Shown here in pieces: positions 1 to 44,524 of a DNA stretch of 44,524 nucleotides. The notes under the pieces were generated by a model that worked only from the letters and a program-made list of their open reading frames with translations, was not told where the DNA came from and made no database searches. The position numbers were made by a program, and so were the translations under genes. The DNA lies in contig JAUXOG010000010.1 of assembly GCA_030682385.1 (NCBI GenBank), forward strand, positions 1 through 44,524. The letters are read 5' to 3'. Source of the stretch: Bacteroidota bacterium (GTDB lineage: Bacteria; Bacteroidota; Ignavibacteria; UBA10030; BY39). Positions within the stretch are counted from its first letter, which is position 1. Every line of letters begins with the position of its first letter.

Positions 1-328
1 TTATAATTGTCATCATATTATTCCAAAGTAGTAATGCCCAATGGACATCGCTTTCCGTTGCGGGCGGCGACCGGGGTCCTCTCTGTGTTCAGGGAAACAC
101 GTTATTTATGGGAAGCACAATCGGCAGGCTATGGCGATCCACAGATCAGGGAAACGCATGGCTCACCACACCGGGGTATTTGTCCTCCGGTACATATGCA
201 TTGGCTTCAGATGGAACAACAATGTATGCCTCACGCGTAACCGAAAAGATTACGAAGAGCACTGATAATGGTGTAACATGGAATCTGGCGAACACTGGCC
301 TTCCGACGGGATATAACCCCGCTCTGCT
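1..328 (+). repeat. Direct repeat copy A (5' end of the BNR gene)
   Basis: Positions 1-328 align with 2243-2580 at high nucleotide identity, with small in-frame differences such as an extra two codons (TT) in the second copy. The repeat covers the signal peptide and the first propeller blades of two neighbouring genes in the same orientation. Confidence 0.85.
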
Positions 329-2132
329 TACAACAGGTGGAAGAGTCTTTGCCGGAAACTATTCTTTCGGAGTGTATGTTTCAACCGATGAGGGTGCTTC
401 CTGGGCTTCGGCAAACAACGGAATCACGGAAACTAACATTTATGCGTTGGGAGGTCGGGGGGACACCGTTTTTGCCGGAACGTACTCAGGCAAGTTATTC
501 CGATCAACAAACGGCGGACAACTCTGGACGAATGTCACCCCCTCGTTCTCCAGTCCAAACTCCCATATATATTTCATTTCCGTTATCGACAGTAGTGTGT
601 TCATCGGCGCTATCGCCTTCACATCGATGGGACTGGCTCGATCAGATGATTGGGGATTGACGTGGAACCAGGACAACTTAGGAATAGCAACCAATTACTT
701 GGATGCGGGTGGAATTGTTAAAGTGGATACCTTTTTGTTCGTAGGTATGTATTCCGGTGGAATTTACAGACGTTCTGAAAATGTTCAGACATGGAGTCTT
801 GTCAGCACCCCTCAAATGATTATTCAGGCACCACCTGTTTACCCATCAACGTACTATCTTTCGGTAGTAGGGATTGTAACACAGGGGACAACACTTTTTG
901 TTCAAACTTCACCTGCCGGGTTGTTTCGATCGACGGATCTCGGAGTTAACTGGCAACAAATAACAAACGACGCCGGTGGTGGTCATGTCAGTAATTCCTT
1001 ACGAATAGGTTTCGCCAGAAATGGAGAAACGATGTACATAGGAGGAGCCAGTGGCGTGTTTATCTCAACAGACAATGGAGGATTCTGGAATACTTATTAC
1101 GGCAATGTCATTGCTCCAGCATACATCTCTTCCTATGCGTTTGTTGATACGTTGGTGTTTGCAGGACAGATGGCTCTCAGCGGCTATGGTGTTCTTCGCT
1201 CGACAGATGGGGGACACTTTTGGATACGAGTCAACACGGGTCTTTCGACGAGTGTATCACGCAGAATCAACAAAGTCATCACCATCGGGTCAAGGCTCTT
1301 CGCCGCAACGCAAGGCGGAATTTATGAATCGTCAAACCTCGGCGACTCCTGGTCAGCAACAGCGTATGGCAACTTAAACGTCCTCGACATTTTCGCAAAT
1401 GGCAACACGCTGCTCGCATTCAGGCAAGGAGTGCTTTCACGCTCGACCGACTTTGGTCAATCGTGGACTGATATCACGAATGGGATTTCACCATGGGATT
1501 TCATGGCATTTGCTACGAGTGGAAGCCGCTGGTTTCTCGGGGCTGGCGGAGTGCGTATGTCAACCGATGACGGAGTGAGCTGGACAGATATTTTTCCCAG
1601 CATCTCCAATCTACAAGTCTATGCACTTGCAACAGCCGGGGACACACTCTATGCAGCAACAGACGCCATATGCTATTACACAACTAATCTCGGTCAAAGT
1701 TGGACTGCACTTCCTAATAGCGGCTTAACAGGAGTGCCCAACTTCCGTGCATTGATGGTTCATGGTGGGTACATTTACGCCGGGGGACAGGGGATTTATG
1801 GTTCTGGTGCATGGAGACAGCCGATTCCGGGGACAACCCCGGTCGAGCAGATCGATGCAAATGTGCCGGATGAATTCGAGTTGATGCAGAACTATCCCAA
1901 TCCGTTTAACCCAACAACAACGATTCGGTTTGGATTACATAGCGCATCGTACGTTACGCTGAAAATCTTTAATATTTTTGGACAGGAAGTTGCGACACTG
2001 ATAAACGAGAAGCGCGATGCCGGGCAACACTCAGTACAATGGAATGCGAGTGGTATTGCAAGCGGTGTATATTTTTATCGCATGACTGCCGGTAAATTTA
2101 CCGAGATGAAAAAGATGATACTTTTGAGATAG
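3..2132 (+). CDS. Secreted BNR/sortilin-like repeat protein with T9SS sorting domain (5' end outside window)
   Basis: The frame is open from the first bases of the window. Comparison with the gene at 2218 shows that only about nine codons, including the start, lie outside; a start at the internal ATG at 108 would wrongly drop the signal peptide. The visible N-terminus is the end of a signal peptide (SSNA-Q). The body is a chain of short repeats of the type 'STDxGxxW', as in BNR/Asp-box and sortilin-like beta-propellers, giving roughly two propellers over residues 40-590. The last ~85 residues are a T9SS type A sorting domain (NYPNPFNP, then a GQEVATL-type strand and a GVYFYR strand). The likely product is a cell-surface or released beta-propeller protein; its ligand is unknown. 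Its first ~110 codons are nearly identical to the start of the next gene, pointing to a recent duplication. Confidence 0.85.
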   Translation: MIVIILFQSSNAQWTSLSVAGGDRGPLCVQGNTLFMGSTIGRLWRSTDQGNAWLTTPGYLSSGTYALASDGTTMYASRVTEKITKSTDNGVTWNLANTGLPTGYNPALLTTGGRVFAGNYSFGVYVSTDEGASWASANNGITETNIYALGGRGDTVFAGTYSGKLFRSTNGGQLWTNVTPSFSSPNSHIYFISVIDSSVFIGAIAFTSMGLARSDDWGLTWNQDNLGIATNYLDAGGIVKVDTFLFVGMYSGGIYRRSENVQTWSLVSTPQMIIQAPPVYPSTYYLSVVGIVTQGTTLFVQTSPAGLFRSTDLGVNWQQITNDAGGGHVSNSLRIGFARNGETMYIGGASGVFISTDNGGFWNTYYGNVIAPAYISSYAFVDTLVFAGQMALSGYGVLRSTDGGHFWIRVNTGLSTSVSRRINKVITIGSRLFAATQGGIYESSNLGDSWSATAYGNLNVLDIFANGNTLLAFRQGVLSRSTDFGQSWTDITNGISPWDFMAFATSGSRWFLGAGGVRMSTDDGVSWTDIFPSISNLQVYALATAGDTLYAATDAICYYTTNLGQSWTALPNSGLTGVPNFRALMVHGGYIYAGGQGIYGSGAWRQPIPGTTPVEQIDANVPDEFELMQNYPNPFNPTTTIRFGLHSASYVTLKIFNIFGQEVATLINEKRDAGQHSVQWNASGIASGVYFYRMTAGKFTEMKKMILLR

Positions 2133-2151
2133 TATCAATACCCACGAAAGC

Positions 2152-2179
2152 GTAGAGACTTGCCAAGGCAAGTCTCTAC
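2152..2179. terminator. Perfect hairpin between the two BNR-start genes
   Basis: A 13-bp perfect stem (GTAGAGACTTGCC / GGCAAGTCTCTAC) with a 2-nt loop starts 20 bases after the stop codon. There is no T tract, so it is either a weak terminator or one of the dispersed palindromes seen elsewhere in this window. Confidence 0.45.
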
Positions 2180-2217
2180 TACTAAAAATATAAAACACAT
2201 TTAAAAGAAAGAACTGT

Positions 2218-5200
2218 ATGAAATGTATTAAATTTTTTCCATTTATAATTGTCATCATATTATTCCAAAGTAGTAATGCCCAATGGACATCGCTTTCCGT
2301 CGCAGGCGGTGACCATGTACGACCTCTATGCGTTGAAGGGAACACCTTGTTCATGGGAAGTACAACCGGCAGGCTATGGCGATCCACAGACCAGGGAAAC
2401 GCATGGCTCACCACACCGGGGTATTTGTCTACCACCTCCGGTACTTATACGCTGGCTTCTGATGGAACAACCATGTATGCCTCTCGCGTAACCGAAAAGA
2501 TTACGAAAAGCACAGATAATGGTGTGACATGGAATCAGGTAAACAACGGCATTCCGGCGGGATATAACCCCGCGCTGTTTTCTTCGTTCAACTTCTTACA
2601 AGCCCAGGAAGTCCAACGAGTCTACGAATCCCAACGACTCCATGAAGGGATGGAAGGCCTCGGAAATAACTTGGGCAACGCCACTCCCCGAAGCAAGCCA
2701 TTAGACCAGCAGCCTCCCTTGCCATCAACGGGATGGACGCGACCTGCGACACCGCTCAAAATAGCAGCGACATTCGTTGTCACCACCATCGCAGATACCG
2801 GCGCAGGGTCTCTGCGAGCTGCTATCACCTTATCGAATGGAACCCCAGGTCTGGATTTGATCAGTTTCAATATTGCCGGTGGTGGCGTACAGACCATCAC
2901 GCCCATCACCTCCTTGCCGCAGCTTAACGACCCGGTCATTATTGATGGAACGACGCAGCCGGGTTTTTCAGGTACACCCATTATTGAGCTGAACGGAGGT
3001 TCCGCCCCGTTGGGTACCAATGGATTGAACCTCGTAGGTGGCAATAGCATCGTCCGCGGATTAGTAATAAACCGCTTCAAGCGTTTCACCGGAGGGGGAA
3101 ATGGATATGCCATTGTTCTTGATGTGAACGGAAGCAATTTCATCCAGGGAAATTACATTGGGTTAAATGCCGCCGGAACGGCCATTCTACCCAACGGTAA
3201 CAGCGTGGGGATTTTTGGAACGTCTGGAGGAAACACTATTGGTGGTACAACTCCTGAAACGAGAAACGTGGTATCGGGCAATCTCGGGGCGGGCGTGGCA
3301 ATTGCAACCGGGAGTATTGGAGGAAACATTGTAAAAGGAAATTACATTGGAACAGATGCGACGGGAACTACAGCATTGGGGAATGGTGGAAACGGAATTT
3401 TTAGCAATGCCCCGAATAACATCATCGGTGGTTTGGTTTCCGGAGCGGGGAATATTGTCGCCGACAACGCATTGCCGGGTATTTTCATCGGCGCCTCTGC
3501 TAATGGGACAGTAGTACAGGGCAACTACGTCGGCACAGATGTTACAGGCAGTTTTAATCTTGGGAATAGATCAAATGGAATTAATGTCAGATCATCGGAC
3601 AATATTATTGGAGACATTTCACCAACCGGGCGCAACATCATTGCGGGAAGCTCTTCCGCAGGAATCTACTTTTTCGGCCCGACTGCAACGCGAAACAGAG
3701 TCATTAACAATCTTATCGGCACGGATGTGAGCGGCACTGTTGCTTTTGCAAACAACAAAGGAATGGTGTTCGACAATGCACACAACAACACAGTTGGCGG
3801 TGAAACGGCCGAAGAGGGAAATCTTATTGCGGGGAACTTAGGCCACGGCGTCGATATTCTCAACGCAGGAGCAACCGGCAACAAACTGCTCAACAACTTC
3901 ATCGGAACGAATTGGAACGCCCAGTCAGACCTCGGCAACAGCTCGCATGGCATTAAGGTCGCCTCTTCACAGGATACAATCAAGTTCAACACCATTGCTT
4001 ACAATAGTGAAGTTGGGGTTTTTATTGCCGGTGGTATTCAGAATATGATCAGGGAGAATTCAATTTATTCCAATGGAGGGATGGCGATCGATCTTGCACC
4101 GGCAGGTCTTACCATAAACGATTCGCTCGACAACGATACAGGACCGAACAATCTGCAAAACTTCCCAATCCTCGTTTCTGCACGGGTCCAACAAGATAGC
4201 GCTATTGTCTACATAAAACTCGAGAGCAAACCTAGTGCTCAATTTCAGATAGACTTCTACGCCAACGAGGACTACGACGTCTCCCATTTTGGAGAAGGCG
4301 CCAGGTGGCTTCACCGGGAGTTTGTATTTACCGACAACCAAGGCTACGTCGCCACAACTCTTCTCCTCATCGTAGGCTCGGAGAATTATATCACTGCCAC
4401 AGCAACAGATGCTGAGGGTAACACGTCGGAATTCTCGCAAGCTCTTTGCCTCCTTGACAGCGATGGCGATGGAATCATGGATTCATGGGAAATGTCAGGA
4501 TGGGGCATAGACGTGAATAGTGATGGAATTATCGACCAGGATCTCAACGCAATGGGGGCCAGTCCGTATTATAAGGATATCTTTGTTGAGGTCGATGCGA
4601 TGACCGGTATGGCACCTCATGATTCATCGTTGCAAAAGGTGGCAGATGCGTTTGCTGCTGCGGGGAATGGCGGCATCTATCTGCATGTAACGAAGAGCGA
4701 CATCGACATCTTCCCGATTCCCTGGCTCATAAACTGGTGGGAAGGTTTTCATGATGTGAAGAGCGCATATTTTGGGACTCAGGCTGAACGAACAAGCCCA
4801 AACGCCCGATTCATTCTGGAAGCAAAGAAACTGGTTTACCGCTACTGTATTTTTGCATCTCAACATACAACAGACAGCTGGTCAGGACGGGCTGAAGATA
4901 ACTTTCGGCAAGGGTGTGATGATTTTATGGTGACGCTTGGAGGATGGACTCCTTCAGGAGGATCAGAAGATCAAAAAGCGGGGACCTTCATGCACGAGTT
5001 AGGGCATACCCTCGGGTTGAGACATGGTGGCGGTGACGGGAAACAATACAAACCGAACTACATCAGCATTATGAATTACACATGGCAAATGCCTTTCAGT
5101 CGGGGGCTGCCGTGGAGACTCGACTACTCACGTGAGGCATTGCCCACACTTAATGAAACAAATCTCGACGAGTTTGCCGGTCTCAACGTCCCGGTGGGAA

Positions 5201-7794
5201 GTCTCTATGATGACATTATTGCTGTTCCCTACAGCGGGCCCGGACATGGACTCATGTATGCGAAACTAAAACCTAATACGCCCGTCGATTGGGACAGTAG
5301 TGGGACCATCGACACACTCTTCGTGATTAGCGCGGACATAAACATTTTCGCGGACACATCACGTTCACCCGGTGAACTTCTCGTTAGCCAGGACGACTGG
5401 TCTCAACTGGTTTACAGCTTCAGAAATAGTCCGGATTTTTCAGATGCGTCAAGATCCAACTTGCGCCAAGGATTAGATGAAATGAAGGAGTTAGACTTTG
5501 AGACGTTTCAATTCCTCAACAACCTTCCTCCACCAAAACCGTCCGGTGAGTTTGTCATGGATGGTGTACTTGATACGTCCGCAGTGCCCATCGCTTCAAA
5601 TGCCGGAATCAATCTCTATGCGCGCTACAAATCAGGTCAACTGTATGTGGCAACGAATAGCGCTCAGTCGCAAGGCGCGGATATGTTCATCTTCATTTCA
5701 GACGGGCGGAATTCTCTCCGCGCCGCACCCTCAGGAAAAAACGGACAGGTTTCAGCTTGGTCCGTGTTTCTGTGGAACAATAGCTCAGACAATTCTACCG
5801 GTTGGTCGAATGCAACAGAGGGCGCTCAAAATAATTTCACGGCTGATACCGTAGGCACGGTGCTCGAAGGTGTGATTGACATCGAGTACCTGTACGGGAA
5901 AAGTCCATCAGCGTTGTTCATCGCGGTCGGCAAGTACGGAACCAATGCGAGCGGCGTGTTGCTTGCACAAGTTCCAGTTGGCAATGGAGACGGAAACATA
6001 GATCCGTCGGAACTCTTCTGGTTCATCGGCGCTCCTCCTCCCTTGAATACTTATTTCACACAGCAAGGAGCTAAACTCGTTGGTACAGGCGCGGTGGGCA
6101 GCCCTGTTTTTCAAGGGTATGATGTTGCCCTCTCGTCAGATGGGAATACCGCAATCATCGGTGGATTCTATGACAATAGCAACACAGGGGCTGCCTGGGT
6201 CTATACGCGGAGCGGAGGTGTGTGGAGCCAGCAAGGAAGCAAGCTCATTGGCGCAGGAGCGGCGGGAGTTTCAGGTCAAGGGCATTCTGTCTCCCTCTCA
6301 GGCGATGGGAATACTGCAATCGTCGGAGGACCCTTCGACGGCGGCGGCGGGGCTGCCTGGGTGTTCACGCGATCTGGAGGTGTGTGGAGCCAGCAAGGAA
6401 ATAAACTTGTTGGAACAGCCCCTTTCGGCTACTTTCTAGGCTGCTCTGTCTCCCTTTCAGATGATGGGAATACTGCAATCATCGGTGAATTCCGCGCCGA
6501 TGGCGACGCAGGGGCTGTTTGGGTGTTCACGCGAACTGCGGGTGTGTGGAGTCAGCAAGGAGATAAGCTCGTTGGTACAGGCGCGGTCGGCAATGCACAA
6601 CAAGGATACTCAGCTTCCCTCTCAGGCGATGGGAATACTGCAATCATCGGTGGACGCTTTGATAATGGCGAAGCAGGAGCTGCGTGGGTGTTTACGCGAT
6701 CTGCAGGTGTTTGGACCCAGCAAGGAGATAAGCTCGTTGGTACAGGCGCGGTGGGCAGGGTTTTTCAAGGGTCTGATGTTGCCCTCTCGTCAGATGGGAA
6801 TACCGCAATCATCGGCGGACCCACCGACAATAGCAACACCGGGGCTGCGTGGGTGTTCACTCGATCTGCCGGTGTTTGGACCCAGCAAGGAAGCAAACTT
6901 GTTGGTACAGGGGCTGTCGGCATTGCACAACAAGGGAGTTCTGTTTCCCTTTCAGGTGATGGGAATACTGCGCTCGTTGGTGGGCAGGCGGACAATGGCA
7001 ATGTAGGAGCGACGTGGGTGTTCACGCGGAGTGGCGGCAACTGGATTGAGCAGGTGGGTAAGATGGTTGGCACAGGAACAGCCGGCGCTAATCAGGGTTG
7101 GTCTGTTGCTCTCTCGTCAGATGGGAACACGGCAATTGTCGGCGGACCTATTGACGCAACGGGCCTCGGGGCTGCGTGGGTGTTTATGCACGACACACCC
7201 CTTTCCGTCCAATTGGCCAGCTTCACGGCAACGATCGTGAACGTGGTCAATGTCCGGCTTGACTGGACGACGACGAGTGAATACAACAACCTTGGGTTCG
7301 AAATCCAACGATCCCCGGACAATCAGAACAACTTTAGCACAATCCCGAATAGTTTCATTCCGGGTTACGGCACAACCAGCGAACCGCACTCGTATTTTTA
7401 TATTGATACAACTGCAGGAGTTGGCATCTGGTATTTTAGACTGAAACAGATTGACGTTGACTCATCAATACATTACACAGCGCCAATTCAAGCCGTAATA
7501 TCTTCGATCGGAGAAGAAGCGGCAATTCCGGTAGAGTTCGCCTTATATCAGAACTACCCGAATCCATTCAATCCGTCAACAACGTTTCGTTATGATCTCC
7601 CCAACACGGCATATATAACTCTGAGTGTATATAACGTACTTGGTCAGAAAATTGAGACTCTGTATAACGGGGAGAGAAAAGCCGGGACATACAAAACTAC
7701 CTGGAACGCGTCACGTTTGCCAAGTGGAATCTACTTCGTCCGCATCCAGGCGGCTTCATATGTGGCGACAAAGAAAGTAGTGTTGATGAAGTAG
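2218..7794 (+). CDS. Chimeric T9SS-secreted beta-helix / metzincin protease / seven-repeat propeller protein
   Basis: This 1858-residue protein is predicted to be secreted by T9SS. In order: a signal peptide (1-21); a BNR-like stretch copied from the preceding gene (to ~121); a sharp switch to a segment that itself looks like the end of a signal peptide (FNFLQAQ); a CSLREA-like strand (TFVVTTIADTGAGSLRAAI, ~190-208); a right-handed parallel beta-helix with recurring 'GNYIGTDATG' turns (~250-650); a DSDGDG calcium-binding loop (~750); a metzincin zinc site HELGHTLGLRH at H926-H936 with a Met-turn at M952 (SIMNY); seven ~56-residue repeats (QQG.KLVGTGAVG...SLS.DGNTAIIGG...GAAWVFTRS, ~1282-1660) probably folding as one beta-propeller; an Ig/FN3-like region; and a T9SS type A domain. 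The HExxHxxGxxH motif supports an active zinc protease. Its substrate is unknown. An AT-rich stretch precedes the ATG and no strong Shine-Dalgarno site is visible. Confidence 0.85.
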   Translation: MKCIKFFPFIIVIILFQSSNAQWTSLSVAGGDHVRPLCVEGNTLFMGSTTGRLWRSTDQGNAWLTTPGYLSTTSGTYTLASDGTTMYASRVTEKITKSTDNGVTWNQVNNGIPAGYNPALFSSFNFLQAQEVQRVYESQRLHEGMEGLGNNLGNATPRSKPLDQQPPLPSTGWTRPATPLKIAATFVVTTIADTGAGSLRAAITLSNGTPGLDLISFNIAGGGVQTITPITSLPQLNDPVIIDGTTQPGFSGTPIIELNGGSAPLGTNGLNLVGGNSIVRGLVINRFKRFTGGGNGYAIVLDVNGSNFIQGNYIGLNAAGTAILPNGNSVGIFGTSGGNTIGGTTPETRNVVSGNLGAGVAIATGSIGGNIVKGNYIGTDATGTTALGNGGNGIFSNAPNNIIGGLVSGAGNIVADNALPGIFIGASANGTVVQGNYVGTDVTGSFNLGNRSNGINVRSSDNIIGDISPTGRNIIAGSSSAGIYFFGPTATRNRVINNLIGTDVSGTVAFANNKGMVFDNAHNNTVGGETAEEGNLIAGNLGHGVDILNAGATGNKLLNNFIGTNWNAQSDLGNSSHGIKVASSQDTIKFNTIAYNSEVGVFIAGGIQNMIRENSIYSNGGMAIDLAPAGLTINDSLDNDTGPNNLQNFPILVSARVQQDSAIVYIKLESKPSAQFQIDFYANEDYDVSHFGEGARWLHREFVFTDNQGYVATTLLLIVGSENYITATATDAEGNTSEFSQALCLLDSDGDGIMDSWEMSGWGIDVNSDGIIDQDLNAMGASPYYKDIFVEVDAMTGMAPHDSSLQKVADAFAAAGNGGIYLHVTKSDIDIFPIPWLINWWEGFHDVKSAYFGTQAERTSPNARFILEAKKLVYRYCIFASQHTTDSWSGRAEDNFRQGCDDFMVTLGGWTPSGGSEDQKAGTFMHELGHTLGLRHGGGDGKQYKPNYISIMNYTWQMPFSRGLPWRLDYSREALPTLNETNLDEFAGLNVPVGSLYDDIIAVPYSGPGHGLMYAKLKPNTPVDWDSSGTIDTLFVISADINIFADTSRSPGELLVSQDDWSQLVYSFRNSPDFSDASRSNLRQGLDEMKELDFETFQFLNNLPPPKPSGEFVMDGVLDTSAVPIASNAGINLYARYKSGQLYVATNSAQSQGADMFIFISDGRNSLRAAPSGKNGQVSAWSVFLWNNSSDNSTGWSNATEGAQNNFTADTVGTVLEGVIDIEYLYGKSPSALFIAVGKYGTNASGVLLAQVPVGNGDGNIDPSELFWFIGAPPPLNTYFTQQGAKLVGTGAVGSPVFQGYDVALSSDGNTAIIGGFYDNSNTGAAWVYTRSGGVWSQQGSKLIGAGAAGVSGQGHSVSLSGDGNTAIVGGPFDGGGGAAWVFTRSGGVWSQQGNKLVGTAPFGYFLGCSVSLSDDGNTAIIGEFRADGDAGAVWVFTRTAGVWSQQGDKLVGTGAVGNAQQGYSASLSGDGNTAIIGGRFDNGEAGAAWVFTRSAGVWTQQGDKLVGTGAVGRVFQGSDVALSSDGNTAIIGGPTDNSNTGAAWVFTRSAGVWTQQGSKLVGTGAVGIAQQGSSVSLSGDGNTALVGGQADNGNVGATWVFTRSGGNWIEQVGKMVGTGTAGANQGWSVALSSDGNTAIVGGPIDATGLGAAWVFMHDTPLSVQLASFTATIVNVVNVRLDWTTTSEYNNLGFEIQRSPDNQNNFSTIPNSFIPGYGTTSEPHSYFYIDTTAGVGIWYFRLKQIDVDSSIHYTAPIQAVISSIGEEAAIPVEFALYQNYPNPFNPSTTFRYDLPNTAYITLSVYNVLGQKIETLYNGERKAGTYKTTWNASRLPSGIYFVRIQAASYVATKKVVLMK
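2243..2580 (+). repeat. Direct repeat copy B (start of the chimeric gene)
   Basis: This is the partner of 1-328. The similarity stops abruptly around 2575-2580, inside the coding frame, where the protein changes from BNR-like to the beta-helix/protease protein. This marks the fusion point. Confidence 0.85.
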
Positions 7795-7803
7795 AGAAGC
7801 AAA

Positions 7804-8268
7804 ATGAAAATTTTTAATGGTGTTTGCATATCAATCATCTGGATAACCCTGATGGGCTGTTATTCTTCAAAACCAGCGACCCCCAAAACAATGAAATACA
7901 ACATTATAATTGGAACGGGAGGCGGTTTCACAGGCATATATAACGGTTACTATATTGATACTATTGGTAATATTAGTAGTTGGGAAGGCAGAATATTTAC
8001 GAATACAAATTTAAAATATATTACCACCCTGAGTCGTGAGCAACTCGACAAAATATCTGGGTTGGTATTGGATAATGATGTACCGGGTACCAATTATAAA
8101 AATTCTGGTAATATATACTCGTTTATTCAATTGAGCTACAATAACTTTAAACACTCAGTTTCCTGGTCGGGGTTCGAACCAGACGAAAGTGTGCCCACTA
8201 ATATTAAAGAGTTCCATTCGCAGTTGAGAAAAATTATTAACGATACTATAAACAAACAATTAAATTAA
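7804..8268 (+). CDS. Small hypothetical lipoprotein
   Basis: A protein of 154 residues with a hydrophobic leader and a lipobox-like ITLMGC; the modified cysteine would be C19, so the mature protein is probably membrane-anchored. The rest is a mixed Gly/Asn/Tyr-rich domain with no motif I recognise. It starts nine bases after the stop of the chimeric protease gene and ends 11 bases before the M4 protease gene, so it is probably co-transcribed with one or both. The codon choice is more AT-rich than in the long upstream gene. Function unknown. Confidence 0.7.
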   Translation: MKIFNGVCISIIWITLMGCYSSKPATPKTMKYNIIIGTGGGFTGIYNGYYIDTIGNISSWEGRIFTNTNLKYITTLSREQLDKISGLVLDNDVPGTNYKNSGNIYSFIQLSYNNFKHSVSWSGFEPDESVPTNIKEFHSQLRKIINDTINKQLN

Positions 8269-8279
8269 ATGAGGATGTT

Positions 8280-10745
8280 ATGAAATCTTATTACAAATTA
8301 TTTCTGATTTTGGTGATTCCATTTCTCGGTTTTATTAATTCAAATCCAGGGATTAAGTCGTCAAACCTTAGCGTTAAGTTTTATTATCATAATACGGAGA
8401 ACGGTTTAAGAGCATTAGAATCAAAGGTCGGTCATAAAGTTCAAATCAAGTGGAGCGAAAATAACTCTACGCCGACATTTGTTTCGGGAAAACTAACACA
8501 AGCCGGTTTTTCATACAGTTCTGATAAGGCGGATGACGGAATAAGGTTCCTTTCAGAAAACAAGGACTTATTTGGGTTGAGAGAACCTGCAAAGGAATTG
8601 AAGGTCATTTCGAACATCACAGATGAAATTGGAATGACACATATAAAATATCAGCAACAGGTAAATGGAGTAAAAATATTTCATGGACAATTAATTGCCC
8701 ACTTCAATTCTGATGGGGCGGTTGAGAGTGTTAACGGCAGGTATTATCCGACACCGGATATAAATACTATACCTTCCATAAATATTCACACTGCCATACA
8801 AATAGCGAAAGATAAATTAGGTTCTTATCAATCTACCGGTGAACAGGGAGAGTTGAACATATACTCTCAAGGACCGAAATTACTTCTGGTTTATGCAGTC
8901 GCACTCCCTTCGTACTCAAATCCAATGATGACGGTTTTTGTTGATGCGTTAAATGGCGAAGTAATTAAAATAGATGATGGTATTCGTTATGATGGTCCGG
9001 CTGTCGGCTCAGGTGTCGCTCTGGATGGAACCGTGAAAACAGTTCATTCTTATCTGTCCGGTGGTACATATTATATGATCGACGCATCATTACCGATGTA
9101 TGTTCCCCCGATTGATAGCTTTAAAGGAGTGATTGCAACTATCGACGCCCAAAATGACACCAGCGGGAATGGTTATGGTAGTGCGGTATATGTATCAGAC
9201 CCGGATAACAACAACAATTTCAATGATAATGAAAGATTAAAAGCGGCAGTAAGTGCTCATTTTTTTTCGCGTGAAGTTTATCAATTTTTTAAAACACGTT
9301 ATAACCGTAACAGCTATAATAACACTGGTGGTTCTCTGAGAAATGTTGTCCATTATTTTGTCAACCTCAACAATGCTTTTTGGAATGGTGTATCTATGTC
9401 ATACGGCGACGGAGATGGAGTTACTTTCTCAAATCTTGCAGGTGCGTTGGATGTAATTGCACATGAGCTTACACACGGTGTTACACAGTACACAGCTGAC
9501 CTTGTTTACGAATTACAGCCGGGTGCCCTTCACGAAAGTTTCTCCGATGTGTTTGGCGCAATCTGTGATAGCGCTGATTGGTTGATCGGTGAAGATGTGT
9601 TTACACCTGGAATAAATGGTGATGCTCTTAGGAGTATGCAAGATCCACACATGGGGCTATCATCGAACGATCCGAGATGGCAACCAGCTCACATGGATGA
9701 ATATGTGGTGTTACCCAATGATCCCAATAACGATAACGGAGGTGTGCACATTAACAGTGGCATTCCGAACAAAGCTTTTTATAACGTTGCGACTGCAATC
9801 GGGCGATCTAAGGCAGGTTTGATTTGGTACAGAGCATTAACAGTTTATCTTACCAAAAATTCACAGTTCATAGATTGTAGAAATGCTTGTCTGAATTCAG
9901 CTAAAGATTTATTTGGACAAAGCTCGATAGAGTATGATGCGGTCGCCAGTGGTTTTAGTGCAGTCGGTGTCGGAAGTGGTGGAGATCAGACACATAGTTT
10001 AACGTATGACGATGATGTTTCATCTATAGGGGTATATGAACAAGCTGCTAATTGGGAATTAGCAGTTAAGTTTACGCCGCCTGTTTCAAATGTAACCATA
10101 ACAAATGTTAAAGTCGAAATAACCGGCGATAACGCCGGTGGTACCGGACATTTTACTTTGAAGATGTATCGAGCAGATGGCGCCAACGGTTTGCCAGGAA
10201 CACAAATTATTACTCCTTATTCATATACACCCGCACAAGTTGGATGGCAATCTTTTGATATTACCGGCGCAAATGTTAATGGTGATTTTTATGTAAGTGT
10301 ACTTTACGACGGAACTAATCAACCGCTCATAGGTGGAGATCTACCACCGGGAAATCAGAGAGCTTATGAGTATAATTCTTCTAGTTGGTCTAAATTAAAT
10401 TCACCCGATGATTATACACTATTCATGCGTGCATCAGTAACAAGCACAACAGGAGTTGTTGAAATTGATTCAAGAGTACCTCCGAAGTTCGAACTTGCAC
10501 AAAATTATCCCAATCCGTTTAATCCAAGCACGATGATCAGATACCAATTACCAGTCGAAAGCAAAGTAACAATTACAGTTTATAACATGCTTGGTCAGGT
10601 TGTGAAAGTCCTTGCCGACGAAATACAATCAGCAGGGTATAAATCGGTTGAGTGGGATGCGAGTGGTATTGCAAGCGGTCTGTACTTTTATCGACTTCAG
10701 ACGCTCAATTTTACAGAAACTAAAAAACTTTTACTATTGAAATAA
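8280..10745 (+). CDS. Thermolysin-like (M4) metallopeptidase with T9SS sorting domain
   Basis: A secreted zinc endopeptidase of 821 residues. A signal peptide is followed by an FTP/PepSY-type propeptide (~45-220; e.g. the IKYQQQVNGVKIFHGQL segment), which in this family acts as an inhibitor and folding aid and is cleaved off. The catalytic domain has H395-E396-L-T-H399, the third zinc ligand E419 in HESFSDVFG, and the His of GVHINSG at H490. The His-to-Glu spacing of 24 equals that of thermolysin (H142 to E166). After the peptidase comes a beta-sandwich region (~575-715) and a T9SS type A domain (NYPNPFNP, C-terminal ~80 residues). It probably degrades extracellular protein. All key catalytic residues are present and the gene appears intact. 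Confidence 0.93.
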   Translation: MKSYYKLFLILVIPFLGFINSNPGIKSSNLSVKFYYHNTENGLRALESKVGHKVQIKWSENNSTPTFVSGKLTQAGFSYSSDKADDGIRFLSENKDLFGLREPAKELKVISNITDEIGMTHIKYQQQVNGVKIFHGQLIAHFNSDGAVESVNGRYYPTPDINTIPSINIHTAIQIAKDKLGSYQSTGEQGELNIYSQGPKLLLVYAVALPSYSNPMMTVFVDALNGEVIKIDDGIRYDGPAVGSGVALDGTVKTVHSYLSGGTYYMIDASLPMYVPPIDSFKGVIATIDAQNDTSGNGYGSAVYVSDPDNNNNFNDNERLKAAVSAHFFSREVYQFFKTRYNRNSYNNTGGSLRNVVHYFVNLNNAFWNGVSMSYGDGDGVTFSNLAGALDVIAHELTHGVTQYTADLVYELQPGALHESFSDVFGAICDSADWLIGEDVFTPGINGDALRSMQDPHMGLSSNDPRWQPAHMDEYVVLPNDPNNDNGGVHINSGIPNKAFYNVATAIGRSKAGLIWYRALTVYLTKNSQFIDCRNACLNSAKDLFGQSSIEYDAVASGFSAVGVGSGGDQTHSLTYDDDVSSIGVYEQAANWELAVKFTPPVSNVTITNVKVEITGDNAGGTGHFTLKMYRADGANGLPGTQIITPYSYTPAQVGWQSFDITGANVNGDFYVSVLYDGTNQPLIGGDLPPGNQRAYEYNSSSWSKLNSPDDYTLFMRASVTSTTGVVEIDSRVPPKFELAQNYPNPFNPSTMIRYQLPVESKVTITVYNMLGQVVKVLADEIQSAGYKSVEWDASGIASGLYFYRLQTLNFTETKKLLLLK

Positions 10746-10762
10746 ATTGAAAGATATATCAA

Positions 10763-11194
10763 ATGACACAACCCTCAAGCTCTTCCACATTGTTCTTGTT
10801 GATTTTCAGTTTTGCGCTCGCATTATCATCGTTCACGTTGCAGGCACAAGATGTACCGGACTATCAACACGCTCCTGTTGTACCAACTTTGTCACAATTT
10901 CAACTTGAAAAGGTAAGGGTTCCAATAAGAGCCGAACAGGCGATACCCCGAATTAGTGCATCTCCTCAAGCCGTAGGCGCCACATTCAATGTAACAACAA
11001 CAAATGATACGGGAACCGGATCGTTTCGAAAGGCAATAAATGATGCAAATGCAAGTTCTGGGAGGGACATCATCGAATTTAATATTCCCGGGTCCGGCTA
11101 TAAAACAATTTCTCCGACATCACCGTTACCATATATTGTTGATCCTGTTGTCATCGATGCAACGACACAGTCGGGAGTAAGGATATCGACGTAA
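10763..11194 (+). pseudogene. N-terminal fragment of a broken beta-helix/metzincin paralogue
   Basis: A signal peptide (cleavage after LQAQ) is followed by the same CSLREA-like start of a beta-helix as in the 1858-residue protein (TFNVTTTNDTGTGSFRKAI and later VVIDATTQSG). The frame then meets a stop at 11192. The next bases, read in another frame, encode the part of the paralogue just before its calcium loop (FITATATDPQGNTSEFSRALC). About 1.38 kb of beta-helix is therefore missing relative to the paralogue, and the junction (about 11175-11190) is out of frame. The 143-residue product would be a secreted stub with no evident function. Confidence 0.7.
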
Positions 11195-11286
11195 TTTTAC
11201 CCGTCCAGGTCTCAGATGATGAGTTTATCACGGCAACAGCCACAGATCCGCAAGGGAATACCTCAGAGTTTTCGCGGGCATTATGT

Positions 11287-13695
11287 TTGAAGGATAGTGA
11301 TGGCGACAGCATATTGGATTGCTGGGAATCTGAGGGTGATGGGATTGATGTTAATGCTGACGGCATCATTGACTATAATCTCTGGGCAAAGGGGGCGCGT
11401 CCGAATCATAAAGATATGTTCGTTGAGGTGGATTGGATGGAGGGATTTCGACCGAATGACACTTCGATAGCGATGGTTGTAGATGCATTCAAGGAAGTTT
11501 CAAACGGTTACGTCAATAACCCCGACGGCAAGCCGGGCATTAATCTCGTAGTTGAAGTGTCAACAGATACCCTGGCTACGTCTATTTGGGACTTAGATCC
11601 ATGGCCCGAGTTTTTTGATAATAAGCTATTATACTTTGGCACCATTGGGGAACGGGAAGCCGCGAACCAAAAAAATATTTTGGATGCAAAACGCCTCGTG
11701 TATCGCTACTGTATTTTTGCCCACAGCTTTAATCCAGAGGGTTGGTCCGGGATCGCTGAATACAATAATGGTGCCGGTGGAAATGACTTAATTGTCTCGC
11801 TTGGAAAATTTGGAATCGTCGGTGGTGATAAGTTTCAGCAGGCAGGTACATTCATGCACGAGATGGGCCATACAATTGGACTTGACCATGGTGGTATAGA
11901 CGACATCAACTACAAGCCAAACTATTACAGCGTCATGAATTATACGTGGCAGTTTCCCAAGAAGGATAGCTCGTTGAGTGGCTTGACATGGAAGCTTGAT
12001 TATTCCCCGGCAGCGCTACCCACGTTGGTGGAGAATTCTTTGAACGAAGCAGCGGGGTTGAGTCCACAACTGGTGGATTTTCCATCTCCTATTTTTATTC
12101 CCTTTTCGGATACTAGCGGAGCTGTACGGACTGGAGTCCTTTATCCGAACGCTGCTATAGACTGGGATGGAGATGGGGATTCGTCAGGGCTCGCTACCAT
12201 ACCTGTCGATATCAATAATCTCAGTAATCCTCGCAGTCCCTCTCCCGGTGAGACGCTGGAAGGGTTTGCTGACTGGCAGAATTTAAAGTACAATTTTAGG
12301 AACAGTCCTACTTTTCTCGATCCCTCTCCTGCAGAATTGCTTAAGCGGGTAAATGCAATGAAAGACTTTCCTCAGGAAATGACACCTGCAATTTATAATT
12401 ATCTCCAGTCATTGCCCCCTTACGGGATCGTACCTCCAGTTATTATTCCGTCATCATTAATCTGGTTAGGCACTCTCGGCGGATATAAAAGTGAAGCTTG
12501 GGGCATTTCCGATGATGGTCTGGTTGTCACTGGATATGCAATGGATCCATTTGGTAATCCCTATGCATTTAGATGGACAGCCGCCAATGGTATGATCAAT
12601 CTTGGCACTCTTGGAGGAACTTCGAGTACGGCAGCAGGTATATCTTCCGATGGAAATACTATTGTTGGAATCGCCGATGACAGTACCAATATTTATAGAG
12701 CTTTTAAATGGACTGAAGCTGCCGGAATGCAGGATTTGGGTGCAGGTGATTACAGTAGAGCGACCAGCGTATCTTCCAATGGTACGGCCATCACGGTCAA
12801 TGTTTATCCCAATGCATATCGGTGGACATTATCCGGCGGGTTGCAAAACCTCGGCAGTCTGGGTGGGAATAGTACTGCCGCCAATGCCGTATCATCAAAT
12901 GGATCGGTTATAGTTGGCTCCTCATACAATGCATCTAATGATCCTTATGCTTTTCGTTGGGTTGAAAATGGTGGAATGACAAATATTGGTATATATTACA
13001 GCTTTGCTCGTGGTGTTTCAGGTGATGGTAACACAGTAACCGGATTTGAAACAGGTTCGGCAGGTTTTTATAGAGCATTTCGTTGGACAGCCCCTAATGG
13101 TTTTGAGATGAATATTGTTGGTAATTTTAGTTCAGGATGGGATGTTTCGTATGATGGAAAGTATCTAGTGGGAGATGGATCAGGTGGAGCATTTAGATTA
13201 TCACAATCGAATGGACTTGAATTTTTTAATCAAACCTACTCAGGTTTACTAACTTCAGGTTCCGAATTTTACACCGCAGCAGCTATATCTTCAAACGGTC
13301 GTTTTGTCGTCGGTTACGGTCATAATTCTTCTACAAACAGAGACGAGGCTTATTTATTGGATACAGGCGGCATACCGATGTCTATCGAAGATAATGAAAT
13401 GAAGATTAACACTTTTGCTTTAGAACAAAACTATCCCAACCCATTTAACCCGAGTACAGCAATTCAGTTCGGATTGCCTTACACATCGCACGTCACACTA
13501 AAGATCTTTAATATCCTTGGACAGGAAGTTGCGACACTGCTAAACGAGAAGCGCGATGCAGGGCAACATTCAGTACAATGGGTTGCACGCGGTCTTGCCA
13601 GTGGTGTGTACTTCTATCGTTTGTACGCCCATCCGACAGATACTAAACTAACAAACGATTTTGTGCAAACGAAAAAACTTATGCTAATGAAATAG
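11287..13695 (+). CDS. C-terminal part of the broken paralogue: metzincin protease, HAF repeats, T9SS domain
   Basis: The open frame actually runs from 11143; 11287 is a TTG with no good ribosome site, so true initiation here is doubtful. The encoded 802 residues hold a DSDGDS calcium-loop motif, a metzincin zinc site HEMGHTIGLDH (H191-H201) with a Met-turn (SVMNY), then HAF-type extracellular repeats (LGTLGG...A.GISSDG...VG...AFRWT, ~395-660), and a T9SS type A domain ending in KKLMLMK. The protease part is a clear paralogue of residues ~745-1110 of the 2218-7794 protein, but that protein's seven-repeat propeller is replaced by HAF repeats. Without its signal peptide the product could not enter T9SS. 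It is either a pseudogene half or depends on recoding; a sequence or assembly error at 11175-11190 is also possible. Confidence 0.65.
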   Translation: MKDSDGDSILDCWESEGDGIDVNADGIIDYNLWAKGARPNHKDMFVEVDWMEGFRPNDTSIAMVVDAFKEVSNGYVNNPDGKPGINLVVEVSTDTLATSIWDLDPWPEFFDNKLLYFGTIGEREAANQKNILDAKRLVYRYCIFAHSFNPEGWSGIAEYNNGAGGNDLIVSLGKFGIVGGDKFQQAGTFMHEMGHTIGLDHGGIDDINYKPNYYSVMNYTWQFPKKDSSLSGLTWKLDYSPAALPTLVENSLNEAAGLSPQLVDFPSPIFIPFSDTSGAVRTGVLYPNAAIDWDGDGDSSGLATIPVDINNLSNPRSPSPGETLEGFADWQNLKYNFRNSPTFLDPSPAELLKRVNAMKDFPQEMTPAIYNYLQSLPPYGIVPPVIIPSSLIWLGTLGGYKSEAWGISDDGLVVTGYAMDPFGNPYAFRWTAANGMINLGTLGGTSSTAAGISSDGNTIVGIADDSTNIYRAFKWTEAAGMQDLGAGDYSRATSVSSNGTAITVNVYPNAYRWTLSGGLQNLGSLGGNSTAANAVSSNGSVIVGSSYNASNDPYAFRWVENGGMTNIGIYYSFARGVSGDGNTVTGFETGSAGFYRAFRWTAPNGFEMNIVGNFSSGWDVSYDGKYLVGDGSGGAFRLSQSNGLEFFNQTYSGLLTSGSEFYTAAAISSNGRFVVGYGHNSSTNRDEAYLLDTGGIPMSIEDNEMKINTFALEQNYPNPFNPSTAIQFGLPYTSHVTLKIFNILGQEVATLLNEKRDAGQHSVQWVARGLASGVYFYRLYAHPTDTKLTNDFVQTKKLMLMK

Positions 13696-13747
13696 TATCA
13701 ATCATTATTATTTTTTCAGTTCTTCGTTTGCACAATTTGAAAAATAA

Positions 13748-13876
13748 ACGAGCTATCTCGGACCTGGTATTGGTTCAACACCTATATTCGGTGCGAACTA
13801 TGAATATGCTCTTGATACCGAACTCGGAGATGGACTGTTAGGTATCGGGATTGTCGACTGTAAATATTTTTTTTAA
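13748..13876 (+). pseudogene. Possible remnant of an outer-membrane beta-barrel gene
   Basis: A short frame without a start codon encodes YLGPGIGSTPIFGANYEYAL and then a Gly-rich strand ending LLGIGIVDCKYFF-stop. The pattern resembles the first strands of small Bacteroidota outer-membrane beta-barrels. No signal peptide or further strands remain. Recognition rests only on composition and the GANYEY-type strand. Confidence 0.3.
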
Positions 13877-14075
13877 AAAATTACCCCGCTGCATGGCTTC
13901 GACTTGTAATAGACAAGTGGCGGGGAATTCATCTTAACCACTCCATCACTCCATCAATCCAACTATCCATCCATCATTCCATTCCTTTAAAAATGCAATT
14001 GCCCCTCCGTTGCTTGTAGTTTTACCCAAATAACACTATATTTATAGTGCATTTTAAAGAAAATTAACAAATATT
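13877..14075. other. Intergenic region with palindromes and CCATCA low-complexity sequence
   Basis: No gene is seen. It holds an inverted repeat with CCCCGC/GCGGGG arms and an inner ACTTGT-N5-ACAAGT stem (about 13883-13916), a low-complexity stretch of imperfect CCATC/CCATCA units (about 13936-13985), and a perfect AT-rich palindrome CACTATA-TT-TATAGTG at 14034-14049, 27 bases before the tRNA. The last could be a terminator-like hairpin or an operator in the tRNA promoter region. Confidence 0.45.
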
Positions 14076-14158
14076 GGGCGAATGGCGGAACTGGCAGACG
14101 CGCTAGACTTAGGATCTAGTCCTTAATCAGGGTGGGGGTTCAACTCCCCCTTTGCCCA
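14076..14158 (+). tRNA. tRNA-Leu (UAG)
   Basis: A class II tRNA of 83 nt. The acceptor stem GGGCGAA pairs with TTTGCCC (one G-U), the anticodon stem CTAGA/TCTAG encloses the loop CTTAGGA with anticodon TAG, there is a variable arm, and the T arm GGGGGTTCAACTCCCCC is canonical. The 3' CCA is not encoded. Confidence 0.95.
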
Positions 14159-14217
14159 CATCAATTCGATTGTCAATTGATAATTAACAATTAATTAGTT
14201 TTAGAAAGGATTTACAT

Positions 14218-15489
14218 TTGAATTTTAACATAACAGACATCAACGAAACTGAAAAAGAAGTTGAAATAATTGTTCTACAGGAAGAATTAATTCCGCATTT
14301 CGAAAATGCATATCAAGATTACAGAAAAAAAATAGATATGCCCGGTTTCCGAAAAGGGAAAGTTCCCCTCGACAAAATTAAAAAACTCTACGGCGAAAGC
14401 ATCGAATATGAATCGCTCGAAAAAATTGCGAACGATTCATTCCAAAAAAATATCGAAGAACAAAAAATTGATGTCGTAGGTACACCTACATTAGTTGATA
14501 TGAACTATAAGAAAGGTGAAGAAGCTACTTTCAAAATTAAATATGACGTGATCCCAAATTTTGATCTGAAAAATTACAAGGGACTGAAGTACGAAAAATT
14601 AGTTCACAATGTAACAGAGGGAGAATTTGAAGATCAGGTAAATCAAATTTTATTTGCCAATGCCGAACGGTCCGAAGCTAAAACCGCCGACGACAATCAC
14701 CACGTTGTAACTTTTGATCTACAAGATTTAGACGAAGGTGGTTTACCGCTAATCGGGAAGGTTGCAAAAAACGAAACTGTGTACCTCGCAGACAAGCATG
14801 TATATCCTGAATTCAAGAATGCCTTGAAAAATGTTTCAGTAAATGAAACCCGCATTACCGATTTTGACTACGAACACGATGGACATAAGCACAAACAAAA
14901 ATCGCAACTGGTTGTAAATAAAATTCAAAAAGTTGTTCTGCCTGAACTCACTGATGAATTCGTAAAGAAAATTACAAAAGATGCAATAGTAACTGTTGAT
15001 GATTTTAAAAAACATCTTCGGGAAAATTTACAAACCGAATGGCAAAATCACAGCGAAAGTAAACTGATAAATGCTATCGTTGAAAAAATAGTTGCATCGC
15101 ACGAATTTGTAGTACCGGCATCTCTGATGGAAGGTGTGCTAAATAGTTTTGTAGAAGATATCAAACAGAGATTTCCTAATAAAGAATTACCGAAGGAATT
15201 CAACATCGAGGAGTTTAAAAAACACCAAAAGGAAAGAGCCATCTGGCAGGCAAAGTGGTTTTTAATCCGTGAACAAATTATAAAAGCTGAAAATATTCAA
15301 GTCGAAGATTCGGACATTGAAGAACGTGTAGATGCCGATGTCATGCGAACCGGAATCGACAGAGAGCGTTTGCTGGAGTATTACAAAAAAGCACACGCGA
15401 TAAACGATGGAATTTTATCTGTAAAGCTGAATAAGTTTTTAATTGCAAATAACGAAATAGAAGAAATTGTAACTGAAAAAGAAATATAG
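14218..15489 (+). CDS. tig: Trigger factor
   Basis: Ribosome-associated chaperone and peptidyl-prolyl isomerase that meets nascent chains at the exit tunnel. The N-terminal ribosome-binding domain carries the signature GFRKGKVP (G43-P50). A middle FKBP-like domain (~150-235) and the alpha-helical C-terminal chaperone arms follow; 423 residues is normal. The start is a TTG at 14218, chosen because AAAGGA lies seven bases upstream and the next in-frame ATG is at codon 41, inside the conserved domain. It heads the common tig-clpP-clpX gene order and ends 11 bases before clpP. Confidence 0.93.
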
Positions 15490-15500
15490 AAAGGATTCGA

Positions 15501-16115
15501 ATGAAACCGGTATATAATCAATTAGTACCAATAGTTGTAGAGCAAAGCGGACGCGGCGAGCGAGCTTACGATATTTTTTCACGCTTGTTGAAAGAACGGA
15601 TTGTATTCATCGGAACACCAATTGATGATTCGATTGCAAGTTTAGTGATCGCACAATTATTGTTTTTAGAATCGGAAGACCCCGACAAAGACATTCATCT
15701 TTACATCAACAGTCCGGGCGGTTCTGTATCTTCGGGCTTGGCAATATACGACACGATGCAATACATCCGTTCCGATATTTCTACAATATGCATCGGTATG
15801 GCTGCGAGTATGGCTGCCGTGCTGTTAGCAGGCGGTACAAAAGGTAAACGGACTTCTTTACCGAATTCACGCATAATGATTCATCAACCTTGGGGTGGTG
15901 TGCAAGGAACCGCGACCGATATAAGTATTCAAGCTGAAGAAATATTAAGAATGAAACGCCGAATCAACGAAATAATTTCGAATCATTGCGGAAAGCCGAT
16001 CGAACAAGTAACAAGCGATACCGACCGCGATTATTACTTATCATCCGAGGATGCAAAAAATTACGGATTAATTGACGCTGTCCTATACAAAAAACAACCT
16101 ATTGATAAAAAATAA
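15501..16115 (+). CDS. clpP: ATP-dependent Clp protease proteolytic subunit
   Basis: Serine peptidase forming the tetradecameric chamber of ClpXP. The catalytic triad is S103 (GMAASMAA), H128 (MIHQPWGG) and D177; the spacings of 25 and 49 residues equal those of E. coli ClpP. The oxyanion-forming SPGGSV segment is at 71-76. At 204 residues it is full length. An AAAGGA site precedes the ATG. It is placed between tig and clpX, which starts three bases after its stop, so translation is probably coupled. Confidence 0.96.
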
Positions 16116-16118
16116 AAA

Positions 16119-17384
16119 ATGACTGATAGAAAAAATAAGTACACGGAAGTTGTAAAATGTTCGTTTTGCGGCAGACGCAGCGAAGAAGTAAAAGGTATGA
16201 TTGCCGGAAACGAAGCTTATATATGCGATACCTGCGTTGCAAGTTCGGTTGATATTTTGAAAAGCAAATTTTCAGCAATTTCTCCTCGCCGAAAAATAAA
16301 ACACGTCCTTCCAACTCCTGTTGATATTAAAAAATCGCTCGATGATTATGTGATCGGACAAGAGCACGCTAAAAAAACACTGGCGGTTGCAGTTTACAAT
16401 CATTATAAAAGAATAAATTCCGGAAAAGTTCTCGGCGATCACGACGACGTAGAAATCGAGAAGAGCAACATTTTGCTTGTTGGACCTACCGGTACCGGTA
16501 AAACTCTTTTAGCTCAAACTCTCGCAAAAATTTTAGATGTCCCGTTCGCAATCGCCGATGCAACTACACTAACCGAAGCCGGATACGTAGGCGACGATGT
16601 CGAGACTGTTTTACTTCATTTATTGCAAAGTTCCGATTACGATGTTGAAAAAGCCGAGCAGGGAATAGTTTATATAGATGAAATCGATAAAATAGCACGC
16701 AAAAGTGATAACATGTCGATCACACGCGATGTTTCCGGCGAAGGTGTTCAACAGGCATTACTTAAAATTTTGGAAGGAACAATTGCCGGTGTACCTCCCA
16801 AAGGAGGCAGGAAGCATCCCGAACAAAATTTGATTCACGTGAACACAAAAAATATTTTGTTTATTTGCGGCGGTGCATTCGAAGGTATCGATAAAATTAT
16901 TGCGCGGCGTATTGACCGCAGCCCAATCGGTTTTGGAGCTCCCATCAAAGGTAAAAAAGAACAAATCAAAGACGAATATTTATCGTTGATAGAACCCGAA
17001 GATTTGCTGAAGTACGGATTGATACCGGAATTTGTCGGACGTTTACCGGTTGTTTCTTCGTTGCACTCCTTAAATGAGGAAGCTCTTATGAATATCCTTA
17101 CTCAACCGAAAAATGCCCTTGTTAAGCAATACAAAAAATTGTTTATGATTGAGGGTGTAGAATTAGATTTTGAAGAGGATGCGCTGCGAGCTATAGTTAA
17201 AAAAGCAATTCAACGAGGAACCGGTGCAAGGGCGCTGCGGTCAATAATTGAAGATACTATGCTTGATACTATGTATCACTTACCAACACATCAAAACTTA
17301 ACAAAGTGTACTATTACGAAGGAAACACTTTTAAAGAGAGAAGACCCTGTTTACGAATACGGTAAGCAGCAAGCGACGGCGTAG
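16119..17384 (+). CDS. clpX: ATP-dependent Clp protease ATP-binding subunit ClpX
   Basis: AAA+ unfoldase that delivers substrates to ClpP. It has an N-terminal zinc-binding domain (C14, C17, C36, C39), Walker A GPTGTGKT (122-129), the pore loop GYVG (155-158), Walker B IVYIDE (D187, E188), an RKH loop and the SPIGFGAP segment holding the IGF tripeptide that docks on ClpP. The 421 residues match the family. There is no clear Shine-Dalgarno site before the ATG, consistent with translational coupling to clpP. Confidence 0.97.
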
Positions 17385-17446
17385 AATTAAATCTTAAAAA
17401 CTGACGCATCTAATCGTCTGTTTCCCATAGATGCTTCAAATCTCTA

Positions 17447-17549
17447 CTACCGTGAATACTTCCTAAGATCGAAACCTTTGTTGCTTCCTGTTTTCCGCAA
17501 TGCAGCATCCATTTTTCTGATATCGTTTCTATCTGTGCGCAAAACAGGT
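17447..17549 (-). pseudogene. Duplicated 3' fragment of the neighbouring polymerase gene
   Basis: Read on the minus strand this encodes PVLRTDRNDIRKMDAALRKT and then a further 13 residues before a TAG. The first part is almost the same as the C-terminus of the polymerase homologue at 17829-20210. At the DNA level 17488-17549 matches 17837-17898 over 62 bases with about five differences. It may be the original 3' end of the polymerase gene, displaced when the palindrome cluster entered. Confidence 0.6.
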
Positions 17550-17836
17550 AAATATTTCTAGATATATTTTCTTTTTGCACAGATGATGAGCCTGCTCGGG
17601 GACAAGTCCGTAGGACTTGTATGTCTGTAGCCGTGTAAGGAAATAATGTATTTCCACTCCAGCGGAGTGGTATGTTCCAATAGAACATTCGACCCCCGCC
17701 TACCAAAGTCCCAAAAAGAGGGACGGCGGGCAGGCCGCTGGGGTCGGGTTCATTACATCTTTTCCAATATCTACAAACATTTGACTCCTAACGGCCTACG
17801 GCTCTTCGAGCCGAAGGCTCGTAGAGAGTCATAAGC
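17550..17836. repeat. Cluster of short palindromes between two copies of the polymerase 3' end
   Basis: A gene-free block of ~290 bases dense in inverted repeats: ACAAGTCC-GTA-GGACTTGT (17602-17620), CCACTCC-AGC-GGAGTGG (17654-17670), ATGTTC-N5-GAACAT (17672-17688), a GC-rich CCCGCC..GTCCC/GGGAC..GGCGGG hairpin (about 17694-17731), and a nested palindrome around CGGCTC-TTC-GAGCCG (about 17782-17831). It lies between convergent clpX and the polymerase gene, so some hairpins could serve as bidirectional terminators. The density and the flanking 62-bp direct repeats suggest an insertion. Confidence 0.65.
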
Positions 17837-20210
17837 CTGTCTTCAGCGATGCAGCACCCATTTTTCTGATATCGTTTCTATGTGTGCGCAAAACAGGTGT
17901 ATTTTGCTTTCGCATTTTACCGATTTTAAAAATCTCGTTTAGTTTCTTCATATCATACCCAAACGGCAGCAGTAAAGTTTCCACTGCTTTCAGCGCAAGC
18001 TCTGTGTATTTTTCTATGTCGTAACCGTCTTCGAACGCATACAGCGAAATCGGCTTGGCTTTTTCCGGTTTGCGCTTGCCCGATTGGTCAATCAGTATAT
18101 ACTCGATTCTCTCGCCCGCCGCAAGGTGAACTCCCGATTCTTCAATCATACGCGTAACTACCGCATTAACGCTGTTGTTGGAATACTCGCTTGCTTCCTG
18201 CGAAATGTTCCGCCGTATTACAAGCTCCATCGGGTTAACGGTGCCGGCTTGCAAGCGTTCGATATACTCACGTGCGACTTCCAAAACTTCAGGCACAAGG
18301 GCAGCAACTTCAGCAACCGATTGCGCCGGCGAAAGTTTTTCCAACATCGCTCCTTGCATCGTCTTAATAAATTTCGGCGTGTCTTTTCTGCGTGTTTCTA
18401 TACCACGAATTTTTACTTCACCGCTTCTGTAATATCCGACATACCTGTTTGCAGTTGGAAGCAGGGCATCCATCTTCGAGGCAGGATAAAGTATCCAGTT
18501 GTAAATTCCTTCGAGCGAAATATCAATCCCGACTTTTGAATCTATCTCTTTACACAAATCTAAGTAATCGTTTTCTGTAGCTCCCGTTTTTTTCAACCAC
18601 ATACAATCAATGATCGCGTGCAGAAGTTTGAAGCCGCGGTTTTCGGCAATTTCCTTTGCCTGAAGAATTGCATCACGCGAAAAAGCATTCACGGATTCGT
18701 GCGCCTCAATCTTACCGAAGCGCGCATTCTTGTAACCCAAATAGCCAAAGCAAGTTACAAGCATCCACTTCAGCGCCGACTGGCGGTTATCGTAAACATG
18801 CCATAGTGGGTTGCCTTCGTGCTTGAGTTGCTGTTTTTTTTGTTTGTAGTAAGCCCGCTTTTCCACAACTGCGCGGAGTGTTGCAGGCACAATGCCTTCG
18901 CGTCTGCGACAAATTCTGTAATCAAGTTCGGGAACTGTTCTTGCCGAACTTCCTGAAGGCTGAGTATCCAAAGAGTTGATAACCTTCGGGAGGTTATCAT
19001 TTCCATAGCAGCATTGGCAGTTAATTGTTTCGGGTGAAACATTATGCCGCACCATAATCGTCGGATACATCGAGACAAAATCGAGTTCAGCCACATCCTC
19101 GTGGTATCCGATTAGCGGCTGAAAAATTAATCCGCCGCGGTCGGCAAGCAAAAGCGTTGCCGCCGATTTGAAATCTTCCGGCTCACGCTTCTTCGACGGA
19201 ATCAAAATGTTGTTACGGTATGCCCACGAAAGTTGAATAGAAGAAAGTCCTGTGCCTATTGATGCACGTGCCTGCCGCTGAACCGGAATTTGAGTAATGC
19301 GTGAAATGTCGTACAAACCGTCGAGGAAAGATTCAGCGACTGTAAAAGAGTTGTGCACATCGATATGCCATCTGCCTGCAAGTTCGAAGGCGCCATCTTT
19401 GTGAACAATTTTTCCGTACTGAAAGTAACTCGATTCTTTCGTCGTAAAAAATCCGACACTTCTGTCGCGGTTGAACAAAAGGGGAACCTTATGTTTTTTT
19501 GAAAGTGCGGCAAGAGTCGGCATAAGCGAAGCATCGCCGTATTCTGTTAAAATTACATCGGGGTCGAAGCGGTTGAAATGCCAGTTAAACGCCTCCAGAA
19601 GTTCTACAGGATTTTGTTGTTCGAGCAAATATGAATTATCTTCGTACGATATTTCGAGTTGAATTATTGAATGGTATTTCGGCGGAAGGAAATTATTAGC
19701 GTTGCGGATATTCATTATTGCAAGGGGAGGCAGTGTGTATTCGAATGCTTCGCGGCTGTCCGACAAGTTAAATTCAACCAACTTTCCTTTTTCGTTTATT
19801 CGATACTCGCCGAATGCAAGCGGAAAAAGTTCTGCGTGGTAAAGATAAAGTTGAGCAGGTAAAATATTAGAGTCGTAGAAAGCGAACGGCGGGAAATATT
19901 TTTCAAAAAACCAAACTGCTTCACGGAATTTCATTGTGTCATGAACGTTCACTTGCAGAACGTCCCATTCTTCGTTCGAATATAACTCGCATTTCTTTGT
20001 CCGATGTGTAGAAACCGGAATTTGCAAGCGTGTTGCTAAAACTTCAGCCCGCTTCATATCCGATTGGTTGAGATACAGATAAAACGACGGTGCAAAATCG
20101 GCGTAACAGGTGTGTTTTACGCCTTCTTCATCTATCAACCAGATTGTTATTCCTTTATTAGAAGGATAGAGGTCGAAGAGCCAAGCGGTGGTATTTATAG
20201 ATTTGTTCAT
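17829..20210 (-). CDS. B-family DNA polymerase homologue, probably catalytically inactive
   Basis: A 793-residue protein of the PolB superfamily. Palm motif A is DFVSMYPT (D377-T384), motif B is the KWMLVTCFGY segment (K481 on), and a Cys-rich insert (C398, C400, C401, C434) lies between them. Motif C, normally YxDTD, reads IIDCMW: D535 is kept but the second aspartate is methionine (M537). In the N-terminal exonuclease-like region the first acidic motif is also altered (QLEISYE instead of DxE), while the DPDVILTEYGD segment is kept. Inactivated PolB homologues (PolB2-type) are known in archaea and some bacteria, and I place this protein with them by motif pattern. It is the last gene of a minus-strand unit with the 102-residue and RecA-like proteins, 156 bases downstream of the former; that gap holds a hairpin, so coupling is not certain. 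A scaffolding role in repair or replication is inferred. Confidence 0.8.
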   Translation of the reverse strand: MNKSINTTAWLFDLYPSNKGITIWLIDEEGVKHTCYADFAPSFYLYLNQSDMKRAEVLATRLQIPVSTHRTKKCELYSNEEWDVLQVNVHDTMKFREAVWFFEKYFPPFAFYDSNILPAQLYLYHAELFPLAFGEYRINEKGKLVEFNLSDSREAFEYTLPPLAIMNIRNANNFLPPKYHSIIQLEISYEDNSYLLEQQNPVELLEAFNWHFNRFDPDVILTEYGDASLMPTLAALSKKHKVPLLFNRDRSVGFFTTKESSYFQYGKIVHKDGAFELAGRWHIDVHNSFTVAESFLDGLYDISRITQIPVQRQARASIGTGLSSIQLSWAYRNNILIPSKKREPEDFKSAATLLLADRGGLIFQPLIGYHEDVAELDFVSMYPTIMVRHNVSPETINCQCCYGNDNLPKVINSLDTQPSGSSARTVPELDYRICRRREGIVPATLRAVVEKRAYYKQKKQQLKHEGNPLWHVYDNRQSALKWMLVTCFGYLGYKNARFGKIEAHESVNAFSRDAILQAKEIAENRGFKLLHAIIDCMWLKKTGATENDYLDLCKEIDSKVGIDISLEGIYNWILYPASKMDALLPTANRYVGYYRSGEVKIRGIETRRKDTPKFIKTMQGAMLEKLSPAQSVAEVAALVPEVLEVAREYIERLQAGTVNPMELVIRRNISQEASEYSNNSVNAVVTRMIEESGVHLAAGERIEYILIDQSGKRKPEKAKPISLYAFEDGYDIEKYTELALKAVETLLLPFGYDMKKLNEIFKIGKMRKQNTPVLRTHRNDIRKMGAASLKTGL

Positions 20211-20248
20211 TATTCACAAAACGTTACTATATAAATATTATCAGTCAG

Positions 20249-20376
20249 GAAACTGTTCCGCCAGAGGCGGATAAATAAAACAGTTAGCTTATTATTTTTT
20301 TTGTTAGTAACCCACGACCTGTTAAGTCGTGGGTTACTGAAAAACTAAATGAGAATATTAACCGTTTTAACGGTTT
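20249..20376. repeat. Composite palindromic repeat, copy 1
   Basis: Three parts in order: AAACTGTT...AAACAGTT arms (20250-20285) with an inner CCGCC-AGA-GGCGG hairpin; a perfect 13-bp stem AGTAACCCACGAC / GTCGTGGGTTACT (20306-20338); and AACCGTT-TT-AACGGTT (20360-20375). The last palindrome overlaps the 3' end of the 102-residue gene and supplies its stop codon. The same arrangement recurs near 23.5 kb and, split by an IS, at 25.97-27.77 kb. Confidence 0.75.
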
Positions 20377-20675
20377 ATAACCCCGTCAACAATATCAATA
20401 GGACTTCCGGCTACAAGCTCAATTCTTTCTGTCTTTTCCATCCTCTCTTGCAGTATTTTTATCAATTTCCTCTGTTCAATTAGCATCGAGATGATGATGC
20501 TTTCGAATGGGATTGTTCGCATAGCATAAAAATTTTCAGCAAGATGAATTCGTGCTGAGCGGAAAAGGTCGTCGAATATCTCTTGGTCGTCCTTGCGAAG
20601 TCCGCGTTTGTATTTCGACCAGCTTTCAATCTCGCTGTCGATTATTCTTGTGAATGTTGGGAGTGTGCGTCCCAT
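20367..20675 (-). CDS. Small helical protein between RecA-like and PolB-like genes
   Basis: 102 residues, predicted almost all alpha-helical, charged, with a possible coiled coil near the end (LIEQRKLIKILQERMEKTER). No family recognised. The ATG at 20675 is preceded by AAGGA at good spacing, which supports this start although it lies 50 bases inside the upstream RecA-like gene; the long overlap argues for coupled expression and a shared task. Its last codons lie in a dispersed palindrome (AACCGTT type), so the C-terminus may have been altered by repeat insertion. By position it could be an adaptor between the ATPase-like and polymerase-like proteins; that is inference. Confidence 0.75.
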   Translation of the reverse strand: MGRTLPTFTRIIDSEIESWSKYKRGLRKDDQEIFDDLFRSARIHLAENFYAMRTIPFESIIISMLIEQRKLIKILQERMEKTERIELVAGSPIDIVDGVINR

Positions 20676-21285
20676 AATTATTGTTCCTTATTTGTTTTAT
20701 ATCGTTGCTGTCTTCTAATAGCTGGTAAATTATATCGGCGTTTTGTTTAAGTATGTCGAAAAACTGGTTCCGTTCTTTCGGTAAAACTTTTCGTTCTTCG
20801 GATGCGAGTAAAATTGAAATGCCTTTTTCTTTCATTTGTTTCAACTGCACAACGATTCGTTGAAGCATATTTTTAACCTGATAAAATGGAACCTGTTCGT
20901 CGTAAAATGTATCCAACAATCCGAATATCATAACGGTATTTGAATTAATTTTTTTCAGGAATTGTTCGAGGCGGTTATTTATTGCCGCTTCCATTTGATA
21001 CGATGTGAAGCCGCGGGAAATGTAAATCCGTTTCAGCAAGATATCCGGATTTATGCGCCGCTGACGTGCGAAGTTGGTAATAGTATGCACATCGAAACGG
21101 CAGCATCCGTCAACAACGGCTATTGATTTACCTTTAATTAAGGCGTGTGAAGCAAGCACTAGCGATAGCGGAAAAATGCGTTTGCTTCCGTAAATAAAAA
21201 AAATACTGCCCGCCGGCAAATCGGTGAATTCGTCAGTGAACGCCGCTTGCGTAATTGTTTGGCTATGTACAATGATGTTGTGCAT
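20626..21285 (-). CDS. RecA/RadA-superfamily protein with degenerate P-loop
   Basis: 219 residues. The segment AVVDGCCRFDVHTITNFARQ, followed by DILLKRIYISRGFTSYQ, matches the pattern of Rad51/RadA-type core domains (beta strand ending in an acidic residue, helix, then 'ldniyvaraynteq'). The place of the Walker A loop reads IYGSKRIFP (31-39) instead of GxxxxGK[ST], so nucleotide binding is doubtful. A Walker B-like strand ends at D125 (VMIFGLLD). It is the first gene of the minus-strand unit and is driven by the promoter/operator just upstream. Its combination with an inactivated polymerase recalls ImuA-type RecA-like accessory factors, but no direct homology is claimed. No clear Shine-Dalgarno site is visible before the ATG. 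Confidence 0.75.
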   Translation of the reverse strand: MHNIIVHSQTITQAAFTDEFTDLPAGSIFFIYGSKRIFPLSLVLASHALIKGKSIAVVDGCCRFDVHTITNFARQRRINPDILLKRIYISRGFTSYQMEAAINNRLEQFLKKINSNTVMIFGLLDTFYDEQVPFYQVKNMLQRIVVQLKQMKEKGISILLASEERKVLPKERNQFFDILKQNADIIYQLLEDSNDIKQIRNNNYGTHTPNIHKNNRQRD

Positions 21286-21311
21286 TATAAAACTGTTTTT
21301 GTTTCTATGAA

Positions 21312-21340
21312 AATATACGACAAAAATGTCGTTTAGTCAA
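21312..21340 (-). promoter_or_regulatory. Sigma-70-type promoter with palindromic operator in its spacer
   Basis: On the minus strand TTGACT (21340-21335) is followed, after exactly 17 bases, by TATATT (21317-21312), about 27 bases before the ATG of the RecA-like gene. A perfect inverted repeat ACGACA-N4-TGTCGT (21317-21332) occupies the spacer and touches the -10 box, so a dimer bound there would block RNA polymerase. A second palindrome, ACAAATTTGT (21351-21360), lies just upstream. The layout is that of a LexA-like or other repressor-controlled promoter; the regulator's identity is not known from this window. Confidence 0.7.
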
Positions 21341-21495
21341 GAAGTGTAAGACAAATTTGTTTTAGGAAAAAAATGCTGTGGTCTTTTGTCTGGAAGTCGT
21401 GGATTTATAAGTATTTAGCGAAGGGTAGGTAAACAGAAAGGGGAAGTAAGTGGATTAATTTTATAACTTGTTGGGGGTGAGAGGAATCTCTAACA

Positions 21496-21529
21496 ACGAG
21501 CGACTCACTATCAGAAGTGAGCCGCTCGT
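21496..21529. terminator. Strong hairpin downstream of the 268-residue membrane protein gene
   Basis: ACGAGCG and CGCTCGT arms plus CTCACT and AGTGAG arms (one A/C mismatch between them, 6-nt loop) start 10 bases past the minus-strand stop at 21540. There is no T tract. It is probably a terminator or 3'-end stabiliser that separates this gene from the promoter at 21312-21340. The remaining bases 21361-21495 show nothing gene-like. Confidence 0.5.
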
Positions 21530-21539
21530 ATCAAATCGA

Positions 21540-22346
21540 TTACTGCTGCGGCAGTTTGCTGTAATCCAATTCCGACCCGAACATGCTGTGCGGAATTAAA
21601 TAAACTGCGAGCGTGATAATTGCGGCAGCTATTACCCATCGTCTCGGATTCTTGAATTTATAAACCGAAATAGCTGCAAGTATCCATGCAATAAATGCGA
21701 TAGCTGTTTTGTTGTCGGTGAGGTCGGTGCCGAAGGGCCAGCCAGTCCAGTAAGCACCGAAAGCATACTTCTGAACAATGGGACCTAAAATCATTCCGCC
21801 GACCGTAATTAAACCAAGCGTACACAATGTGAGGAATTTTAAATTTGCTTCCTTCGTGAACGATTCAATAGCAGCGCGATTTGAGAATAGCATTCCGGTG
21901 AACATTGCCAACACGTGGATAATTAAAATCAAAGTTGGTACATCGCCTTTAAAGCGGATTATCACGGAATCTTTTTCCGGTAGCGTAAGTGTTTTATCAC
22001 CGGCTTGCAGCGTTACTTGATATTCTAATTTCCCCGCTGGCGGTTGGTTAGGAAGTTCCGCCGACAAAGTTCCGTCTTTATATAACATCGGCGTTTTAGT
22101 CCAATCGTCTTTTGTTTTGTATCGTTTCCAAATTACATAACCTTCGAGAGCCGGGTCGTCAGTTTTTATTTCGACGGTATGGTTTGTAGTACCGCCGTGG
22201 CTCCTACCTAAAGAGTATTTAATGTCGTTGTCGTTTAAATTAATTTTACCCCTTATAGGATATGTAGGTCCGGTAGCACGCTGATATACGGCTGACCCGA
22301 GTGTGATAAGGAGTGCGAGTATCCAAAATATAATAGTTCGTTTCAT
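21540..22346 (-). CDS. Multi-pass membrane protein of unknown function
   Basis: 268 residues: an N-terminal membrane segment (4-20), an extracytoplasmic beta-rich domain (~30-128, including a GYVIWKRYKTKDDW segment that looks Ig-like), and four further hydrophobic segments (~134-152, ~168-190, ~213-230, ~236-254). No catalytic motif is visible and no family was recognised. It is the last of three minus-strand genes (46-base gap to the DUF454-like gene), so it may be co-transcribed with them. Confidence 0.7.
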   Translation of the reverse strand: MKRTIIFWILALLITLGSAVYQRATGPTYPIRGKINLNDNDIKYSLGRSHGGTTNHTVEIKTDDPALEGYVIWKRYKTKDDWTKTPMLYKDGTLSAELPNQPPAGKLEYQVTLQAGDKTLTLPEKDSVIIRFKGDVPTLILIIHVLAMFTGMLFSNRAAIESFTKEANLKFLTLCTLGLITVGGMILGPIVQKYAFGAYWTGWPFGTDLTDNKTAIAFIAWILAAISVYKFKNPRRWVIAAAIITLAVYLIPHSMFGSELDYSKLPQQ

Positions 22347-22392
22347 AATTGTCCAAATGATTTAAATAAAAATAAACATTTATTTTACAACT

Positions 22393-22779
22393 TCAAATTG
22401 TACCGATGCGGCTGATATGAATAGTAACCCCGATAGCAATAATCAATAGAATAATTTTGATGAGTATTGCCTCAACAGCAAAAAGGATCGTGCTGAGTAT
22501 AACAATCCATAAAATTAAAATTGAAACGATTTTAACTTTTTTAGGAATGCCTTTATTGTCTCTATAATTTTTTAAATAACTCCCGAACCATTTATTGTTA
22601 ATCAGCCAATCATAAAACTTCGGAGAGCTTTTTGCGAAACAAGCAGCCGCTAAAAGAAAAAACGGTGTCGCCGGCAGTAGAGGAAGAAATATGCCTAATA
22701 TTCCAAGTCCGACAAAAATATTACCAGCCACTAATAAAGCTAATCGAGCAATACCGTGGTATATTTTTGTATCAGTCAT
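22393..22779 (-). CDS. DUF454/YbaN-like inner-membrane protein
   Basis: 128 residues with the family pattern: two N-terminal hydrophobic segments around GLGILGIFLPLLPATPFFLL, then a cytoplasmic loop with the typical FAKSSPKFYDWLINNKWFG and YRDNKGIP motifs, and two more hydrophobic segments. The family has no firmly established biochemical role. It starts 18 bases after the secreted 184-residue gene and is in the same orientation, consistent with an operon. Confidence 0.85.
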   Translation of the reverse strand: MTDTKIYHGIARLALLVAGNIFVGLGILGIFLPLLPATPFFLLAAACFAKSSPKFYDWLINNKWFGSYLKNYRDNKGIPKKVKIVSILILWIVILSTILFAVEAILIKIILLIIAIGVTIHISRIGTI

Positions 22780-22797
22780 TGTGCAATTGAGTTGTAG

Positions 22798-23352
22798 TTA
22801 TTTCATAAATCTGAATGATGAGAACATTCGACTGTAAATTTCTTTGTGTTCAATTTCTTTGTCGTCGTTTGGACTATTCCCTTCGAAACTAATTGAATAA
22901 ATCAGATTGTTGTGGAGAGCTGTGAAATTATAAGCGGTGTGGTCAAATCCAAAGTTAGATTGAAATATAGCAGGAGTTTCGCTGAGTGTTGTATCGCGGG
23001 TTTCTAATACTAAACTTTCATCGAAAATGTCAGTAGGTTCATTTTTCTCAACCCACTCATGAAGACTTATCGAGTCGTGGTTCTCAATAACACAAACCTG
23101 AAACTGTCCCTGCCACAATTGGAAATCTTTTTCTAAAAAAGTTACCATTTGAATTTGTTCGCCGAATAAAATATTGCCCGCCCAATCTGCTTGGTTGTTC
23201 GTATCCGGTGCAGCTTCGATTACTTCCCAATTTGTAGGATAACTTATCTCATAGCCGAATTCAATATTTGTGTAAGTTTCCCATTTATCTTGAGCAAAGA
23301 TTTGAAATGAGAAAACAAGTATTACCAAATAGAAAAATGTTTTTCGTTTCAT
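22798..23352 (-). CDS. Secreted PsbP-like hypothetical protein
   Basis: 184 residues with a signal peptide (cleavage after QIFA, near residue 20). The mature start 'YTNIEFGYEISYPTNWEV' and the alternating strands up to 'MFSSFRF' at the end are typical of small PsbP-like/DUF1795-type domains, which are found in many exported bacterial proteins without a defined role. Probably periplasmic. First gene of the minus-strand trio 23352-21540. Confidence 0.65.
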   Translation of the reverse strand: MKRKTFFYLVILVFSFQIFAQDKWETYTNIEFGYEISYPTNWEVIEAAPDTNNQADWAGNILFGEQIQMVTFLEKDFQLWQGQFQVCVIENHDSISLHEWVEKNEPTDIFDESLVLETRDTTLSETPAIFQSNFGFDHTAYNFTALHNNLIYSISFEGNSPNDDKEIEHKEIYSRMFSSFRFMK

Positions 23353-23446
23353 TCTATAAAATAATACACATAATTAAAGAGAATTTCAATTAGAAACTTC
23401 TAAAATATTATTAGACAACAGAGTTTGAAGAACGTTCTACGTTCTG

Positions 23447-23586
23447 AAACTGTTGAAACAGTTTATATTCTTCTATTTTTATCACACAGTCTCTTACCTG
23501 CCCGCAGCAGGCGGGAGTCGTGGGTTAACTAAAAACCTCTTCACCAAGTAACCGTTTCATTTATCCGCCTCTGGTGGAACGGTTTA
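23447..23586. repeat. Composite palindromic repeat, copy 2, with solo IS end
   Basis: AAACTGTT-GA-AACAGTTT (23447-23464); an 18-base match (23479-23496) to the reverse complement of the left end of the IS at 26024 together with part of its target duplication; a CCTGCCCGC-A-GCAGGCGGG-type hairpin (23497-23515); the right half of the CCCACGAC hairpin (GTCGTGGGTTA); and AACCGTT...AACGGTT arms (23550-23585) split by an insert containing CCGCC/GGTGG arms. It lies between the divergent 184-residue and S9 peptidase genes. Confidence 0.7.
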
Positions 23587-23669
23587 TAAACACGTGCAAG
23601 TTGAATTAATTCAATATTTGATTTTCCTCAGTATGATATTTATATTGGAATCAACTTATAGGAACCAAA

Positions 23670-25715
23670 ATGAAAAATTACAAATTTACTTTTGCCATTT
23701 TTATTATACTGCTCGCCGCATTCGGTTTGAACGCTTTCGCCCAAAATAAAAAAACGATTACCGCCGAAGACTTGTGGTCGCTGAAACGAGTTTCAGCACT
23801 CACCGCATCGCCCGACGATAAACAATCGGCAGTTGTTGTTACAACATTCGATATAAAAGAGAACAAAGGAACGGGAAACATCTGGTTAGTTCCGCACGAC
23901 GGAAGAGATGCACGTCAGCTTACCACTTTTAAAGCATCCGACGGCTCTCCGGCTTGGAGTCCCGACGGAAAAAAGATTGCTTTCGTCTCAAAGCGTGAAG
24001 GCGACTATGCACAATTGTTCGTAATTTCTGTTGACGGGGGAGAGGCAGAAAAAATTACAGATATGCCGCTTGGCGTTTCATCGCCCAAATGGTTTCCCGA
24101 TGGGAAGCGGATTGCTTTCGCCGCCAATACAATTCCTGAACTCGGAAGTAATTTAGATTCGATGAAAAAAGTAATTGAAGAAAAAAAGAAAAGCAAAGTA
24201 ACCGCGAAAGTTTCTGAAAACAGAATGATTCGTTACTGGGATCGCTGGCTAACTGATGGTTACTATCCAAGAATTTTTACAGTTGATTTGCAATCGAAAA
24301 AAATTACCGACTTACTTCCCGCTTGGAAAAACTACTTCGATTTGATGGATGGTGCAGATTTCGATATATCACACGATGGAAAAGAGATTGCTTTTGCGGG
24401 CAACTCGACAATTGAGCCATACGATTCGTTGAACTCCGATGTTTTTATAGTGCCGACAGATGGCTCAGGAAAATTCGTGAATATAACTTTAGAAAATCCT
24501 GCAAACGATTTCGGTCCGCGTTACTCGAATGACGGCAGCTTTTTAATTTATGGAATGCAAAAGTTGCGCGATTTTTATGCTGATAAAGTAAGATTAGTAA
24601 AATTCGATAGAGTATCAGGCAAGAAAAATTTAGTTACTCCCGAAAGCTACGACCGCACACCCGAGCAGTGGAAAATATCCAAAGACAATAAAACGATTTA
24701 TTACGCAGTTGAAGATCGTGCTAAAAAGTCAATCTTCTCAATATCAATTGACGGAAAGAAAATTTCCGAAATCGCACGGCTCGGCACAAGTAGTTTGCCG
24801 CAGCCGTTAAGCGATGGCAGAGTCGTGTTTTTTAATCAATCATTCAAATATCCGAATGAAGTTTTTATTGCAGGTAAAGATGGAAAAAAAATAAATCAGC
24901 TTACAAAGTTCAACTCCGAGTTACTCAATAATCTCGCATTAGCAGAATCGAAAGAGTATTATTTCAAAGGAGCCGACGGTAATTCGGTGCAGATGTATGT
25001 TTTGTTCCCGCCAAATTTCGATGCTTCAAAGAAATATCCGCTTGTTCAAATAATTCACGGCGGACCGCACGGTATATCAGGCGACGATTTTCATTTCAGG
25101 TGGAATCCGCAAATGTTTGCAGCGCCCGGCTACGTAGTTGCATTGGTTAACTTTCACGGCTCAACAAGTTTTGGTCAATACTTTGCCGATTGTATTAACG
25201 GCGCCCATCCCGATAAACCGTTTGTCGATATTATGAAAGCTTCCGACTTCCTCATAAATTTAGGTTTCGTTGATGAAAATAAAATTGCCGCAGCCGGCGG
25301 AAGTTACGGCGGATTTTTAGTAAGCTGGATTGCAGGGCATACCGACAGGTTTGCCGCTTTAATCAATCACGCAGGCGTTTATAACTTGATGGCTCAGTTT
25401 GCCTCGGATGTTACTCACGGAAGAAATTATTCGTATGGCGGTTCACCGTGGGATAAAAAAGAAGCAGTTCAAAAATGGAACCCAGCCGAGTTTGCAGAAA
25501 ATTTTAAAACCCCGATGTTAGTAATTCACGGTGAACGCGATTACCGCGTCCCGATAAACCACGCATTAGAATGTTACGGAGTGCTGAAAGGAAAAGGCAT
25601 CCCCGCCCGGCTCGTTTATTATCCCGACGAAAACCACTGGATACTAACTCCGCAAAACTCGATATTTTGGTATCAGGAATTTCACGGTTGGCTGAAAAGG
25701 TTTATCGGGAATTAA
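23670..25715 (+). CDS. S9 family (prolyl oligopeptidase-type) serine peptidase
   Basis: 681 residues with a signal peptide (cleavage after LNAFA), so probably periplasmic. The N-terminal ~420 residues form a WD40-like beta-propeller (repeats such as GSPAWSPDGKKIAFVS and SPKWFPDGKRIAFA). The C-terminal alpha/beta-hydrolase domain has the triad S545 (GGSYGG), D624 (HGERDYRVP) and H656 (DENHW). The pattern is that of dipeptidyl/acylaminoacyl peptidases that trim oligopeptides; the propeller limits substrate size. It may process the peptides made by the secreted proteases upstream, which is inference. AGGAA precedes the ATG. Confidence 0.94.
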   Translation: MKNYKFTFAIFIILLAAFGLNAFAQNKKTITAEDLWSLKRVSALTASPDDKQSAVVVTTFDIKENKGTGNIWLVPHDGRDARQLTTFKASDGSPAWSPDGKKIAFVSKREGDYAQLFVISVDGGEAEKITDMPLGVSSPKWFPDGKRIAFAANTIPELGSNLDSMKKVIEEKKKSKVTAKVSENRMIRYWDRWLTDGYYPRIFTVDLQSKKITDLLPAWKNYFDLMDGADFDISHDGKEIAFAGNSTIEPYDSLNSDVFIVPTDGSGKFVNITLENPANDFGPRYSNDGSFLIYGMQKLRDFYADKVRLVKFDRVSGKKNLVTPESYDRTPEQWKISKDNKTIYYAVEDRAKKSIFSISIDGKKISEIARLGTSSLPQPLSDGRVVFFNQSFKYPNEVFIAGKDGKKINQLTKFNSELLNNLALAESKEYYFKGADGNSVQMYVLFPPNFDASKKYPLVQIIHGGPHGISGDDFHFRWNPQMFAAPGYVVALVNFHGSTSFGQYFADCINGAHPDKPFVDIMKASDFLINLGFVDENKIAAAGGSYGGFLVSWIAGHTDRFAALINHAGVYNLMAQFASDVTHGRNYSYGGSPWDKKEAVQKWNPAEFAENFKTPMLVIHGERDYRVPINHALECYGVLKGKGIPARLVYYPDENHWILTPQNSIFWYQEFHGWLKRFIGN

Positions 25716-26023
25716 TAGCTAATCTTTTAATATCGCGCAATCCACCTGTGGCAGACGCGAAGGAAGCAAAGGATGTAGGCGGTATCCAAAAAGTCTTTGT
25801 GATTCGCTTTGGCGAATTTGTCTCCTTCGTGGCTTGGTGGTGAATGTTTTACCACTTAGACCACGAGTCCGTCAGTGGACGGACGCTAAGAAGCACTGAG
25901 ATATTATTATCCCAGATTTGTCATTAGAGAATTATTAGATTACCACAAGTTGACCGCTCGTTGAGATAAACCGTTAAAACGGTTCAGAAAATTGACTTTT
26001 TTCTCCTTAACCCACGACTTAAG
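25716..26023. repeat. Intergenic repeats left of the IS, incl. half of composite repeat copy 3
   Basis: No gene. It contains a stretch resembling degraded dispersed repeats (about 25740-25915), including a GTCCGTC-AGTG-GACGGAC palindrome (25867-25884), then AACCGTT-AA-AACGGTT (25969-25984) and the left half of the hairpin TAACCCACGAC ending in CTTAAG (26018-26023), where the IS begins. Confidence 0.65.
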
Positions 26024-27712
26024 AGACTGTGTGATAATTAAAGAACGAAACTGAAATTAATATACAAAACTGTATGAAGAAAGAAAAATTATTGTTAAAT
26101 TTGAGGAGAATATTTTAAGACAAATAGACAAGAAAGCAAAATGAATTTCATCAAACCTGAAGATAGATACCAGATCGGTATATTTAACAGTTTAGACGAT
26201 ACTATATCGAGAGATAATCCTATAAGAATAATAAATTTAGTTGTAGATTCTATAGTAGATAACAACAGAGAAAAATTAATTAAAGAAAAACCAAGCGAAG
26301 TTGGTCCACCATCGTATCACCCAGCTGCGATGCTGAAGTTATACTTGTATGGGTATTTTAATCGTATAAGTAGCTCACGAAGATTAGAAACAGAAACGTA
26401 TCGTAACAACGAGTTGATCTGGTTATTAGGGAATTTACACCCTGATCATTGGACAATATCAAATTTTCGCAAATGTAATGGGAATGAGATTAAGTTTGTG
26501 ACAAAGAAATTCAGAGAGTTTTTAGTTGGAGAGGGATATATAAAACTGGAAAAGGTGGGAATAGATGGCAGTAAGATAAAAGCTAATGCTAAGCGTGATA
26601 TGTTAAGCATAAAAAAGATAAATAAGCGATTAGAACGAATGGACGAAAAGATAGAAGAATATTTAAATAGGTTATCAAAGAACGACATAAGTGAAGATAT
26701 TATAGAGGAATTAGAAGACAAAGAAGGAGAAGTCGATATAAATCAGGAATTGTTGGACAAGATTATCAAGTTGCGTAAAGAAGTTGAAGAATTACGTAAC
26801 CATAAGCAATTAATGGAGGAACTCGGATGTAAGTATTATAGCGAGACCGATCCTGAATCAAACTTAATGAAAAGCAGAGATGGTAAAGTGCCTGCATATA
26901 ATGTCCAGATTGTAGTTGATGAAACTAATAGGATGATAGTCGACAGTGAAGTAAGTCAGGAATCGAATGATGTAAGGCAGCTATCAGCGATGATAGATTC
27001 TCTGAAAGAAGAAGTTGGGAAAATTCCTAAAGAGGCATATGCCGATAAAGGTTACTATAATCCGGATATGATTGAAGAGGTAGAGAGAGAACACGGTATC
27101 GAAGTATATGTGTCAATACCGGAAACAAAAAAATCAGAAGAAAATATTATATTTACTTATGATAAAGAAAAAGACGAATACGAATGCTCTGGAGGTAAAA
27201 GATTAAAGCTTGAGCAAAGGAATAAAAAGAAGAGAAGTTCATATGCAAATATGTATAGAGGCGAACATTGTTCTGAGTGTGAGTTGAAGAGTGGCTGTAC
27301 AAAGTCAATTAAGGGACGAACTATACATAGGTATCATAATCAGGGTTTGCGAGATAGTTACGTGAAAAAGATATTGTCGGTAGAAGTACAAGAAAAGATG
27401 AAAATCAGAAAAACACTGGTAGAACATCCGTTTGGCACGATACGATGTTTGATGGGAAAAATACCCTTGTTGTTACGAGGTGTATTTAAAGTTTCTATAG
27501 AAATTAACCTTTACACTACAGTATATAACTTAAAGCGATTAATAAACGTAGAAAGAATTGATAACCTGATAAAAAGGATTCAAACATATAGCTGGAGAAC
27601 AGTTGGACAAATAAAGTATGAACCAACATAGTAGTATATAACTTATTAGAAACTAAAATTTTATAAAGAGATAATTGTTAACAATATGTTTTACAGAATT
27701 ATAACACAACCT
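26024..27712 (+). mobile_element. IS1182-type insertion sequence
   Basis: About 1.69 kb. Ends: AGACTGTGTGATAATT at the left; the reverse complement of the right end is AGGTTGTGTTATAATT (13 of 16 identical). CTTAAG flanks both sides (26018-26023 and 27713-27718) as a 6-bp target duplication. Removing the IS and one copy restores the perfect palindrome CCCACGACTTAAGTCGTGGG, so the insertion is in the exact centre of a host hairpin. Because the target is itself palindromic, the ends could shift by a base or two. Confidence 0.85.
26141..27631 (+). CDS. IS1182 family transposase
   Basis: A 496-residue DDE transposase with an N-terminal DUF772-type domain (SYHPAAMLKLYLYGYFNRISS and the following LETETYRNNELIWLLG), catalytic D142 (GIDGSK), D302 (YADKGYYN) and E428 (VEHPFGTI), a coiled-coil stretch (~165-230), and a Cys-rich segment CSECELKSGC before the last catalytic motif. 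It is full length with no frameshift, so the element may be active. Base use is more AT-rich and lysine codons are more frequent than in neighbouring genes. Confidence 0.95.
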   Translation: MNFIKPEDRYQIGIFNSLDDTISRDNPIRIINLVVDSIVDNNREKLIKEKPSEVGPPSYHPAAMLKLYLYGYFNRISSSRRLETETYRNNELIWLLGNLHPDHWTISNFRKCNGNEIKFVTKKFREFLVGEGYIKLEKVGIDGSKIKANAKRDMLSIKKINKRLERMDEKIEEYLNRLSKNDISEDIIEELEDKEGEVDINQELLDKIIKLRKEVEELRNHKQLMEELGCKYYSETDPESNLMKSRDGKVPAYNVQIVVDETNRMIVDSEVSQESNDVRQLSAMIDSLKEEVGKIPKEAYADKGYYNPDMIEEVEREHGIEVYVSIPETKKSEENIIFTYDKEKDEYECSGGKRLKLEQRNKKKRSSYANMYRGEHCSECELKSGCTKSIKGRTIHRYHNQGLRDSYVKKILSVEVQEKMKIRKTLVEHPFGTIRCLMGKIPLLLRGVFKVSIEINLYTTVYNLKRLINVERIDNLIKRIQTYSWRTVGQIKYEPT

Positions 27713-27767
27713 CTTAAGTCGTGGGTTAGCCAAAGAACTTTTCACAATGTAACCGTTTCAACGGTTT
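27713..27767. repeat. Right half of composite palindromic repeat copy 3
   Basis: CTTAAGTCGTGGGTTA (the other half of the hairpin split by the IS) is followed after ~22 bases by AACCGTT-TC-AACGGTT (27751-27766), the same order as in copy 1. Confidence 0.75.
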
Positions 27768-27792
27768 ATTCACAATTTATCAAAGGTAATTA

Positions 27793-29562
27793 ATGATCAA
27801 TAATATTAAAATCGGAATTTTTCTTCTACTGTTTGGGCTTCTGTTTTTAAGTTGTACCAAAGAAGGTCCTAATAATCCGAAAGCAAACTTATTACCTAAA
27901 ACATATCTGTGGATTCAAACAGATACATCGCATCACTTGTCGCCCACTATCAGCCGGCAAATAATCCGGTGGTGGGGCGAAGACACCGATGGATTCGTCC
28001 GTGGATATCTATTTTCTTACTTTAACACCGATAGTGTTACGGCAGGGCAAATTCCTGATACTCTTGGTTATAGTTGGGTTGTAAAGAACGATTCGTTAAT
28101 TGCTTTCCCGCTTTATACTGCACGCGAAAGATTTACAGTAATTGTTCGTGCTGTGGATAATTCGTTTCGTGATGCTATTGAAGTCGGCGCTATTATTCGC
28201 TTAACACCATTCCCGTACTGGGATAAAAATTATAATGGTTTCTATGATCCTGAAGATATATATTTGCCCGGAATCGAAGGCGCATCTGACCCAGCGGGTG
28301 CAAAACAAATTTTCCCAATTAAAAATACTCCCCCTACTGTTGCATTCGCCACCGACCCGCTCGATCCGTTAATAACAGTTCATCCTCCCGAGACAACCTA
28401 TACAGTTGCTACATTTAGCTGGATTGGCAAGGACTTAGATGGCGACAAAACTATCAAGAGTTATAGAATTAACTTAAATAACCCGAACGACAGCACAAAG
28501 TGGTTCGAATTTCCAGCTAATCATAATATGATTACGCTTGAAGCGGCGCGTTCACGAACCGATGGTGCTACAGGCGAAGTAGATGCCGATGTTTATATCG
28601 GTATTTTCCCGACTATGTACAAAATTGGGCAAGTTCCCGGCTTGCTTTTAGATTCCACTAATAAAATTTATTTGCAAGCAAAGGATTTAGCAGGAGAATA
28701 CAGTCCGACGGTATCACTTCCTGAAGGTACGAAGAAATGGTTCGTAAGAAAACCTAAGAGTAATTTACTTACGGTTTCAAACTACGGCGCCGGCGACTAT
28801 GCTACTGTTCTAGATTTTTATAGAAAAGCTTTTGCTGCTATCGACACTTTAGAAGGAGTTACCACACCTCGTAATTTCGGCAATTTCGATCTTCTTGATA
28901 TCCGTCGTGGAGCGACCGATCGCGTTGTTGGTGTATTAGTTCCACCGATTTTAAATCCGGCTTTTATACGGACATTAAAACTTTTTGAGTATGTTTTTTG
29001 GTTCACCGATTATATTCCTGACACGTGGACGCACATGCAAGCCGTAGCACAATTTCCATTATATTTGTATAACGGATCTGGCGGCAAAGTTTTATACTCA
29101 ACTCGCTTCGGTTACTTCTTAGGCGATCCTCGCGGCGCCCTCGTCGATTTTGCACCAGTCGATTTGGTTGGAAGTGTTTTAATTGACACCCGCATACCCA
29201 ACGATTGGCCCATTTATCCTGACTCAACATATCCCGGCGGATATTATCCGACATTAAGATTCAATCCTGCTCTAACTTTAGGTGGTGCTCACTCGTTGTT
29301 TGTTCGTGATATTTACAAACGTGCCGATGCAAGATATATTTTAAGCATTCCACCTGTACCGGGGCGTGTTCCACCAAATGCATTTTGGACAGGGCGTGTG
29401 AACATCGGAGTTATTGATGAAGCAAAAACATTTGTTTTCCTGAGCCAACCTTTGCACTTAATGAACGGTGGCGAAAAAGTTTGGGACACTCGACCTGGGG
29501 TTGCAGGTAAAGGAGTCCCGGCATTTTTGAAAAAAGTTTTTATTGATGAGTTTGGCGGTTAA
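27793..29562 (+). CDS. Large hypothetical lipoprotein of an envelope operon
   Basis: 589 residues with a lipobox (LFLSC, C21). Residues ~30-130 and ~185-310 look like Ig/FN3-type beta domains (IIRWWGEDTDGFVRGYLFSY and FSWIGKDLDGDKTIKSYRIN are matching strands of the two domains). A C-terminal region (~325-589) contains a FWFTDYIPDTWTH segment and a YNGSGGKVLYSTRFGYF strand and may be an alpha/beta domain. Function unknown. It is followed at 31 bases by the TonB-dependent receptor and is probably the first gene of a four-gene outer-membrane operon. Confidence 0.8.
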   Translation: MINNIKIGIFLLLFGLLFLSCTKEGPNNPKANLLPKTYLWIQTDTSHHLSPTISRQIIRWWGEDTDGFVRGYLFSYFNTDSVTAGQIPDTLGYSWVVKNDSLIAFPLYTARERFTVIVRAVDNSFRDAIEVGAIIRLTPFPYWDKNYNGFYDPEDIYLPGIEGASDPAGAKQIFPIKNTPPTVAFATDPLDPLITVHPPETTYTVATFSWIGKDLDGDKTIKSYRINLNNPNDSTKWFEFPANHNMITLEAARSRTDGATGEVDADVYIGIFPTMYKIGQVPGLLLDSTNKIYLQAKDLAGEYSPTVSLPEGTKKWFVRKPKSNLLTVSNYGAGDYATVLDFYRKAFAAIDTLEGVTTPRNFGNFDLLDIRRGATDRVVGVLVPPILNPAFIRTLKLFEYVFWFTDYIPDTWTHMQAVAQFPLYLYNGSGGKVLYSTRFGYFLGDPRGALVDFAPVDLVGSVLIDTRIPNDWPIYPDSTYPGGYYPTLRFNPALTLGGAHSLFVRDIYKRADARYILSIPPVPGRVPPNAFWTGRVNIGVIDEAKTFVFLSQPLHLMNGGEKVWDTRPGVAGKGVPAFLKKVFIDEFGG

Positions 29563-29593
29563 TTTTCATACATCGTATTGGAGTTTATAAACA

Positions 29594-32509
29594 ATGAAAA
29601 ATATTTTTATCTTAATTTTATTCTTAGCTGCACAATTAGCTTTTACACAACCTAAAGGCAGCATCAGCGGCTCTGTAACCGATAAGTCAACCGGTGAATC
29701 GTTACCGAGCGTGAACGTGATAGTCAAAGGCACCTACTATGGCGCATCATCCGATTTTGACGGAAAGTTTACTATTCAAAATATCACAGCCGGTTCATAT
29801 ACAATCGAGGTTACTTTACTTGGTTACAAAACAGTTCAATATACGGGTGTTAAAGTAGTTGTCGGTGAAATAACAAAACTGAATGTAAAATTAGAAGAAA
29901 CTGTTTTATCCGTTGGTCAAGAGGTTGTTATTATTGGAGAGAGACCCCTCTTCAACATCGAAGAAACATCGAGCCGACGATCGATAACCAGTGAAGATAT
30001 CCAACTTGCTGTAGTAAAAGATGTCCGCGATATTGTTTCGCTTCAAACCGGTGTAGTTCAAGCCGATAACGAAATTTATATCCGCGGCGGTAGAGGTTAT
30101 GAAAATGCATATCTTATTGATGGTGTTTCTGTTCAAGACCCGTTAGCCGGACGTGGTTTTGGTTTACAAGTTGCACCTCAGGCAATTGCTGAAGTTGAAG
30201 TTATTACCGGCGGTTATAATGCCGAGTATGGTCAGGCAACTTCCGGCGTAGTAAATATCACCACAAAAGAAGGTGCAAAATTTTTCTCCGGTTCAATTGG
30301 CTATAAGCGGGATCATTTTGGATTTAATGAAAATTCGCGCCCTATCAGCAAGCGACATGTATGGCAAATTCTTCGTGATCATTTTGGATATAACGAAAAT
30401 ACGCGATCAAATTTTAATACAGAAATTTACGATTTTAATTTAAGCGGACCAGAACCAATTACAACATATATATTACCTGCATTGGGATTGAACATACCCG
30501 GCAATATAAGTTTCTTCGGAAATTTTTATGCAAACCTGACTGATGGTTTTACGCGTTGGGTCGAAAACATAGTCGGTGGTAAGCCGGATGGATATAAACT
30601 ATATGCACCGAAGGGTTTAAATTCATCTATTTTTTATGGTACTCGCTTCTCACCCAAAAGAAGTAATAGCTATTCTGGACTCGGTAAACTCACTTACAGA
30701 CCAGTAGCAACTATGAAGCTCGCTTATACGTTCAATCAATCGGTTCAAATCGATCAGAACTCACAAACAGTGCAAGCAACATTGGATAGAGTAGAGCCAA
30801 ATCCGGGCTATCAGTTTTCCTTCCAAAATATCCCGGACAGCGCCAACACATTTACATCCATCAATCAACAAAATAGTTTGAGTTGGACACATACGATTAA
30901 TCCAAAAACTTTTTACGAAATCCGTTTAAGCTATTACTCGGCACACGTACGTGGTGATGCGAACGGTAAAACTTGGGAACAATACCTTGAGCCGAAAGAC
31001 ATTGTTTCTTATCCGGTTGAGTATTTTTATCCAAATCCGGATTCAAGAGATACGATATATGTAATACCCGGTGATGGGTTTTATGATTTTGGAAGTCCTT
31101 CAACTTGGCGCGACCATCATCTGAATGAATTTACATTTAAATTTGATTTGACCAGCAATCCAACCGATAATCATAAACTAAAAGCCGGAATTGAAACCCG
31201 TTTTCAAGAAATGCAAATGGTAGATATTTTTCAGCCATGGATAAAACCATTAGGTTTTGATAACGACATATTTAAAGTATATCCGGCATTCGGTGCAATT
31301 TATGCACAGGATGGTGTTTCGATGAGCGGAATGATAATGAACTTCGGTTTACGTTTCGATTATTGGTTCCCGGGAAAATATGTTGATGATGCAATGGAAA
31401 AAGGGACAGCTATTTTGGTGCCTCAGGCTATTCAGGAAAATTTTAAAAAAGACAGCTATAAATTATTCGGACGTTCATGGAAAGCTCGTATAAGTCCACG
31501 ACTCGGTATTTCGCACCCTGTAACGGATAACCAAACTTTATTCTTTTCGTACGGACATTTTTCAAAATTACCACGTCCTCAATTTGTTTATTCAAAATTA
31601 GGTGGAACGCGCTCCCGTTCATCTTTCCAAACAATCGGGAATCCGAATTTGAATCCTGAAACAACGGTTGCATACGAATTAGGTTTAAGAAATCAGATCA
31701 CCGAAAATGATGTTCTGACTGTTACTGCTTTTTATAAAGACATTTTCGATTATATAACTGCAAAACAATTCCGTGCAACTGTTATCGGAACAATCCGGGG
31801 TGTTTATACAATCTATATCAATCAGGATTATGCACGTGTTCGCGGGCTTGAGTTAGAATATAAAACCCGTATCGGCAAGATGCTACGCGTAAGTTTGTCT
31901 GGTACATATAATATTGCTACCGGTAAAAGTTCTTCCGCTAACGAGAACGTGTTCAACATCCAGCAGGGACTTGAAGAAAACTTAAAAGAATCGTTTGTAA
32001 TCTGGGACAGACCATTTCAGGGTTCTGCAAATATAAATTTCTTAGTTGCAAAAAATAATCCCTTATTTGGTTTTGGAAGCGGCATCCTGGATGATTACAA
32101 TGTTTACCTCAGGGTGTTTTATCAATCAGGCAAACGCTATACTCCACAAATATTTTACAGAATTAATCCTACTACCGGCAGACCCGAATATAGAAGCGAC
32201 CGTGAAAATCCTTATAGCAAAATCGGACAAGATTGGTTCTATGTCGATTTAAATTTCGAGAAGTATATTAATTTAGGTTTCGGGAAATTGGTTTTCACTT
32301 TCGAAATGCAGAATATTTTTGACAGAAAAAATTCTCAAATCCTGAACCCGATAACAGGCACTGCCTACGAATACGGACAAGTAACACCAGTTGATTGGAA
32401 CGATCCGGTATATCGGGATCTAACAGCACCAATCGACCCGCTGCCTTACAATGCGGCTCGTTATTTAACCCCTCGTACTTTTAAAATGGGTCTATCATTC
32501 AGATTTTAA
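29594..32509 (+). CDS. TonB-dependent receptor with CarboxypepD-regulatory-like domain
   Basis: 971 residues. Signal peptide (cleavage after LAFT), then a carboxypeptidase-regulatory-like domain (GSISGSVTDKSTGESLPSVN, ~22-110), a plug domain with EIYIRGGRGYENAYLIDGVS (~160-180) and EVEVITGGYNAEYGQATSGV (~200-220), and a 22-stranded barrel ending in the aromatic FKMGLSFRF. It would import a large ligand using TonB energy. No SusD partner is present; the neighbours are lipoproteins and a PorV-like protein. Residues ~236-268 contain an imperfect tandem duplication (RDHFGFNENS / RDHFGYNENT, period 28 residues), which is unusual for this region. Confidence 0.92.
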   Translation: MKNIFILILFLAAQLAFTQPKGSISGSVTDKSTGESLPSVNVIVKGTYYGASSDFDGKFTIQNITAGSYTIEVTLLGYKTVQYTGVKVVVGEITKLNVKLEETVLSVGQEVVIIGERPLFNIEETSSRRSITSEDIQLAVVKDVRDIVSLQTGVVQADNEIYIRGGRGYENAYLIDGVSVQDPLAGRGFGLQVAPQAIAEVEVITGGYNAEYGQATSGVVNITTKEGAKFFSGSIGYKRDHFGFNENSRPISKRHVWQILRDHFGYNENTRSNFNTEIYDFNLSGPEPITTYILPALGLNIPGNISFFGNFYANLTDGFTRWVENIVGGKPDGYKLYAPKGLNSSIFYGTRFSPKRSNSYSGLGKLTYRPVATMKLAYTFNQSVQIDQNSQTVQATLDRVEPNPGYQFSFQNIPDSANTFTSINQQNSLSWTHTINPKTFYEIRLSYYSAHVRGDANGKTWEQYLEPKDIVSYPVEYFYPNPDSRDTIYVIPGDGFYDFGSPSTWRDHHLNEFTFKFDLTSNPTDNHKLKAGIETRFQEMQMVDIFQPWIKPLGFDNDIFKVYPAFGAIYAQDGVSMSGMIMNFGLRFDYWFPGKYVDDAMEKGTAILVPQAIQENFKKDSYKLFGRSWKARISPRLGISHPVTDNQTLFFSYGHFSKLPRPQFVYSKLGGTRSRSSFQTIGNPNLNPETTVAYELGLRNQITENDVLTVTAFYKDIFDYITAKQFRATVIGTIRGVYTIYINQDYARVRGLELEYKTRIGKMLRVSLSGTYNIATGKSSSANENVFNIQQGLEENLKESFVIWDRPFQGSANINFLVAKNNPLFGFGSGILDDYNVYLRVFYQSGKRYTPQIFYRINPTTGRPEYRSDRENPYSKIGQDWFYVDLNFEKYINLGFGKLVFTFEMQNIFDRKNSQILNPITGTAYEYGQVTPVDWNDPVYRDLTAPIDPLPYNAARYLTPRTFKMGLSFRF

Positions 32510-32517
32510 AACTTTTT

Positions 32518-33552
32518 ATGAGAGTGAATTTCATGAAGCATATTTCAAAAATAATAAAGTATTTTTTATCAGTAATATTATTTACTACAATTACCAATGC
32601 TCAACTTATTCCTAATTTAGGCGGGCAGCGTGTAGGTATTTCAGCTTATCAGTTTTTAAAAATTGGAGTGGGTGCACGTGCTACTGCTTTCGGCGATGCT
32701 TACGTGGCGATAGCTAATGATGCATCGGCACTATTTTGGAATCCTGCTGGCTTGGTTTACATACCGGGACATCAAGTTTTCCTCGCACACACACAATACG
32801 TTGCCGACATCAACCACGATTTCATAGGTGCGGCTTATAAGCTTTCATCATCCGATGTGATTGGGTTGAGTGTTTTATCGCTTAGCACAGATGATATGCC
32901 GATTACCAACGAAACGAATCCGTTCGGAACAGGACGGTATTTTAAATACAGCGATATAGCAGTCGGTTTAACTTATTCAAGACAAATGACAAGTCAGTTC
33001 AGTTTTGGTGCAACTGTGAAGTATGTAGAGGAAACTTTAGATATTTTAAAGATGCGAAGCGTTTTAGTTGACATAGGTACCTACTACTGGACTGGTTTAG
33101 GTTCAGTGCGATTTGCAGTCGTGGTATCAAATTTCGGCGGCGATGTTTCTCCCACCGGTACTGTTGAATTATATGATGGAAATAAGATAACGAATTTTCA
33201 ATCCTATTCACCTCCCACACTTTTTAAAATGGGTATAGCTTTTGAACCGTATCAAACTGAGATGCACCGTGTAACAACCTCAATTCAATTAAATCATCCG
33301 AACGACAATGCAGAAAATATACGGCTGGGCGGCGAGTATAGTTGGAAAGAAATGTTTTTCATCCGTGCAGGAGTCAAACGAACAATCGGCGAAAGTATAT
33401 TCGGAAAAGATGGAACTTCGGAAGAGGATATTTCTTTAGGAGCCGGCGTGAAAGTACCAATCAGTATTGCAAAAATTGATGTCGATTATGCTTATTCTAA
33501 TTTTAACAGGTTAGGCAGCATTCACAGAATATCATTAAATTTTACATATTAA
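32518..33552 (+). CDS. PorV/PorQ-like outer-membrane protein (UPF0164 type)
   Basis: 344 residues with a signal peptide ending TNAQ. The mature start has the family hallmark (FLKIGVGARATAFGDAYVAI and NDASALFWNPAGL), followed by FadL-like beta strands to the C-terminal aromatic residue (ISLNFTY). Members such as PorV shuttle or anchor T9SS cargo at the surface, so this gene fits the T9SS cargo in the window, although family membership alone does not prove that role. The ATG at 32518 follows the receptor stop by eight bases; an internal ATG at 32533, preceded by GAGAGTGA, is an equally plausible start and gives a more usual signal peptide. Confidence 0.85.
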   Translation: MRVNFMKHISKIIKYFLSVILFTTITNAQLIPNLGGQRVGISAYQFLKIGVGARATAFGDAYVAIANDASALFWNPAGLVYIPGHQVFLAHTQYVADINHDFIGAAYKLSSSDVIGLSVLSLSTDDMPITNETNPFGTGRYFKYSDIAVGLTYSRQMTSQFSFGATVKYVEETLDILKMRSVLVDIGTYYWTGLGSVRFAVVVSNFGGDVSPTGTVELYDGNKITNFQSYSPPTLFKMGIAFEPYQTEMHRVTTSIQLNHPNDNAENIRLGGEYSWKEMFFIRAGVKRTIGESIFGKDGTSEEDISLGAGVKVPISIAKIDVDYAYSNFNRLGSIHRISLNFTY

Positions 33553-33558
33553 AAGCTT

Positions 33559-34629
33559 ATGAAATTAACACAATTATTTATACTAATCAGCTTATCATTA
33601 ATTCTAATTATCGGCTGTCAGGAAGAATTCGATTCACGAACTCTCCCTACAGCTACAAATTTAATTCTAGGTGACACCTCGTATGTTGAAATATTTCCGG
33701 CATTCGAAGGATTCAAAAATCCAACGGCGATTCTTGCGGGGCACGACCAACTCCTTTATATCGCAGATACAGACAACAATCGGATAATTCAGATGAACGA
33801 AGCGGGTGTAATTTTGGGGGAAATTACTATTCTCCGTCCTATCGCACTTGCTCAAGACTTGCGTTTGGATTTGTTAGTCTCGGGAGAAATTATCCGCGAG
33901 ACAACAGGAGATACAATTGGCGGACTTTTCCGAATTCATCTTTATGAAGCTGAACATGTTATTGCGAATGCCCGTATTGATACAGTTTTCAAAGGAACTG
34001 CAAAACCAAAAAGACGTTATCGAGGAATCGGAATTTTGAGGGAGAACCAATATTTAATTGCACGTGATGGTCCTGATAATACAAGTTTCATAGATCCCGA
34101 TACTCGTGTCCTCTGGATTAATAAAAACGATACACTGATTACACCCATAGGCGATTTGGCAACTCGTGAAGGATCCGGAATTGTGGATATTTTAAGAGTA
34201 ACCGGATTGGTAACTTTCCCGAATAGTAACGATTTTATACTCATACAAAGTTCTGTTGATGGAAGAATGACGTACGGAGCCTTGTGGATGGTTTATCATA
34301 AAAGTTATGACTTCGAAGGTTGGCTGCCAAAATTCACTACACCATCGGAATTTATGAGACCCAAAAGATTTATCGAACCTTCCGCAGTAACCATCGATCG
34401 TTCCCGACTCGATATTTTTATTATTGATCAGGCAAACGATTCAATACATAAATTCGACAGGCGTGGTCTTTACAAAGCCGAATCATTTGGTAACGGAAAA
34501 ATTGCAGCGTCGGGTCAAGGTAAACTAATGAAAGCTCCGAAAGGTGCGGCGTTTATGACGAAGACTCTTTACGTCTCTGATAGCGGTAATAATATAATCA
34601 GAAGATTCCGATTGAGTACTGATAGGTAA
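33559..34629 (+). CDS. NHL-repeat-like beta-propeller lipoprotein
   Basis: 356 residues with a lipobox (LIIGC, C20). The mature part contains NHL-type repeats: FKNPTAILAGHDQLLYIADT and DNNRIIQMNEAGVIL near the start, and FIEPSAVTIDRSRLDIFIID and LMKAPKGAAFMTKTLYVSDS near the end, giving one six-bladed propeller. Probably an outer-membrane-anchored binding or scaffolding protein working with the receptor and PorV-like protein encoded directly upstream (gap six bases). A clear terminator follows, ending the operon. Confidence 0.8.
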   Translation: MKLTQLFILISLSLILIIGCQEEFDSRTLPTATNLILGDTSYVEIFPAFEGFKNPTAILAGHDQLLYIADTDNNRIIQMNEAGVILGEITILRPIALAQDLRLDLLVSGEIIRETTGDTIGGLFRIHLYEAEHVIANARIDTVFKGTAKPKRRYRGIGILRENQYLIARDGPDNTSFIDPDTRVLWINKNDTLITPIGDLATREGSGIVDILRVTGLVTFPNSNDFILIQSSVDGRMTYGALWMVYHKSYDFEGWLPKFTTPSEFMRPKRFIEPSAVTIDRSRLDIFIIDQANDSIHKFDRRGLYKAESFGNGKIAASGQGKLMKAPKGAAFMTKTLYVSDSGNNIIRRFRLSTDR

Positions 34630-34648
34630 TAAATAAATATATGTTTTA

Positions 34649-34686
34649 AAAGACCTCTTCGATTAAAAATTGGAGAGGTTTTTTTA
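34649..34686 (+). terminator. Rho-independent terminator of the envelope operon
   Basis: The ACCTCT (34653-34658) and AGAGGT (34674-34679) arms are bordered by an A-rich 5' side and a run of seven or more T residues, 20 bases after the NHL lipoprotein stop. Confidence 0.8.
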
Positions 34687-34974
34687 TAACGAAAAAAGCA
34701 AAAAGATCTCCTCAAACTGTTTAGTGGCTTTATTTTGCCACGAACCCGCCTGCCGCCTGCCTGTCGGCAGACAGGTCGGGCAGGTTACACAAATTCACAC
34801 TAAACTCGGGTGTTTCAACGATGAAAACAGAAGTTTAAATTGGTTCAAGGATGGTGTTTCGACAAGCTCGCCCGATGGTCGAGCGGGCTCAACACCCGGC
34901 TGCGGTTTTTCACAAACATTGAAATAGGTGAAGAATGAAACGATAAACTTAATTGCCTAACCGTTTTAACGGTT
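34687..34974. repeat. Palindrome-rich intergenic region
   Basis: No gene; the reading frames here are shadows of repeats. It contains a nested palindrome (34749-34784, core CCTGTC-GGCA-GACAGG), an inverted repeat GCTCG...CGAGC with CCCG/CGGG arms (34866-34888) next to a CACCCGGCTGCGG stretch, and AACCGTT-TT-AACGGTT (34959-34974), a fourth member of the dispersed palindrome family. Confidence 0.65.
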
Positions 34975-35018
34975 TGCTGAATCAGAAAAATCAGAAGATA
35001 AAATTATCTTACTCAAAG

Positions 35019-35264
35019 ATGGGCATAACAGTTTATATTTTATACTCCAACCAATTTAATAAAACCTATGTTGGTCAAACGAACAACCTTATCAAACGTT
35101 TAAAGTATCATAACTCGGGTCAAGTAAAATCCACAAAACGATATATTCCATGGGAGATGTTGTACTTCGAAGAATATTCGAGCAGAAGTGAAGCGATGAG
35201 GCGAGAAAAATGGTTTAAAAGTAAGACAGGCAGGAAAAAGATTTCGGAAATATTACAAAACTAA
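35019..35264 (+). CDS. GIY-YIG nuclease superfamily protein
   Basis: Starting at the ATG at 35019 the protein has 81 residues and is a stand-alone GIY-YIG domain of the small UvrC N-terminal/YhbQ-like type: VYILYS (GIY strand), TYVGQTNNLIKRLKYHNSG (YIG strand and conserved Arg), then WEMLYFEEYSSRSEAMRREK (with the catalytic-site Glu region) and WFKSKTGRKKI. An upstream in-frame ATG at 34953 would add residues encoded by the AACCGTT palindrome and is less likely. These proteins are widespread in Bacteroidota genomes, often next to repeats or tRNAs; their physiological role is mostly undefined. Confidence 0.85.
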   Translation: MGITVYILYSNQFNKTYVGQTNNLIKRLKYHNSGQVKSTKRYIPWEMLYFEEYSSRSEAMRREKWFKSKTGRKKISEILQN

Positions 35265-35338
35265 TTATAATTTTGATATTAAGCACACTTTTAATATATT
35301 TAGAACGATTTGTATTGAGTTCAGCACTGTTTCCATCC

Positions 35339-35427
35339 GGAGAGGTGGCCGAGTGGCTGAAGGCAACGGTTTGCTAAACCGTCATAGTGGGAAACTGCTA
35401 TCGAGAGTTCGAATCTCTCCCTCTCCG
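35339..35427 (+). tRNA. tRNA-Ser (GCU), attachment site of the integrative element
   Basis: An 89-nt class II tRNA with a perfect acceptor stem GGAGAGG/CCTCTCC, anticodon stem-loop ACGGTTTGCTAAACCGT with anticodon GCT, a long variable arm (ATAGTGGGAAACTGCTAT) and T arm GAGAGTTCGAATCTCTC. CCA is not encoded. From base 14 onward the sequence is duplicated at 41154-41233, so the 3' part of this gene now comes from the integrated element. Confidence 0.96.
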
Positions 35428-35431
35428 CTGA
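35352..35431 (+). repeat. attL: 80-bp att repeat in tRNA-Ser
   Basis: An 80-base stretch identical to 41154-41233. It starts in the D arm of the tRNA, covers the anticodon arm, variable arm, T arm and acceptor 3' side, and ends four bases past the discriminator base. Confidence 0.95.
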
Positions 35432-35434
35432 TAC

Positions 35435-35464
35435 AAAAAGGGCTATTTTAAAAATTACCCTTTT
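35435..35464 (+). terminator. Element-supplied terminator behind tRNA-Ser
   Basis: AAAAGGG and CCCTTTT arms, 15-nt AT-rich loop, ending in a T run, directly after attL. It substitutes for the tRNA's original terminator, which was moved to 41234-41261 by the integration. Confidence 0.65.
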
Positions 35465-35501
35465 CAATGCAGCATATTTTCGGTGAATTTTTTACCACAT
35501 T

Positions 35502-35546
35502 GGTAACCACAAAGGTAACCACTTAGGTAACCACATTGGTAACCAT
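35502..35546 (+). repeat. Four 12-bp-spaced GGTAACCA repeats near attL
   Basis: GGTAACCA occurs at 35502, 35514, 35526 and 35538, with a degenerate fifth unit (TTTACCACAT) just before. The period is exactly 12 bases in one orientation. Two more copies with the same spacing lie next to attR (41092, 41104). Best explained as arm-type binding sites of the element's integrase or excision factor; replication iterons are the alternative. Confidence 0.75.
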
Positions 35547-35595
35547 CTTTTTGACTTGCTTCTTGCCTTAGAAACGTTGCTGAAGGAGTGAAAAT

Positions 35596-36597
35596 ATGTT
35601 TTTATCAAGGCGTTTGAACGGAGTGTATTATCTATGGTTTGTAGATGAAGGCGGTCGCAAGCGGAAGGTATCAACGGGCTGTAAGATGAAAGCCGATGCT
35701 TTCAAGTTTCTAAAGTCTTACAATCAGGCTGAGGCTGAGCGGAGAGCTAAACTCAAAACTATTTCCTTGAATGAATTTATGCAAGAGTTTCTTAATTACT
35801 CAAGCGGTGTTCATACATTAAAAACTCAAGCTTGTTTTAAAAATGCTTTCCGGGAGTTTATAAGAATAATCAGCGATAAGCAATTAAATCAAATATCCAT
35901 TAAAGATATTGAGAGTTTTTTAAGTCAAAAGAAGTTAGAAGCGAGTGAGTGGACGGCAAGGAAATATTTCATCTCTTTGAGTTCAGCATTCGAGCGAGCG
36001 AGGTTATGGAATTATCTCGAAGTCAATCCGTTCCGTAAGGTCGAGAAGCCGAAAACTCCTGAGCTTATACCGTTATTTTTAACAAAGCAAGATTTTAATT
36101 TATTACTCACTGCAATTGTAGAGAATGATTTTCGGGAGTTGGTTATCATTGCAGCTTATACAGGTTTGCGGTTGGGTGAATTGCTTTCATTGGAATGGAG
36201 CGATATTGATTTTAAGAAGCGGGTGCTTCAGGTTCGGAATAAGGAAACATTTACAACGAAGTCGGGAAGGAATAGACTTTTACCGATGGCTGAGGTTGTG
36301 TATCATACCTTGATGCAACGTAAAGAGAGTTTGACTTCAGAGCATTCCCTTATATTTAACAGCAAGCCTCAATACGTTACTAAAAAATTCAAGCGATATG
36401 TTCGGGCTTCGGGACTCAATGAGCGTTTACACTTTCACAGCTTGCGACATACCTTTTGCAGTTGGTTGGCTGAGGCGGGTGTTAGCTTGTATGCTATTAG
36501 CAAACTTGCCGGACATTCACAAACTAAGACAACGGAGATATATGCACATTTGCAAAGCGACTCAATGCACGGGCTTGTCAATGATGCTTTCAATTAA
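35596..36597 (+). CDS. int: Tyrosine recombinase (integrase) of the tRNA-Ser element
   Basis: 333 residues. An N-terminal DNA-binding region includes a short arm-binding-like domain (FLSRRLNGVYYLWFVDEGGR) and a SAM-like core-binding domain (~55-150). The catalytic domain has R192 (TGLRLGELL), H281 and R284 (HSLRH), H307 (LAGHS) and Y316 (EIYAHL). All catalytic residues are present, so integration and excision should be possible. AAGGAG lies eight bases upstream of the ATG. Its place just inside attL is standard for tRNA-targeting elements, and the GGTAACCA repeats lie directly in front of it. Confidence 0.95.
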   Translation: MFLSRRLNGVYYLWFVDEGGRKRKVSTGCKMKADAFKFLKSYNQAEAERRAKLKTISLNEFMQEFLNYSSGVHTLKTQACFKNAFREFIRIISDKQLNQISIKDIESFLSQKKLEASEWTARKYFISLSSAFERARLWNYLEVNPFRKVEKPKTPELIPLFLTKQDFNLLLTAIVENDFRELVIIAAYTGLRLGELLSLEWSDIDFKKRVLQVRNKETFTTKSGRNRLLPMAEVVYHTLMQRKESLTSEHSLIFNSKPQYVTKKFKRYVRASGLNERLHFHSLRHTFCSWLAEAGVSLYAISKLAGHSQTKTTEIYAHLQSDSMHGLVNDAFN

Positions 36598-36854
36598 GAT
36601 AATCAATCCTGAGCGATATATGGGTGAAATAGGATACTTTAAATTGGTTGACAAGGTTATATAAACACATATTTTGCAAATTTAATTTTTCTTCTTGCAT
36701 TAGTTTGAAAATAGTTTAAATTGTAGTAAGACATAATTTCAGTATGATGCGAATTAAGAAAATATTATCCTTCACTCGTTCCCTTGTAAAAGGGGGAAGC
36801 CGGTCGCACGGTATTGAAACGGGTGGAGGGATTTTTATTTTATGAGGTGAACGG

Positions 36855-37292
36855 ATGAGACTAAGAAAAGAAATCGTTGAGGTTCTGAACATAGCAAGAG
36901 AACACGGTCCAATGATTCAAGAATACAGAGAACAGTTTGAAGCTATGAGGCGGGCTGGTATGTTTGAACACATTGAAGCTATAAGGCGGGCTGGCATATT
37001 TGAAGATGAAGAAACAAAAGAAGTCAAGGAAATTCCTTCAGTAGCAGAGCCAATAAATAAGAAACAAAGGGATTACAAACTCAAAAGTTGTAAAATTATT
37101 TGTGATAATTTAGGACTAAAAGCGGGTGAAACAGTTTCACGAGAGACTAAGTTTGAAATAGCAAAAAAATTAGATTTAGATGTGGGAGAATTTAATAATT
37201 TCAAATCAGGAAAATCAAATTCTTATCAAGAAACTTCAAAAATGGTTGCTGAATTAGGATATAAAAAGCGAGGTGCTACAAAATATAATTGA
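36855..37292 (+). CDS. Putative regulator of the element
   Basis: 145 residues, not assigned to a family. The N-terminal half is helical and charged with an internal tandem duplication (EAMRRAGMFEHI / EAIRRAGIFEDE; ~36 bases duplicated at 36940-37010). The C-terminal half (~72-145) looks like a small helix-turn-helix-type domain (FEIAKKLDLDVGEFNNFKSG). A dimerising coiled coil plus a DNA-binding domain fits a transcriptional regulator, which satellites usually have at this place; this is inference. A GAGGTG site precedes the ATG. The ~255-base gap between int and this gene has no gene; it is AT-rich and may hold the promoter. Confidence 0.6.
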   Translation: MRLRKEIVEVLNIAREHGPMIQEYREQFEAMRRAGMFEHIEAIRRAGIFEDEETKEVKEIPSVAEPINKKQRDYKLKSCKIICDNLGLKAGETVSRETKFEIAKKLDLDVGEFNNFKSGKSNSYQETSKMVAELGYKKRGATKYN

Positions 37293-37314
37293 TGTTTTTA
37301 GCTTGTTTTTCGAT

Positions 37315-37369
37315 GTTACCGATGTTTCTATATAAAAATTAAAAATAATTTTACGGAAACATTGGTAAT
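37315..37369. promoter_or_regulatory. Long inverted repeat around an AT-rich core (possible origin or operator)
   Basis: GTTACCGATGTTTC (37315-37328) is matched by GAAACATTGGTAAT (37355-37368), 12 or 13 of 14 positions pairing, with a ~26-base almost pure A/T core between. It lies upstream of the replication genes and downstream of the putative regulator. A replication origin or a regulator-binding site would both fit. Confidence 0.45.
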
Positions 37370-37444
37370 ACTTTTTTGACATATTAGATTGTATCAGTTT
37401 GAAAGAACGGATATAATTCAAATATTAACCTGAAAAGAATTTTA

Positions 37445-37488
37445 AAAGCCGAAGGTGAACTTATCCGTTCATACCTTTGGCTTTTTTT
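37445..37488 (+). terminator. Hairpin terminator just before the 138-residue gene
   Basis: AAAGCCGAAGGT and ACCTTTGGCTTT arms (one G-U pair), 16-nt loop, followed by T7. Only ~16 bases separate it from the next ATG, which makes it either a terminator of the regulator transcript or an attenuator in the leader of the replication genes. Confidence 0.75.
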
Positions 37489-37504
37489 ATTTATAGGAAT
37501 AGTT

Positions 37505-37921
37505 ATGAAAGATATTTCTCTGACGCCTACAAATAAGCCGGGCGTTTTTCAAGTTATGCTTTCGGACGGCTGGACAGTTAAACAAATTGGAACTTGGAAC
37601 GAAGCAAATTGCACGTTTATTACACAGCGAAACGAAAAAAAACATTTACATTTAAAGTCGGGAAGTCTTGCCGTCAATGAGATGGTGCTGGAGCTACCGG
37701 GCTTGCGATGGGTTTGTATAATGTATGAGGATGCAAGCGGTGGTAAAAGGGAATTAAAAACAAGCCGGGAATATATTCTAAAATTCGGCAAGCGGGCTGC
37801 CTTTGCATCTACATCATACGAGCCTCAGCTGTTTCTTGAATTGAGTCAGTGGTCGATGGAGCGGGCAGTCCGTTTTGAGAAGCAGCTAAACAGTCAACAA
37901 TCATTGTTTGAGGTTGCTTAA
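37505..37921 (+). CDS. Hypothetical protein of the element
   Basis: 138 residues, no family recognised. The N-terminal ~100 residues appear beta-rich (FQVMLSDGWTVKQIGTWNEA, ELPGLRWVCIMYEDASGGKR), the last ~35 helical (LFLELSQWSMERAVRFEKQL). AGGAA precedes the ATG. Its stop overlaps the ATG of the next gene by one base (TAATG), so it is translationally coupled to the winged-helix replication protein and is likely to act in replication or its control. Confidence 0.6.
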   Translation: MKDISLTPTNKPGVFQVMLSDGWTVKQIGTWNEANCTFITQRNEKKHLHLKSGSLAVNEMVLELPGLRWVCIMYEDASGGKRELKTSREYILKFGKRAAFASTSYEPQLFLELSQWSMERAVRFEKQLNSQQSLFEVA

Positions 37922-38358
37922 TGGAAGGCTGGATAAAACTTCATCGGTCTATTGAAGAAAACGAAATGTATTTTGCTGATAGATTTACACGAATGCAAGC
38001 TTGGATTGACTTGCTTTTATTGGCAAATCATAAAGCAGCGGTCGTATTTATACGAGGTATCGAGTTACGATTGAAGCCGGGTGAGTCGTTCCATTCGTGG
38101 TCAACGTTAGGCAAACGCTGGAAGTGGAATCGCAAGACAGTTGGAAGGTTTTTGAAATATCTTCGAAACAAGCAAATGATACACTACAGAACAGCCTACA
38201 AAATTGGCGTTATTACTATTGTAAAATGGGAAAACTATCAATCCAATGGTGCAGTAGTGGACTACAAAAGGGACTACAAAAGGGACTCTAACAAGAATGT
38301 TAAGAAGAATAAGCCTGAAAAAAAATCAAATCGAATGAGTGGTTTGCGATGGCTTTGA
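37921..38358 (+). CDS. Phage-type winged-helix replication initiator-like protein
   Basis: 145 residues. The start GWIKLHRSIEENEMYFADRF, the helix WIDLLLLANHK, the strand LKPGESFHSWSTLGKRW and the KTVGRFLKYLRNKQMI / VITIVKWENYQ wing match the N-terminal domain of many phage replication-organiser proteins. These load the helicase or open the origin. The C-terminal tail is short, basic and contains an exact DNA tandem duplication (DYKRDYKRD), so the origin-binding or helicase-interaction extension of longer relatives is missing. About 100 bases without a gene follow before the helicase gene. Confidence 0.75.
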   Translation: MEGWIKLHRSIEENEMYFADRFTRMQAWIDLLLLANHKAAVVFIRGIELRLKPGESFHSWSTLGKRWKWNRKTVGRFLKYLRNKQMIHYRTAYKIGVITIVKWENYQSNGAVVDYKRDYKRDSNKNVKKNKPEKKSNRMSGLRWL

Positions 38359-38459
38359 TACGTAGATTGAATTATCGGGCGGTTTATTTTATATGGTGCG
38401 GGCTTCCGCTGAAATACAAAATTATAATGCTTCTAAAGAAGTTATGGAAAGGATTTTAG

Positions 38460-40199
38460 ATGAAATATTTTGAATATGCAATCGGTGGGCTGGTCAATAG
38501 GAATCAGATTATTGAAGCTGATAAGTTCAGTTTGAACGGTCAACGGTCGGAATGTTATAAGTCGATGTTTTACTTTGATGATGGTTTGAAGATTTACGTT
38601 GATAAGACAAAGTCGGTGTCGGGATACAGCGGGCAGCATTGCAGCGATTATCTTTATTTCGATTTTGATGGTTCGGATTTGCACGAGGTTAAGGCTGAGG
38701 TCGAGAAGTTTATCAGATTCCTTGAGGTCGAGTATATGCCGATTGAATATGTTTCAATTTTCTTTTCTGGAAACAAGGGCTTTCATTTATCTATACCATT
38801 CAAGGCAATATCAGAGCCGGAATTTTCGATTGAGTTTTATAAAACAGTTAAGAAAATGGTGTTGAAGTTGACTGCGGGCTTTAAATTTGTTGATGCTGGA
38901 ATATACCAAATTAACCGGCTGATGAGATTAGAAAATACTATCAATGCAAAATCAGGGTTGTATAAAATACCGATAACCTTTGAGGAGTTAGTTTCCTTAT
39001 CGGTTGCCGAGATACAGGAAGTTGCGAAAACTCCGAGAGAGTTTGAGCAATACGAAGATGAAATAAAGGAAATTTCGGGGCTTCGGGAGTTATACCTTGA
39101 ATGCAAGCGGGTTGAGACTGAGCCGAAGCAATCAAATGTAAATGAGTTCACAAATATTTTGCAAGGTGTAGCCGAAGGCAATCGAAACAATGCAGCGGTG
39201 AAGCTTGCGGGTTTGTTCGTAGCAAAAGGATTCGATGAAACTCTCACTCTTGTAATGCTAAAACTTTGGAATCAAAATAACAATCCAAAATTAAGTGAGA
39301 ATGAAATTCAGGGAATTGTTAGAAGTTGCTTTCGATATAAGAAGGTAGATGCAATACCTGTTGTGTATAGCATCGGGTCCGGGTTCAATGAATACAAACA
39401 GTTCGTTTCAACCTTTGATGCGGTCAAGGTTAAACTTGGCTTTGAGCCGATAGATGAGAAGATAAGGGGACTCGTTCCCGGCGAGGTAGCCGTTATACTC
39501 GGACGGACTTCTGTCGGCAAGAGTGCCTTCCTTCAGTGGATTGGTTTAAACTATGCTAAACGCACAAAGCAGCCGGTCTTATTTTTCTCTCTTGAGATGC
39601 CTATCAGTTCGGTTATAGAGAGAAGCATTCAAATATCAACCGGTGAGTGCGGGTATGATGTGGAGCGGTTCATCAAGTCGGGAAATGTAAATTTTGAGCA
39701 AGAGGTCAAAGCTGAATTACAAAAGATTCAATCATTTTACAGTGTAACGAAATCGGGTCTTAACCTGGAGCAGATTAAAAACATAATACAGCACAGTGAA
39801 GAAAATATTTTCAAACAAAAATGCGGTTTAATTCTCATCGATTATCTCGGACTCATTGCCGGCGGCGGTCGGGATTTATATGAGAAGACTTCAAATATCG
39901 CAAGGGAGATTAAAACTATTGCAAAAGATATAAACACTCCGATAATATACCTGAGTCAAATCAACCGGAAGTATCAAGGCACGGACGAGCTGGACATATC
40001 GGCAGCGAGGGACTCAGGAGCAGTAGAAGAAGCAGCGGACTTTGTATTTGGTTTGAGAAGGGTTGATGCTGAAGATACAGAGGATTCAATCAAGCTGGAG
40101 TTAGGGGTCTTGAAAAATCGTAGAGGTTCAACCGGCAAGATTGAGATTTATATGAATAAAAAAAGTTTAAACTTTACAACGGATGGTAAACCATTTTAA
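38460..40199 (+). CDS. Primase-polymerase / DnaB-type helicase fusion
   Basis: 579 residues with two enzyme modules. Residues ~1-180 are an archaeo-eukaryotic-type primase (AEP/PrimPol): DxD at D68/D70 (YFDFDG), the SGNKGFH motif ending at H109, the third acidic motif at D145 (FVDAG), and NRLMRLENTIN. A PriCT-like helical linker (GVAEGNRNNAAVKLAGLF) follows. Residues ~320-579 are a RecA-fold DnaB-type helicase: Walker A GRTSVGKS (348-355), FFSLEMP, Walker B LILIDYLGL and the IIYLSQINR sensor. A self-sufficient replication protein able to prime and unwind is common in satellites, small plasmids and phages. It is probably directed to the origin by the winged-helix protein. AAAGGA lies six bases before the ATG. 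Confidence 0.9.
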   Translation: MKYFEYAIGGLVNRNQIIEADKFSLNGQRSECYKSMFYFDDGLKIYVDKTKSVSGYSGQHCSDYLYFDFDGSDLHEVKAEVEKFIRFLEVEYMPIEYVSIFFSGNKGFHLSIPFKAISEPEFSIEFYKTVKKMVLKLTAGFKFVDAGIYQINRLMRLENTINAKSGLYKIPITFEELVSLSVAEIQEVAKTPREFEQYEDEIKEISGLRELYLECKRVETEPKQSNVNEFTNILQGVAEGNRNNAAVKLAGLFVAKGFDETLTLVMLKLWNQNNNPKLSENEIQGIVRSCFRYKKVDAIPVVYSIGSGFNEYKQFVSTFDAVKVKLGFEPIDEKIRGLVPGEVAVILGRTSVGKSAFLQWIGLNYAKRTKQPVLFFSLEMPISSVIERSIQISTGECGYDVERFIKSGNVNFEQEVKAELQKIQSFYSVTKSGLNLEQIKNIIQHSEENIFKQKCGLILIDYLGLIAGGGRDLYEKTSNIAREIKTIAKDINTPIIYLSQINRKYQGTDELDISAARDSGAVEEAADFVFGLRRVDAEDTEDSIKLELGVLKNRRGSTGKIEIYMNKKSLNFTTDGKPF

Positions 40200-40210
40200 A
40201 AGGTGATGGA

Positions 40211-40417
40211 ATGAAAAACAAAAGAAAAGAATTAAAAGAATTCTTGAAGTTATACAATCGGTTTATATATTCAATCGTGAATCAAAACGATAACAAGGAG
40301 CTTCAGGAGTTTCCTGATGAGATTATAACCGATGAGGAGCTTGATTTTTTGCTAAACATAAGTCGAGGGATAGAAAAACCGATAAACAAAAAATGTTTGG
40401 GTCCTCCCACAAGGTAA
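40211..40417 (+). CDS. Small hypothetical protein of the element
   Basis: 68 residues, helical and acidic in the middle (ELQEFPDEIITDEELDFLLN), no family recognised. It starts 12 bases after the helicase gene with AGGTG at good spacing, so it is probably translated. Between it and the next gene are ~65 bases without visible signals. Confidence 0.55.
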   Translation: MKNKRKELKEFLKLYNRFIYSIVNQNDNKELQEFPDEIITDEELDFLLNISRGIEKPINKKCLGPPTR

Positions 40418-40482
40418 TGTTTGCGGGTGCGAAACGCTCGGAATACTTTTAGGTGAAACAAAAAAAATGTAGGTTTATATTT

Positions 40483-40947
40483 ATGAAAGAAAAACTAATA
40501 ATCAGCACAACGGAGCTTTGCAAGTTGTGGCAACGAACACCGGCTACAATATCGGAATACGTCAAGAACGGAATGCCAAAGCTTGCTCGAGGTCGTTTTC
40601 ATTTAAACGAGATATGGCAGTGGAGATATTCTGTTTTGAAAGAGAAATCCGAAACCGGCAGTGGAGATATAAAGCAAGAGAGACTTCGAAAGATTGAGGT
40701 AGAGCGGAAACTATTGGAAATTGAACTTGCGAAGCAACAAGGCAAGCTTGTTAGCCTTGATGAGATTAAGGTAGTATGGGAGAGAGTTATAGTAGCTTTC
40801 AAAAACAAATTATTATTATTCCCGAACAAAGTTTCATCACGATTATTGAATATGCAAACTATCGGAGAAATAAAATCGTTATTAGATGAAGAAATATTCC
40901 AAATACTAAATGAACTCAGTCAATCGAGGGTTGAAAAGGATTCTTGA
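40483..40947 (+). CDS. Small terminase subunit-like protein (Nu1 type)
   Basis: From the ATG at 40483, 154 residues; a GTG at 40453 would add ten residues of less typical sequence. The N-terminal domain is a winged helix of the MerR/excisionase fold (STTELCKLWQRTPATISEYV, then KNGMPKLARGRFHLNEIWQW). The next segment IKQERLRKIEVERKLLEIEL and the following AKQQGKLVSLDEI match the layout of lambda gpNu1 relatives: an Arg/Glu-rich helix, then 'G.lv..dev...w'. The C-terminus is helical (VIVAFKNKLLLFPNKVSSRL). Nu1-type proteins bind cos/pac sites and direct DNA to the large terminase. Because there is no large subunit in the element, this would redirect a helper phage's packaging. An excisionase is the main alternative, but it would be unusually long. 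Confidence 0.7.
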   Translation: MKEKLIISTTELCKLWQRTPATISEYVKNGMPKLARGRFHLNEIWQWRYSVLKEKSETGSGDIKQERLRKIEVERKLLEIELAKQQGKLVSLDEIKVVWERVIVAFKNKLLLFPNKVSSRLLNMQTIGEIKSLLDEEIFQILNELSQSRVEKDS

Positions 40948-41091
40948 AAATTTGCATTTTGAAAATTGCTGTGGTAAATTACCGATGCAGTTTAAAAAGT
41001 TAAATCTCTCAGATAAAAATATTAATGCTTTTCGGTGCTGCGGGTTTGTGAGAGAGCCTAACTTGCCGGAGAGCATTTTTTTATGGCAATT

Positions 41092-41112
41092 GGTAACCAA
41101 AAAGGTAACCAC
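41092..41112 (+). repeat. Two GGTAACCA repeats near attR
   Basis: GGTAACCA occurs at 41092 and GGTAACCA again at 41104, in the same orientation and with the same 12-base period as the four copies beside attL. In the excised circle the two groups would flank the joined attP. Confidence 0.7.
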
Positions 41113-41153
41113 CTAAAAAATAATTGCTGAAAATGAATTGAAAAAAGGCAATT

Positions 41154-41233
41154 AGTGGCTGAAGGCAACGGTTTGCTAAACCGTCATAGTGGGAAACTGC
41201 TATCGAGAGTTCGAATCTCTCCCTCTCCGCTGA
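41154..41233 (+). repeat. attR: 80-bp att repeat
   Basis: Identical to 35352-35431. It is the displaced 3' part of the original tRNA-Ser gene and lacks the first 13 bases of the tRNA, so it is not a working tRNA. Confidence 0.95.
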
Positions 41234-41261
41234 GGGTGATTCAATTGAATCACCCTTTTTT
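41234..41261 (+). terminator. Original terminator of tRNA-Ser
   Basis: A perfect 22-base palindrome (GGGTGATTCAA / TTGAATCACCC arms) followed by T6, directly next to attR. Its position right behind the tRNA 3' part shows it belonged to the tRNA gene before the element entered. Confidence 0.85.
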
Positions 41262-41336
41262 GTTATCTTGATTTACTAATAACTTATTTGTATTTTTAAA
41301 TCGAAAATTTTACAACACAAAAATAAAATCTTATAA

Positions 41337-42794
41337 ATGATATCCAAAACAATCCGCATCCGCTTTGCACCAAGTCCAACCGGTTATCTTCACGTCGGTG
41401 GCTTGCGAACAGCGTTATACAACTATCTCTTCGCTCGCCAAAACAAAGGTGTTTTCATACTCCGCATCGAAGATACTGATAGAACTCGCTATGTTGAAGG
41501 GGCTGTCGAAAACCTAATTAATACTCTGCGGTGGGCTGGTTTAGACTTCGACGAAGGTCCGAAAAAAGGTGGAAGTTTCGGTCCTTATATTCAATCCGAA
41601 CGGCTTGATATTTATAGAAAATATGCAGAACAGCTTGTGAATGATGGTAAAGCTTATTATTGTTTCTGCACAAGCGAGCGACTTGAAAAAATGAGAGATG
41701 ATTTAGAAGGAACGGGTGCTTTTGCAAAGTATGATAAAACCTGTTTAAAACTTTCACAATCGGACATCGAAAAGAATTTAGCCGTCCGAAGTACGTATGT
41801 TATCCGTATGAAAGTTCCCGAAAACCGCATCATCAAATTTCACGACTTGATACGCGAAGAAGTAGAAATTGCAAGCGACCTGATTGATGATCAGGTGCTG
41901 ATAAAATCGGATGGTTATCCAACGTATCATTTAGCAAATGTTGTTGACGATCATTTGATGAAAGTAACACATGTTATACGCGGTGAAGAGTGGCTGCCGA
42001 GTGTACCGAAACATATTCTACTGTATGAATATTTCGGATGGGAAATTCCAAAACTTGCGCATCTTCCACTCTTGTTGAATGCCGATCGCAGCAAATTAAG
42101 TAAAAGGCAGGGAGATGTTGCTGTCGAAGATTATAAAGCCAAGGGATATTTGAAAGAAGGATTGGTTAACTTCGTTGCATTTCTCGGATGGAATCCCGGC
42201 GATGAAAGGGAAATATTTTCACTTGATGAATTAGTGAAAGAGTTCTCGCTCGAACGCGTTGGTAAAGCCGGCGCTATATTCAATATCGAGAAACTCAACT
42301 GGATAAACCTCCAACACATTCATCAAAAAACGAATGAAGATTTGATTCCAATATTAAAAGAGATTTTATCAAATTCAAAATACAAAGGTTTGAATTTATC
42401 GGATGAGTATTTAGCAAATGTAATCGGTGCAATGCGTGTTAGAATAAATTATGTCTCAGGTATTTTAGAAAAAAGCAGCTACTTCTTTGAACAACCGCAG
42501 TCGTATGATGAAAATGTATTGAAAAAACACTGGAGACAAGAAACCCCGAACCAATTGTCTAAATTAATAAAAGAATATTCACTTCTGCAAAATCCAACAA
42601 AAGAAGATTACGAAACAGCCCTTAAAAAAACTGCCGAACAATTAGGAATTGGTGCCGGAAAACTGATTCATCCCACACGTTTAGCAGTATCAGGAATGGG
42701 GGAGGGTCCCGGACTTTACGATATTCTTTTTACATTAGGGAAAGAAGAAGTAATTAAGAGAATAGAAACTGCAATCAATAAAATAAAATTCTGA
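41337..42794 (+). CDS. gltX: Glutamyl-tRNA synthetase
   Basis: Class I synthetase charging tRNA-Glu. The HIGH-type motif is HVGG (19-22) in [20 protein letters not shown], and the KMSKS-type motif is KLSKR (253-257) in [12 protein letters not shown]. The catalytic Rossmann fold is followed by the helical anticodon-binding domain typical of bacterial GluRS; 485 residues is normal. Since glnS follows, this GluRS is probably discriminating and does not need to mischarge tRNA-Gln. The gene starts 76 bases after the tRNA-Ser terminator. Confidence 0.96.
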
Positions 42795-42796
42795 GA

Positions 42797-44494
42797 ATGA
42801 GCAACCAAGAAAATAAAAACGATATCAACGGCGATGCTGCTATCCGTACAAATTTTATACGCGAAATTATTAATGATGATTTGCAAACGAACAAATATAA
42901 CGGAAAAGTTCAAACACGTTTCCCCCCCGAACCTAACGGATACTTGCACATCGGTCATGCTAAATCGATTTGCTTGAACTTCGGGATAGCACGCGATTAT
43001 AAAGGACTCTGTAATTTGCGGTTCGATGATACTAATCCAAGCAAAGAAGATGTTGAGTATGTGGATTCGATTAAAGAAGATGTTCATTGGTTAGGATTTG
43101 ATTGGGAGGATAGAGAATATTATGCCTCAGATTATTTTGAACAGTTGTATCAGTACGCTGTTCAGTTGATAAAAAAAGGAAAAGCTTACGTATGCGACCT
43201 AACTGCCAATGAAATACGCGATTATCGCGGAACTCTTACTGAACCCGGTAAAGATAGTCCGTTTAGAAATCGTTCCGTCGAGGAAAATATGAATTTATTT
43301 ACACGCATGCTTCAAGGTGAGTTTGCCGACGGCTCAAGAACAATGCGTGCAAAAATAGATATGTCAGCTCCTAATATCAATTTGCGCGACCCGATTATGT
43401 ACAGAATTTTAAGGTCAACGCACCATCGTACAGGCGATACGTGGTGCATCTATCCAACATACGACTGGGCGCACGGTCAATCCGATTCAATCGAAGGTAT
43501 AACACATTCCATTTGCACATTAGAATTTGAAGACCATCGGCCACTTTACGATTGGTACATAAATGAACTTGGTATTCATCATCCTCAACAGATTGAATTT
43601 GCGCGACTCAATTTATCTTACACCGTTATGAGTAAAAGAAGATTACTCCAACTTGTTGAAGAAAGTTATGTAAAAGGTTGGGACGATCCCCGGATGCCAA
43701 CAATATGCGGTTTGCGTCGCCGCGGATATACTCCTGAATCCTTGCATCATTTTGCCGACCGTATCGGTGTAGCAAAACGCGAAAACATGATTGACGTAGC
43801 GCTGCTCGAAGATAGCTTGCGGCAGGATTTGAATAAACGTGCAATGCGTGTTATGGCAGTTTTGCGTCCGTTGAAAGTTATAATACTAAATTACCCTGAT
43901 GATCGGGTTGAGGAACTTGAAGCAGTGAACAATCCGGAAGACGCAAGTATGGGGACCCGGAATATTCCGTTTTCAAAAGTAGTGTACATCGAACAGGACG
44001 ATTTTCGTGAAGACCCGCCAAAAAAATATTTCCGGCTTTCACCCGGTAATGAAGTCCGCCTTCGTTATGCTTACATCATTAAATGCGTGGATGTAATTAA
44101 AAATGAAAAGGGCGAAATATCAGAAATTCATTGTACCTACGATCCGGAAACTAAAAGCGGTTCTCCAAATAGTCAGCGAAAAGTAAAAGGAACGATTCAC
44201 TGGGTATCGGCGCCTCATGCAGTTGATGCCGAGGTAAGGTTATACGACCGTTTGTTCAACGTTGATAATCCGAGCGGAGATAATTGGAAAGAGACACTCA
44301 ATCAGAATTCTCTTGAAATATTATCAGATTGTAAATTAGAAAAAAGTTTGAACCAATCTAAACCGAAAGATAAATACCAGTTTGAACGTCTTGGATATTT
44401 CTGTGCCGATTACGATTCGACAGATGGCAAGCTAATATTCAATCGCACTGTAACTCTTAAAGATACATGGGCTAAAATCGAAAAATCATTTTAA
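42797..44494 (+). CDS. glnS: Glutaminyl-tRNA synthetase
   Basis: Class I synthetase charging tRNA-Gln directly. HIGH motif at H51-H54 in [22 protein letters not shown] motif MSKRR (278-282), and the two C-terminal beta-barrel anticodon domains ([10 protein letters not shown]... to VTLKDTWAK). 565 residues agree with bacterial GlnRS. The ATG lies two bases after the gltX stop, so the two genes form a synthetase operon. Confidence 0.96.
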
Positions 44495-44504
44495 TTGCCT
44501 TGCA

Positions 44505-44524
44505 TATTACTTTTAAAAGTAATA
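44505..44524. terminator. Perfect palindrome behind glnS (cut by window end)
   Basis: TATTACTTTT/AAAAGTAATA forms a perfect 20-base inverted repeat 10 bases after the glnS stop and reaches the last base of the window, so the structure may continue. A terminator role is likely but cannot be judged without the following bases. Confidence 0.5.

Follow-up and report, generated by a model that had tools for sequence, protein, structure and literature searches.

A 5.8-kb tRNA-Ser element with its own small terminase and a cos-like site is probably a minimal satellite of cos phages

Introduction

Small integrase-bearing elements of environmental bacteria, such as VEIMEs and Tycheposons, are found in virions, and the satellite P4 encodes its own primase-helicase. 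Phage-inducible chromosomal islands (PICIs) average 9.5 kb (PMC6092414, PMC5052747). Their packaging follows one of two modes, terS with pac, or cos with the small terminase (TerS) of the helper, with or without Rpp (PMC5052747, PMC6092414, PMC10690885). The cf-PICIs carry, in addition to their own TerS, genes for the large terminase (TerL), portal, capsid, protease and HNH protein, and P4-like satellites carry a cos site (both as described in PMC10690885). PICMIs average 6.7 kb, are packaged as concatemers and have no capsid-remodelling genes (PMC10803314). They are located at fis in Vibrionaceae and need AlpA, and they have neither terS nor an identified cos or pac site (PMC10803314).

Here we describe an integrated element from a genome of the class Ignavibacteria. 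The window, that is, the whole stretch of DNA that was analysed, is 44,524 nucleotides long, and a first-pass annotation had interpreted the element within it as a PICI-like phage satellite. Like PICIs, including SaPIs and Gram-negative PICIs, the element is flanked by att sites, has int at its left, a replication module and terS near its right end, and has no virion genes. In contrast to them, it measures 5.8 kb, has no recognised Stl/Rpr or AlpA and no recognised capsid-size genes, and combines its own Nu1-type TerS with its own putative cos. The first-pass annotation had called this size well below that of classical PICIs; it is not unprecedented, given the average of the PICMIs (PMC10803314). 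With the latter the element shares its very small size, an integrase plus a primase-replicase and the lack of capsid-remodelling genes. However, PICMIs have int, alpA and prim co-located at fis, whereas the present element lies in tRNA-Ser, has no AlpA that could be found, and bears terS and a cos-like site. An own terminase small subunit is shared with cf-PICIs, but the TerL, portal, capsid, protease and HNH genes of cf-PICIs are missing. As in P4-like satellites, there is a cos-like site and an own primase-helicase; P4, in contrast, depends on the helper terminase, encodes Sid and has no terS. The likeness to VEIMEs and Tycheposons (named in PMC10803314) is one of general description.

Results

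The element measures 5,802 bp, with one att copy counted, and lies inside a tRNA-Ser(GCT) gene. The intact tRNA copy, identified with ARAGORN at positions 35339 to 35428 on the forward strand, represents the integration site. Identical 80-bp att repeats in tRNA-Ser had been reported in the first-pass annotation, and this was confirmed by repeat comparison. As seen, attL (35352 to 35431) and attR (41154 to 41233) are direct repeats of 80 nt with 100% identity, and both consist of tRNA-Ser(GCT) sequence; the upstream copy belongs to the full tRNA gene, and the downstream one is a truncated tRNA copy without the 5' 13 nt. The empty site is seen in a congener (G250), whose only tRNA-Ser(GCT) precedes gltX. 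The sequence to its left agrees with that left of the element, and the sequence to its right (GAGGGTGATTCAATTGAATCACCC, then gltX) with that right of the element, with nothing inserted between the two, indicating that the 5,802 bp were inserted cleanly. Like phage satellites, the element thus brings its own recombination functions and occupies a specific site.

Four copies of GGTAACCA with a 12-bp period are found at 35502 to 35545, and two more with the same period at 41092 to 41111. By repeat counts, all six copies in the window belong to these two terminal arrays, against an expected count of 0.92. These arrays look like arm-type sites of the integrase. Repeats of the same family, GGTWACC, occur in three copies each in two sister elements described below (L328 and L329), at their ends only, and TTGGCAC, another repeat with a 12-bp period, brackets a third (L297). 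Neither the arm repeats at both ends nor the cos-like site described below formed part of the earlier reading.

Every ORF of the element is open, and all are encoded on the forward strand. The first encodes a tyrosine integrase of 333 aa (35596 to 36597; PF00589, E = 7.7e-32; phrog_1, E = 5.8e-65). It is followed by a 145-aa open frame (36855 to 37292), a possible regulator, for which nothing significant was found in Pfam, NCBIfam, PHROGs or PADLOC. A 138-aa ORF (37505 to 37921) had no Pfam or PHROG match and gave a poor structure model (pLDDT 34.8); in L328 and L329, homologues lie directly 5' of the genes for replication, and a further one is present in L332 (E = 4.5e-10). The alignment is at 22-30%. 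Next come the genes of the replication module. One encodes a DnaD-like winged-helix helicase loader or replisome organiser (37921 to 38358; phrog_2514, E = 1.4e-24), which is 44-53% identical to proteins of L328, L329 and L057. The other encodes a 579-aa fusion of PrimPol, PriCT-1 and DnaB-type helicase (38460 to 40199; PriCT-1, E = 2.4e-13; DnaB_C, E = 2e-42), in which the DNA_primase_S match is weak. Full-length relatives of this PrimPol-helicase are rare in the class (5 of 391 genomes, its own included) and show 37-47% identity in four genomes, and those in IMG/VR reach only 26-28% identity. Searches of PLSDB with the primase-helicase by tblastn returned only partial, low-identity helicase matches, and a plasmid origin was rejected on this basis. 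The third of the unknown ORFs, a 68-aa open frame (40211 to 40417) without significant match, precedes the last gene; none of the three has a PADLOC match.

Genes for TerL, capsid, other structural proteins, lysis, relaxase or conjugation were not found in the element by Pfam, NCBIfam and PHROG searches, so the complete virion gene set is absent, as in phage satellites. Nor was there a recognisable capsid-size (capsid-shrinking) gene or a recognisable regulator of the AlpA, Stl/Rpr or MerR type. The first-pass description of an intact integrase, a replication module composed of a winged-helix protein and a PrimPol-helicase, and a lack of structural, lysis and large terminase genes was therefore correct.

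The last gene (40483 to 40947, forward strand, with an alternative GTG start at 40453) encodes a Nu1-type small terminase subunit of 154 aa, as had been proposed. It matches phrog_57 with an E value of 5.7e-27, and the match spans residues 3 to 151, with the C-terminal half included. A five-sequence profile, built from this TerS and its relatives, matched the DNA-binding domains of Nu1-type TerS proteins in the PDB (6hn7, E = 3.3e-5; 1j9i, E = 3.7e-5). The AlphaFold model (mean pLDDT 77) shows long helices C-terminal to a winged helix, and Foldseek related it to MerR, BldC and Nu1-type domains, none with an E value below 0.3. The first-pass annotation had stated that an excisionase or a plasmid protein at this position would refute a satellite; both were rejected on the PHROG E values, which favour TerS, and on the PDB profile matches.

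The resemblance of the TerS N-terminal domain to MerR and excisionase folds, along with weak matches to excisionase PHROGs, nevertheless bears on another explanation, namely, an integrative element that replicates itself but is not packaged by phages. It would move by transformation or through mobilisation in trans, and its terS would be a passenger or act as a regulator or an excisionase. Such an element would also agree with the PrimPol-bearing relatives, which have neither terS nor a cos-like match. However, the full-length TerS match far exceeds that to excisionase PHROGs (E = 5.7e-27 versus 0.009), a cos-like site lies directly 5' of terS and is present in a TerS-less sister too, and the searches for relaxase and conjugation genes were negative. 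An unpackaged element is, in our judgment, quite unlikely.

Within the class, the nearest relatives of this TerS are encoded immediately 5' of GpA-type large terminases. These loci are prophages (L039, with portal and capsid, and L067, with capsid) and two 12-kb elements. No close TerS relative was found in IMG/VR. The host genome (3.38 Mb) contains no large terminase of PF03237 or PF05876 (Terminase_6 / GpA), suggesting that the helper is not resident or has a TerL of another family. A resident helper prophage was rejected accordingly for the two TerL families covered. The absence of a GpA TerL from both the element and the genome is expected if this subunit is borrowed from a helper. A candidate TerL remnant in a 68-aa ORF located 3' of terS (40910 to 41116) was discarded as well, with alignment scores at the level of shuffled sequences.

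We also identified, by alignment and motif scans, a cos-like packaging site 55 bp upstream of terS (40399 to 40454, forward strand), with the organization GGGTCCTCCC-N14-GCGGGTGC and then TTTTAG at conserved spacing; the predicted cos cut lies near 40425-40441. The site was initially recognised as a sequence common to the terS upstream region and to two elements that encode both terS and TerL (L065 and L066). In IMG/VR contigs with related TerL, GGGTCCT was present in 9 of 60 terS-upstream regions, where 1.5 would be expected. A blind scan of IMG/VR, made with no gene reference and with the three-block pattern GGGTCCTYCC-N12..24-GSGGGT-N2..12-GCGAGC, matched 54 contigs, in 49 of which the match is followed by a GpA TerL on the same strand; among the remaining five, two have less than 160 bp of downstream sequence and one has less than 900 bp. 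Moreover, the motif spans the record ends of deposited linear GpA phages, namely, Serratia phage BZS1 (with cosL annotated at 1-12), Vibrio X29, Paenibacillus Lily and Roseburia Shimadzu, and it is found at the record start of Vibrio phage XM1. Since it lies at the genome ends of these phages, the motif very probably represents their cos region.

The two-block motif GGGTCCTYCC-N12..24-GSGGGT has one copy in the window and none in 100 shuffles, and this copy is the only one in the whole 3.38-Mb genome. The third block (GCGAGC) has diverged, which explains the modest profile score of the site. It scored 11.2 bits with a first model (maximum of 8.0 in 36 scored shuffles) and 7.5 bits, beaten by 2 of 100 shuffles, with a wider model in which the cultured-phage ends with AGGTACT-like variants were added; by profile score alone, the assignment would be marginal. 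Across the 391 genomes, the two-block pattern was no commoner than its reversed control (approximately 13 control matches), and we therefore rely on the location next to terS and on the evidence from phages. From this control count, we estimate a chance of roughly one in a million for an accidental match within 200 bp 5' of the only terS. A hairpin formed by the DNA of the site was no more stable than in shuffled sequences. Compared with the Nu1/GpA cos system, the element therefore has a Nu1-type TerS with its DNA-binding domain and an upstream cos-like site, with the third block diverged. Judging from the TerS family and the position of the site, both may act, as in phage satellites, as signals favouring packaging by a helper.

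Related elements were found in other genomes. The sister L297, from a genome of another family of the same order (G272), is 5,800 bp long and lies between 41-bp repeats in tRNA-Thr. Its integrase is 52% identical to the one studied here, and it also encodes another integrase, in fusion with a winged helix, as well as an HNH protein. L297 is without terS and has a cos-like site 360 bp before attR that scored 31.3 bits, the highest value of the class scan; its presence in a terS-less element suggests a cis packaging site rather than an element controlling terS. Two further sisters of the same order are L328, in tRNA-Arg (7.6 kb, integrase 55% identical), and L329, in tRNA-Ser(CGA) (7.25 kb, integrase 53% identical). 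They share the DnaD-like loader (48% in L328 and 53% in L329) and the 138-aa ORF type, and a DnaB helicase replaces the PrimPol-helicase. Their last gene encodes a small HTH protein whose TerS-family matches are weak (best E = 6.6e-5) and mixed with those to other HTH families, and tblastn found no phage match for it. The more distant sisters L037, L053 and L056 (8.4-9.1 kb, all in tRNA-Arg genes) share the integrase and helicase, with a PrimPol domain also in L037 and L053, and no terS or cos-like site was recognised in them.

No capsid, TerL or conjugation genes were recognised in any of these sister elements; the other refuting outcome named in the first-pass annotation, relatives that always carry conjugation or capsid genes, thus did not occur. 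The combination of terS and cos is known from the studied element only. On balance, we lean slightly toward the view that very small tRNA satellites form a lineage in this class, with a common integrase/DnaD-like backbone and exchangeable packaging modules at the right end: TerS and cos in the studied element, cos with the TerS of the helper in L297, and neither in recognisable form in the other sisters.

In the larger tRNA elements L065 and L066, TerL and tail genes continue after terS, which would agree with the element being a decayed prophage, left from a Nu1/GpA cos phage at tRNA-Ser after a single deletion had removed all that lay 3' of terS. The phage-like order of int, replication genes, cos and terS could be read in the same way, as could the presence of PrimPol-helicase relatives (27-28%) in larger viral contigs. 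However, the ORFs are open throughout, an intact att site and an intact arm array are present at each end, and no TerL trace is left 3' of terS. In addition, small elements devoid of capsid genes, with int and replication genes related to those found here, are seen repeatedly in other genomes and at other tRNAs; among them, L297 is of nearly the same length and has a cos-like site. We therefore consider a decayed prophage unlikely.

Discussion

Overall, these results indicate that the element is probably a minimal and intact satellite of cos phages, which would provide its own TerS and cos and borrow TerL and the virion. Upon helper infection, the integrase would excise the element as a circle (41153 joined to 35432), which the DnaD-like protein and the PrimPol-helicase would replicate into concatemers. 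The TerS of the element would bind its own cos region and recruit the GpA-type large terminase of the helper, and the DNA cut at cos would enter helper capsids, probably with several units per head. The particles could then carry the element to a new host, where it would reintegrate in tRNA-Ser. Excision, reintegration and autonomous replication are suggested by the gene families of the integrase and the replication module, and packaging through a helper GpA terminase by TerS family function and the position of cos. Several units per capsid are likeliest since no capsid-shrinking gene was recognised, a situation comparable to the concatemers of PICMIs (PMC10803314). Because cos and TerS travel together, the satellite itself would determine packaging specificity, and what it borrows would be limited to TerL and the virion. 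Prophages with Nu1/GpA terminases are present in the same order (L039 and L060), so suitable helpers exist.

The same pair of TerS and cos might instead serve as an anti-phage decoy that diverts the terminase of a cos phage and protects the host, with transfer being secondary. Satellites are known to interfere with their helpers by TerS-directed proteins (Ppi, PMC5052747; Rpp, PMC10690885), and the element contains small ORFs without assigned function. Nevertheless, the integrase is intact and, together with the att sites, the arm repeats and the replication module, implies mobility, and PADLOC matched none of the unknown ORFs, making a decoy very improbable.

Regarding classification, the first-pass reading of a PICI-like satellite held in part. 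A satellite that redirects a helper terminase is supported by TerS, the cos-like site and relatives devoid of capsid and conjugation genes, but membership in the PICIs is not. Although the replication module (DnaD-like loader plus PrimPol-helicase) is present, terS is the only encapsidation gene, no capsid-size genes were recognised, and the packaging logic is unlike both PICI modes. The regulator that PICIs have beside int (Stl/Rpr, or AlpA/MerR in Gram-negatives) has no counterpart among recognisable families, although one of an unrecognised type may be present; the element is on this ground not placed among the PICIs, just as the lack of a recognised AlpA and the location away from fis keep it out of the PICMIs. 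The lack of own capsid, portal, TerL and HNH genes likewise separates it from the cf-PICIs. An own Nu1-type TerS beside an own cos, with nothing else for packaging, fits none of these systems exactly, and the element would work like a PICI or PICMI. A search of open-access literature, outside of which most subscription journals fall, gave no paper on satellites in this lineage, and thus nothing that contradicts the first-pass statement of knowing none from it.

The cos-like site upstream of terS is new in the present analysis and goes beyond the earlier reading. As it did for the L297 element, the cos-like consensus of GpA phages could serve to detect other TerS-less satellites. If our interpretation is correct, phage satellites, known so far mainly from Firmicutes, Gammaproteobacteria and marine plankton, would extend to the host's group of environmental bacteria, and integrase and replicase, together with a single small terminase and some 55 bp of packaging site, would be all that they need. 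The form with terS and cos would carry the whole specificity part of the cos packaging machine and borrow the motor and the virion only. Specificity part and motor would then sit on two separate genomes, and whether the satellite TerS alone decides which DNA is packaged would become testable.

Surroundings of the tRNA-Ser site

Directly to the left of the tRNA-Ser site, the window carries a small open reading frame (35018-35264), assigned by eye as a GIY-YIG-like nuclease. In the same-genus genome with an empty tRNA-Ser site (G250), the leader of this tRNA gene and its first bases (GGAGAGGTGACCGAG) occur a second time 5' of that site (L069:1100-1310), suggesting the scar of an earlier insertion at the same position. 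Elsewhere in the window (108-13695), four large proteins carry a C-terminal YPNPFN sorting-like motif. Such motifs typically mark type IX secretion within the Bacteroidota-Chlorobi group, and these proteins are consistent with the lineage guessed in the first-pass annotation.

Related tRNA elements

The sister element without TerS, in tRNA-Thr, encodes a replication-initiator-like winged helix fused to a complete tyrosine integrase (L297:6469-7632), the integrase portion of which is 50% identical to the window's integrase. Fusions of similar appearance were seen in L331, L334, L340 and L341. Two even smaller tRNA elements, of 4.9 kb (L337:1828-6755) and 2.5 kb (L336:1173-3655), have integrases 48 to 50% identical to the window's; no replication or packaging gene was recognised in either. 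On the right side of the int-DnaD-helicase element of L057, a gene matching PADLOC PDC-M21B (6621-7304; E 5e-60) is, by this match, a candidate phage-defence gene.

Two larger elements of 12.3 to 12.5 kb (L065:4647-17241 and L066:2652-15040), lying in tRNA-Val and tRNA-Thr, are both bounded by att repeats. Besides an integrase approximately 34% identical to the window's, they carry a second recombinase, a replisome organiser, a neck protein, TerS, GpA TerL and a tape-measure gene; no capsid or portal gene was recognised in them. Their TerL has a 76% identical counterpart on an IMG/VR contig (L235). Perhaps these elements represent a second satellite type, which brings its own terminase and tail parts.
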